This document shows, one piece after another, positions 1-35,704 of a DNA stretch of 35,704 nt (position 1 is the first letter of the stretch; the number at the start of each line of letters is the position of its first letter). The position numbers were made by a program, and so were the translations under genes. Source of the stretch: a virus. The stretch is taken from the IMG/VR virus record IMGVR_UViG_3300028025_005178, positions 1 through 35,704 of that record. The stretch is one strand, 5' to 3'. The notes beneath the pieces are model-generated. The model saw only the letters and a list, made by a program, of their open reading frames with translations, ran no database searches and was not told the origin of the DNA.

Positions 1-556
1 CGGCAGAACCATCGGGGGAAGCATCACCGAGGGCGTATTGCCAGTGCCATAGTTCGAATTCTTTGGAGGCTGGGTTGTCGCCCTGGAGGTAGAAACCCCA
101 CTTAGGTGCATTTGCGCACATCCAGTCGCCACACGCTCCACCCATTGAGGTGAGTTTGCCGTTGACGTCATATCCGAGGTCAATTGCGAGACCCCAACCA
201 TGATTGGAGCCCTTGAGACCAGTGGGGTCCGGTGCTGCTGAAGGGGCTTTGCCCTTCTTGAGGTACCAGGTCTTGCCTTCGTACTGACGGGTGACGCCAG
301 TTCCGGTGTCGGTGGTGACGTAGCGGTCCATAAACATGTTTAACTGGCCTTCAAATGAGCGGTAGTCGCCAACATTTTTAAGTTTGAAGCCAGCAGCGAG
401 GGCAGCGTCATACATTTTGTCAAATTGAGCAGCAACAGGGGCATACATCTGTCCACCAGTTTTGACTTTTGCCAAAACATTTGCTGGTAACTGACCATTT
501 TTGAACTGCTTGAGTGCTGTTGGTACTACAAGTTTGATGAAAGGATATTTGCTCAT
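1..556 (-). CDS. M15-type peptidoglycan peptidase endolysin (partial, C-terminus outside window)
   Basis: The reading frame starts at the ATG complementary to 554-556 and runs off the window at position 1, giving 185 visible codons. Residues 117-127 (SNHGWGLAIDL) match the SxHxxGxAxD zinc motif of VanY/D-Ala-D-Ala carboxypeptidase-type M15 peptidases. Residues 168-172 (ELWHW) match the second motif, giving likely zinc ligands H119, D126 and H171. Family members cut the peptide stems of peptidoglycan. Directly after a holin-like gene, the obvious role is the phage endolysin that opens the host wall at lysis. A good ribosome binding site (AGGAG, complement of 562-566) supports the start. No signal peptide is seen, so export would rely on the holin. 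The missing part may hold a wall-binding domain. Confidence 0.9.
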   Translation of the reverse strand, partial: MSKYPFIKLVVPTALKQFKNGQLPANVLAKVKTGGQMYAPVAAQFDKMYDAALAAGFKLKNVGDYRSFEGQLNMFMDRYVTTDTGTGVTRQYEGKTWYLKKGKAPSAAPDPTGLKGSNHGWGLAIDLGYDVNGKLTSMGGACGDWMCANAPKWGFYLQGDNPASKEFELWHWQYALGDASPDGSA

Positions 557-581
557 ATGAATCTCCTGAAATATTAGGGTT

Positions 582-600
582 CTGTACTTATATTGTACAG
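582..600. other. Short inverted repeat between holin-like and endolysin genes
   Basis: CTGTAC (582-587) and GTACAG (595-600) form perfect 6-base arms around a 7-base AT-rich loop, in the 53-base gap between the two lysis genes. It could be a small RNA hairpin tuning endolysin translation, or a protein-binding site. There is no following T run, so it is not a typical terminator. It is short enough to occur by chance. Confidence 0.3.
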
Positions 601-609
601 GCTTTACTA

Positions 610-789
610 CTATTCGTCAGATGGTTTAATAACGGCAATGAGCAGGTGCAATAGTAAAGCGAATACGAATATTTGAATTCCCTGAGATTTTGTTGGTCCG
701 CTCAAGGTGATGAGTACTAAAACTGTTCCTGCCACGGTCCAGTTGAGTCCGTCAAGAACTTCTAAAAATTTATGCCAGTATTTTTTCAT
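610..789 (-). CDS. Small two-segment membrane protein, probable holin
   Basis: This 59-residue gene reads from the ATG at 787-789 to a TAG at 610-612. The start is preceded by AGAGGA about 5 bases upstream. The protein has a charged N-terminus (MKKYWHKF), a hydrophobic segment at about residues 16-30, a short polar turn (GPTKSQG), a second hydrophobic segment at about 38-54 and a charged end (KPSDE). This hairpin of two membrane helices with polar ends fits small class II-type holins, which form the membrane lesion that releases endolysin. Its position just before an M15 endolysin supports that role. Holins share little sequence, so the call rests on topology and context. Confidence 0.7.
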   Translation of the reverse strand: MKKYWHKFLEVLDGLNWTVAGTVLVLITLSGPTKSQGIQIFVFALLLHLLIAVIKPSDE

Positions 790-815
790 TATTTCCTCTT
801 TCTATTTTGTTAATT

Positions 816-3530
816 TCACTTACCTGAGCGTGATGGTGATACTTGTACGGGGATTGGAATCATTGTTAGGGTCAACGCTGTTCCAGCAATCAGAACACGC
901 CTGGTACTCACTGGAATACTGGAGCCGAGCGGAATATATGTATCAACATTTCCTGCAGCAAAAATATTGATTTCCTCTTCAAATGCTTCCTTAACTTCTG
1001 TTGGGGCATCCTGTACGGCCTCAACTAGCGCAGCAGCCTCAGCATCCGAGATATCGTCAATCGGAACAGTGGCAAAAATTTCGGAAGCCTGGTCGCCCGT
1101 AATTGACTCCAACACCTCACCACTTGTAGCAATACTTACTGACTGCTCTTCAGAAAGGCCGTTCTCAATAATGGCGTCAACTGCAGCAACGACCTGCTCA
1201 TCGCTAACACTCTCGCCACCCAAGACATCAACCAACTCATCAAACGCTGCATCAGAAATCGGCTCATCCAAAATGGCATCAATAACAGAATCAAATGCTT
1301 CGTCGCTTAATGACTCTTCAAAGATAGTGTCAAGAACTTCGGCAAATGCCTCATCACTGATGTCGGCGGTAAATACCTGGTCCACGACAGCGGCAATTTC
1401 TTCATCTGACAAATCTTCGGCGAATACAGTACTTACGAGTTCGGCAAGCGCCTCGTCAGACAAGTCTTGACTAAAAACCTCATCAATGACTGCAATAAAT
1501 TTCTCTGTGTCAAGGTCTGATGTTAGGAGTTCAGTAGCAACACTGACTAGTTCCTCTTCCGACTCTGTTGCAGCCAATGCTTCACCAACAGCGTCCCCCA
1601 GTTCTTCTGGGGATGGGTCATCTGCCAGAATGTCATCAACGACTTGTTCTGATGTTTCTTCTTCTACCGGTAATTCCGGTGTTGTATCTGGCGTTTCTTC
1701 TTCTGGGGCTGATTCAGGTACGGTTGTTTCGGGTGACGTTGTGTCTTCGGAATTTCCGGTTCCTCCATCAGTGCCTCCATCAGTAGTATCTGGGGTTGTA
1801 TCTATTGTATCTTCTGGCTCTGTATCGGGAGGAAAAGTAACTGGAAGTTCAGTTGTTGTTGGTTCTTCCGTTTCTAGCACTTCCGTTGTTGTGGTAGTTG
1901 GAGACTCGGTTGTTGTGGTAGGAACTTCCGTCGTGGTCGTAGTCGAAACTTCAGTTGTCGTTGTTGTAGGGACTTCGGTTGTGGTTGTTGTGGGTGCTTC
2001 TGTTGTGGTAGTGGTTGGAGGGGGTGGGACGATATTGCTTGATTGAATGAATGGTGTGCCCTCGCTTGAAGGGGTTGCAATTAGATTCAGATTTGTAGAA
2101 CCGTCCCACTGGGAATAGGTGACCCATGTTCCATTTTCATCCCAAATATTATTTGAAATTGTTGATGCTGATTGATTCCTTTGGCCGTTGTTCCAGCCGT
2201 CATATAAGTTGATGGCAATCGTATTCCCCGTAAAGGTATTCCCATTAATTATTCGGTTATCTGTCCCCATATTCCAACCAAAAGGAATCCATGCTGAATG
2301 ATAAATGGCAGTTCCGTTATTGGTAAATACAGAATTAATAATTTGTGTTCTATTTAATCCAGTAACATTAGCGCCAGTTCCTGAGTTATTGGTAAATGTA
2401 GAGTCAATAACTTTTGTGAATCTATAGTTATAGATGCCATGGGTATTATTTTCAAAAGTGCCACGAGTTACATAAGTGCGGTTCTGGAAGATAGAATCAT
2501 CTGTAGTCGACCACGAGGTAAGCCCAGCATCCAATTGAGGCGTGGAGCCATAATCGCCAGCAATTCCTATTGATAGAGAATCCCACGTAGAATCCGTATA
2601 GTAGGCAATGGCACCGCCGTTATTGTTAAAGACTGCACTACCACCAGTCATACTCGTGAAACGAACATTATTGGCCGTGACAGTCCCACGATTATTGTAG
2701 ATAAGACCACCATTGGCATTTTGTCCACGCTTCAACGTCAAGTCGCTGACTGTTAAAGAAATATTATTATTCACATTAAAGATGCGGAATTGACTATCAC
2801 CATCAATGACTGTCGAAGTTTTTCCGCTTCCGACAATAGTTACATTTTGTGTGATGTTTGGAAGTGCGCTAGCAAGCGTGATAGTCCCTGCGGGAATTTG
2901 AATTGAGTCATAGATTCCACCAGATGTACCATTTGCTTGGGTTATTGCCCAACGTAGCGTTCCAACAGAGCCATCATCTAGAAAACTCGTAACCACTAGT
3001 GATGTCGGTTGCGTAACTACTGTTAGCGATGCGTTCCTAATTGCTGGCCCATAACATCCAGCCCAAAATAGTGAATCTTTACCAGCAAATGTGATTGTGA
3101 CAACTTCATCGTTTTGTGTTGTGGTTACCCCTAAATTGGACACCTGATTTGTACCTGCGGTTAGCACCCCTGTTGTTGCAGACTCATTTGAGTCGGAAAC
3201 CGTCGCACTATATGTCCCGCCCCATGGACCATTCGCAAGAAATGAAAGTTCTAGTGCTGATGGAGACGGAATAGTGACTTGCTGAGATACAGAATTCTGA
3301 ATATAACTAAAAGTGAGTTGCGATTGACCATCCCAAACTCCAAGACTAGGAACTCCATTGGAGCAAGAACTGCCCCCACTCGCTCCACTCCAGCCACCAC
3401 CGTTGGCTGAAAAATCACCATTTACCAATAGGTTTTCAGATGTAGCAAGAACTCCGGCAGGTGCGAACCAGCCGAATAATGCGACAACCCAAAATATCCA
3501 TTGCCCTTTGCGGGCGCCCCTTTTTCTCAT
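816..3530 (-). CDS. Secreted host-like surface protein: beta-helix, Thr/Pro/Glu linker, acidic repeats, C-terminal hydrophobic anchor
   Basis: 904 residues. A positively charged start and hydrophobic core (about 1-29, ending AGVLATS) form a signal peptide, rare among phage structural proteins. Residues about 33-172 resemble a jelly-roll binding module (opens NLLVNGDFS). Residues about 178-500 start with a CSLREAI-like motif (GSVGTLRWAITQANG) and continue as Asn-rich parallel beta-helix rungs. Residues 501-610 are a mucin-like linker of TTTTTE units. Residues about 627-850 hold acidic helical repeats built on SDEAFAEVLDTIF-type units. The end (about 851-904) has a YIPLGSSIPVSTRR motif and a hydrophobic stretch, IAGTALTLTMIPI. 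This architecture resembles cell-surface proteins of planktonic actinobacteria rather than a virion part. It lies directly before the lysis genes. A -10-like TATAAT occurs upstream; the ribosome site is weak (GGTG). Likely role: displayed on the infected cell, for example surface change or superinfection exclusion (inference). A virion adhesin is the alternative. Confidence 0.75.
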   Translation of the reverse strand: MRKRGARKGQWIFWVVALFGWFAPAGVLATSENLLVNGDFSANGGGWSGASGGSSCSNGVPSLGVWDGQSQLTFSYIQNSVSQQVTIPSPSALELSFLANGPWGGTYSATVSDSNESATTGVLTAGTNQVSNLGVTTTQNDEVVTITFAGKDSLFWAGCYGPAIRNASLTVVTQPTSLVVTSFLDDGSVGTLRWAITQANGTSGGIYDSIQIPAGTITLASALPNITQNVTIVGSGKTSTVIDGDSQFRIFNVNNNISLTVSDLTLKRGQNANGGLIYNNRGTVTANNVRFTSMTGGSAVFNNNGGAIAYYTDSTWDSLSIGIAGDYGSTPQLDAGLTSWSTTDDSIFQNRTYVTRGTFENNTHGIYNYRFTKVIDSTFTNNSGTGANVTGLNRTQIINSVFTNNGTAIYHSAWIPFGWNMGTDNRIINGNTFTGNTIAINLYDGWNNGQRNQSASTISNNIWDENGTWVTYSQWDGSTNLNLIATPSSEGTPFIQSSNIVPPPPTTTTTEAPTTTTTEVPTTTTTEVSTTTTTEVPTTTTESPTTTTTEVLETEEPTTTELPVTFPPDTEPEDTIDTTPDTTDGGTDGGTGNSEDTTSPETTVPESAPEEETPDTTPELPVEEETSEQVVDDILADDPSPEELGDAVGEALAATESEEELVSVATELLTSDLDTEKFIAVIDEVFSQDLSDEALAELVSTVFAEDLSDEEIAAVVDQVFTADISDEAFAEVLDTIFEESLSDEAFDSVIDAILDEPISDAAFDELVDVLGGESVSDEQVVAAVDAIIENGLSEEQSVSIATSGEVLESITGDQASEIFATVPIDDISDAEAAALVEAVQDAPTEVKEAFEEEINIFAAGNVDTYIPLGSSIPVSTRRVLIAGTALTLTMIPIPVQVSPSRSGK

Positions 3531-3560
3531 TTTTCACCACTTTGCAGGATAGTGAACTCT

Positions 3561-3566
3561 ATTATA
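3561..3566 (-). promoter_or_regulatory. Candidate -10 element upstream of the surface-protein gene
   Basis: On the minus strand a perfect TATAAT lies 30 bases before the start codon at 3530, in the 46-base gap after the FN3 protein gene. I see no good -35 hexamer 16-18 bases upstream, and no extended -10 TG. It could give the surface-protein gene its own transcript, but in AT-rich DNA one hexamer is weak evidence. Confidence 0.3.
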
Positions 3567-3576
3567 GACTAATACA

Positions 3577-5670
3577 TCAAGTAGCATCCCCACTAGTTGT
3601 CTGGACACCTGTTACATAAAAATCCTTAGCATAAAACCAACTTGAACCGTTTGGTATACATCCATAAATAGAGTTTGCTAATCTTGCAGCAGAACCAGTT
3701 GGGTTGCCATTTACCCACAGGAAGTTTAATGCGATGGTTCCACCACTCAATGAAGAACCACCAACACTAATTGAGTCATACCGTAATCCATAAATGGCAT
3801 CCGTATTCGGACCGAGGCTCGTAGAGACAGTTCCGCCAGGATAACTAAAATACAAATAATCTGTTACTGTATTAGAAAAACCACCAGTTTTTAATTGAAC
3901 ACCCACGGTATCAATAAGAATATATCCAACATCATCAGACGATGGAGGTACATATCCCCAAGTAATACTTGCAGAAGAAGGACCACAGGGCGCTAGTGAA
4001 GAGTTTGTTGCTGCAAGAGTGAACTCACCAACGACGCCGGTATAAGAGTATGCAACGTTCTTCTTTGGTGTGACCCAAGTACGCACACTGCTATAGCCGC
4101 TTTCACCGGTTGCGCCGTGTTTATTTCTCACATATGCGCGATATTGAATAGTAGAGTTGAACGCTTGGCCACCAAGAGAAAAAGCCCACCTGTCATAGAG
4201 GCTGTCATAAGCGACAATACTAGGATTAGTGACGCTGTTATAAGTAGTGTAACTAGCAAAACTATTACTACTTACCTCAACATAAGCCGTCTCTGCAAAA
4301 CTTGGCTTAGATATTAGTGCGTTGGCAGTAACGGAAGAATTAGCCGACATGTTATTCCAAGCAAAAGACGGTGCCGTAGGTATCGTTGAGTTTGTTGTTG
4401 CTGTTCCGTTTGCTTTTGCTGAAACATTCCCCTGAGTGTCAACTGCCCGGACATAAACCGTATATGCAGTATTCGCAGTACGGCCACCTACGGAGTTCCC
4501 GGATAATGTCGTATAACTATCACCGTTATCAAAGTTATATTGATAGTAACTGATTGGCCATGATCCAGTAGTAAAACCACTAGGAGTAACATTTAAAGTA
4601 GTGGTGTTTGTGCCGTTATATGTTGGTGCTGCGACGGTTACTGAACCTACTGTTGGGTCGCGTTTTGTTTTTAACGTGACAGAGGCTGATGTAATAGTAC
4701 TAAATCTTCCCTGGGTATCATATGTGCGTGTATCAACATAGTAGGTGCTTCCAGGTGACATGATGGCATTTAGGTATGTGGATGTACCGATTGAGATTGT
4801 TCCAATAAACTGTTGAAATGTTGAGTATCCAGTGACGTAAGTGTATGGTTCAGTGTTGTTTGATCTCACTCTATATTGGGAGCCAGACACTGGATATGAT
4901 CTAGCGGTTCCTTCGGTGTGGGAGAATGTGAAAGAAAATTCGCCAGCATTTCCATCCACCCGTGTCGCAGTGAGGCTGGTTGGTGCGTTTGGGGGGACAA
5001 TATCGTTAGTGGTCACCGTTTGGTATGCGGCGTATGTTTCTGTTCCTGATGTTGCGGCGACGGAACGTAAACGAACTCTGTATTGCGTTGCTGGACTGAG
5101 TGCTCCGGAACCGTTATAAGTATCGGCGCCGTAGGCAGTGACCGTGCTTGAGTTTGACGAAATTGTTGTCCAATTTGTCAATTGTGTTCCTGCGGAAGTT
5201 TCAACTCTATATTGAGTAGTGCGCGAGTATGTTCCTATGGTGCCGCCTGTTGAGGTAATGTTAAATTTGAATGTTCCGGCATCACTGGCAGCGACTGCCA
5301 AGGAGAATGTTGGTGCTCCGGGGGCTGTTTCTGCTGAGGTGGTGAATGTTGCGCTTACTTCTTCACTTTTTTGTCCACCAGTATCTTGTGTTCTAAAATA
5401 GACGGTATATAAAATTGCTGGAGTAAGGTCTGAAGCAGAAATATTGCTGCCACTCGTTATTGTCGCCCAGTCAGATATTAATGTTGCACCTTGCATAATT
5501 TTTTTTTGAACAAAATCGACAGGATATGAAGTGTCGGTAGTTGCAAATGTGACAACGGCATTCAGTGCTGAAGGGGTGAAGGATATGGATGACGGCGGCA
5601 ATGGCGGTAGGCCGTTGGTGAAACCAAAACCTCTCGCGGCCAACCCATTAAACGAAGAGATAATAGGCAT
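3577..5670 (-). CDS. Multi-fibronectin-type-III tail protein
   Basis: 697 residues. About five fibronectin type III-like repeats follow one another (about 22-112, 114-222, 225-332, 335-430 and 432-535). They show recurring P.AP(T/S) starts, YTVY(F/V)R.. or YRVR core strands and T-rich ends. A distinct C-terminal region (about 540-697) holds two or three cysteines and no family I recognise. FN3 arrays are common on phage tails and fibres, where they bind cell-surface glycans or proteins. The start overlaps the stop of the upstream 174-residue gene by one base (TAATG), so the two are probably made together. The C-terminal region may be the receptor-binding tip (inference). Confidence 0.75.
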   Translation of the reverse strand: MPIISSFNGLAARGFGFTNGLPPLPPSSISFTPSALNAVVTFATTDTSYPVDFVQKKIMQGATLISDWATITSGSNISASDLTPAILYTVYFRTQDTGGQKSEEVSATFTTSAETAPGAPTFSLAVAASDAGTFKFNITSTGGTIGTYSRTTQYRVETSAGTQLTNWTTISSNSSTVTAYGADTYNGSGALSPATQYRVRLRSVAATSGTETYAAYQTVTTNDIVPPNAPTSLTATRVDGNAGEFSFTFSHTEGTARSYPVSGSQYRVRSNNTEPYTYVTGYSTFQQFIGTISIGTSTYLNAIMSPGSTYYVDTRTYDTQGRFSTITSASVTLKTKRDPTVGSVTVAAPTYNGTNTTTLNVTPSGFTTGSWPISYYQYNFDNGDSYTTLSGNSVGGRTANTAYTVYVRAVDTQGNVSAKANGTATTNSTIPTAPSFAWNNMSANSSVTANALISKPSFAETAYVEVSSNSFASYTTYNSVTNPSIVAYDSLYDRWAFSLGGQAFNSTIQYRAYVRNKHGATGESGYSSVRTWVTPKKNVAYSYTGVVGEFTLAATNSSLAPCGPSSASITWGYVPPSSDDVGYILIDTVGVQLKTGGFSNTVTDYLYFSYPGGTVSTSLGPNTDAIYGLRYDSISVGGSSLSGGTIALNFLWVNGNPTGSAARLANSIYGCIPNGSSWFYAKDFYVTGVQTTSGDAT

Positions 5671-6194
5671 TACGCAAACCGTGTTCGTGAGGCAAATACG
5701 GTATATGTATCTGCAGCAGTCCTAACTATTGTATAAGTATAGGCATCGGTGCCGCTACTGGTATTGGCTGATGATGGAGTTACGCCACCCTGCCAAACGA
5801 GGGTGCTTCCCGTCAAGTCAATAGTGCTAGCAAATCCGCCACTTGAAGCAATTTTAGCAATTATTGTAACCGTGACAGATTTTCCATCTACGTTCAAAAG
5901 TGTTCCTACGTTTGTGAATGTTGGAACCCAAGTCACACTTTTCCCAGTACTAGGGTTGAAATAGTAGGCAGTTGCTGTTGTGACACTAATTGTTTGTACA
6001 CCCAATGCCGAGGCGGTTCCAGGAAGGTCTGCCGTCGTTGAATAGGTTAGTTGTTCTACTGGCATCGTAAGAACGGCTTGGTTAACGATTGGAGCGGTCA
6101 GTGTTTTGTTTGTTAAAGTTTCGGTTTCGTTGAGTTCGACAATAGTGTCAACATTATTGATGCGAACTTTGGCGGGAACGTTCTTAACTGTCAT
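5670..6194 (-). CDS. Short tail-fibre-type protein with LTNKTLTAP motif
   Basis: 174 residues. The N-terminal third contains ETLTNKTLTAPIVNQ, the (L)TNKTLTAPxI signature common in phage tail fibre and decoration proteins. The rest (about 65-174) is a Thr/Ser/Val-rich beta domain ending TYTIVRTAADTYTVFASRT. It sits 3 bases downstream of the 117-residue gene and overlaps the FN3 protein gene by one base. Likely a small virion protein that links or caps fibre components. Its exact function is unknown. Confidence 0.65.
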   Translation of the reverse strand: MTVKNVPAKVRINNVDTIVELNETETLTNKTLTAPIVNQAVLTMPVEQLTYSTTADLPGTASALGVQTISVTTATAYYFNPSTGKSVTWVPTFTNVGTLLNVDGKSVTVTIIAKIASSGGFASTIDLTGSTLVWQGGVTPSSANTSSGTDAYTYTIVRTAADTYTVFASRTRFA

Positions 6195-6197
6195 CTT

Positions 6198-6551
6198 TTA
6201 TGCCTCTTCAATTCCAAATACGGATGCCGTTATAGAAGAGTCACTACTGGCCACCATATGAATTTTATCTCCAGCAGTCCTGGTTAAGACAATGGCGGTG
6301 TTGAGAATAAGTGTTTCTTTGCCATCTAGCGATACATCTTTGAAAATTGCAAAAGCATCACCGACTGATGCTCCGGTGGGGAGAATATAAATACTGACAG
6401 TTTTTGCTGAACTGGTCGTGTTACATAGCAATATTTGCTTAACAATTGTTGTCGTGCTAGCCGGTACTTCATATATGACTGCGCCAGCCTGAGTGAGTTG
6501 GGTTGCACTACTACTCCATGTGGTTGCAAGGCGTTTTTGTGTAAAAGCCAT
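6198..6551 (-). CDS. Small beta-rich tail protein, paralogue of the 122-residue protein at 16403-16771
   Basis: 117 residues. It aligns end to end with the 122-residue protein beyond the enzyme island: MAFTQKRL vs MALTPTRL, TTIVKQILLCNTTSSAKTVSIY vs TTVIKEIVLCNTSGSAQTVTLY, and matching VSLDGKETLILNTAIVLT vs LSLAANETVTISTSMVLT. It looks like a single beta-sandwich, a form often used for phage decoration, collar or fibre-attachment proteins. The start has the strongest ribosome site nearby (AAGGAGG, complement of 6558-6564), partly inside a perfect 20-base palindrome. It begins the second block of structural genes after the island. Confidence 0.7.
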   Translation of the reverse strand: MAFTQKRLATTWSSSATQLTQAGAVIYEVPASTTTIVKQILLCNTTSSAKTVSIYILPTGASVGDAFAIFKDVSLDGKETLILNTAIVLTRTAGDKIHMVASSDSSITASVFGIEEA

Positions 6552-6561
6552 CGATGGCCTC

Positions 6562-6581
6562 CTTAATGAACGTTCATTAAG
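6562..6581. promoter_or_regulatory. Perfect 20-base palindrome overlapping a ribosome binding site
   Basis: CTTAATGAACGTTCATTAAG is an exact palindrome with no central spacer. It lies in the 60-base gap between the glycosyltransferase gene and the 117-residue tail gene. On the minus strand its last three bases (AAG) form the first part of the AAGGAGG ribosome site. Two readings fit: a dimeric repressor/activator operator at the island-fibre boundary, or an RNA hairpin that partly hides the ribosome site. There is no T run for a terminator. Confidence 0.5.
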
Positions 6582-6611
6582 TAGTTTAGCGCACTAGTAG
6601 CCTGTAGTTTA

Positions 6612-7391
6612 TCAGATACCTAAACCAAATTTGTCATCAAGAAAAGTCCGGTACTTCTCGGCAATAATCCCGACATTTTCTTGAATCAAAGCATTATGTT
6701 GCCGCTGAGCAGTCTTGGGCGATATGTGCTGCTTATATATCATTTTCGGTATATGTAAGCATTTGGTCGCCAAGAATGTTCGGACACACAAATCGTAATC
6801 ATCAGCCACTTTAAGATTCCAGTCATGCCCGTTGAGGGCACGATAAACGTCCGCCCGCCAAGCCCGAACATGATTGGGAGCAGAAACGATATGTCGCATG
6901 GTGACAGTATTTAGTTCTGGCGCACGCATAGTCCAAACGCCGTGCTCCTTGTCCCAATAGTCGCTGCCGTACCCAAAGGCCCAACCGTCTGGATAGCGCC
7001 CTGACTGCCCATCTGGGAGGATTTCGCACCAGTCGGAGTAAACAAACCCTACATCAGGATTCTGATTAAACGCATCACTAATAAGTTGGAGGGCATCAGG
7101 AGTTAACTCATCGTCATGGTCGAACTCAACCAAAATATCGCCCTTAGCAACCATGAAACCATTCCGCTTCACCTCGCCAATGGACCCCGAATGAACATGA
7201 GAACGATGCATCTGAATCTTGTACCGCTCATCGGAACAAAAGCCATACAACTGACGCCACGTCTCATTATTCGTTGAATCATCCCAAACAACCCACTCCC
7301 AATCCCTGAAAGTCTGAGACCTCAACGAACCCCAACTACGAGCAAGGATTTCCTGAGGGGTGTTATACGTCGGCGTAATAATAGAAATCAT
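6612..7391 (-). CDS. Family 2 (GT-A) glycosyltransferase
   Basis: 259 residues. The N-terminus (ISIITPTYNTP) is the classic GT2 nucleotide-sugar-binding strand. EFDHDDELTPDAL at about 89-101 carries the metal-binding DxD-type motif (DHDD, 91-94). ADDYDLCVR (about 196-204) is a plausible catalytic-base region. No membrane segment is visible, so it should be a soluble enzyme moving one sugar from a nucleotide donor to an unknown acceptor. It is the last gene of the enzyme island and overlaps the upstream small membrane-protein gene by 4 bases (ATGA). Phage GT2 enzymes are known to modify host glycans, DNA bases or proteins. Here the fibre-gene neighbourhood favours glycan or protein modification (inference). 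Confidence 0.85.
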   Translation of the reverse strand: MISIITPTYNTPQEILARSWGSLRSQTFRDWEWVVWDDSTNNETWRQLYGFCSDERYKIQMHRSHVHSGSIGEVKRNGFMVAKGDILVEFDHDDELTPDALQLISDAFNQNPDVGFVYSDWCEILPDGQSGRYPDGWAFGYGSDYWDKEHGVWTMRAPELNTVTMRHIVSAPNHVRAWRADVYRALNGHDWNLKVADDYDLCVRTFLATKCLHIPKMIYKQHISPKTAQRQHNALIQENVGIIAEKYRTFLDDKFGLGI

Positions 7392-7684
7392 ACGAAATGT
7401 TTTATAATTGAAGCAGTCGCCAAGGTAACCCAGGCAACGTTAAACAAAATGATAGTTGGTAGTGTTTTCTTTGTCGATGACCAAATCAAGCAAACGCTGG
7501 AAATGATGGCGAAAATATACACCCACCACCACTGCTTGTCAAAAAGAAGGCCGGGGAAAATGATGGCAATTTTTGTTGCAAAACCCCATGCCTCAACAAT
7601 ATTGGGTCGATTCCAATATTCTTTTTTAGACATTGTTTTAACAGCATCAAGTATTTTCTGATTAAATTGAATGATTTTATTCAT
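7388..7684 (-). CDS. Small membrane protein, three predicted helices
   Basis: 98 residues. A polar N-terminus (about 1-30) precedes three hydrophobic segments at about 33-48, 52-68 and 74-93, separated by KQWWW and SSTKKT. It overlaps both neighbours by 4 bases (ATGA), so it is translationally coupled within the island. I do not recognise the family. It could anchor the adjacent glycosyltransferase or its lipid-linked donor at the membrane, or move a small molecule. A second holin is less likely, because it lies far from the lysis genes and has a long soluble N-terminus. Confidence 0.6.
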   Translation of the reverse strand: MNKIIQFNQKILDAVKTMSKKEYWNRPNIVEAWGFATKIAIIFPGLLFDKQWWWVYIFAIISSVCLIWSSTKKTLPTIILFNVAWVTLATASIIKHFV

Positions 7685-8304
7685 GTGCCTTTGATTCCAT
7701 TCTTTTTCTGATACTCATGTCTAGCACGGGCAACTTCATGCAAGTGGGACGGACCCTTGGTAAAATACCAATGTTCTGGTTCGGCAAAATGAAAGAAAAT
7801 CATTTGCACTTCATTGTTTGCTGGGTCAGGGAAACTTTCGCGCCAATGGTATTGGTCCTCACCGTAATAACAAACTGCCTGATTTGGTTCTGGCAACATT
7901 TTTTGTTCTTCAACATGGATGGGCCACTGTGTTTTATATGAAACACACAAATCCATCGTATATGTACAGGCATTATCATCAACATGGTATGGGAGTTGAG
8001 CCCTAAAACCACGATAGGTAACCCATAGACAGTAAGTAGGTTTTAATGTTGGAGTGAATGTAGACCGGGCTTTATCTAATAAAATTTGATGATATTCCGG
8101 AAGTGGCGATTCAATTTTATCCATACTATTTATGCCAAATCTACCCAAAGATGGCTCATAGGAAATAACTTTGGTTTCTTGCAGTAAAGATAAATCTTCA
8201 TTCAATTTACTAAATACAGATGGCTCAAAAACTTCATCAACAATGAATGCTGGAGGTCTTTTATATAAAGTCCGATTCGTTATCGGGTCATAATAGGTGT
8301 TCAT
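7681..8304 (-). CDS. Divergent 2OG-Fe(II) oxygenase-like protein
   Basis: I place the start at the ATG at 8302-8304 (207 residues, MNTYYDPITN). A TTG start at 8328 would lengthen the overlap with the previous gene to 41 bases, and GGGAAG sits upstream of this ATG. Residues 107-109 (HVD) match the HxD iron motif of 2-oxoglutarate oxygenases. H153 in YHWRESF is a likely third ligand and R155 a possible 2OG contact. The spacing and surrounding strands (TYTMDLCVSY, AVCYYG, VQMIFFHF) suit a double-stranded beta-helix. The usual Lys/Arg ten residues after the distal His is not clear, so this member is divergent. It directly follows a prolyl-4-hydroxylase-like gene and precedes the membrane protein. 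Confidence 0.6.
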   Translation of the reverse strand: MNTYYDPITNRTLYKRPPAFIVDEVFEPSVFSKLNEDLSLLQETKVISYEPSLGRFGINSMDKIESPLPEYHQILLDKARSTFTPTLKPTYCLWVTYRGFRAQLPYHVDDNACTYTMDLCVSYKTQWPIHVEEQKMLPEPNQAVCYYGEDQYHWRESFPDPANNEVQMIFFHFAEPEHWYFTKGPSHLHEVARARHEYQKKNGIKGT

Positions 8305-8974
8305 TACCCAAAGACTTCCCGTCATCAATCATGTCAAGAGGTTGATTTTCGCTATTTTCTAATATAAATGTACTAACAATCCATTTATCATTTGAAATTG
8401 GCACACACCCTTGATGCGGATGTGTCCAATACGCAGGAAATAACGCTATTGACCCTGCTTTAGCGGGTACATAAATGTCTTGTTCGCGAAAATATGTTTC
8501 CCCACCAACTTCGACGTCATTGAGATAAACGACAGCGCCGAGAACACGATTCAAGATAACAACAGGAACCGGCCCGCCGTCAATATGCTCTCTGTAAAAG
8601 CCTTCACCACGGATGTATCTTTGCATGCGAAATCCCGTATCACAAATGCCCACCCAGTCCCAGAGCCACCTGAATTGTTCACGATAATATCCAACAGAAG
8701 TAAAGATAGCCTTTGAAAGTTCCATTTCATATGTAGACAATGGCTCTGGTGGAATGTTGTTATTTATTAGATTCTCTTTTGACCAACTGAAATCCATTGT
8801 ACTTTTAACATTAGCCATCACACCACTGATGACTGGGCCCGGTATAAACAGTCTCTCATAATATTTTGAAGATTCATCAATAATTGAAGAACATAATTCT
8901 TTGCTTAAAATATTTTCAGCAACCATAATGGCTGAAGATTTCCCTGCAGGCCAAGAAAATTGGATGGTCATCAT
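8288..8974 (-). CDS. Prolyl-4-hydroxylase-like 2OG-Fe(II) oxygenase (copy A)
   Basis: 228 residues. The C-terminal half carries the full P4Hc signature: FRMQRYIRGEGF, then HID (H130, D132), VVYLNDVEVGGETYF, PAKAGSIALFP, a distal His in THPHQG (H185 or H187) and K197 (DKWIVSTF) for 2-oxoglutarate. These enzymes hydroxylate proline or other residues using O2, Fe(II) and 2-oxoglutarate. A paralogous oxygenase is encoded at 12594-13184. Both follow closely behind a tiny protein of one family (79 and 82 residues), so the tiny protein plus oxygenase unit seems duplicated. The substrate is not visible; the collagen-like fibre of the same phage is an attractive candidate (inference). Confidence 0.85.
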   Translation of the reverse strand: MMTIQFSWPAGKSSAIMVAENILSKELCSSIIDESSKYYERLFIPGPVISGVMANVKSTMDFSWSKENLINNNIPPEPLSTYEMELSKAIFTSVGYYREQFRWLWDWVGICDTGFRMQRYIRGEGFYREHIDGGPVPVVILNRVLGAVVYLNDVEVGGETYFREQDIYVPAKAGSIALFPAYWTHPHQGCVPISNDKWIVSTFILENSENQPLDMIDDGKSLGNEHLL

Positions 8975-8986
8975 AGACCTTTCAGT

Positions 8987-9226
8987 TTAATTTTGAGATA
9001 AAAACTTTTCGTAGACATTAAGAATGTCTCGTAGGTGAAGTTGGGCGGTGTCACTGTAGGCGGCATTTGAAAAATCTGGTTGCCAAGTAAAAGAGCCATC
9101 AACTAACTCTAGGTCATCGGGGTCCACTCCTGCAAGTAGGACGGCGGTAAACAATTCTGTTTCTAAACGGCGGCGTGCAGTCTCTCTAGCAATAATTTTT
9201 TGGTTTTCTGTAATATTGAATTCCAT
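8987..9226 (-). CDS. Tiny acidic protein preceding oxygenase copy A
   Basis: 79 residues. It has an N-terminal basic helix (TARRRLETELFTAVLLAG), a DPDDLELVDG turn and a C-terminal helix (LRDILNVYEKFL). It aligns with the 82-residue protein at 13186-13434: LETELFTAVLLAGVDPDDLE vs FKEQLFGSMVAAGLDPDLVD. Each lies immediately upstream of a P4H-like oxygenase. The ribosome site GAGG precedes the ATG. No known domain was recognised. It may be an adaptor or substrate-recognition partner, or even the peptide substrate of the enzyme (inference from the repeated pairing). Confidence 0.6.
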   Translation of the reverse strand: MEFNITENQKIIARETARRRLETELFTAVLLAGVDPDDLELVDGSFTWQPDFSNAAYSDTAQLHLRDILNVYEKFLSQN

Positions 9227-9235
9227 ATTAGAACC

Positions 9236-10051
9236 TCAGTCATCTCGTCTCATTATTTTATCAATAAATGTTTTCTTTTGCGTGGCCAACTCGGAATCAA
9301 CATCTCTTTGCATTTTTTTGTATTTACTTTTTTGTCTTTTAGGCATAAAGCCACCGCCGAATCCTCTATGTTTCAGAAGATTATAGGCATTTGTATCGCC
9401 CCATAATAGTTCGGATTCTTTAGTTCTCTTGAATGGAATTACGTGCCACATAGGGCGTCCTATTTCAAGTTCAAAAGGCTCATTAGTTAATACATTAATC
9501 ACCATATGCGCATTATGATAATAATCCGTATTAACTACCGCAGGTAGCATCGTATAATTTGGGTTAGGGTCCCAAAGCGGAGGGAGAAATAAAGAGGACC
9601 AACCTGGAGGGGTTTTTATTAACCAAGGGTTAATGACTTTAATGTAGTTCGATTCTTGGAGTTTTCGTGCTCTCGTAACAGGACATTCGCCTGTTTGTGA
9701 ATACATGAAACTTTCAATACCAAAGTCTCCTAAATCAGTAACTAAATCAAATCTAGCATCCCAGTTTTTCCCATTTAAAGATGGACGAATCATCAACTTT
9801 GCCCACAGGGGGATAGTGAAACCTGTTGCAAGATAATCTGAAGTACCAGAACATCTCTTAAGGCTCCCATCGGAACCACTCAATTCTTTCCACCACTCAG
9901 GCCAATTCCCAGCATTGGTATATGGACGACATGAATCATCCATTAAATTAGGGTCAACGCAAGAAAGAAATACTTGATTTTTCTTTAATTTTGGTAAATC
10001 ATAAAAAATGTCTGGTTTAACTATTTGCAGTTTTTCTGAGCGCTTCCGCAT
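9236..10051 (-). CDS. DUF6065-like protein of unknown function
   Basis: I prefer the ATG at 10049-10051 (271 residues, MRKRSEKLQIVKPDIF). A GTG at 10117 would overlap the halogenase gene by 101 bases and has no ribosome site. The middle and C-terminal parts contain KTPPGWSSLFLPPLWDPNP, then AVVNTDYYHNAHMVINVLTN and EIGRPMWHVIPFKR. This order (PPG.S.LF.PP, VV(N/D)TD.Y, G.P..(Q/H)(V/I)IPFKR) matches an uncharacterised beta-rich family that I recall as DUF6065, found in bacteria and large phages. The last 40 residues are Lys/Arg rich (KRQKSKYKKMQR). It overlaps the halogenase gene and probably works with it. Its reaction is unknown. Confidence 0.6.
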   Translation of the reverse strand: MRKRSEKLQIVKPDIFYDLPKLKKNQVFLSCVDPNLMDDSCRPYTNAGNWPEWWKELSGSDGSLKRCSGTSDYLATGFTIPLWAKLMIRPSLNGKNWDARFDLVTDLGDFGIESFMYSQTGECPVTRARKLQESNYIKVINPWLIKTPPGWSSLFLPPLWDPNPNYTMLPAVVNTDYYHNAHMVINVLTNEPFELEIGRPMWHVIPFKRTKESELLWGDTNAYNLLKHRGFGGGFMPKRQKSKYKKMQRDVDSELATQKKTFIDKIMRRDD

Positions 10052-11492
10052 GGTCCACCAATTTCTGGTTAATGAGTTCCGATGATATTTGTGAAATATT
10101 CTTTCTAGAAGATTCACGGGAATTGTATGCTTCTAATTGTATTGATGCAACTTCTTTATTAAGCACTCCCTGACCTTGGGCTACGTGCCATAAATGTGCT
10201 GGACCGAATAGTTCAAATCCCGTTGAAGGTATGTCATGATGTTCTGGACATCTGGTATTCCATAGTTCAAGCAGATGCTGCAGTAATGGTGGTTTTTCTG
10301 CTTTTTGCTGTTCCGCCCACATCGGAGTGTCATTTCTGTCTGAAATATAGTGAAGTGAAATCATGCAAAGAATATTTTCCATAATAGAATCCATGACACG
10401 ATGATATTCTTTAATCCCATATGTTCTTTCACGCGATAATGTTGGAAGATATGAGCAAATAAGGCGAGCCTGCTGAATTGTAGTAGAAATTGATGTTGCT
10501 TCAAGCGGTTCAACAAACCCTGCAGCCAATCCAACTGCAACACAATTATTTTTCCATGTGGTTTTAAAATATCCTGACTTAAAATCAAGCGTTTTTGCTG
10601 GCTCTACTTCAAATCCATGAATTTCCGAAGCCTCTTTAATTGCTTCATCTACCGAGCAAAAGTCTGAAGAAAAAACATAACCGTTACCGCGGCGTTTTTG
10701 GGTTGGAATTTCCCACATCCAACCATTTTTTAATGCTCTCGCACGTGTGTATGGGCGTATCTGGCCTGATGGGTCAGATGGTGTTGGGAAAGCGATTGCG
10801 CTATCGCACGGAAGATATTTGCGATATGAAACAAAATCATTTTCAGAAATTTTGCTCAATATTTCACGACTAAATCCTGTTGCGTCAATAAAAAAGTCGC
10901 CGTCAATAACATCTTCAGAAGAATTAATTTTTATGTGCTGAATAAAGCCATATTCATCGACGCTAACATCATTTACGTCTGCGTCAATAAAATGAATTTT
11001 TCTTTCTTTTCCAATTTTAGTTAAATATCCGTTTAATTTGAAAGTATCAAAATGATATTGGTTTGTTCCAAAGTGCGTTTTATCTCCAGAATCAATGATT
11101 TTATTATCCACCAAACCACGCCAAGAAAAAGTACTTGTTAACGGCCAGCCATTTTCTAATGCATGTGCGTAGCCGCCCCAAAATGTTCCCGCACTTAAGC
11201 CCGTTCCACCAACACTATGGAAATAGTCTGGTGTGTGATTCGTCCAGTTTTCGTATCTAATCCCATATTTGTGCGTAATGTCAGCATGTTTAATCATTTC
11301 GTGAACATCTATACCAATAGCATCTTGGAAATGGCGCCAATGTTCTGTTGAACCTTCACCTACACCTACGATGCCTTTTTTACTAGAAGAAACAACAGTG
11401 ACTTCATAATTTTTGAAGTAATTTTTGATAATAAGTGCTGTGACGAGCCCTGCAGTACCAGAACCAATGACTACTATTTTTTTTCGGTTCAT
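10017..11492 (-). CDS. Flavin-dependent tryptophan-halogenase-family protein
   Basis: 491 residues, close to the usual 500-540. Residues 6-20 (IVVIGSGTAGLVTAL) are the FAD-binding GxGxxG motif. The halogenase signature WxWxIP is present as WMWEIP at 258-263. K75 in THKYGIRYENW sits where the catalytic lysine (K79 of PrnA) is expected, and E331 in FVEPLEATSI matches the active-site glutamate region. FIDATGFSR (201-209) is another FAD-binding segment. These enzymes use FADH2, O2 and halide to chlorinate or brominate tryptophan, free or in peptides and natural products. No partner flavin reductase is seen here, so the host would supply FADH2. It overlaps the upstream Rossmann-like gene by 4 bases. 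Such genes have been reported in some T4-like cyanophages, but the phage substrate is not known to me. Confidence 0.85.
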   Translation of the reverse strand: MNRKKIVVIGSGTAGLVTALIIKNYFKNYEVTVVSSSKKGIVGVGEGSTEHWRHFQDAIGIDVHEMIKHADITHKYGIRYENWTNHTPDYFHSVGGTGLSAGTFWGGYAHALENGWPLTSTFSWRGLVDNKIIDSGDKTHFGTNQYHFDTFKLNGYLTKIGKERKIHFIDADVNDVSVDEYGFIQHIKINSSEDVIDGDFFIDATGFSREILSKISENDFVSYRKYLPCDSAIAFPTPSDPSGQIRPYTRARALKNGWMWEIPTQKRRGNGYVFSSDFCSVDEAIKEASEIHGFEVEPAKTLDFKSGYFKTTWKNNCVAVGLAAGFVEPLEATSISTTIQQARLICSYLPTLSRERTYGIKEYHRVMDSIMENILCMISLHYISDRNDTPMWAEQQKAEKPPLLQHLLELWNTRCPEHHDIPSTGFELFGPAHLWHVAQGQGVLNKEVASIQLEAYNSRESSRKNISQISSELINQKLVDHAEALRKTANS

Positions 11493-12184
11493 TTTTTGAC
11501 CACAAATGTGAAACCTGTTGCTACGGGAATATGAAATAGGTATTTGTCATCATCTTCAGCGAGGCGCGACAAATACTGGAAATAGGGGTGCTTATTCTTT
11601 AATGAGTACAGTGAACCAAAGTCATTGACAATATTGAGAATCATCAAAGCACCCGAAGGCAGTTTGGCCCATACATTGTCAATGATTAAAAAATCATGAC
11701 TAACCATTTCGACATCAATGAGTGCCAAATCGTAATCTTCGTCAATGTCCCCATTAACAAAATTCTCCATAGAGATTACTTTTTCTTCCGGCAGAATAGT
11801 ATTCGTATATTTTTCCATATAATCAACACTCATGGTGTTCACATAATGAACCGTCGGAACAATATCGCCAAGCGTTGACGCTAGAATATAATTCATCCCA
11901 TAAAAAATAACTTTTGATGGGTTTTTAATTCGTACAGCAATTTCCACAATAGAGCGCGTCAATACTTCAATGTCCATGGCAGAACTAGATGCATCACTAA
12001 TTTGGTCTAGCCAATTTAGTTGGACTGAATAGCCAATTGCTGAACGATTTCTGTCAACGTCAGTCGCTATTTCGGACTGCAAGAACTGCGCATTGCTCGC
12101 AACAATGGCTGCCTTATCAATGTCCGAAGAAACAGTATGTGAAAGCAAGTTAGCCATTTGGAAAACACTATAATTATCATTCAT
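11489..12184 (-). CDS. Rossmann-like protein, possibly a degenerate SAM-dependent methyltransferase
   Basis: 231 residues. The central order resembles a class I methyltransferase: a strand and loop VIFYGMNYILASTLGDIVP (about 92-110), a second strand VHYVNTMSVDYME, then DYDLALIDVEM (motif IV-like), SGALMILNIVND and a C-terminal FHIPVATGFTFVVKK. The glycine-rich motif I (GxGxG) is missing, replaced by YGMNYILAS, so SAM binding is doubtful. The N-terminal 90 residues look helical. It overlaps the gene before it by 8 bases and the halogenase by 4. It may be an inactive or divergent transferase helping the halogenase reaction. The assignment is tentative. Confidence 0.45.
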   Translation of the reverse strand: MNDNYSVFQMANLLSHTVSSDIDKAAIVASNAQFLQSEIATDVDRNRSAIGYSVQLNWLDQISDASSSAMDIEVLTRSIVEIAVRIKNPSKVIFYGMNYILASTLGDIVPTVHYVNTMSVDYMEKYTNTILPEEKVISMENFVNGDIDEDYDLALIDVEMVSHDFLIIDNVWAKLPSGALMILNIVNDFGSLYSLKNKHPYFQYLSRLAEDDDKYLFHIPVATGFTFVVKK

Positions 12185-12446
12185 TGTCTAGTCTCCATTT
12201 AAGAACATGGAAAAGATACCAAAACCTTCTTAATGATTGTTGATGTCTACGTAATTCTGCGTGCCGCTCAACTGCAATGGGGGAATCTGGGTCATGACTA
12301 GCGGTTCCAAAAACATTACTACAAGACTCCATGAGGTCATCCAGGGTTAGATTTTGAATATCTGCCAAGTCAATGCCGATTGTTACAGCAATCGTCGCTA
12401 GTTGTTCTTGAACATAGTCAAAGTCATTCTGTAAGTTATAACCCAT
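12177..12446 (-). CDS. Small helical protein of unknown function
   Basis: I choose the ATG at 12444-12446 (89 residues, MGYNLQNDF) because AGGAT lies just upstream; a TTG at 12461 is the alternative. It is likely all helical: a first helix about 6-28, a segment DLADIQNLTLDDLMESC, and a basic C-terminal helix (RHAELRRHQQSLRRFWYLFHVLKWR). It overlaps the tiny upstream gene by 11 bases and the Rossmann-like gene by 8. No family was recognised. Its size and position recall the other tiny proteins of the island that sit beside enzymes. Confidence 0.55.
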   Translation of the reverse strand: MGYNLQNDFDYVQEQLATIAVTIGIDLADIQNLTLDDLMESCSNVFGTASHDPDSPIAVERHAELRRHQQSLRRFWYLFHVLKWRLDNE

Positions 12447-12597
12447 TGTTTTTATCCTCAATCACAAAAACTATAGGCTGGTCAAGCATTGCGCAGGAAA
12501 CAATACTTTCGTCATTTTCTTTATATCGGCCTGTAGTTAAATCAAAATTAGCATCAATAATTTGTTCAACATTGGATTCTTCAGGTTCTGGTGTCAT
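12436..12597 (-). CDS. Tiny acidic protein, 53 residues
   Basis: The frame from the ATG at 12595-12597 to the TAA at 12436-12438 encodes 53 residues: MTPEPEESNVEQIIDANF, then a middle YKENDESIVSCAMLDQPIVF and an end VIEDKNNGL. The ATG overlaps the TGA of oxygenase copy B (ATGA), the same coupling used elsewhere in the operon, and the gene fills what would otherwise be a 147-base gap. The protein is strongly acidic with one cysteine. No family was recognised. It could be a peptide substrate or partner of a neighbouring enzyme (inference). Confidence 0.55.
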   Translation of the reverse strand: MTPEPEESNVEQIIDANFDLTTGRYKENDESIVSCAMLDQPIVFVIEDKNNGL

Positions 12598-13184
12598 TGG
12601 AACCACGTCACTAAAGAATATTTAACAGTGTCGTCCTTTTCCCCCACAGGTTCAGCAATATGCAAATACGGGTAATTAGAAGGGAACATAATAACGCTTC
12701 CTGCTCTTGGTTCAATATTTACATTAAAACGAGGGAATACAAGATTACCGCCAGTAAAATCGTCGTTCAGAAAAGCAACGAGACTCAAACTACGTGAATT
12801 ATTTCTGAAATGGTCATGATGAGCATGATACTCGGCACCACCGCCATACTTAAGTACACGGTACCCCTCATCCATTTCTAAGTCCAACTCAAAAACATGC
12901 CTGTAATCCCAAACAATTGGGTCAATCTTTTCCCAAATTTTTTGCCACTCAGAAGCAAGTGGCATAACTCTCTCAATAGAAATTTCATTAGAACCAAGAG
13001 GCATCAATTCGCACCCCATTGATGTTCTTGTATTAGAAATTTGTCCTTCGCCAGTGGCAGACTTTTCCCATCGTACATATCCCCAATCCTGAGAACATTC
13101 CTCTTCTAAGAGTTCAATAAAATTCCCAGCATCAAAAATATTGTCGTATTGGCAAATGCCAACGGCATGTTCTTTAAATTTCAT
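12594..13184 (-). CDS. Prolyl-4-hydroxylase-like 2OG-Fe(II) oxygenase (copy B)
   Basis: The ATG at 13182-13184 is taken as the start (196 residues), one base after the previous stop; a TTG at 13217 would overlap that gene by 32 bases. The C-terminal half shows YRVLKYGGGAEYHAHHDHF with HxD ligands H122 and D124. It continues with SLVAFLNDDFTGGNLVFP, PRAGSVIMFPSNYPYLH with distal H175, and K188 in VKYSLVTWF for 2-oxoglutarate. All catalytic residues are present. It resembles copy A in fold and in its upstream tiny protein, but sequence identity looks low. Likely hydroxylates a protein or small-molecule substrate made by the phage or host. Confidence 0.85.
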   Translation of the reverse strand: MKFKEHAVGICQYDNIFDAGNFIELLEEECSQDWGYVRWEKSATGEGQISNTRTSMGCELMPLGSNEISIERVMPLASEWQKIWEKIDPIVWDYRHVFELDLEMDEGYRVLKYGGGAEYHAHHDHFRNNSRSLSLVAFLNDDFTGGNLVFPRFNVNIEPRAGSVIMFPSNYPYLHIAEPVGEKDDTVKYSLVTWFQ

Positions 13185-13185
13185 G

Positions 13186-13434
13186 TCATCCAACGATTCT
13201 TTCGCGGATTTCCTCAATTTTTTCTAATGCCTCCAGAGTGCGGGTAATTTGTTCCCGCCAACCAGAGTTTTCTTCAGAAATGTCTGTTTCTGGATTAAAA
13301 GTTTCCATATCAACCAAATCTGGGTCTAATCCTGCAGCGACCATACTTCCAAACAACTGTTCCTTGAAACCTGCTGCTCGTACTTCAATCGCTTGCAATT
13401 TGCGTTCATTTGTTAAAGAATCAAAAAAACTCAT
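13186..13434 (-). CDS. Tiny acidic protein preceding oxygenase copy B
   Basis: 82 residues, paralogous to the 79-residue protein at 8987-9226. Shared features are an N-terminal basic helix, a LF..(V/L).AG(L/V)DPD core, an acidic F-containing middle, and a C-terminal helix (ITRTLEALEKIEEIRERI). A strong ribosome site (AAAGGAG) precedes the ATG, better than those of its neighbours, so it may be made in larger amounts. It ends one base before oxygenase copy B. The function is unknown; the paired arrangement suggests a partner of the enzyme. Confidence 0.65.
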   Translation of the reverse strand: MSFFDSLTNERKLQAIEVRAAGFKEQLFGSMVAAGLDPDLVDMETFNPETDISEENSGWREQITRTLEALEKIEEIRERIVG

Positions 13435-13436
13435 TG

Positions 13437-13883
13437 TTATCTCCTTTGTCCATCGTGTACCATAACTTCATTCTTGCATATTTCTATGTCGTCGCGCATG
13501 GTTATGACAATATATTTTCCTGATTTAAGAAATCTATGTTTGACGACAACGCGATGTTCTTCTATTACTTCTGGAGCCATCTCGCCTACAACTCGCACAA
13601 TATAATCATCATTATCTATTTCTACGAGACGAAACTTAACTTCTTTACATGACTCAAAATCATCAACAAAAATAAAAACAAAAAGTTCATTTGTGCCAAT
13701 TTGAGGACTGTAGTCCACGTATTTTTCAATTGGGATAGAAAGCAAAGTCACTTGAGAATCATCAAAATCTAAAGTTTCTGTTCTTTGGGAATGCCCATTT
13801 AGTATTGGGAGCATCCATGAACGAGCAAGTTTTGACGCTTCTTCAATCATTGATTCATCTGGGCAAAAAACTACGCGGTCCAC
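13437..13883 (-). CDS. Unknown protein, first gene of the enzyme island
   Basis: 148 residues from a GTG that overlaps the TAG of the His-rich protein gene by one base. No good ribosome site is visible, so it probably depends on coupled translation. The N-terminal 30 residues look helical (ESMIEEASKLARSWMLPIL). The rest alternates strands and acidic turns (NELFVFIFVDDF, VKFRLVEIDNDDYIVRVVGEM, HRVVVKHRFLKSGKYIVITM), consistent with a single small beta domain. Composition is acidic and unlike the Gly/Ser/Thr-rich fibre proteins upstream. No family was recognised. An ATG at codon 12 is a possible later start. Confidence 0.55.
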   Translation of the reverse strand: MDRVVFCPDESMIEEASKLARSWMLPILNGHSQRTETLDFDDSQVTLLSIPIEKYVDYSPQIGTNELFVFIFVDDFESCKEVKFRLVEIDNDDYIVRVVGEMAPEVIEEHRVVVKHRFLKSGKYIVITMRDDIEICKNEVMVHDGQRR

Positions 13884-15628
13884 TAAATATCGATTGCTTT
13901 CGTATATGGGAAGTTGCTGTGGCTCATCTGTGTGTTGGCTGTTCCGGCGTTGCGTGCAATGATGATAACACCACCATCGCTACCTGTGACACCGGTCCCA
14001 CCAGCATTTGCTGTTCCTGCTGTTCCCCCCGCACCAGCAGCGCCACCAGGTCCACCAGGCCAGTTCGGATGTGGGGTTGCGGATGGGTTGGCTAGGGCGT
14101 TAGAGCCGGTGAGTCCAGCATTGTGGTTCGCTGCAGGAAACGTGAAGTATCCAGCGTTATGGAATGATGGATGTGCCGTTGAGTTGGATGAATAATATAT
14201 GTAGGCTGGGTTTGCTGGGGATGTCCATGGCCCAGCATTAGCAGGTGAGGTTCCTGCTGGTTGAGTATGTGAGCCAGAGTTATGTCCTGTGTTTCCGGCA
14301 TGATGTCCGTGCCCGGAGTTGTGATTTCCTCCGTGATGTGATGCTGGGTGGGCGTGATGTCCGTGTCCAGAGTTGTGATTTCCACCATGATGACCAGCGG
14401 GGTGATGATGATATCCGTGCCCAGCATTATGATTTTTGCTTGGGTTTGCGGTACCGTTATGATTACTAAAACCGCGAGAACCATTTGCGGCGTGCGAGCC
14501 GTGGGTATTTCCTGCGCCATGATGAGTTGCATTGGATGTTGCATTATGATTCGACCAATAAACATGCGTATTAGGGTTGTGAGCACTATGGTGACTACCT
14601 GCGGCCTGGTGCGTAGCATTCGACGTGGCGTTATGGTTTGAAAAGTTGTGCGAGTTAGGGTTGTGTGCGCCCGTGGCAGCGTTACTGTATGGGGTAGCCG
14701 AATGTGGTGCAATTGTGAGAAAACTATCCGAGGGATGATGGAATGTTCCTTGGTTATGAGATGCGGGAGCCACAGTTCCTGTCGTATGTCCATACACTGG
14801 TGCGCTACCAGCGGGGTGGGGATGGTTTCCAGAAGGGTGTCCTCCGGCGTTATGGCTCGCAGGACGTGTTGGTGCGGTTGTTCCTACACTACCAGCAGAA
14901 CCAGGATTTCCGGAAGTAGCAGGGTTTCCGGACGAACCTGCAAGCCCCCTACTTAAAATTGAACCAGACCCAGCCACAGTTTTAGCAACAATGACAACTA
15001 GTCCACCACCAAGACCGCCCGCACCACCAGTTCCCGCAGTAGCCGCATTACCAGAACTTCCAGAACTTCCAGAGTTTCCAATACCGCCAGCCTGACCTGC
15101 GGTCGCTCCAGGGAAAATACCTAGAGGGCCAGCGCTACCAGCACCACCAGCACCACCAGTGCCAGCATTGGCACTAATTGTTCCAGCATTGCCCGTGGCC
15201 CCAAGTGAGCCTGAACCAATTTTCGTTCTTGTGCCATCCGCGGTAATAAACCATCCCGCCATTGCGTCATCTAAGTCATTCAACGCCGTACTACTAATAG
15301 CACCAGTACTTGCTCCCCATGCGTTTGCTGGGTTCAAAGAACTTTGGCGCCCTGCGATAGTTCCACTTCCATCAGAAACGTTTGCTGAGGTAGCAGCAGG
15401 GAAACCTATTGTTCCATTATTGGTTAAGGTGTCTTTGACGAAAACACGAAAACCGTTGGTAAATAGTGTTGCCCCAGAGTTGACAGTTAGTGACGAGTAG
15501 TACATATCTCTGGTCATGTGCGTGACTGTAGGGCTAGTAATAGTGACAGAACCATCTTGGCCATTACCAAAAATGGAATCTCCACCGGTCCTCTGAACTA
15601 AGGATTTATTTAGTCGTCTGATTCCCAT
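13883..15628 (-). CDS. Glycine-rich tail protein with a long histidine-rich insert
   Basis: Start at the ATG at 15626-15628 (581 residues, MGIRRLNKSL) with AGGTGG upstream; a longer frame from 15700 would overlap the previous gene by 71 bases. The N-terminal domain (TRDMYYSSLTV, NGFRVFVKDTLTNNGTIG) is paralogous to the 256-residue protein upstream. A Gly/Ser/Ala region follows (GGAGGLGGGLVVIVAK). Residues about 258-519 hold roughly 47 histidines in HN, HH, HGH and HNxGH contexts, with a tandem HHGGNHNSGHGHHA unit. The protein returns to a Gly-rich end (GGPGGAAGAGGTAG, DGGVIIIARNAG). Gly-rich phage adhesins of the gp38 type pack polyglycine helices with variable loops; the His region may bind metal ions or be an extended loop. 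Virion adhesin or tip is the likely role. Confidence 0.7.
   Translation of the reverse strand: MGIRRLNKSLVQRTGGDSIFGNGQDGSVTITSPTVTHMTRDMYYSSLTVNSGATLFTNGFRVFVKDTLTNNGTIGFPAATSANVSDGSGTIAGRQSSLNPANAWGASTGAISSTALNDLDDAMAGWFITADGTRTKIGSGSLGATGNAGTISANAGTGGAGGAGSAGPLGIFPGATAGQAGGIGNSGSSGSSGNAATAGTGGAGGLGGGLVVIVAKTVAGSGSILSRGLAGSSGNPATSGNPGSAGSVGTTAPTRPASHNAGGHPSGNHPHPAGSAPVYGHTTGTVAPASHNQGTFHHPSDSFLTIAPHSATPYSNAATGAHNPNSHNFSNHNATSNATHQAAGSHHSAHNPNTHVYWSNHNATSNATHHGAGNTHGSHAANGSRGFSNHNGTANPSKNHNAGHGYHHHPAGHHGGNHNSGHGHHAHPASHHGGNHNSGHGHHAGNTGHNSGSHTQPAGTSPANAGPWTSPANPAYIYYSSNSTAHPSFHNAGYFTFPAANHNAGLTGSNALANPSATPHPNWPGGPGGAAGAGGTAGTANAGGTGVTGSDGGVIIIARNAGTANTQMSHSNFPYTKAIDI
14072..14857 (-). repeat. 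Histidine/asparagine/glycine-rich low-complexity coding repeat
   Basis: This stretch encodes about 262 residues with roughly 47 histidines in short recurring units. It includes a tandem copy of HHGGNHNSGHGHHA (about 14296-14391) and repeated SNHNATSNATH units (about 14505-14650). The plus strand shows imperfect recurring GTGATGTCCGTG and CAGAGTTGTGATT motifs. It interrupts an otherwise Gly-rich adhesin whose shorter paralogue lacks it. Confidence 0.75.
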
Positions 15629-15629
15629 T

Positions 15630-16400
15630 TTACGCCACCTGAGAATATATAAATGTTCCCGAAGCACACCCAGTGCCACCTGTGCCATCATATGAAACAC
15701 CTGCGTTTAGTGTTGAAGCCGATGAGATGACTATCATCACACCCCCACCACCTCCACCAGCGCCAGCAGTTCCAGGCGCTTTGATATATCCAGTACCGCT
15801 AGTTACAGTAATATATCTTGCGGCAAGAATCACTACCCCGCCCCCTGCTCCAGAAGCGCCCCCTGCTCCACCACGCAAAAATGTTGGCGTTGTTGATGTT
15901 CCAGTGATTGAGTAGCCGCGAACTGATTGAAACGGCTGGTAGTAATAGTTTGTTCCACCCGTTGCTGCAGTTGGTGCGGTCGCAGTCTGTGTTGCGCTTG
16001 ACCCACCAAGACTATGAGTAACCGCAGTTGCGGTAGCGCCACCCTGCTGTATTGACCCAGCAGTAGAAAAACCAGTCGTGTATCCAATGGTTGAAGCATT
16101 ACCCAGCGTCAGTATATTTTGGACAAAGATGCGGTATCCGCCTGGATTGAGTCGAACGCTATCCGAAAGTGTGAGGTTATAGAAAAATAGGTCCCTTGTT
16201 GCAGTGTAAACAGAAGATGAGGGAGCCATACTGAGAATAGTAGTCGTGCCATCAAGTGTCTGGGTGCCATCAACGGCAGAACCATATATGGGGTCTGGGG
16301 CGTCAAGAAATGCAGTTAAGTTGGAGTTCGCTTTTGACGTTGTTGATGGTCCAGAGGCAACGCTCAGGCCACCTCCATTCGTAAAAATGAACTTACCCAT
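15630..16400 (-). CDS. Glycine-rich tail protein, paralogue of the following gene
   Basis: 256 residues. The middle (TRDLFFYNLTLSDSVRLN, GGYRIFVQNILTLGNASTIG) aligns with TRDMYYSSLTV and NGFRVFVKDTLTNNGTIG of the next protein. Then come Gly-rich segments (RGGAGGASGAGGGVVILAA, GAGGGGGGVMIVISS) and a short tail with one cysteine (GCASGTFIYSQVA). The match pattern suggests a beta-helix-like or polyglycine-sandwich fibre protein. The ribosome site AAGGAT precedes the ATG. The following gene begins one base after this stop. It is probably a shorter version of the same adhesin, without the His-rich insert. Confidence 0.7.
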   Translation of the reverse strand: MGKFIFTNGGGLSVASGPSTTSKANSNLTAFLDAPDPIYGSAVDGTQTLDGTTTILSMAPSSSVYTATRDLFFYNLTLSDSVRLNPGGYRIFVQNILTLGNASTIGYTTGFSTAGSIQQGGATATAVTHSLGGSSATQTATAPTAATGGTNYYYQPFQSVRGYSITGTSTTPTFLRGGAGGASGAGGGVVILAARYITVTSGTGYIKAPGTAGAGGGGGGVMIVISSASTLNAGVSYDGTGGTGCASGTFIYSQVA

Positions 16401-16402
16401 TT

Positions 16403-16771
16403 TTAGTATCCTTCGTACCCGTTTAGAATATAGTTAACCGACGTTGCACTCGCTAATCCTCGTATTTTGTCTGAATATGTATCCCCAGCAGTGTTGTTGC
16501 TATTTGTTAATACCATGGACGTAGAAATTGTTACTGTCTCATTGGCAGCCAGAGACAATGAGTTAATAAAAATATGCGAACTTGCTACAGTGACGTTTTT
16601 AGGTTTCAAATAAAGAGTTACTGTCTGTGCAGAACCAGACGTATTACATAAGACAATCTCCTTAATAACTGTAGTCGTTGTTTGTCCAGAGGTATACGGA
16701 ACAGTGTACATATCTCCCGCGGACGTGGCAAATGCTGCTGGTCCAGTTAGTCTTGTGGGTGTTAGTGCCAT
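16403..16771 (-). CDS. Small beta-rich tail protein, paralogue of the 117-residue protein at 6198-6551
   Basis: 122 residues. It shares the start MALTPTRL, the core TTTVIKEIVLCNTSGSAQTV and the strand NETVTISTSMVLTN with the 117-residue protein on the other side of the enzyme island. A likely single-domain beta-sandwich virion protein. Its ATG overlaps the TAA of the 67-residue gene (TAATG), and it is followed after two bases by the Gly-rich 256-residue gene. In both copies the next gene encodes a fibre-type protein, so the family may act as an adaptor or collar for fibres (inference). Confidence 0.7.
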   Translation of the reverse strand: MALTPTRLTGPAAFATSAGDMYTVPYTSGQTTTTVIKEIVLCNTSGSAQTVTLYLKPKNVTVASSHIFINSLSLAANETVTISTSMVLTNSNNTAGDTYSDKIRGLASATSVNYILNGYEGY

Positions 16772-16974
16772 TAGATGACCTCCATGCCGTATGTTGATTC
16801 AGGGCCGCCAAATGGCGTCGACGACTGTCTATACGTCGCATTTGATGCAGAAATTGCTGCCGCAGCCTGATTTGCATCATCAATTGCGTTCTGTGCTGTT
16901 TCTTCAGCGCCAGAAAAGTTTTCTGTTGTTTCAGTTCCAGCAGAACCGTCGTATGTGTATTTAACTCTTGGCAT
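16771..16974 (-). CDS. Small unknown tail-region protein
   Basis: 67 residues. The N-terminus (MPRVKYTYDGSAGTETTENF) looks beta, the middle (AEETAQNAIDDANQAAAAISA) is a clear Ala-rich helix that could form a coiled coil, and the end (PFGGPESTYGMEVI) is polar. AGGAT lies in front of the ATG. It sits 12 bases after the collagen-like fibre gene and overlaps the 122-residue gene by one base. Small helical proteins at this place may help fibre trimerisation or attachment, but no family was recognised. Confidence 0.55.
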   Translation of the reverse strand: MPRVKYTYDGSAGTETTENFSGAEETAQNAIDDANQAAAAISASNATYRQSSTPFGGPESTYGMEVI

Positions 16975-16986
16975 ATTTTTATCCTA

Positions 16987-19900
16987 TCAATTTGTGTAGC
17001 CGTAAAGTTTCCAAGAACCTGAAATTGTTGTGGCGCTTGCTCCAAGACGGAAGTTGGAGAATGCAATTCCGTTATAGGAACTTAGTCCGCTATGTATTAA
17101 TGTCCCAGTGTAATTGCCGAACGTTGAGGCATTATGCGAACTAATAGTTGTGGTATCGGCAAGAAATGGTCTGCATATTTCTAGAGCAACATGACCGTCG
17201 GAAAATGCAATTGTGCCGACGACTCCGAGTGTCGAATTCGCACCAACATAGTTGTCTGTGGAACCGCCATAAGTCAAACCATTCATTGCATAGTAGTAAC
17301 CAGCCCCTGCAGGAGTACTACCAGATAGTAAATCAACAAAGAATAAGTAAAGATTGGCACTTGCTCCTTGAAGGTTGGAAATAACAAGTCTGTAGTTATC
17401 GTAAGTTGAACTAAATACCGATGTTATGTTTGCTGTTGTAACACCAGAGAACGTTCCACTATTCAAAAAGACAAGACCAACGTCGGCAGTTGTTGCGACA
17501 GTCCCTGCTTTGTTCGGTAGCGTCAATGTTCTATCTGCTGTAAGTGTTGTTGGCGTTAAAGTTACTTCATAAGTACTGGTTCCACCTGCACGACCAGCAA
17601 GCGCAACACCATCCTGGGTTGCCGCAGTACGCACTGTGGCAGTACCGATAACATCTAAAGTTGTTGCTGGGTTGATGGTCCCAATGCCTACACGATTATT
17701 ACTGGTATCAGTTTTGAAAGTACTTGTACCACTAGCAATGGAGCCAATAACGGTTAGTGTGCTTAGGTTTCCAACACTAGTAATTGCTGTTTGAGCAGCA
17801 CCAGTAACGGTTGCGGCAGTGCCTGACACGTTGCCTGTTACATTTCCCGTTAATGGACCAGAGAATCCCGCTGCCGTTAGTGTTGTTCCATTGAATGTTA
17901 AGTTGGCACTACCTGCTGCAGCATTGGTCCCATCTTTGTAAACAACTTGGTTGGCGCTTCCAGCAACAGGTCCGGTAGCACCTTGGGCTCCAGTTGCCCC
18001 TTGCGGACCTTGGGCTCCAGTTGAGCCTTGTGGACCTACATCTCCTTGCGGACCCTGCGCACCTGTAGAACCCTGCGGACCAGTTGCACCCTGAGCACCC
18101 TGGACTCCTTGCGCTCCAATGTCTCCTGTCCGGGCAAAGGTAACAATGATGCTTTCGTTGTTACTAAATGATGATGCCGAACCTGAAACATACGAACAAG
18201 AAACATCAAAGAAGCCTGTTTCTTCCGTAACAGCAGAAATGGTGAACACTGCAAAGTCTAAAGAATCGCCCTTATTGGAGATTCGGAAGTGGCCCTTGAT
18301 AGTGCTTGTTGAGTCGTCAATTGTTCTTAGGTACGACTGAATATCTGTTGAGTTTGCGTCAACGTCATCAATCTTAAGTTCTGTAGCAAGTGTTATGTCA
18401 GAGTTGCTGAACTTGAGTTTTCCAGCACCTGGGTCCGTATGTGCCGTATCGGTATTAAAGACGTACTCAAAAGTGACACCGCCAAAGTTTCCTTGCGCAC
18501 CTTGCGGTCCTGTGAAACCTTGTGTGCCTTGAGGTCCTTGTGCACCCGTGAATCCTTGAGTTCCTTGAGGTCCTGTAAAACCTTGAGTACCTTGTGGACC
18601 CGTGTCTCCTTGTGCTCCTTGAGCCCCCTGAGCACCTTGAGCACCAGTAAATCCCTGTGCTCCTTGTGCACCTTGTGAGCCTTGGGGGCCGGTATCTCCT
18701 TGCGCTCCAGTGAAACCCTGCGTCCCTTGTGGACCAGTAAAGCCTTGAGTACCTTGTGGACCAGTAAAGCCTTGAGTACCTTGTGGACCTGTGTCTCCCT
18801 GTGAGCCTTGAGAACCTTGGGCACCTTGAGCACCCTGGGAACCAGCAGTTCCTTGAGCACCCTGTGCTCCTTGTACTCCCTGCGGACCAGTAAAACCTTG
18901 CGCACCCTGCGAACCCTGCGGTCCAGTCTCCCCTTGTGCGCCCTGCGCCCCCTGTGAGCCTTGTGGGCCTGTATAACCCTGGGAACCTTGGGGACCGGCG
19001 AAACCCTGAGTTCCTTGGGGTCCTTGCGCACCCTGAGGTCCTGTATAACCCTGGGAACCTTGGGCACCCTGCGAACCCTGGGGACCAGTATCACCCTGCG
19101 AACCCTGTGGACCCGTGTCACCTTGCGAGCCTTCAGCACCCTGCGGGCCAGTATTGCCTTGGGTGCCTTGCGGACCGGTGGGACCCTGAATGCCCTGCGG
19201 TCCAGTAGGTCCTTGTGCACCAACATCACCTGTACGAGCAAAAGTAATAATGACATCAGCGTTGTCGCTAAAAGTCGTGACGGAACCAGATACATAACTA
19301 CAATTAACGTCAAAGTATCCTGTTTGTTCAGTTATTGAAGAGATAGTGAATAAAACAAAGTTTGCTGAATTAGTTTTTTCGGAAACTCTAAAGTGTCCTT
19401 TTATGGAACTTGTTGAATCATCGATTGTGCGTAAATATGACTGAATGTCTGTTGCATTGTCATCTTGGTCGTCGATGTAAAGAATTGTTGCTGAGGCAAA
19501 AATGCCATCATTGAATTTTAGTGTCCCTACTCCGGGGTCGGTTTGACTGGCATCTGTATCGAATGTATAGTCGAATGTGACACCACCAAAGTTTCCTTGG
19601 GCACCTTGCGCTCCAGTGAAACCCTGAGGACCCGTTGCGCCTTGTGCACCTTGTGAACCCTGGGGTCCTGTATCGCCCTGAGCGCCAGTGAAACCTTGAG
19701 TGCCTTGGGGGCCTGTAAAACCTTGTGTGCCTTGGGGGCCTGTAAATCCTTGTGCGCCCTGACTTCCTTGAGCACCTTGCGCTCCTTGTGGTCCAGTAGA
19801 ACCCTGCGCACCTTGAGGACCCGTAACCGTACTAGCCGCACCAACAGCGCCCTGTGGCCCAGTAGAACCCTGTGCACCTTGAGGACCCGTCAAGCCTGTA

Positions 19901-21090
19901 GCACCTGTCGGACCAGTTGCACCCGTAGCGCCAACGCCTGTAGTCATTAAAGCAGCAGAGAACCATGTTCCTTGACCAGCGCCACCCCATTGAAGGCTTC
20001 TTGATGCAGAGTCGCCGTTATATGCAGTGAAGTCTACATAGTCCGTAGTTCCATTAAGGTAGATAACCCTGCTTCCACCCTGTGAAGAACCTGAACCTGT
20101 TACTGTTTGATTTTGGAAGATAGCAGATGTGCTGCTATTTTTACGAATCTGAACATTGTATTGATTTGTTGTGACACCAGCAGCAGTCCACCATACTTGC
20201 AAGGCAATGTTGTAGTAACCAGCAATTGTTGGCGTGAACTGTTTAGAGGTTGCATTCCACCAGTTATTAGGGTCAATGTCATCTACAAAAGAAATAAGAA
20301 CATCATTGGTGTTGCTTGCAATTGACTGGTCGCCAGACAACTTTCCAACAACGACTGTATCTGTTGCAGAGATGTTTGCACTTGGTCCGATTGCTCCTTG
20401 GCTACCCGTCGCACCTTGAGGACCAACATCACCTTGCGGACCCTGAGGACCCGTAGAACCTTGTGCACCAGTAGTACCCTGTGCACCCGTAGCGCCTTGT
20501 GCCCCATTTGACCCCTGAGGACCAACATTACCTTGCGGACCTTGAGCGCCCACATCACCTTGCGGACCCTGAGGACCCGTAGAACCTTGTGCGCCCGTGG
20601 CTCCTTGTGAGCCAGTTGCACCTTGGCTTCCAGTTGCGCCTTGCGGTCCGACATCACCTTGAGGACCCTGTGGGCCAGTTGCACCCTGAGGACCAGTTGA
20701 ACCCTGAGCACCAGTTGGGCCTGTTGCTCCAGTCAGACCAGTTGCACCAGTTGCTCCCTGAGGTCCCTGAGTACCAACGACACTTGATGGGACGAACTTT
20801 GCCCCATCAAATTTCAAAACTTGGTCGGAGGTAGCCCCAGAAGTATCTACCTCAATGCCATCAATAAATAAAATCGGAACCTTTAGGGTGTCGTCAGTTT
20901 TGAGGACATTCGCTGCATCACGATATAGGTTTACGTCACCCGCAGCAGAACCGTCACCCCAAACGAGCCGTCCACCGCCCTGAACCTGCAATCTTGCATA
21001 AGTTTCGCCATCAAGAAAAATTGTTAAACCATCAGAGCCAGCAGAAGACAACTGCTTAATCGTGATTGGTGTTATAAATTTTTGAGCCAT
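16987..21090 (-). CDS. Collagen-like long tail fibre with C1q-like and duplicated inserted domains
   Basis: 1367 residues. The N-terminus ([11 protein letters not shown], about 1-105) is a virion-attachment region like that of the next fibre. Four collagen blocks of G-X-Y triplets, mainly [12 protein letters not shown] and GDT, occupy 106-236, 387-499, 622-868 and 991-1042. Between them lie a C1q/TNF-like jelly roll (237-386, [17 protein letters not shown]) and two copies of one beta domain (500-621 and 869-990, both with [16 protein letters not shown] and FARTGD(V/I)GAQG). After 1043 come NNRVGIGT and [12 protein letters not shown] fibre motifs, then a tip domain (1206-1367) ending [11 protein letters not shown]. 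Collagen blocks should form triple-helical stalks, and the tip probably binds the receptor. The ribosome site is GAGG. Pro occurs in the X position and Thr often in Y, so hydroxylation or glycosylation is conceivable. Confidence 0.85.
17965..20775 (-). repeat. Collagen-triplet DNA repeats with a duplicated internal domain
   Basis: Within the long fibre gene, collagen-coding repeats lie at about 20383-20775, 19594-19932, 18487-19227 and 17965-18120. They are built from 9-base-periodic units such as complements of GGACCTCAAGG and CAAGGTTTTACTGG. Two homologous non-collagen segments, about 19228-19593 and 18121-18486, encode the duplicated beta domain. Such DNA is prone to length change by recombination, and assembly of short reads across it may be unreliable. 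Confidence 0.75.
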
Positions 21091-21114
21091 GACCTCGGTC
21101 GTCTCTTATGATGG

Positions 21115-21126
21115 GCCCCTCGGGGC
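21115..21126. other. GC-rich hairpin between the two fibre genes
   Basis: GCCCC (21115-21119) and GGGGC (21122-21126) form a compact stem in the 45-base gap between the repeat fibre and the collagen-like fibre genes. With no T run on the minus strand it is not a standard terminator. It may lower read-through or protect the mRNA end, or be incidental. Confidence 0.3.
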
Positions 21127-21135
21127 AATACTTAC

Positions 21136-22809
21136 TTAGCCTGTTACTACGATTGTGTAGTCGTTGAGAGCAATCGTTCCCAAAAGTGTAACAGTAACAA
21201 CGTCTGCGCTAGTGCGGACAATGTCGCCAATAACTGTTGCGCCACTAGACACTTCGTAAATCTGAACAATGACATCTGTTGTGCCAAAAAGATGGCTAAC
21301 TGTTGTCGTTGAGGTGCCGGTGATGCTGGCGGCGCAACCTTGCTTAGCAATGCGAGCAAGAGCGGGGGTAGAAGTCGTTGCTGTGCCAGCAGAAGTTGCA
21401 GTACCAAGATTAGTACGAGCACTCGCGGCAGATGAGGCACCAGTACCACCATCGGCGACAGCAATGTCTGTGCCATTCCAAGTACCAGTGGTAATTGTTC
21501 CAAGGGTCACGATGTCGTTGTCGCCGGTGTATGTTCCACCAGCAACGGCTGCCAAAGTTGAGTTATACGCCTGTACGTTAGTCCCAATGACTAGACCAAG
21601 AGTTGAGCGTTGTGCTTCTGCATCAGCGTCATCAACTAGAGCGCGACCCGCTGCTGTGAAGTCAGCGAGTGCGGCAGTTCCAGAACCAGTAAAGTAGGGG
21701 ACTTTGTTAGCAGCAGAAGTCAAACCTGCGATTGCAGCAAGGTCAGCGTCATAAGCCTGAACATCTGTACCAATTGCTAAACCAAGGTTGGTGCGGGCAT
21801 CTCCAGCAGTTGAAGCCCCAGTACCACCATCTGCGATTGCAACGTCCGTGCCGTTCCAGACACCTGTCGTAATTGTTCCGAGTGTGGTAATGGTATTTTG
21901 ACCAACGTAGGTTGATGCAATATCAATAGCGTCTGAAGATACGGTGATGCGACCCGCTGTTCCAACAGCATTAATCGTATTCCCATCCTTGGTGAGACCG
22001 TCACCAGCCATAATTGTTCCAGCACCAGAGAATTGAGCGAAAGCGATTGCGTCTGTACCTACGGTAATGGCTCCGTTGCTTGTTACGACCCAGCCGGAGT
22101 CGGCGTTGGCGGTACCTTCTTCAACAAACGTGAACGCTCCACCAGATACTTCACCTGTACCATCAAAGTCTGTTGCGCGGACAGCAGCGCCAGTAGACTG
22201 GACTACGTAAATACCGTTTTCAGAAGCGGTGCTTTGGTTCTTTACGAGGACGCGGTCGCCAGTAGCAAGCGTTACCCCGTCAATTGCATCGCCATTTTCT
22301 AGACCAGAAGCGAGAAGAACGGCAACAGTAGTTGCTGCACGGACCGACTGCTTAACATCCAGGCCTGAACGAGCGGCATCAACGTAGCCCTTAGTAGCGG
22401 CATGGGCATCATCCGTAGGGGTGGCAACCTTTAAATTGCCGTTTGCATCACGTTTTGCCAACTTGGAAGCAGTGGCCGAATCGGTGGCGTCGGTAATAGT
22501 ATTCCACATTGCGGCAGGTAGCAAACCAGCACTATCGGTATCGGCGACATTGAGGGTAAGAGTGACGGTGCCGTTGGACTCAGAAACTGTGAGGGCCTCG
22601 GCAATTCCTGCGCCGCCACCAGAAGTAATGCTATGTACTGTCTTTCGCCATGCAGCATTGGCATAGACCATAAGGCTGTATGTTGCAGTATTGAAGTACA
22701 TCCGGCCTTCAAAGTTGCCGCTACTTGGGTTGGTGGCCAATGCCTCAAATTTTGCGTTAATCAGTTGATTCTGATTGAGGTCAATATTTGTTAGAAACTT
22801 CTGAGCCAT
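21136..22809 (-). CDS. Repeat-type tail fibre
   Basis: 557 residues. The N-terminus MAQKFLTNIDLNQNQLINAK is the attachment-type start common in phage fibres and resembles the start of the collagen-like fibre. Residues 110-270 include DAHAATKGYVDAARSGLDVK and RVLVKNQSTASENGIYVV, widespread tail-fibre modules. From about 300 on, repeats of the type TLGTITTGVWNGTDVAIADG and GGTGAS.A.(D/S)ARTNLG recur, the classic trimeric fibre repeat. The end (about 475-557) is a beta domain (HLFGTTDVIVQIYEVSSG) that could be the tip. AAGGAAA gives the ribosome site. It should form a trimeric fibre attached to the baseplate and may pair with the collagen-like fibre. Confidence 0.85.
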   Translation of the reverse strand: MAQKFLTNIDLNQNQLINAKFEALATNPSSGNFEGRMYFNTATYSLMVYANAAWRKTVHSITSGGGAGIAEALTVSESNGTVTLTLNVADTDSAGLLPAAMWNTITDATDSATASKLAKRDANGNLKVATPTDDAHAATKGYVDAARSGLDVKQSVRAATTVAVLLASGLENGDAIDGVTLATGDRVLVKNQSTASENGIYVVQSTGAAVRATDFDGTGEVSGGAFTFVEEGTANADSGWVVTSNGAITVGTDAIAFAQFSGAGTIMAGDGLTKDGNTINAVGTAGRITVSSDAIDIASTYVGQNTITTLGTITTGVWNGTDVAIADGGTGASTAGDARTNLGLAIGTDVQAYDADLAAIAGLTSAANKVPYFTGSGTAALADFTAAGRALVDDADAEAQRSTLGLVIGTNVQAYNSTLAAVAGGTYTGDNDIVTLGTITTGTWNGTDIAVADGGTGASSAASARTNLGTATSAGTATTSTPALARIAKQGCAASITGTSTTTVSHLFGTTDVIVQIYEVSSGATVIGDIVRTSADVVTVTLLGTIALNDYTIVVTG

Positions 22810-22818
22810 GGTGTTTCC

Positions 22819-23157
22819 TTAGGTTAGGTATGCAAATCCAGAGAATGCGGCGCTGAATAAAATTTGCACTTGAGTGCTAGATAAATATTGTATCTCACCG
22901 TAGACTACTGTGTTGCTAGAATCCACAACCATTACACTAGGATTGCCCCCTAGGGTATGATTTATGGTCCAAGTTGAGGAAACTGACCCTTGTGTGTGTA
23001 CGTGTCGCCTAGTTGCGCCAGTAGCAATAGAGCCCGTGGTTACGATGACGTTATTGACCGTTGTTTGTACGGTAACTAGGTTTTGGTCTTCCTGATTTAC
23101 GCTGACAGTATTCGGGGTATCTTGCTGAATGTTGACCGTATTGGGTATACCAGTCAT
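22819..23157 (-). CDS. Small tail protein with C-terminal beta-sandwich
   Basis: 112 residues. The N-terminal half is rich in Thr, Val and Asn (NTVNIQQDTPNTVSVNQEDQ). The C-terminal half (HTQGSVSSTWTINHTLGGNP, then VMVVDSSNTVVYGEIQYLSS, then FSAAFSGFAYLT) is a domain common in phage tail proteins: W.I.H.LG..P.V.VVD..G.VV.GEI.Y. Its ATG overlaps the TGA of the frameshifted gene upstream. Likely a fibre or baseplate decoration component. Confidence 0.7.
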   Translation of the reverse strand: MTGIPNTVNIQQDTPNTVSVNQEDQNLVTVQTTVNNVIVTTGSIATGATRRHVHTQGSVSSTWTINHTLGGNPSVMVVDSSNTVVYGEIQYLSSTQVQILFSAAFSGFAYLT

Positions 23158-23677
23158 CGGGTAACCTCCGGGAGAAGCGTGAACGCACCTTTGAGGAGTT
23201 TTGAAACTTCGCTTGCTGAGTTTATTATTTCCAGGTCGTATACTCCGCTTGTTTCAAGTGTTGCCGTCTGTGCTGCCGTCATACGAATGGTTAGTTGTCC
23301 ACTTGGGGAGTAGGCCGTTCCTGTTCCGCTTCCTGCCCCAGTAGCGACAAATGATGTTCCCACGTGTTATTTCCAGCGCCAATTGCTGTAAAAGAAGTAT
23401 TTCCTGCAGTTAAAATAATATATCTCGTACCTACAACGAAAGAACCAGCATTAATCGTTGATGAAGTAGTATATGTGATGCCATTATTTGCTGTCGTGAG
23501 TTCAATCATGACGACAGATGACTCAATTGTTCGCCGTATCTGCATTCTGCCGGTAAAACCAGTAAAGTTGAACGGGAGCATTGTGCTGGCGTCATTGGGG
23601 TCGGGGTATTCTACCGTAATGATGCGACTGAACGTCGAGCCCTGCTCACAAGTTATATTATATGTTCCTGCAAGCAT
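23154..23677 (-). pseudogene. Tail protein gene split by a one-base frameshift near 23363
   Basis: Two frames together make one expected protein. The first (23677 to about 23363) opens MLAGTYNITCEQGSTFSRII and reaches SFVVGTRYIILTAGNTSFTA followed by IGAGNNT. In that frame it then reads WEHHLS and stops at 23291. In the -1 frame it continues VGTSFVATGAGSGTGTAYSP to PEVTR, ending at 23154. The phage domain FVVGTRYTI...G.T(D/S)FTAIGA..N(T)VG..F.ATG.GSGTGTA is widespread, and the join at N-N-T/V-G restores it exactly, as does YDLEIINSASEVSKLLKGAF. One base is missing in or next to AACACGTGGG (coding strand). No typical slippery heptamer is present, so a mutation or assembly error is likelier than programmed frameshifting. 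Restored length is about 174 residues, a small baseplate/tail protein. Confidence 0.7.
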
Positions 23678-23755
23678 GGCTCACACTCCTCTAATGCCTA
23701 TAACATTGTAGTTTAATACCAGTTTCTTTAAAGGCAATATCAAGAATAACAAATA

Positions 23756-24031
23756 CTAGACTACCTGCATATATGTCATTATTTGTGAATCGCGAATATC
23801 TGACTGGAAGCCAATAGTCACCCATCCTGTGCCGGCTTTATATACTTCCAGAACTTTACTATCTTTCAGATAGGACGCCTGTCCGTCCCCAGGAGCAGTG
23901 AGCGCACCGCCTCGTGCTGCCGAATCTTCAAATACCATGACCGACTGGTTCATTAAATAGCCATCAACTTCTGAGGCATACAAAATTGCGCCAGTTTGAA
24001 AGTCTTTGTATCCTAATCCTGACGTTGTCAT
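23756..24031 (-). CDS. Small conserved phage tail protein
   Basis: 91 residues starting MTTSGLGYKDFQTGAILYAS. The motif GLGYKDF.(T/A)GAVL.A..VDGYLM.QSVMVF.D.AAR is, as I recall, frequent in actinobacteriophage and aquatic phage tail regions. The C-terminal part (SYLKDSKVLEVYKAGTGWVT) is the YLKD...LE.Y....W pattern seen in many fibre-associated proteins. A strong AGGAG ribosome site precedes the ATG. It lies just after the giant gpI-like gene. Likely a structural link between baseplate and fibres. The 78-base gap after it (23678-23755) shows nothing definite. Confidence 0.7.
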   Translation of the reverse strand: MTTSGLGYKDFQTGAILYASEVDGYLMNQSVMVFEDSAARGGALTAPGDGQASYLKDSKVLEVYKAGTGWVTIGFQSDIRDSQIMTYMQVV

Positions 24032-24046
24032 GTTTTCTCCTAAAGA

Positions 24047-27000
24047 TTAGCCAAGTGAAGCAAAATCAAGAACTCCTTCGGCAATGTTATCTAAAATTAA
24101 GTTTATACTAGATATTGCTGCATGTTCGTAAATGTATCCCATTGGGCGAACTAATTCGGCGAGCGCCAAAACGGTTGGGCTGCCGAATGCCCGCACGGGA
24201 CGGACGTAGGAAGAGGTGGACTTATTAGCACTGGTCTGAGTGCCAGTACTCAAATTCTGGGGCCATGCGGTGCTCGCGTTGGTCTCAGTAGAACTCCAAT
24301 ATGCCGCGGAAGAAAAACCTGTATTTAAAGCAACTCTGTTGACGTACATTTCATTTAGTTCATCTTTTGATGGTAGAAACCAGTCAGATTGACCCCCAGA
24401 AACTAAGTTACTGCAATACACGGCTGCTGATGTTGCTGCTACGTTTCCTAATTGAGCAACAATATTTGCAGTATTTTGTGCGCCCGTACCAATTGCCGTA
24501 CCGTCAGCCCCAGTTACCGCTGCTGACTGGTTTGCCCCAGTAGCCCAAGTTATTTGAACTTGGTCGCCAACAGGAGCAACTTCGAAATATTGTCCTGTAG
24601 AGTTTCCAGCCGTAGAAGGAGTGATAAATACTTTGCCGCCACCAGGACCGATATCCCCAATTGCGTAATCTGTAGGTGTTTCTGATACTAGTGTATAAAT
24701 TTTTATTTTCCAAATATTACTATCAGCGTTTGGTGTGATAGCAACTTTTTTATCACCAGTTAAACAAAGTTTGATAACGTCTTTTAATGCTTGAGTACTA
24801 CCGGCCCTATATCCACTGTACTTATTTACTAACTGCCATTCAATAAAATCATCCAAATATACGGAACCGGCCAAAACCCCCGAAGGTAATGCTGTATAAA
24901 GTTTTCCACCAGTAAATTGACTCAACCATTCCCTATTTGCCAAAGAAACATTTTCAGGAGTAGTCAAAGTACTAGTAGCCCAAGTTTCAGTACCAGTTGC
25001 GTCAACAGGAAGTTCTGATAGTTCATAAGTAAAAAAATCAGAATATGATTGCATGACTTCGTCTGCTTTATAAGTCATTGAATCAAGAAGTTTATAGAAC
25101 GGGTAATCTGGGTTTTGTTGAGAATCTACATCCCAATAAAAATGAGGTAGATATTGACGTCTAGCATTTTGAACGTACGTGTTGCCAAGCCAACCATAAT
25201 AATTATATAAGAACGGCAATGTTACATAAAAAAGGTCGTCACCATGACCGCTAACTGTTATTTCTATATCAACCTGATAGGGAGATAGGGAAGAAAATGA
25301 GTTAAAAAGGTTGGACCTAGCAGCAGTATATTTTCCGGCATTACTTGTATACGATTCACTACCGCTAGGGGGTGTTCCTCCGCTTTCATATATTTTTATT
25401 GAAGTTGTAATGTTTTGTGTTTCACTGCGTGTCATGCAGTTGAATGCGAGTGGGAATGATTGTGTGCGTGTGAGTATCCATGGGTTTTCCGGTCCCCCGG
25501 AATCGGTAATAGTATAAACGCCATTGTATTTTTGTAATAAACCAGTTTCGTTTCTGACAAGAATTCTTGCGCCTTCGTCGCCGTTCGCTGTTGCTTTTCC
25601 GCCTTGTGACATTTCTGGAATGTTTGGCGATATCCCTGCAATAGTAAATGTCGTTGGCGTGACGGCAGTAATATAAGTTTTTGTAACATTGTATTCAATT
25701 GGGAATGTTTCATAAACAGATACGAGTTGCCCAACAGCAAAACGATGTCCAGGTGTTATGTATGAAACATTATTTTGACTTATGTCTGTAACTACAGATG
25801 TAGAAACAGTATCTGTTGCTGTTATCTGTGCTGCATAAGTTCCCGGAGATGTCAGTAGGAATGAACGCACAGGGCGAACATAATTTGAGGCATATTTCCA
25901 GTCGTTATATTTAATTCCAGTAGAGAAATTCTGAGCCCAAGAGGTAGTGGCGTTATATTCAGAAGAGTTCCAATATGTTCCAGTAGAAAACCCGCCGATT
26001 TCTACTACATATAAATTTTCATACATTTCATTTAGTTCATCTTTTGATGGTAAAAACCAGTCAGATTGACCACCAGAAACTAAGTTACTACAATAAACTG
26101 CAGCAGAACTAGCGGAAAGATTCCCTGATTGAGCAACAATATCAATAGTATTTTGTGCTCCTGTTCCAATTGCCGTACCGTCAGCCCCAGAAACTGATGC
26201 TGACTCGTTTGCTCCAGTAGCCCAACTTCTGTTTAATTCGACCCCAACAGGGGCGGCCTCAAAATATTGTTCTGCAACATTTCCTTCCGTGGAAGGTGTT
26301 AAGAAAATAATCCCACCACCCGGACCAGTATCCCCAATTTCATAGGGTTCAACACTGAAGGTATTAGTTGTGACAGAAACTATTTGCTTATTAACAACAT
26401 TAAATATGTTTGGCGATATTCCAGTTACGGTAACGAATGAACCAACCGCAAAACTATGACCTTCACAGGTGTAGACATAATTTTTTCCGTTACCCGAAAC
26501 TTCAGCATTAGACAAATACTCATCACCCTGCGGGACAGGAGGTTCACTAAAGGAGCGAACGGCGCGTAATCGCTGTATCGCGTTTTTTAAATATGAAACC
26601 TGAAGACCATTGCTAAAATCATGAAGCCATGCACTGTTGGACGCATTTTCTGTGGAACTCCAATATGCTGCAGAAGAAAAACCTGTATTAAGGGCTACAC
26701 GATTCTCGTATAAGTGTGTTAGTTCATGCTTTGAAGGCAAAAACCAATCTACAAAACCGCCATAAGTTAACTCATCACAATATTCGGCAGCAGATGTAGT
26801 GGCATTATTGTTGCCTTGAGTAATAATGTCACCAGTGTTACTGGCACCAGTACCAATGAGTACGCCGTCTGCTCCAACAACATTGGTAGACTGATAGTCG
26901 GTCGGGGTGGACTGGGCCCATGTTCTTGAAACTTCGGTACCAACAGGTGCAACTTCAAAATATAAGCCAGTGTTATTTCCGTGCGTCGAAGGGGTAATGA

Positions 27001-27658
27001 ATATTTTACCGCCTGCAGGACCGGTATCACCAATCTCGTATGCTGGCTGCTCGACCGCAACCTTAGGCAATGCTGAAAAATTACCAATATTTGATGGCAT
27101 TTCTAAAACAGTAAAAGTATCTGCGGTTACGCTTGCAATTTCTTTATTTGTAATATTGTATGATTCTGGAATTGCCCCAGTGACTGTGACTAAATCGCCA
27201 ACAGAAAACCCATGTCCAGTAGCGGTATACGTTGCATCGGTGCGTTCTATCCCGGTGACTTGGACTGTTCCGCCATGCCTTAAAGTGTCTGAACCTATTG
27301 TCAAAAATTCATCATTTGTGGAAGTTATGACACCATCACTATAAGAATATTGTGGCAATTGTGCTGAAGTAGCATATTTTATTCTTTCACTTGTGCTGCG
27401 ATTTGCAAGCACAGAACTTTCAGTAATATTTGCAGGTACGGACTGGTTAGTAAGTTTTATAACCACAGGGTCAGCATTGGTTGGGTTTACTTGATATGCA
27501 TAGTGGGAGTAAATGTGTTTATAATCAGAAATTACTACACCTACACCATTTTCCTCAGTCCATGAAGATGGGTATCCAGTTAATGGGATAACATTTTCAT
27601 TTTCGTCCAGAAACGACCATTCATTATTTTTACTTAAAAATGAGGTTGTGCGTGCCAT
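24047..27658 (-). CDS. gpI-like baseplate protein carrying three C-type-lectin-like display domains
   Basis: 1203 residues. Region about 690-995 plus 1160-1190 looks like a P2 gpI-type baseplate protein: NREWLSQFTGGKLYTALPSG, DFIEWQLVNKYSGYRAGSTQ and, after an interruption, ELVRPMGYIYEHA. Three DUF1566/Lcl_C-like domains lie at about 207-371, 439-600 and 998-1158. Each has an IGD.GP.GG..F.TPST start, a DWFLPSK.EL..(L/M)Y core and a YW.S(T/S)E...W......G.......(L/V)R.VR.F end. The third is inserted inside the gpI-like part. FCCH-like repeats (GH.FAVG..V.V...P..(F/Y)NV) occur at about 133-186, 386-436 and 614-673. gpI proteins sit at the baseplate edge where fibres attach; the lectin-like folds may bind host glycans or proteins directly. 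Its start overlaps the baseplate J stop by one base. Confidence 0.75.
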   Translation of the reverse strand: MARTTSFLSKNNEWSFLDENENVIPLTGYPSSWTEENGVGVVISDYKHIYSHYAYQVNPTNADPVVIKLTNQSVPANITESSVLANRSTSERIKYATSAQLPQYSYSDGVITSTNDEFLTIGSDTLRHGGTVQVTGIERTDATYTATGHGFSVGDLVTVTGAIPESYNITNKEIASVTADTFTVLEMPSNIGNFSALPKVAVEQPAYEIGDTGPAGGKIFITPSTHGNNTGLYFEVAPVGTEVSRTWAQSTPTDYQSTNVVGADGVLIGTGASNTGDIITQGNNNATTSAAEYCDELTYGGFVDWFLPSKHELTHLYENRVALNTGFSSAAYWSSTENASNSAWLHDFSNGLQVSYLKNAIQRLRAVRSFSEPPVPQGDEYLSNAEVSGNGKNYVYTCEGHSFAVGSFVTVTGISPNIFNVVNKQIVSVTTNTFSVEPYEIGDTGPGGGIIFLTPSTEGNVAEQYFEAAPVGVELNRSWATGANESASVSGADGTAIGTGAQNTIDIVAQSGNLSASSAAVYCSNLVSGGQSDWFLPSKDELNEMYENLYVVEIGGFSTGTYWNSSEYNATTSWAQNFSTGIKYNDWKYASNYVRPVRSFLLTSPGTYAAQITATDTVSTSVVTDISQNNVSYITPGHRFAVGQLVSVYETFPIEYNVTKTYITAVTPTTFTIAGISPNIPEMSQGGKATANGDEGARILVRNETGLLQKYNGVYTITDSGGPENPWILTRTQSFPLAFNCMTRSETQNITTSIKIYESGGTPPSGSESYTSNAGKYTAARSNLFNSFSSLSPYQVDIEITVSGHGDDLFYVTLPFLYNYYGWLGNTYVQNARRQYLPHFYWDVDSQQNPDYPFYKLLDSMTYKADEVMQSYSDFFTYELSELPVDATGTETWATSTLTTPENVSLANREWLSQFTGGKLYTALPSGVLAGSVYLDDFIEWQLVNKYSGYRAGSTQALKDVIKLCLTGDKKVAITPNADSNIWKIKIYTLVSETPTDYAIGDIGPGGGKVFITPSTAGNSTGQYFEVAPVGDQVQITWATGANQSAAVTGADGTAIGTGAQNTANIVAQLGNVAATSAAVYCSNLVSGGQSDWFLPSKDELNEMYVNRVALNTGFSSAAYWSSTETNASTAWPQNLSTGTQTSANKSTSSYVRPVRAFGSPTVLALAELVRPMGYIYEHAAISSINLILDNIAEGVLDFASLG
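24185..27040 (-). repeat. Three copies of a C-type-lectin-like domain at DNA level
   Basis: Copy 1 is at about 26546-27040, copy 2 at 25859-26344 and copy 3 at 24185-24667. Copies 2 and 3 are nearly identical in DNA over about 70 bases coding SNLVSGGQSDWFLPSKDELN (24353-24420 vs 26035-26102). Copies 1 and 3 share the stretch coding RVALNTGFSSAAYWSST. Copy 3 therefore looks like a mosaic of the other two, with its own GC-richer end at about 24185-24300. Confidence 0.7.
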
Positions 27659-29427
27659 TAAATTACTCTTGCTGTCAGATTAACCACTATGTCGTTGTCA
27701 ATGTCGGATATAAGTGGCAAGGTTCCCTTGTAGATGAATGGGAGGTCCCCGTTAGCGGCATTAGTATCCGAATTAGCATCAGTGCCATTAAGAGTAACGT
27801 TTCCTACAGAAATAATTCCGTCTAACCCAAGTAAATATGATGAGATATAACTCGTCCTTACATGCTGTTCGTTGCTTGGGAAATTTTCTGGACTCAACGA
27901 ATTGTATATAACGCTTTTAATGAGAGACTCAATATCAAATTCAGAAAGCCTACTGTCATAAACAACATCTATTTCAACTTCTAGTCCTGCCCGTCGGAAG
28001 GACGAGACTCCGATTGTTAGGCCAGCCACACTTTTTTCTGCAAGTTGTGCTGCAATATTATTTCTTTCAGTAGTGGTTAAGTCTTGTCCGACACCATAAA
28101 CAAATACGGTGACGAAACCTTCTGTTTCCCCATTAAACTCTAAACTAACATTATCAGTAGAATCTGTATTGTCATATACACGACATCTGCTGATATTTGG
28201 ATACGTTACTGCCACATACGCCTGCAGTTGGCTTGCGGTTACCAATACATCGGATAAAGACGCAATATGTGTTCTTACTCTGCTTAAATAAGTGAAGTCA
28301 TTCTCTGGTTCTAAGCCATTAGTGAAAGGCGTAGGATAAAGTGAGCCAGTAACATTAGTGACAGTCCCTGCTGTTGGTGTGGTTCCACCAGTAACAGTGT
28401 ATGTCACACTCGTTGAAGTAGGTATCGATGTTATGACGACGGAAGTTGGCGAACCTCCATGCAATGTCCCTGTACCTGCTGTCGCTGTCAATGTACTACC
28501 AACAGCAAAACCAGAAGTTGATTCCATATTGGTAATCGTTGCTGTCCACGGACTACCCAGGCTCCCGCCGACAGTTAGGGTTAAGTTATTCGCCGGTGTT
28601 GCGCCACCAAGGCTTGCGCCCGGAATAGTAATCGTATTTCCCAACACATATCCAGCACCGCCAGATGTTATAGTGACCGTGATAGCCCCACTATATGCCG
28701 TGCCTCCTCCGGCTTTGGCTATCGTAAATACTGCGCCACTACCAGAACCGCTGGTTGCGCTCTGTGTGACCCCAGTATAAGTTGCTGCCCCTGCGATACT
28801 AGTTCCAGAAGCAGTAAACGTTGTAGAACCCTGCAGTAAACCATTCGCACTAATTGAACCGATTGTACCAGTCGTACTAACGCCGTCTTCCCAAACTCTA
28901 ATAGTATCTAGGTTGACGTTGACATTCAATGGGACTAAAGAGTCGCCGCTAATCATTACTGGGTGTATGCCAATTGCTTGAGAATAAAGGATAGCCAATG
29001 CGGGTATAGTTGTTCCTGATTCAACGGAGTCAATGACAATATCTTCGGCTAATTCAAAAGTGTACTGATAGGTGTCGCCAGCAATTTTCTCTGAAAAAGA
29101 AAAGATGCTTCCAGCGGGGATATATACCCCGTCGTTGTCTGTTGCAATAAACTCAACGGCAACGGATGCTCTAGCACCATAGGAACGGGTTGTCCCTAAC
29201 ATTTTTGATAGGCCTTCCATGAGTCGTGATGGGAGTCTGTTGATTGCTCCCACTGACAGGGATGACATATATGCGAATGCTTGGAAGAGTGCGTCTTCTG
29301 GTGTGCCTTGTCTAAGGGTGAACTCGGGCATGCTGATGCGGGCGAGTTCTATGGCTCCAAGATATACGTCTACTGGCTGCACGTCATGGATGGTTAGGTC
29401 TACGTATTGTGAGAAATCTGCGGGCAT
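27658..29427 (-). CDS. Baseplate J-like wedge protein with an inserted beta domain
   Basis: 589 residues. The N-terminal 180 residues (LARISMPEFTLRQGTPEDAL, RLPSRLMEGLSKMLG, ATDNDGVYIPAGSIFSF, IRVWEDG) and the C-terminal 220 (ENDFTYLSRVRTHIASLSDV, VTASQLQAYVAVTYPNISRC) fit the baseplate J/gp47/T4 gp6 family that builds the wedge ring. Between them, at about 185-370, lies an insert. It has GSGSGAVFTIAKAGGGTAYS and GGAGYVLGNTITIPGASLGG, a domain I recall from cyanophage structural proteins, plus an FCCH-like part with GFAVGSTL. The insert probably projects from the baseplate. Start and stop overlap both neighbours (TAATG), as expected for the gp25 - J - I order of contractile phages. Confidence 0.85.
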   Translation of the reverse strand: MPADFSQYVDLTIHDVQPVDVYLGAIELARISMPEFTLRQGTPEDALFQAFAYMSSLSVGAINRLPSRLMEGLSKMLGTTRSYGARASVAVEFIATDNDGVYIPAGSIFSFSEKIAGDTYQYTFELAEDIVIDSVESGTTIPALAILYSQAIGIHPVMISGDSLVPLNVNVNLDTIRVWEDGVSTTGTIGSISANGLLQGSTTFTASGTSIAGAATYTGVTQSATSGSGSGAVFTIAKAGGGTAYSGAITVTITSGGAGYVLGNTITIPGASLGGATPANNLTLTVGGSLGSPWTATITNMESTSGFAVGSTLTATAGTGTLHGGSPTSVVITSIPTSTSVTYTVTGGTTPTAGTVTNVTGSLYPTPFTNGLEPENDFTYLSRVRTHIASLSDVLVTASQLQAYVAVTYPNISRCRVYDNTDSTDNVSLEFNGETEGFVTVFVYGVGQDLTTTERNNIAAQLAEKSVAGLTIGVSSFRRAGLEVEIDVVYDSRLSEFDIESLIKSVIYNSLSPENFPSNEQHVRTSYISSYLLGLDGIISVGNVTLNGTDANSDTNAANGDLPFIYKGTLPLISDIDNDIVVNLTARVI

Positions 29428-29723
29428 TATTGACGCCTTCTAAAGGAGAAAGATATGGTGTTGTTACCATCTCCGTCGATGTTGTTGATGACTTTTGTAA
29501 TTTGTACTTCGGGAACAAATCTGCTGGCATTTATTAAGAATTGTCCTTTGTCGGCAGATTGGAATGTTGGGTCGAATACGCCAAAATCAGGCGTCATTCG
29601 CAGTATGCCTGGTTCTGTGAGAGCAGAAATACTTAATAATTGCTTATAGTAAGAATCGCTACCATCAGTAAGTTTAGCAAAACCTGTTTCATTATATTCT
29701 ATTGGAAATCTTAATGAATCCAT
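29427..29723 (-). CDS. gp25-like baseplate wedge protein
   Basis: 98 residues. GILRMTPDFGVFDPTFQSAD (about 39-58) and INASRFVPEVQITKVINNID followed by FSFRRRQ match the short gp25/W family (usually 100-150 residues): L...PGER.M.P.FG......, ....I...EPRI.V. This one has TEPGILRMTPDFG in that place. gp25 binds the sheath end to the baseplate J ring and nucleates sheath assembly. A strong AGGAGG site precedes the ATG. It directly precedes baseplate J, the usual order. Confidence 0.75.
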   Translation of the reverse strand: MDSLRFPIEYNETGFAKLTDGSDSYYKQLLSISALTEPGILRMTPDFGVFDPTFQSADKGQFLINASRFVPEVQITKVINNIDGDGNNTISFSFRRRQ

Positions 29724-29834
29724 TTTGCCTCCTAGTCCACATTAATCTTACACTGCAAATGGCGTTGGTGGGACTGCCATAAAGTCTGATTTGTCAACAA
29801 TTCAATTATTTTATTGACATCTAGTTGTATCGTT
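29724..29834. other. 111-base intergenic region
   Basis: This is the longest gap in the window, between the 132-residue gene and the gp25-like gene. It contains the gp25 ribosome site at 29727-29732 and an inverted pair TGTCAA (29792-29797) / TTGACA (29814-29819) with a 16-base AT-rich spacer. On the minus strand this gives TTGACA facing the gp25 gene but no matching -10 at the correct distance. It may be a remnant regulatory site. No small gene was found. Confidence 0.35.
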
Positions 29835-30233
29835 TTATGATTCGGCTGTTGGCGGAGGTTCTGATTGAGATAAATCAACTTTCGATAAATCAAGGATAAC
29901 CCACTCTTGAGTTTCTTCGTTCCACCCCCAAGGTTCATCGCCATCTGGTCGTGGAATAGGGGTAATCCATAAGCATTTTTCATAGTCCAAAACAAACGAG
30001 GGGAAATCGGTTGGTTTAGGTGGAATAAAAGCATCACGAATTTCATCATAAGTGTAGCCGACCCCTGCGTAATTTTTACGAATTTTACTGTTATAAGATG
30101 TCTGAATCCATCTTCCTGACAGAACACTATTGCAGTAAGCGATACCCGTTTCTTCGTCTGGGGCATTTAGGTTGTCAACAAATATTACTTGCGTAACAAT
30201 GTTCTTATCATCAAGATTTGCAAAATAAGCCAT
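29835..30233 (-). CDS. Conserved aquatic-phage protein next to baseplate genes
   Basis: 132 residues. MAYFANLDDKNIVTQVIFVD, then GIAYCNSVLSGRWIQTSYNS, KIRKNYAGVGYTYDEIRDAF and IPPKP match a family I recall from many T4-like cyanophages and other marine myoviruses: MAHFA.L...N.V..VIVV, C....GG.W.QTSYN...RKN.AG.GY.YD...DAFIPPKP. The later CLWITPIPRPD and WGWNEETQEWV are also typical. It is a short beta-rich protein, probably a virion component near fibres; its exact function is not known to me. Its ATG overlaps the TGA of the Gly-rich gene upstream. The end is Pro/Ser rich (SQSEPPPTAES). Confidence 0.75.
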   Translation of the reverse strand: MAYFANLDDKNIVTQVIFVDNLNAPDEETGIAYCNSVLSGRWIQTSYNSKIRKNYAGVGYTYDEIRDAFIPPKPTDFPSFVLDYEKCLWITPIPRPDGDEPWGWNEETQEWVILDLSKVDLSQSEPPPTAES

Positions 30234-31051
30234 CAGATTCTATACCTAATCCAAACTTTACCAGCAGAGCCGTTCCCGCCAGTAGTATATCCGCCGCCTC
30301 CGCCAGAACCAGTTCCTGTGTCTGCGTTTGAACCGACCCCGCCAGTGGCATTTCCCCTTCCAGCGCCGCCACCTCCAGAGCCTCCAGTGGCGGTCCCTCC
30401 ACCATTTCCTCCGCCTCCTCCGCCTCCTCCGCCGAGCGTGGTCTGTGAAGGGAGCCACCCAGTAGTAGGAAGAAGCGCACCAGAACCGCCTGCACCACCA
30501 GTCTCATTTGGACTCGCATTACCACTAGCACCAACGGAACCTAGTCCACCACCACCACCACCGTTAAAAAAGTTTCCACTGCCACCATTATTTCCCTGCG
30601 AGCCGAGTCCTATACTGCTTGAAAAAAGCGGAGCACCTCCACCGCATCCGCCGTTACCGCCAGAAGTGCCATTGATTGCACCTCTACCGCCGCCTATCCC
30701 CGTAATACCTAAAGCGGTATTATTTGCAGCGGTTGTTCCACTATTGCCACCAGTGCCTCCAGGTCCACCGCCATTAATTACCACCGCATAAGTCCCTGGC
30801 CCAACACTTAAAACGGTCGGTGCGGTATATCCGCCTGCGCCACCGCCACCTGCTCCGTTTCCTTCTCCGCCACCCCCACCACCAGAGCCAAGTATTGCCA
30901 CTTGAACACTTCTAAAACCACTATTGACTACAAAGTTGGCAGTTGATTCAAAAAGATGAACGCGAAAACCGTCATGGTCGGTGGTCGTTCCACCAGTAGC
31001 AGAGAAAGGTATGCTTATACTTCCAATTAAGCCAGTAAGTGCACCAGTCAT
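30233..31051 (-). CDS. Glycine-rich tail adhesin-like protein
   Basis: 272 residues. After an N-terminal strand region (DHDGFRVHLFESTANFVVNS) comes a long Gly-rich part, about 55-262. It alternates G-runs (GGGGGGEGNGAGGGGAGGYT, LGGGGGGGGGNGGGTATGG) with short hydrophobic strands (PGTYAVVINGG, ALGITGIGG), and ends AGKVWIRYRI. This pattern is the glycine-rich domain seen in phage and surface adhesins, probably a polyglycine-type sandwich like T4-type gp38. The underlying DNA has (CCTCCG)-type trinucleotide runs near 30408-30433. It lies between the spike and the gp25 genes, so it may be a baseplate-associated adhesin. Confidence 0.7.
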   Translation of the reverse strand: MTGALTGLIGSISIPFSATGGTTTDHDGFRVHLFESTANFVVNSGFRSVQVAILGSGGGGGGEGNGAGGGGAGGYTAPTVLSVGPGTYAVVINGGGPGGTGGNSGTTAANNTALGITGIGGGRGAINGTSGGNGGCGGGAPLFSSSIGLGSQGNNGGSGNFFNGGGGGGLGSVGASGNASPNETGGAGGSGALLPTTGWLPSQTTLGGGGGGGGGNGGGTATGGSGGGGAGRGNATGGVGSNADTGTGSGGGGGYTTGGNGSAGKVWIRYRI

Positions 31052-32187
31052 CAGGTCAAACCGTTTCCGCTAATAATCCATGATGTTGAAGTAATTTTCA
31101 ATAGAGTTGCCATACCAAATGCGGCAAGAGTTCTAGTACCTGTTGTCCCGGTGCCAGCCAAAAGTAAAGTATCTGTCGTTGTTCCATCCATTGATAAAGT
31201 TAATACCGCACCAGTTGCATTGACGAATACAATAGTTGTTCCAACTGGAAAAGCAACTTGAGGAGTGCCACCAGAAGCGTTCCCTGGAACAGTAATTGTT
31301 CTTGTTGCAGTAGAGTAAATATGTTTACCAGCATCAGCAGCAACTAAACGATAAGCACCAGTCGTAGTAGAGTTTTGAGGCAGTCCCATGTAACCAACAC
31401 CACTAGCGGCAGTAGTAGTTGTTCCAGCAGTAACAGTAAAGTTAGTTAGGTTTCCTGTCGTAATTACAGTACCTGTAGCATCAGGCAAAGTTATAGTACG
31501 GGTAGCAGTCAAAGTAGCAGTATTTAGCGTTATACTACGGCTGTTAAATGAAGTAGGGGGCACTATATTAAGAGCATCGGCACCAACAGTTGTAGTGTTC
31601 AAACGAATGTTGGCACTACCATCCGTAATATGAAGTCGTGCTAACGGTATAGCAGTGCCCATACCAACATTACCTGAAGCATCAATAACAAAAGGTGTTA
31701 TATCACCAGTTGCATCCTCTACACGGAATGACTCACCTGACCCCGAGTTAGTGATACGCATGGCAGTACCAGTAGTGGCTTGCACATCTAATGTTGCTTG
31801 CGGACTAGTAGTGCCAACACCAACACGGTTATTCGTTGCATCAACCTTAAGCGTTGAAGTGTCTACAGTGACATCACCCGTTACGGTAAGTGAATCCAAA
31901 ACACCAGTTGAAGTATCACCAGTAGTGTCGTATGAGCCGTAAACAACCATTTCCTGCTTGAGTCCGTCAAGTAGCCCACAAACAACCCTGTCACCCTTGA
32001 CTATTGGTTTAAGTAACGGTGAGCCAACTACCTTACAACGGCTAAATGTTGAACTAAGTTTTTTAACATAAACACCAACAGTATTATCTGGGTGAACTAT
32101 TTTCACTTCACCTAAATATGTTGCGTTTGGTTGAAGTGGATATGCAGCACCTTTTGCACCTGGGGTAGTTGCTCTGATATCTGCCAT
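31051..32187 (-). CDS. Baseplate spike-like OB-fold protein fused to a fibre-type C-terminus
   Basis: 378 residues. Residues about 24-90 (YLGEVKIVHPDNTVGVYVKK, PIVKGDRVVCGLLDG, KQEMVVYG) look like the OB-fold of gpV/gp5-type spike proteins. From about 97 onward it reads like a fibre: LTVTGDVTVDTSTLKVDATN, NNRVGVGTTSPQATLDV (also present in the collagen-like fibre as [11 protein letters not shown]) and LTATRTITLPDATGTV. The C-terminal 110 residues hold VGYMGLPQNSTTTGAYRLVA followed by a further Thr-rich beta part (TTIVFVNATGAVLTLSMDG). No lysozyme domain and no His-iron tip motif are seen. It follows the hub gene immediately, the place of gp5/gpV. Confidence 0.65.
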   Translation of the reverse strand: MADIRATTPGAKGAAYPLQPNATYLGEVKIVHPDNTVGVYVKKLSSTFSRCKVVGSPLLKPIVKGDRVVCGLLDGLKQEMVVYGSYDTTGDTSTGVLDSLTVTGDVTVDTSTLKVDATNNRVGVGTTSPQATLDVQATTGTAMRITNSGSGESFRVEDATGDITPFVIDASGNVGMGTAIPLARLHITDGSANIRLNTTTVGADALNIVPPTSFNSRSITLNTATLTATRTITLPDATGTVITTGNLTNFTVTAGTTTTAASGVGYMGLPQNSTTTGAYRLVAADAGKHIYSTATRTITVPGNASGGTPQVAFPVGTTIVFVNATGAVLTLSMDGTTTDTLLLAGTGTTGTRTLAAFGMATLLKITSTSWIISGNGLT

Positions 32188-33306
32188 TTAAATCAACCCT
32201 CCACTGTTATACAAATATGTATCACTAATATTTGTGGACGGGAATATGTTTCCAACTTCATAATTAATGATTTTTCCATCAGGACGTTCAGGGCTAGCAA
32301 AACTAATATTAACTGGTTCGCGACTAAAATGGTTGAAAGAAACTTCTGTAATAAGGAACGGCCGACCATCGAATGTTGGGATGCCAAAAAGGAGTACAGT
32401 CATCCCTGGACGCAACGACATGCCGGAAATGTAGTCGATGGTGGCACTACCTTCTGCGGCGAGCGGGTCATCTTCTGACTGTCTAACTTGAGGGCATTGA
32501 TGAAGTTGATAAGCGTTACCTAGAGTACCAAAAAACCCTTCATTCAAAAAGTTTCTTGGCCAACGCAAAGGGATATAGTTGAATGTTGCTGTGAATGGTT
32601 TATTGTTCTGTGGGTCAATATATTCTAATTCTGTTTGAAAAACTCCCCATTTACCTATGAGGCGATGTGGTGAAACAAAGAATAGGACGCCGTCGCATTC
32701 GAAGAGTAAGTATTTAGATTCGCTGGCAAGGCTGTCCATAACTGTCCATGTGGAGTCTGCCTGTTGGTCGCCGCTTGCTTTTGTTATTTGTTTATTTTTA
32801 CTTGTTCTTTGAACTGAGTACCTCAATTTATATTTTTGTGCTGCTGCTATAACAAAGTCTGCACCATCACCTTTAATTGTGCCTGGCTGCTTATCTCTTT
32901 TCATTTGCTGTACAGCCTTGGTGCGTAACTCTAGTTTGATGATTGGTGATGAACCACTTCCAGGAGATACTTCAACGGATGCTATTTCTAGTAGTTGTTC
33001 TAACCAGTTGTTGTCATTTCTAATTGATGCTGTTGGTGCCCCAAGCATGTTTTTGTCGCCTTCGAATTGGCCCAACTGGGTTTGTGTCCGATAAAGAACA
33101 TCTCGTCCTACTATGAAGTAGTTGTTTCTAAGTAAGTCAAAGTTTGTGTCAATTATTTCTACAGATAGTTGTGTGACTAGGCTCATGGAATAACTAACAT
33201 TTATGGAAATAATAGATGATTTAATTTCTTCCATAATTCCAGTACTGAGGTCGCCAAACTTCAACTCCCAATCAGCCTTACCAGTTGTAAAATTATTTCC
33301 AGTCAT
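32188..33306 (-). CDS. Baseplate hub protein, gpD/gp27-like
   Basis: 372 residues. The N-terminal region (ISINVSYSMSLVTQLSVEII, DTNFDLLRNNYFIVGRDVLY) matches the first beta domain of late-control gpD/gp27/XkdQ-type hubs. The middle part has VIAAAQKYKLRYSVQ and DSTWTVMDSLASESKYLLFE, followed by CDGVLFFVSP, which is the typical W..(M/L)..LA.......(F)..DG.L.F hub segment. The C-terminus includes SLRPGMTVLLFGIPTFDGRP, common in hubs. The hub connects tail tube and spike. Its stop lies directly before the ATG of the spike gene, as expected. Confidence 0.75.
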   Translation of the reverse strand: MTGNNFTTGKADWELKFGDLSTGIMEEIKSSIISINVSYSMSLVTQLSVEIIDTNFDLLRNNYFIVGRDVLYRTQTQLGQFEGDKNMLGAPTASIRNDNNWLEQLLEIASVEVSPGSGSSPIIKLELRTKAVQQMKRDKQPGTIKGDGADFVIAAAQKYKLRYSVQRTSKNKQITKASGDQQADSTWTVMDSLASESKYLLFECDGVLFFVSPHRLIGKWGVFQTELEYIDPQNNKPFTATFNYIPLRWPRNFLNEGFFGTLGNAYQLHQCPQVRQSEDDPLAAEGSATIDYISGMSLRPGMTVLLFGIPTFDGRPFLITEVSFNHFSREPVNISFASPERPDGKIINYEVGNIFPSTNISDTYLYNSGGLI

Positions 33307-33308
33307 AA

Positions 33309-34835
33309 CTATCCCGTTGCCGTAGGTGGAACAATACTATCTCGTACAGAAGGTTGCAAAATAGGTGTCCATAAATTAGGGCCAGAAGGATTACCTCCGC
33401 CTGGATTCGGCGGTGGCGGCGGAGTGCCAGGAATCCTCAACTTTGGCAATCTATAAATATTTTGTTTTTCAATAGGATACTCAGTCAAGGATAGGTTTAC
33501 CTGTGCAACAGATATAAGCGAAGGACTGAAAGTAGTTCTTCTTTTTGCTGTAATACTCAAATCCGTAATAGCCCACTCCGAAGGCACCCCCGTAATAGAT
33601 GCTTGCCGTAATTGCAAGTCAAAAATATCATCCAAACCAAAAATAGTGACAGGGAAAGGAAGGGTTGCCATTGCCCGTAATAGTTGTAGTTCATCTTCAA
33701 CGTCAATATCAATACCATCAGGAACTGCTACTCCTGATTCATTTCTTTTACCAGCAACAATAAAAGACATTTGTACCTTGGTTAAATTCCAAGAGTTCCA
33801 TTCAACTAGTGGCGAGTCAGTGGAGCGTGGTATTTCGTTCCATTCTGAACCGCCAGGAGTATAGGATATTGTTTGAGGTATATGAGTGAAAGCAAACTTT
33901 CTTTCATAAAGGTCACCCTTGCTGTCGGTATATCGTTGAAAAATATATGGTTTGTTTTCAAGAGTTCTTTGAGGTATCTCGCTATATCCGTTACTTGTTT
34001 TAACCGAGACCGTCGCTTCACCATAATCAACGAAAGAGAGTGTCGGAGTAGTTTCGGATGTTCCTGAGCCAGTAATACTGTTATTTCCTGGTCGTGTAGG
34101 CAGTTTTCGAGTCTTAAAATATTCATCAATTTGTGCTTGCGTATAACCTTTTAATAGCAGGCTGACTGTTATCCCTCTATTTATTTGAGCCGTAAGAACA
34201 TAGGGGTCGGCCGACGATAGTGCGCCTACATATATTCCGCCGTCAATACCGGGTACTTCTATAATTCCTTTATTATCTGGACTGCTTTGAAGTGGTTCTT
34301 CATCTTTGTCATCTCTGGGCCCTACACTGATTATTAAACCACTACCCGAATACCATGCTTCCATTGTTTCGCGCGAAATTGCAGAATATGGAGAACGACT
34401 TTGTAGGTACCACTTCCATCCTGTCCCTAGCGAGGCATTTATATCAGAAGTATTGTAAAAAAGTTTAGGCAATGTCGTACTAGGCGAGGTTGCATTATAT
34501 AAAACTGGCGACCATAGACGCTTAATAACATATTCGTCAGTTCCAACGCCAACAGGCATTAGCCCATATCTTCCGGAAAAAACTATTTCTTTAAGACTAT
34601 AGGATGCATCTCCTAATCCAAAAGAAGTATAAGTTCCTGTTGTGTAGGTTAAATCATATGTACTGTATGGTGTAAGGTCGGTTTCTCTTGGTCTAATCAT
34701 ACTTATGCGTATGTTGCTACCGCTGCGACCTACGTTGCGAATACCAGGTTCGTTAAACGATTTTGTGACTTTAACTTTAGATTTATCAGGCCAATTACTT
34801 GTGAGATATGGGTTGGGGTTGACGACGGGGGGCAT
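33309..34835 (-). CDS. Baseplate/tail-tube-initiator-like protein (long paralogue)
   Basis: 508 residues. The C-terminal half (about 310-508) aligns with the neighbouring gene product: FTHIPQTISYTPGGSEWNEI / FPYIPSDVQYSSLSSVWTEI, VPDGIDIDVEDELQLLRAMA / VPDGITTSVDEQLNVLRLMS, AITDLSITAKRR / VMTDLTIEGIRR, GPNLWTPILQPS / GPDLWTPTFQKS. The pattern F.(Y/H)IP..(I/V).Y....W.EI(P)R......W..., P..I.......L, .(I/M)TDL.I...RR...... resembles XkdP/Afp7-type initiators, which lie between tube and hub. The N-terminal half (about 1-300) is unrelated to anything I recognise and has a Gly/Ser/Tyr-rich character. A Pro/Gly linker (PPPPPNPGGGNPSGP) comes before the C-terminal LWTP segment. Confidence 0.55.
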   Translation of the reverse strand: MPPVVNPNPYLTSNWPDKSKVKVTKSFNEPGIRNVGRSGSNIRISMIRPRETDLTPYSTYDLTYTTGTYTSFGLGDASYSLKEIVFSGRYGLMPVGVGTDEYVIKRLWSPVLYNATSPSTTLPKLFYNTSDINASLGTGWKWYLQSRSPYSAISRETMEAWYSGSGLIISVGPRDDKDEEPLQSSPDNKGIIEVPGIDGGIYVGALSSADPYVLTAQINRGITVSLLLKGYTQAQIDEYFKTRKLPTRPGNNSITGSGTSETTPTLSFVDYGEATVSVKTSNGYSEIPQRTLENKPYIFQRYTDSKGDLYERKFAFTHIPQTISYTPGGSEWNEIPRSTDSPLVEWNSWNLTKVQMSFIVAGKRNESGVAVPDGIDIDVEDELQLLRAMATLPFPVTIFGLDDIFDLQLRQASITGVPSEWAITDLSITAKRRTTFSPSLISVAQVNLSLTEYPIEKQNIYRLPKLRIPGTPPPPPNPGGGNPSGPNLWTPILQPSVRDSIVPPTATG

Positions 34836-35704
34836 TATGGTGTTCCAGTCGGTAAAACAAAAGTGTTATTTATAGATTTTTGAAAAGTTGGCGTCCATAA
34901 ATCTGGCCCAGTAGGAACATTGGTTGTCGTCGTTCTCTTGGGTACAATTTCATCAAAACGTGGTGGCTCAATATTAATAATTCGTGCTTCTTCAACAACT
35001 ATTTCTAACAAAGTAATATTAACTTGTGCAGTCGTAATATGCTGAGGTGGTGTTTCCTGCCTCCTAATACCTTCAATAGTTAAATCTGTCATCACGAACT
35101 GTGTTGGCTTCTTACTTAAAGCATCATTGGTATTAGTGAGCAAAGAGTCCATATTGTAAATAGTAATTGGTTGCTTGGTCTGAGACATTAGACGTAAAAC
35201 ATTGAGTTGCTCATCAACAGAAGTAGTTATACCATCGGGAACAATAGCCCCACCGGGTTCTTTTCTAGTAGATGCAACAATCAATGAAAACGATACCTTC
35301 ATTCGTTGAAAAGCAGACCAGTCTAAGAAAGGGTAATTATATCCGCGAGGAATTTCAGTCCATACAGATGACAATGAAGAATATTGCACATCACTAGGGA
35401 TGTAAGGGAAAACAAATTTTAAAGAAGAAAAATTAGAACTTGCTTCAGTGTTCATATCGCGTGGAATACCACGATTTAAATCTTCAGCAGACCTAACTGG
35501 CTGATTCGCTAAATACTGAATCATTTGCGGATATGTATCTTCGTTCCCGCCAGGAAGACGAGATAGAGTTCTGGGTGTTTCGTATGAACGCCCAAAACGT
35601 ACCGTAACTGAACTGTTTACTTCTGGTTTCTCAACAGTACCATAAGGTATGTAGACGTAAGAATTTCCTCCGCCGCCTCCGCCGCCTCCGCTGCCTCCAA
35701 TTCC
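34835..35704 (-). CDS. Baseplate/tail-tube-initiator-like protein (short paralogue, 5' end outside window)
   Basis: The frame is open from the last base of the window: 289 residues are visible and the true start lies beyond position 35704. An in-frame ATG at 35522-35524 is internal and has no ribosome site. The visible part opens with a Gly-rich stretch (GIGGSGGGGGGGGNSYVYIP), then RFGRSYETPRTLSRLPGG, and a domain (about 90-270) paralogous to the C-terminal half of the 508-residue protein. It ends GPDLWTPTFQKSINNTFVLP. Its stop overlaps the next ATG by one base (TAATG). Two linked members of one family suggest a tandem duplication within the baseplate module. Confidence 0.6.
   Translation of the reverse strand, partial: GIGGSGGGGGGGGNSYVYIPYGTVEKPEVNSSVTVRFGRSYETPRTLSRLPGGNEDTYPQMIQYLANQPVRSAEDLNRGIPRDMNTEASSNFSSLKFVFPYIPSDVQYSSLSSVWTEIPRGYNYPFLDWSAFQRMKVSFSLIVASTRKEPGGAIVPDGITTSVDEQLNVLRLMSQTKQPITIYNMDSLLTNTNDALSKKPTQFVMTDLTIEGIRRQETPPQHITTAQVNITLLEIVVEEARIINIEPPRFDEIVPKRTTTTNVPTGPDLWTPTFQKSINNTFVLPTGTP

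Follow-up and report, generated by a model that had tools for sequence, protein, structure and literature searches.

A halogenase and 2OG-Fe(II) oxygenase gene cassette linked to a histidine-rich tail adhesin in uncultured aquatic phages

Gene content of the locus

Within the window, by which we mean the whole stretch of 35,704 nucleotides analysed, 13 tightly packed genes occupy positions 6612-13883 on the minus strand (Table 1). This gene set was confirmed as first described: the flavin-dependent halogenase, two P4H-like 2OG-Fe(II) oxygenases, GT2 glycosyltransferase, membrane protein and tiny acidic proteins named in the first-pass annotation are all present, with Pfam support for the four enzymes, together with a probable third oxygenase, a DUF6065-type protein and further small proteins. 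Gene junctions range from -35 to +12 nt, a spacing consistent with translational coupling, and promoter and terminator scans gave counts no higher than expected by chance. The same gene set was found again in dozens of other contigs and is therefore not a chance assembly. The relevant unit reaches past 13883 to about 16400, taking in a tail adhesin and its short paralogue, p256.

Table 1. Positions of the cassette genes and the adjoining adhesin genes in the window.
Feature	Position	Strand	Evidence or remark
GT2 glycosyltransferase, accessory	6612..7391	-	PF00535 1.6e-16
TM98, apparently membrane-bound small protein, accessory	7388..7684	-	hydrophobic sequence
oxyC, probable third oxygenase	7681..8304	-	phrog_2954 2.7e-11
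oxyB, P4H-like 2OG-Fe(II) oxygenase	8288..8974	-	PF13640 2.1e-8, phrog_61 1.8e-26; HxD...H...K
acid79, small acidic protein	8987..9226	-	similar to acid82
DUF6065-type protein, predicted dUTPase fold	9236..10051	-	likely start 10051; overlaps halogenase by 35 nt
Flavin-dependent halogenase	10017..11492	-	PF04820 4.3e-102
Rossmann/methyltransferase-like protein, accessory	11489..12184	-	near 17/59 halogenase loci
acid94, small acidic protein	12177..12461	-	kept in close relatives
sm56, small ORF	12436..12606	-	overlaps neighbours; kept in close relatives
oxyA, P4H-like 2OG-Fe(II) oxygenase	12594..13217	-	PF13640 5.5e-15; HxD...H...K
acid82, small acidic protein	13186..13434	-	next gene downstream of adhesin/p148; resembles acid79
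p148, small recurrent cassette member	13437..13883	-	predicted Ig-like beta-sandwich
Gly-rich tail adhesin	13883..15628	-	likely ATG start 15628 (ORF listed 13883-15700); phrog_13336 E=3e-4
His-rich variable region of adhesin	14114..14860	-	46 His in 249 residues
p256, short adhesin paralogue	15630..16400	-	shares the adhesin N-terminal domain; ends Gly-rich and lacks the His region

The halogenase matches PF04820 over the full length of the domain (residues 5-449), scoring 342.8 bits where the cut-off is 21. When its motif positions were aligned with solved Trp halogenases, GSGTAG (FAD) fell at residue 10, followed by Lys75, WMWEIP at 258 and VEPLE with Glu331, and on this alignment the catalytic residues are intact. 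The same can be said from the sequences of oxyA and oxyB, each of which combines a PF13640 profile match with an HxD...H...R/K pattern. The divergent oxygenase candidate, oxyC, belongs to a phage family labelled 'ferrochelatase', gave no Pfam match in the profile search and, on profile comparison, no match to oxyA, so that it is not supported as a clear oxyA homologue; H107, D109, H153 and R155 are invariant in 17 relatives (HxD...H then Arg), and we regard it as a probable third 2OG-Fe(II) oxygenase. The Rossmann-like assignment found weak, scattered methyltransferase matches in single relatives only.

The protein suggested to be of DUF6065 type gave no PF19541 match itself in the profile search; five of 36 aligned relatives did (best E=4.6e-6), and three matched the dUTPase family PF00692. 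Its predicted model (pLDDT 86) resembles dUTPases (Foldseek 8.7e-5; VIA-align Z up to 9.9 over 120 residues of the monomer), predicting a dUTPase fold. Comparison by eye with the dUTPase catalytic motifs (AGYDL, RSG, GVIDxDYRG, GDRIAQ, GGFGSTG) picked out in the alignment an RGFG resembling motif V and a (H/N)TD(Y/F)Y resembling motif III, the Asp of the latter being invariant. The likeness to trimeric dUTPases lies in the predicted monomer fold and the difference in the want of a recognisable RSG-type motif II, and despite the fold we do not class the protein as a dUTPase. Haloviral and cyanophage relatives sit near RNR or thymidylate synthase genes and may therefore have a nucleotide-related role. 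A haloviral homologue near a 'glycine-rich adhesin' was dropped as independent support, as its position is the junction of tail and replication genes, next to a thymidylate synthase or RNR gene. For p148, the AlphaFold model (pLDDT 93) gave Foldseek matches mostly to antibody variable domains, with low TM.

Directly upstream of the cassette lies the adhesin gene, whose product has no Pfam match and an N-terminal domain common to 92 relatives. Gly-rich motifs stand on both sides of a low-complexity variable region, rich in His, Asn, Pro and Thr, that is presumably receptor-facing. Its best 120-residue window holds 31 His, against a median of 4 and a 95th percentile of 11 for other long ORFs of the same loci.

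Linkage of the cassette to the adhesin

The neighbourhood search for co-occurrence with fibre genes, proposed at first pass, was run on 59 non-redundant halogenase loci with their flanks; many records are fragments, and absences are therefore soft. Reciprocal searches with the halogenase, p256 and the DUF6065-type protein as queries all returned the same set. The DUF6065 gene is present in 51/59 loci, in most of which it overlaps or abuts the halogenase gene, and the adhesin was found in 49 of these 51 against none of the eight loci lacking DUF6065 (Fisher p=2e-8 for the association among halogenase loci). p256 was likewise near 49/59 loci, whereas p148, a gene of the acid79/acid82 type (either profile detects both groups) and TM98 were each near 38/59. 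The linkage is kept where gene order differs (L162, L166, L167, L169 and L190), in a strand inversion (L170) and in a tandem duplication of the whole cassette (L175).

As judged by gene neighbourhood, the constant partner of the cassette is the Gly/His-rich adhesin with its short paralogue, and not the collagen-like fibre, one of the substrates first named as plausible: a collagen-like ORF, defined by at least 10 GXX repeats, occurs in only 26/51 loci with halogenase and DUF6065, a count limited by the available flanks, and such a fibre was rejected as a constant substrate. Glycosylation, also part of the system as first conceived, was rejected as a core step, GT2 being near 8/59 halogenase loci and in varying positions. 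The carriers of this conserved adhesin-linked enzyme set are uncultured aquatic phages; in eight large contigs psbA was absent, and T4-like capsid PF07068 gave no match, which is uninformative because the control gave none either.

The GT2 and the small, apparently membrane-bound protein of this cassette would fit enzymes that act on the surface or wall of the infected host cell, for instance in superinfection exclusion, and that accompany the adhesin through a shared receptor, as host-recognition genes do travel together. We consider this decidedly improbable, as GT2 is not core, no export signals were noted on the core enzymes on inspection by eye, and the tracking of adhesin composition with the halogenase, described below, would be left unexplained.

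Adhesin histidine content and the halogenase

Among the 92 adhesins sharing the N-terminal domain, drawn from searches of which the best 80 each were kept, at least 12 His per 120 amino acids was found in 68 of the 70 with a nearby halogenase and in none of the 22 without (median 28 versus 2), the two exceptions having 7 and 11. No PF04820 gene was found in 16 records of halogenase-less loci. Halogenase presence is thus associated with adhesin His content. Pro is raised in both oxygenase-bearing adhesin classes relative to the cassette-free class, and in a sister cassette an FkbM methyltransferase replaces the halogenase beside an adhesin of Tyr/Asn repeats.

The adhesin tree, built on 74 columns and with many forks unresolved, provides only three fully independent contrasts; with random pairings His changed in the same direction in 2.4/3 on average and never in the opposite one, and the contrasts fall short of significance because they are too few. 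That scarcity, with many loci coming from related phages, would fit a view of tail-fibre loci as hot spots of insertion, where the association stems from common descent within a phage lineage and involves no functional interaction. Such hitchhiking seems improbable, however, given that the same partners recur when gene order, strand or copy number changes, that the adhesin is missing from all eight halogenase loci lacking DUF6065, and that the L287 adhesin, nested inside a halogenase-plus clade, lacks both the cassette and the His region.

Ever since cyanophage genomes were first sequenced, the halogenases and 2OG oxygenases of phages have been classed as metabolic genes with no known purpose. 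Published proposals for them are indeed metabolic (PMC2984593, PMC3037559, PMC10452541), the guesses being protection from antibiotics and a change in 2-oxoglutarate or nitrogen metabolism (PMC2984593, PMC3037559), and solved homologues of the halogenase have free Trp or other small aromatic compounds as substrates. One explanation is that the product of the cassette is a new or altered small molecule, a host metabolite or signal, its tail location being incidental and the His-rich adhesin having evolved independently for metal or receptor binding. This appears unlikely: the cassette has no condensing or carrier-protein genes, and a small-molecule role would predict neither a tie to a single adhesin family that persists when the cassette is rearranged or duplicated nor the association with His.

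A proposed tailoring function and known systems

We propose, with a probability of roughly 0.6, that the cassette serves specifically to tailor the neighbouring tail adhesin after translation, and the near-obligate linkage makes tail-fibre modification, as first suggested, the best reading. The adhesin would be made together with the oxygenases and the halogenase; the former would hydroxylate its Pro, Asn or His side chains and the latter halogenate aromatic side chains, with His as leading candidate, although we know of no established His halogenation by an enzyme of the tryptophan-halogenase family. Trp is unlikely as a universal target, some cassette adhesins having none past the N-terminal domain. 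The dUTPase-fold DUF6065 protein and Ig-like p148 would probably serve as scaffold or substrate-recruiting partners, and the modified tip may show altered receptor binding, metal coordination or stability. More tentatively, interchangeable phage cassettes could write His halogenation, Pro/Asn/His hydroxylation or, in sister cassettes, methylation onto low-complexity receptor-binding regions, with adhesin composition co-evolving with the enzyme set. We know of no earlier case of a virion protein halogenated by an enzyme, and such cassettes would provide the first.

For phages with the adhesin-linked cassette, the gene neighbourhood and the make-up of the adhesin both suggest one particular protein as substrate, and the question is therefore directly testable. 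If the proposal is correct, phages extend the chemistry of the receptor-binding tip beyond the 20 amino acids, with a bearing on host range, on protein-halogenating enzymes and on DUF6065 function. In the open-access literature (subscription papers being outside the scope) we found no article on DUF6065 or on halogenation or hydroxylation of a phage adhesin. A halogenase and a 2OG oxygenase already stand side by side in the public annotation of Pelagibacter phage HTVC008M, where the genes overlap, and Synechococcus phage S-SCSM2R; the novelty lies in the linkage of the cassette to the adhesin and in the association of the halogenase with His content.

Tryptophan-halogenase homologues of isolate cyanophages and pelagiphages (PrnA, T4-GC 212) belong to the same family, with 24-37% identity among the matches listed. 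In none of the five isolate phage records inspected is an adhesin of the cassette-linked family annotated near the halogenase, whose neighbours are AMG, replication or head/terminase genes. The adhesin N-terminal domain found no match in isolate phages as a query, and a second query gave weak haloviral matches only. VirX1 reportedly iodinates diverse substrates, and we know of no report of an adhesin role for it. It is of the same flavin-dependent halogenase family as the cassette enzyme (6qgm; E=3e-35).

Virus-encoded enzymes do modify virion fibre proteins, as in collagen hydroxylation and glycosylation by Mimivirus L230 and in phage virion glycosylation, and P4H-like enzymes act on repetitive proteins. 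Those systems are not known to have a halogenase or a dUTPase-fold partner, and in place of collagen the substrate proposed in the present case is an adhesin rich in Gly and His. A chemical analogy is provided by the Nereis jaw proteins Nvjp-1 and Nai11527, structural Gly/His-rich proteins associated with zinc and halogens, of which Nvjp-1 is described as probably halogenated and cross-linked (PMC13120676); they are an animal biomaterial which, as far as is known, is unrelated in sequence and has no dedicated flavin halogenase. The gp38 tail-tip adhesins of T2/S16 type, PGII-sandwich proteins in which Gly-rich motifs flank hypervariable receptor-binding segments (PMC12892980), are similar in sequence layout. 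The present adhesin differs from gp38 in its His-rich low complexity, its N-terminal domain and its linkage to a putative tailoring cassette.

Conservation of the cassette and its link to a tail adhesin

The enzyme cassette is conserved and is tied to the Gly-rich tail adhesin encoded directly upstream. In this 35.7 kb uncultured virus record, the minus-strand order is baseplate and fibre genes, the collagen-like fibre, p256 (a short paralogue of the adhesin), the adhesin, the 13 cassette genes and then more fibre genes, confirming the first-pass observation of a 13-gene enzyme set in the fibre locus. The genes appear translationally coupled, as intergenic junctions within the set range from -35 to +12 nt; a promoter and terminator scan gave no signal exceeding chance. 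The halogenase is full length with catalytic residues as expected, and the P4H-like oxygenases oxyA and oxyB both carry HxD...H...K. oxyC is graded only a probable 2OG-Fe(II) oxygenase because HxD...H is kept but a Pfam match is absent.

Features of the window and of related viral contigs
Feature	Record	Positions	Strand	Match
904-aa protein	window	816-3530		
13-gene cassette	window	6612-13883	-	
Gly-rich adhesin	window	13883-15628	-	
p256, short Gly-rich protein	window	15630-16400	-	
Collagen-like fibre	window	16987-21090	-	PF01391, 1e-79
1203-aa protein	window	24047-27658		Lcl_C (PF07603), three matches
Locus with halogenase and different adhesin	L023	6226-10872		
Tandem cassettes	L175	4932-20747		
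Second DUF6065-type copy	L314 contig	G008:C1:6121-6825		
Halogenase-less cassette	L315	9887-18456		

With the halogenase as query, 79 viral loci were found among the matches listed, the nearer relatives holding the whole set in unchanged order. The non-enzyme p256, as reverse query, recovered 45 loci among the matches listed, and those with sufficient downstream sequence contained the adhesin, oxygenases, halogenase and DUF6065 gene; the DUF6065 family as a third query gave the same outcome. Among 59 non-redundant halogenases with flanks of at least 5.5 kb per side, DUF6065 was near 51, mostly overlapping or abutting. This neighbourhood search, proposed in the first-pass annotation with collagen-like fibres in mind, did tie the cassette to a tail gene, but the constant partner is the Gly/His-rich adhesin, present in 49/51 halogenase and DUF6065 loci (48 with an oxygenase additionally) and in 0/8 halogenase loci without DUF6065 (Fisher p=2e-8 for the DUF6065–adhesin association). 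Gene order is not simply inherited, since the enzymes lie on the opposite side of p256–adhesin in L162, L166, L167, L169 and L190, L170 has the halogenase and DUF6065 genes in exchanged positions and its adhesin on the other strand, and one phage (L175) carries two complete adhesin–oxygenase–halogenase–DUF6065 cassettes in tandem.

Adhesin histidine content and the halogenase

Gly-rich stretches of the adhesin surround a variable low-complexity region, which in the window contains 46 His in 249 residues. Taking the highest His count over any 120-residue window, the median was 26.5 for adhesins vs 4 for the remaining long ORFs in these loci (95th percentile 11), the highest exceptions being mostly adhesins that the strict motif missed. 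We compared 92 non-redundant adhesins with the common N-terminal domain and enough flank: the median was 28 for the 70 with a nearby halogenase (at least 12 in 68/70) and 2 for the 22 without (at least 12 in 0/22). The latter comprised 12 adhesins without a cassette, which are Gly-rich, His-poor and Pro-poor, and 10 with DUF6065, where oxygenases occur in nine loci and Tyr/Asn repeats (for example NYSYGYSY or NPTNYG) in most. No PF04820 halogenase gene was found in any of 16 records that hold halogenase-less loci, each searched over its whole length. The halogenase label has to change at least three times along well-supported branches of the N-terminal-domain tree; L287 is nested in a halogenase-plus clade and has neither cassette nor His region. 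The association, a new and testable point, is strong when all sequences are compared, but it has limited independent replication because only three independent contrasts are available, too few to reach significance; in random pairings of these, His changed in the same direction in 2.4/3 on average and never in the opposite one.

Starting from the established genes, intact motifs, linkage and adhesin composition association, we propose that the oxygenases would hydroxylate the adhesin, as Pro is raised in both adhesin classes bearing oxygenases. The halogenase would modify aromatic side chains in the variable region, the candidate target being His, the residue specifically tracking it; the products would adjust the adhesin's stability or its binding of receptor or metal. 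The earlier interpretation keeps its direction, tail-fibre modification, and loses its main substrate and glycosylation.

Associated proteins and substituted cassettes

The AlphaFold model of the DUF6065-type protein (pLDDT 86, pTM 0.82) has dUTPase-superfamily proteins as its listed PDB matches, and its sequence profile also reaches dUTPases weakly. Positions like motifs III and V are kept; the RSG motif is not recognisable, and we therefore do not file it as a dUTPase. Relatives in haloviruses and one cyanophage likely have a nucleotide role, as RNR or thymidylate synthase genes adjoin them. The small protein p148 is predicted to be an Ig-like sandwich, and our guess is that both serve as scaffolds or substrate recruiters. 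The L314 copy, with two in-frame stops, is probably a decaying paralogue.

L315 encodes the adhesin, p256, a p148-like protein, two PF13640 oxygenases, an FkbM methyltransferase, two DUF6065-type proteins and an oxyC relative, and lacks a halogenase. In L023 the halogenase is 56% identical to that of the window, and its neighbours are a Gly-rich adhesin of another type (PF21722), an Asp/Asn beta-hydroxylase (PF05118) and a sulfotransferase identified by a weak match, with no DUF6065. These gene sets suggest a general scheme of adhesin, oxygenases and one exchangeable tailoring enzyme. Sister cassettes without halogenase were also seen in L284, L295, L300, L301, L304, L322 and L324; as in L315, the adhesin has the same Tyr/Asn repeats.

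A Thr-rich linker (TTTTTEAP repeats) is present in the window's 904-aa protein, whose acidic C-terminal part is similar to one in L023. The protein looks like an actinobacterial-type surface protein, and the host may therefore, as a guess, be a freshwater actinobacterium. The 1203-aa Lcl_C protein may be what the first-pass annotation called a 'host-like surface protein'.

Comparison with known systems

Cyanophages have long been known to carry tryptophan halogenases and 2OG oxygenases, for which roles in metabolism or antibiotic protection have been guessed (PMC2984593, PMC3037559, PMC10452541). Isolate phages HTVC008M, S-SCSM2R, P-SSM2, S-H38 and Syn1 have related halogenases, but elsewhere in the genome. 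In the open-access literature searched, nothing ties these phage enzymes to an adhesin and DUF6065 is not mentioned, which is weak evidence because most subscription papers fall outside that scope. We know of no dedicated enzyme for the halogenation of Nereis jaw proteins. These proteins are Gly/His-rich, zinc-binding and probably halogenated (PMC13120676), and such protein chemistry therefore occurs in nature.

Follow-up and report, generated by a model that had tools for sequence, protein, structure and literature searches.

A phage flavin-dependent halogenase encoded beside tail-tip adhesins in a cassette shared with VirX1

Glycine-rich adhesins of the S16 kind end long tail fibres, and the halogenases of cyanophages have been listed for years as metabolic genes with an undemonstrated role. 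In S16, gp38 is a polyglycine-sandwich adhesin whose hypervariable segments between Gly-rich motifs at the fibre tip form the proposed receptor site (PMC6851490). MibH and SrpI are flavin halogenases that act on peptide Trp (PMC10858898), and the viral halogenase VirX1 accepts many small aromatic compounds in vitro and has a large, accessible active site (PMC8407142). Here we describe a halogenase gene on a stretch of 35,704 bases from an IMG/VR virus record, a fragment of a phage (the window), together with the tail-adhesin cassette in which it lies. As far as the searched literature shows, the place of the halogenase in such a cassette, which is shared with VirX1, is new; no paper tying phage halogenases to tail adhesins was found in this search, which had most subscription journals outside its scope.

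The halogenase gene is located within a tail module in which every gene is encoded on the minus strand. The relevant features, in the order of transcription, are as follows:

16987 to 21090, minus strand: collagen-like tail fibre with GXY repeats, upstream of the adhesins
15630 to 16400, minus strand: Gly-rich, His-poor adhesin with an architecture like that of the next gene, likely its paralogue
13883 to 15628, minus strand: tail-tip adhesin with a conserved N-terminal domain, a Gly-rich part, a hypervariable His/Asn-rich region and a conserved C-terminus (reading frame opening at 15700; likely start at 15628, as judged from relatives)
13437 to 13883, minus strand: 148-aa protein, recurring between the adhesin and 2OG oxygenase A
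13186 to 13434, minus strand: 82-aa protein, recurrent in the cassette
12594 to 13217, minus strand: 2OG-Fe(II) oxygenase A (PF13640), H..D..H conserved in the family
11489 to 12184, minus strand: 231-aa protein of unassigned family, with a stop/start overlap with the halogenase gene
10017 to 11492, minus strand: flavin-dependent halogenase, 491 aa, with GSGTAG, K75, WMWEIP, E331 and the substrate-side motif GVGEGSTEHW
9236 to 10051, minus strand: partner protein (phrog_7084) with a dUTPase-like fold
8987 to 9226, minus strand: 79-aa protein; in relatives, it shares a profile family with the protein of 13186 to 13434
8288 to 8974, minus strand: 2OG-Fe(II) oxygenase B (PF13640), H..D..H conserved in the family
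7681 to 8328, minus strand: phrog_2954-like protein (PHROGs label 'ferrochelatase'), often accompanying the cassette

Transcription would thus proceed from the fibre via small proteins to the Gly-rich and the His/Asn-rich adhesin, two small proteins, oxygenase A, a 94-aa and the 231-aa protein, and on to the halogenase, its partner, the 79-aa protein, oxygenase B, the phrog_2954 protein, a small probable membrane protein and a glycosyltransferase. The start of the partner gene was placed from its relatives at the ATG at 10051, resulting in a 35-base overlap with the halogenase gene, while the listed reading frame opens with GTG at 10117. The collagen-like fibre lies upstream of both 2OG oxygenases, and hydroxylation of its proline or lysine residues is another possible task for these enzymes. 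Elsewhere in the window, a large tail protein (24047 to 27658) contains three repeats of a '...GGKIFITPST...WFLPSKDEL...' domain, which is also fused into the His-rich adhesins of loci L042 and L043, and a 904-aa protein (816 to 3530) with a likely signal peptide, a Thr-rich linker and a C-terminal hydrophobic segment resembles a bacterial surface protein.

A first-pass annotation of the window had noted that flavin reductase and natural-product scaffold genes are absent, and neither was found here. Scanning a subset of the window genes against Pfam revealed no flavin reductase, and no PF01613 gene was found in nine related contigs of 118 to 203 kb, so FADH2 would be supplied by the host. As the window is a fragment, a lack of flavin reductase genes in the complete phage genome is probable rather than certain. 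The cassette contains no scaffold or pathway gene, and general annotation of the halogenase neighbours showed no RiPP precursor, leader or RiPP enzymes. The host may tentatively be regarded as an actinobacterium, because a contig of an Actinomycetota MAG was the sole match among bacterial species genomes and phages of Gordonia, Arthrobacter and Brevibacterium encode the nearest relatives of one baseplate protein; a search for the host phylum returned nothing beyond that contig.

The halogenase reading frame starts with ATG and contains no internal stops. Its product matches PF04820 (Trp_halogenase) with 342.8 bits (cut-off 21) over residues 5 to 449 and profile positions 1 to 450 of 458, as well as phrog_2928 'tryptophan halogenase' (E 1.2e-101). 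The FAD motif (GxGxxG) reads GSGTAG at residues 10 to 15, the WxWxIP motif reads WMWEIP at residues 258 to 263, where W258 and P263 are the same in every one of the 46 sequences aligned, and E331 sits inside EPLEATS (residues 328 to 334). In an alignment with Trp halogenases of solved structure, K75 and E331 fall on the catalytic Lys and Glu, and neither residue varies among the 46 sequences, the window enzyme included. A structural model (pLDDT 92) reached Z 44 against both SttH and PyrH, superposing over about 480 residues (476 for SttH), and its top structural neighbours were PF04820 halogenases, not other monooxygenases; BrvH- and Xcc4156-type halogenases were also near in fold. Compared to its two nearest relatives, the gene shows dN values of 0.027 to 0.035 at a dS of about 0.70 (dN/dS about 0.04), indicating purifying selection. 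We therefore rejected a non-halogenating monooxygenase on account of the structural neighbours and a decayed gene on account of the dN/dS ratio. The profile match, the catalytic residues, the modelled fold and the selection pattern together argue for an intact and maintained gene. Judged from its sequence, the enzyme is a variant-A (tryptophan-halogenase-type) flavin-dependent halogenase of a known family, and its catalytic machinery is very probably intact. These results bear out the first-pass annotation, which had described a halogenase with intact signature residues and plausible activity, had proposed modelling against known halogenases and had taken a missing chloride site or tunnel lysine, or clustering with non-halogenating FAD monooxygenases, as counter-evidence; the lysine is present as K75, and the nearest neighbours in structure are halogenases. 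One relative (L025:10001-11254) keeps K75 and E331 and misses some 74 residues of the part that connects the catalytic Glu region to the C-terminus (about 379 to 452 of the window enzyme), which represents either a real deletion or an assembly error.

Two stretches of the enzyme deviate from well-known members of the family. The loop following GVGE reads GSTEHW, which is common to a large phage clade; the STEHW portion of this substrate-pocket loop differs from free-Trp halogenases, and PyrH-like enzymes vary there too. The halide-site stretch after the catalytic Glu is E-A-T-S vs. E-S-T-G in PyrH-type enzymes. This difference, together with the apparent freshwater setting of many relatives, would fit an enzyme using the halogenase fold for oxidation without stable halogenation, e.g. 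for hydroxylation, hypohalous-acid oxidation or cross-linking of adhesin side chains. We consider such a role highly unlikely, as K75, E331 and WMWEIP are kept in the clade, and the BrvH- and Xcc4156-type enzymes close in fold are known halogenases by their entries.

The gene directly following the halogenase codes for a putative dUTPase-fold protein, an assignment with weak but uniform profile support. Its model (pLDDT 79) adopts a dUTPase beta-barrel fold with Z up to 10 (Foldseek E 6e-4), dUTPases account for 19 of its 20 weak PDB profile hits, and a motif-3-like stretch (NTDYYH...G.P) was recognized by eye. One cyanophage homologue carries the annotation 'triphosphate nucleotidohydrolase'. 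Partner-like proteins are also encoded near Gly-rich adhesins in haloarchaeal tailed viruses (L239:8133-9002 and L240:6755-7636), where thymidylate synthase or ribonucleotide reductase genes are located nearby and the regions shown contain no halogenase.

The cassette is common to relatives of the halogenase from 95% down to about 39% identity. To avoid circularity, we searched with the adhesin rather than with the halogenase, counting unique adhesins with at least 3.5 kb of downstream sequence. Co-occurrence of the halogenase with the His-rich adhesin was near-obligate: the 61 unique adhesin loci contained the halogenase in 60 cases, the partner in 60 and a 2OG oxygenase in 59, although many loci share descent and these are not 60 independent events. 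The one locus that departs from this pattern, L116, encodes an adhesin that shares the N-terminal domain of the others yet lacks a His-rich region; its His content is only 0.7%, compared to 2.7 to 16% (median 7.7%) in the other unique adhesins, and the locus misses halogenase, partner and 2OG oxygenase alike. The His-poor negative control consists of L116 as a single locus and of two similar-looking adhesins from haloarchaeal viruses. Searching from L116 for further His-poor adhesins returned only L116 itself, window-type adhesins gave zero matches in the isolated-phage collection, and the adhesin profile found nothing in 150 bacterial genomes in a search run without a positive control.

The linkage is kept in inverted cassettes (L142 to L146) and where the cassette is displaced upstream of the adhesin (L136 and L159), and two phages (L117 and L119) each contain two complete tandem adhesin-halogenase-partner cassettes, every one with its own adhesin. 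Another protein could nevertheless be the substrate, namely the collagen-like fibre, an FN3 protein or a host surface protein modified on Trp or Tyr, with the adhesin as a mere neighbour. The tail module does contain the fibre and further tail proteins, and peptide-Trp halogenases such as MibH and SrpI exist (PMC10858898). However, duplicated and inverted cassettes retain no structural gene next to the halogenase other than the adhesin, and Gly-rich adhesins form a block between fibre and halogenase in several cyanophages, which makes this alternative quite unlikely. The genes between adhesin and halogenase vary: the 231-aa gene is absent or swapped for other genes in more distant relatives, and c23 and c24 vary as well. 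This variation could point to passive linkage, the region after the adhesin being a cargo island moved by modular exchange and the halogenase serving a function unrelated to the adhesin. Lysis-like and glycosyltransferase genes follow there too, and 2OG genes are common in phages. Since halogenase and partner stay constant while other cargo varies, and Gly-rich adhesins have gained halogenase neighbours from distant lineages, we regard mere hitchhiking as very unlikely. A functional link between the halogenase and the tail adhesin is well probable in our assessment.

Adhesin linkage is found in two or more deep lineages of halogenases: in the tree, the window clade and the VirX1 clade stand apart (each with 100/99 support), and both include tail-linked members. 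In other phage groups (L022, L050, L063, L076 and L079), a halogenase follows shortly after non-identical Gly-rich adhesin-like reading frames, accompanied by 2OG oxygenases; L063 combines three Gly-rich adhesins with three to four halogenases of different lineages. The marine phage contigs L063 (7105-13409) and L070 to L075 show three to four consecutive PF04820-like reading frames of different lineages, with many 2OG-like reading frames nearby. In isolated cyanophages, Gly-rich tail genes are followed by one or two halogenases, often the partner, and 2OG-type genes. This order was observed with the partner in Syn9, Syn10, S-CREM1, P-TIM40, S-RIM44 and Sf-FP1, and with no partner detected in S-WAM1, P-RSM6, S-SZBM1 and Sf-CH11. 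In Syn10, the halogenase is VirX1 itself (CPUG_00131), encoded after Gly-rich tail genes and ahead of a partner homologue. S-SRM01 bears a partial likeness, its halogenase lying between the tail fibre and an annotated gp37-gp38 adhesin tip. Piecewise scans of the whole Syn9 and S-RIM44 genomes placed only 4.8% and 6.4% of the reading frames, respectively, within 3 kb of a Gly-rich one, compared to four of the five halogenases of both phages. The cassette and its recurrence in cultured cyanophages, the VirX1 locus included, go beyond the first-pass annotation.

Several phage halogenases are encoded away from tail modules (P-SSM2, Syn1, S-PM2, S-MbCM6, S-SSM7 and S-B64), and at least these copies should therefore have a different role; in Campylobacter phage CP21, a distant halogenase is located near head and tail genes and, by annotation, not in such a cassette. 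The main rival explanation is that the enzyme is an auxiliary metabolic gene product with a small-molecule substrate (free Trp, an indole or a phenol), which it would halogenate in the course of infection, e.g. to yield an antimicrobial or to change the metabolism of the host; such a role has been proposed for PrnA of cyanophages. Antibiotic or metabolic chemistry is the published suggestion for cyanophage halogenases (PMC2984593, PMC9964418), some cyanophage copies are found among metabolic genes and tRNAs, the fold of the window enzyme is nearest to free-Trp halogenases, and the in vitro acceptance of small aromatics by VirX1 (PMC8407142) points in the same direction. The cassette has no scaffold or pathway gene, however, the near-obligate adhesin linkage persists through rearrangements, and a large share of the cyanophage copies, VirX1 among them, belongs to the tail-fibre module, so we judge a metabolic role to be unlikely for the window enzyme.

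Our best reading, which stands at an even chance, is that the halogenase is part of a post-translational modification cassette for the receptor-binding tail-tip adhesin. Aromatic adhesin side chains are proposed as the target because the corresponding loops of S16 form the proposed receptor site, halogenases acting on peptide Trp exist and the VirX1 active site is accessible. Because gene neighbourhood indicates association and not a substrate, direct halogenation of adhesin residues is something we infer, with the probabilities for and against in balance, as we do the adhesin as substrate, the modified residue, the halide and the effect of the modification. In the proposed course of events, the adhesins would be produced late in infection, and host flavin reductases would deliver FADH2 to the halogenase, which would generate hypohalous acid held by K75. 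A halogen would then be placed on an aromatic side chain within the hypervariable portion that the Gly-rich adhesin exposes, while the 2OG oxygenases would hydroxylate further residues, and the modification may tune receptor binding or stabilize the adhesin.

The first-pass annotation had left the substrate open between peptide-bound Trp in a phage or host protein and a host metabolite. The locking of the halogenase gene to tail adhesin genes now favours a phage protein, but peptide-bound Trp has lost ground as a general target and was rejected in this role: among the unique adhesins whose loci bear the halogenase, four are devoid of Trp, while all have at least 4 Tyr and at least 11 His. Trp is thus unlikely to be the general target, and from the residue composition His or Tyr would be the better fit and the more likely acceptor. 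We know of no flavin-dependent halogenation of protein-bound His. The adhesins contain few Lys and Arg residues, and fibre tips rich in His are able to bind metal. Because adhesin composition differs between groups, from the Trp- and Cys-rich adhesin tip of S-SRM01 (9 Trp, zero His) to the adhesins of L050 and L056 (no Trp, 4 His), no single target residue fits them all.

Extending this reading, a large part of the phage 'tryptophan halogenases', including VirX1, might work alongside 2OG oxygenases and a dUTPase-fold helper to halogenate the receptor-binding adhesin of their own phage, as a means of chemically diversifying host recognition; we give this generalization slightly less than an even chance. 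The adhesin linkage provides a specific, testable role for many phage halogenases, among them one of solved structure. If it is true, virions would bear halogenated and hydroxylated receptor-binding proteins as a new layer of phage host-range control, and such enzymes would represent natural tools to halogenate folded proteins.

VirX1 of Syn10 (PDB 6qgm) is among the closest described systems. This PF04820 viral halogenase shares the fold of the window enzyme (Z 36), and its gene likewise follows Gly-rich tail genes and directly precedes a partner homologue and 2OG-type genes. The motifs GVGESTLGHF and EPLESTGLL of VirX1 correspond to GVGEGSTEHW and EPLEATSI of the window enzyme at about 26% identity over the aligned part, and the window halogenase falls outside the VirX1 clade. 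The Trp 5/6/7-halogenases PyrH, SttH, PrnA and RebH match it in fold over nearly the full length (Z 39 to 44) and share the catalytic Lys and Glu and the W.W.IP motif; unlike these enzymes, it is associated with no natural-product pathway, carries an STEHW loop instead of an ATF-type one and is found in a phage tail context. The RiPP peptide halogenase MibH is also similar in fold (Z 40), but in contrast to MibH and SrpI, no RiPP precursor or leader is apparent here, and the putative target is a large structural adhesin. The partner resembles dUTPases in fold, but is larger (about 270 aa) and encoded in a tail cassette. The window adhesin, finally, is like S16 gp38 as far as the description of the architecture goes, but it is larger, His/Asn-rich and accompanied by modifying enzymes.

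Follow-up and report, generated by a model that had tools for sequence, protein, structure and literature searches.

The stretch of DNA analyzed here (the window) comprises positions 1 to 35,704 of IMG/VR virus record IMGVR_UViG_3300028025_005178, 35,704 nucleotides in all. It carries an intact open reading frame on the minus strand (24047 to 27658) whose 1203-residue product is predicted to be a gpI/BW3-like baseplate wedge protein into which three Lcl_C domains have been inserted. The same strand carries, upstream, a gp25-like baseplate gene (29427 to 29723; phrog_5026) and then a gpJ/gp6-like baseplate wedge gene (27658 to 29427; phrog_219, baseplate wedge), with the 1203-residue gene directly next, its ATG overlapping the gpJ stop codon (TAATG). 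By tblastn, the gpJ-like gene matched baseplate J of Gordonia phages and genes named "baseplate J" in Brevibacterium and Arthrobacter phages; phages of these three genera are its nearest cultured matches. The slot after gp25 and gpJ is the standard place of gpI, also named BW3 or T4 gp7, and the order of gpJ followed by a homologue of the window protein is also seen in contigs L001 to L003, L018, L092, and L113. Separate fiber genes lie downstream of the wedge gene, at 21136 to 22809 and, for a collagen-like product, at 16987 to 21090. All features within the wedge gene are given below on the minus strand.

Pfam searches found no direct gpI or Baseplate_J match in the window, and the 1203-residue protein did not match PF09684 (Tail_P2_I); the link to gpI was therefore built through intermediate relatives. 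L018, an uninterrupted relative from viral contigs that is 42% identical to the window protein over the core, likewise had no PF09684 match in Pfam; L022, L023, L024, and L025 are also uninterrupted and are 63 to 65% identical to L018. Two further uninterrupted relatives, L019 and L020, match Tail_P2_I above its cutoff, and 23 of the 41 rows of the family alignment matched PF09684 at E values of up to 1; another 46 gpI loci were found in viral contigs. A hidden Markov model (HMM) made from 25 Tail_P2_I-type gpI rows alone matched residues 851 to 997 of the window protein (iE 3e-12; Z = 1000) and did not match shuffled versions of it. Profile alignment with hhalign also connected the window protein to the gene that follows gpJ in Gordonia phages (DalanDe gp52 and Gray gp57; E value, 6.6e-9). 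Searching cultured phages by tblastn with the whole window protein, or with L018, gave no match, and a scan of genome contigs found no relative. Because the relatives match Tail_P2_I, the gene order is gp25-gpJ-gpI, and uninterrupted homologues exist, the 1203-residue product is assigned by homology as a gpI-type baseplate wedge protein (T4 gp7 or "BW3" position) of a contractile-tailed phage, in agreement with an earlier note on this DNA that had called it a gpI-like baseplate protein. The first part of the predicted gpI core (residues 825 to 997; 24668 to 25186) contains helices and the last core strand, IWKIKIYTL, and is the region covered by the Tail_P2_I-type HMM and by the profile match to Gordonia phage gpI.

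An HMM of four uninterrupted L018-type relatives aligned with three stretches of the window protein, all collinear: residues 1 to 80 (hmm 1 to 82), 739 to 995 (hmm 87 to 352), and 1157 to 1203 (hmm 358 to 404). Taken alone, the two outer pieces have low scores in the window protein (10.7 bits for the first and 0.8 bits for the last); their order is also as expected in relatives that carry lectins, and in pairwise comparisons with L018, L022, and L025 the N-terminal piece gave z scores of 4.6 to 11 and the C-terminal piece about 8, with 0 of 500 shuffles as high in either case. This approach with an HMM and fragments was used because MAFFT misaligned uninterrupted gpI across the 160-residue insert; an alignment of lectins mixed with core fragments misplaced rows and was dropped.

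Measured against its uninterrupted relatives, the window protein carries exactly two large insertions, at sites A and B. Insertion A is a cassette of approximately 658 residues (81 to 738; 25445 to 27418) that holds lectins 1 and 2 and the FCCH-like repeats; it is missing from L018, L022, L023, and L025, in which almost nothing separates hmm positions 82 and 87. Insertion B (site approximately 996 to 1158) is Lcl_C domain 3 (residues 998 to 1158; 24185 to 24667), which comes after the last strand of the gpI core and before its last helix. It is followed by the last part of the core, the final helix and strand (residues 1159 to 1203; 24050 to 24184), assigned from hmm 358 to 404 and the shuffle test against L018. 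Where uninterrupted L019 reads VQTYVSETPDSAKVLAALISQKPAGIVMVY, the window protein has IYTLVSETPTDYA-[lectin]-SPTVLALAELVRPMGYIYEHA. The earlier note had held that the third lectin splits the gpI-like fold, which the three collinear pieces confirm, and the alignment with uninterrupted gpI proteins that it had proposed confirms the insertion point; the junction it had named (IWKIKIYTL before and ELVRPMGYIYEHA after) was right to within about 20 residues. Its description of a single inserted lectin stands for lectin 3 but not for the other two, since lectins 1 and 2 are also inserts (81 to 738, in the N-terminal domain).

In the predicted model of L018 (pLDDT, 76.9; pTM, 0.54), site A corresponds to the turn between strands 67 to 76 and 83 to 93 of the N-terminal domain, and site B corresponds to the loop between strand 341 to 347 and helix 362 to 369 of the gpI core. 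A full-length AlphaFold prediction of the window protein (1200 residues; 20 rows) reached a pLDDT of 35 and a pTM of 0.27 and was left uninterpreted. The N-terminal domain of the L018 model has a CBM4/CBM16/CBM22-like jelly-roll beta-sandwich fold, with residues 24 to 167 superimposing on CBM4-2 over 130 aligned residues (Z score, 11.1; rmsd, 3.1). Only CBM-like matches, all for the N-terminal domain, were listed when the PDB was searched with this model, and the absence of the gpI part from that list counts neither for nor against gpI. The fold carries over by homology to the window protein, whose N-terminal domain is accordingly modeled as carbohydrate-binding module-like. Insertion A splits this predicted beta-sandwich into a first part (residues 1 to 80; 27419 to 27658), located from hmm 1 to 82 and the fold of the same domain in L018, and a second part (residues 739 to 824; 25187 to 25444), located from the HMM and the L018 model.

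The three C-type-lectin-like domains reported in the earlier note are borne out by Pfam, in which Lcl_C (PF07603, formerly DUF1566) matched three stretches with an E value of 2e-32 and 112.3 bits, against a curated cutoff of 34.9. The domains span residues 207 to 370 (domain 1; 26549 to 27040), 439 to 600 (domain 2; 25859 to 26344), and 998 to 1158 (domain 3; best Pfam stretch, 1036 to 1156). Residues 1090 to 1158 also match the sequence of Legionella Lcl-CTD in PDB entry 8q4e (E value, 5.1e-7). Lcl-CTD is C-type-lectin-like, trimeric, and glycosaminoglycan binding (PMC11162425), and by homology to it the window Lcl_C domains are predicted to have a C-type-lectin-like fold. Against a receptor-binding reading, the known glycan site of Lcl-CTD needs trimerization, whereas each wedge is expected to contain only one gpI copy. 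The variable part of the lectins is the C-terminal half, where identity is 38 to 60% between most nonorthologous copies, compared with 70 to 78% for the gpI core. Between the window lectins, short patches of DNA are 94 to 98% identical against 60 to 70% overall, suggesting exchange by recombination between lectin copies.

FCCH-like repeats were said in the earlier note to alternate with the lectins. Such repeats flank lectins 1 and 2 on both sides and separate them; support is modest and comes from phrog_584, which matched the protein in two stretches (E value, 1e-7). Repeat 1 (27041 to 27265) contains the best phrog_584 stretch, 131 to 186; repeat 2 (26345 to 26524) is assigned from its similarity to repeat 1 and from the two phrog_584 stretches; and repeat 3 (25589 to 25819) is assigned by similarity and is conserved in L001 to L003. 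The cassette also includes the second half of an "NGIY" tail fiber module (25445 to 25588; phrog_30390) and, tentatively, its possible first half (27266 to 27379), placed from the phrog_30390 match to the joined halves. The second half alone scored 23.3 bits and the joined halves 27.1 bits, with the match crossing the join; the first half alone is weak, and the joined halves are out of register with the tail fiber. That the insertion split this module is only suggestive.

Three other metagenome contigs (L001, L002, and L003) have the same architecture, with cores 70 to 78% identical to that of the window protein and lectin 3 at the same boundary. With lectin 3 at one site in four independent contigs, the insertion is not an assembly chimera. 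L003 has two lectins, lacking lectin 2, and its first and third lectins are 96% identical. Phage structural proteins in metagenomes often contain Lcl_C, and in other gpI homologues it was found elsewhere. In L092 and L101 it occupies a third place in the gpI homologue after gpJ, between a WLGQF-like helix and a GTRAAL-like helix; in L113 it lies in the N-terminal domain of the protein directly after gpJ, a fourth place; in all three of these, site B is free. In L083 to L085, Lcl_C lies within a 1700-residue protein, a candidate gp7 relative, after gp25 and gpJ. Site B of a Tail_P2_I protein in L066 holds a CBM_4_9 domain (above cutoff), L070 has a similar unclassified insert at site B, L067 and L069 look alike, and the core of L027 carries an FCCH-like insert at another position. 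The presence of Lcl_C and CBM_4_9 in varied loops of these relatives indicates that glycan-binding folds entered wedge protein loops several times, and that gpI loops are recurrent acceptor sites for sugar-binding domains.

We consider it probable that domain insertion has here turned a gpI/gp7-type wedge protein (BW3) into a receptor-binding protein; that it assembles into the wedge, is exposed at the surface, binds a glycan or receptor, and acts in triggering is inferred. In most contractile phages, receptor-binding proteins are attached to BW3 (PMC10811340), and XM1 gp17 holds its spikes through a loop together with its C-terminal region (PMC10457771). It can be envisioned that the helical gpI core of the window protein would pair with two copies of gpJ in the usual heterotrimer, one per wedge and six per baseplate, and that loops used in other phages to hold or contact tail spikes bear glycan-binding domains in their place. 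Lectin 3 would sit at the last core loop, and lectins 1 and 2 would be carried on a flexible FCCH-like stalk that splits the CBM-like domain, so that up to 18 lectin-type domains per virion would be fixed to the wedge ring. Facing the host, these domains could hold the particle by a multivalent, low-affinity glycan grip. In XM1, it has been proposed that a push or pull on the spikes reaches the sheath via the wedge (PMC10457771); in the window phage, strain from lectin contacts might pass directly to the wedge and sheath, the binding domains being part of the wedge chain. The presence of the downstream fiber genes means that the lectins may be accessory to fibers, acting beside them rather than instead of them. 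A bolder proposal, which we advance only tentatively, is that in a lineage of contractile phages the wedge protein itself is the main adhesin and that its gpI loops serve as permanent acceptor sites, where lectins and other sugar-binding domains are exchanged again and again. Host range would then shift by remodeling of the baseplate core instead of exchange of fiber tips, and receptor binding would be coupled to the sheath trigger without a fiber.

The same domains could have roles other than host binding. The Lcl_C, FCCH, and NGIY modules might be docking platforms that hold the downstream fibers or lock neighboring wedges, with no host binding of their own; the BW3 proteins of known phages bind fibers or spikes at these peripheral parts, fiber genes do follow at 21136 to 22809 and 16987 to 21090, and Lcl_C can trimerize. 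We nevertheless judge docking unlikely, given that the lectin C-terminal halves diverge faster than the gpI core, that the presence and position of the lectins vary among relatives (L003, L092, L113, and L018), and that in L066 the same site is taken by CBM_4_9, which is another sugar-binding fold.

A neutral passenger origin, in which recombination among phage structural genes spread these beta-rich modules and surface loops tolerate them without any function, would fit with the many unrelated phage structural proteins that contain Lcl_C and with the recombination suggested by the near-identical DNA patches. It is nonetheless improbable, as lectin 3 is in frame at the same site in four contigs with 70 to 78% core identity, and repeated glycan-binding folds at the loops of a receptor-facing protein are unexpected for random passengers. 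Still less credible, to the point that we give it very little weight, is that a diversity-generating retroelement (DGR) acts on the lectins for host range switching. DUF1566 is a common DGR target domain (PMC4159848) and the lectins vary in their C-terminal halves, as DGR targets do, but no reverse transcriptase (PF00078) was detected in either the window or the 106-kb L002 contig, both of which may be incomplete records, and the window, as a possibly incomplete record, has no template repeat-like copy of the lectin 3' part elsewhere.

If receptor binding by the wedge protein is correct, this uncultured phage, and likewise its relatives, may grip the host with the baseplate itself in addition to separate tail fibers. 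This arrangement shows which loops of the minimal gpI fold tolerate the insertion of whole domains and are reused for glycan-binding domains (Lcl_C in at least three places and CBM_4_9 in one), providing a natural map of possible positions for receptor-binding domains on a contractile injection machine. It also raises the testable question of whether a wedge-borne lectin can replace fibers for adsorption and triggering.

CBMs on wedge proteins, the BW3/gp7 hotspot, and DUF1566 as a frequent DGR target are already known. A literature search, with subscription journals largely outside its coverage, returned no paper with both DUF1566 and baseplate; within the reach of this search, the insertion of lectin-type domains into the gpI core and into its N-terminal domain, and its recurrence at different loops, are new. 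The window protein shares with BPP-1 Mtd and the DUF1566 DGR targets a C-type-lectin-like fold that phages use for binding; however, DGR-diversified receptor-binding proteins are at the fiber tip, whereas the window lectins are on the wedge protein, with neither reverse transcriptase nor template repeat detected in these possibly incomplete contigs. The Legionella collagen-like protein Lcl-CTD (PDB 8Q4E) belongs to the same Lcl_C/DUF1566 family, with a C-type-lectin-like fold by homology, but there the domain is a free C-terminal trimeric head, unlike the window domains, which are embedded within other domains of a protein that should be present once in each wedge.

Among wedge proteins, Vp4 Gp119 of the Herelleviridae also has carbohydrate-binding folds, and binding of Gp119 with its CBM to cells has been demonstrated (PMC11406892). 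The protein named BW3 in that study matches A511 gp105, with CBMs as its extra folds (PMC11406892), whereas the window lectins interrupt the gpI core itself. The gp7-like part of AlgoCIS Alg12 contacts fibers or makes superstructures without lectin insertion, unlike the lectin-bearing window protein, and gp7/gpI (BW3) has been described as an evolutionary hotspot (PMC8894135). T4 gp7 is also much enlarged, at 1032 residues, but a lectin insertion of this kind was not found for it in the literature examined. With the P2 gpI/Tail_P2_I group (T4 gp7, pyocin PA0619, and XM1 gp17), the window protein shares the core family, the place after gp25 and gpJ, and, as in P2 gpI-type proteins, the predicted last strand-helix-strand of the core. 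Known gpI proteins have about 180 to 250 residues, with fibers or spikes attached noncovalently, whereas in the window protein two insertions add approximately 820 residues, among them three lectin-type domains.

The loop between the last core strand and the last helix of the gpI core, which holds lectin 3 in the window protein, carries a large insert in gpI (Tail_P2_I) proteins of other viral contigs (L066:2408-3628, L067:646-1872, L069:1-1050, and L070:2438-3526). The L066 protein has a CBM_4_9 match above its cut-off, and those of L067, L069, and L070 resemble it in appearance. The same loop holds inserts of approximately 30 to 40 residues in the gpI open reading frames of L058, L065, L068, and L071; these proteins are otherwise ordinary.

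Two pairs of DNA patches within the window lectins (24345-24394 versus 26022-26077 and 24291-24325 versus 26655-26689) are 94 to 98% identical, whereas elsewhere the same lectins are 60 to 70% alike, as if the copies had undergone gene conversion. In L003, a lectin-bearing relative, lectins 1 and 3 share 96% protein identity.

Module uptake also occurs in gpJ. Near its C terminus, the L003 gpJ (L003:1688-3424) contains a 'GTVGSITGSGPW...TAGTVTN' repeat that is absent from the window gpJ (27658-29427); compared with the latter, it is a clean insertion with the junctions LPLVS|...|IDNDI. The gpJ of L018, an uninterrupted relative, has an NGIY-type module.

At 16987-21090 on the minus strand, the window encodes a collagen-like tail fibre of 1,367 aa; it contains 11 collagen stretches. 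A tryptophan-halogenase-like protein (10017-11492, minus strand; phrog_2928, E 1e-101) lies in the tail region, and 8288-8974 (minus strand) has a 2OG-Fe(II) oxygenase match (phrog_61).

In other contigs, the protein directly after gpJ carries a single Lcl_C domain at a different insertion place (L092:3068-4885, L113:3128-5545, and L083:2312-7414); the last of these, a 1,700-aa protein, may be gp7-like.
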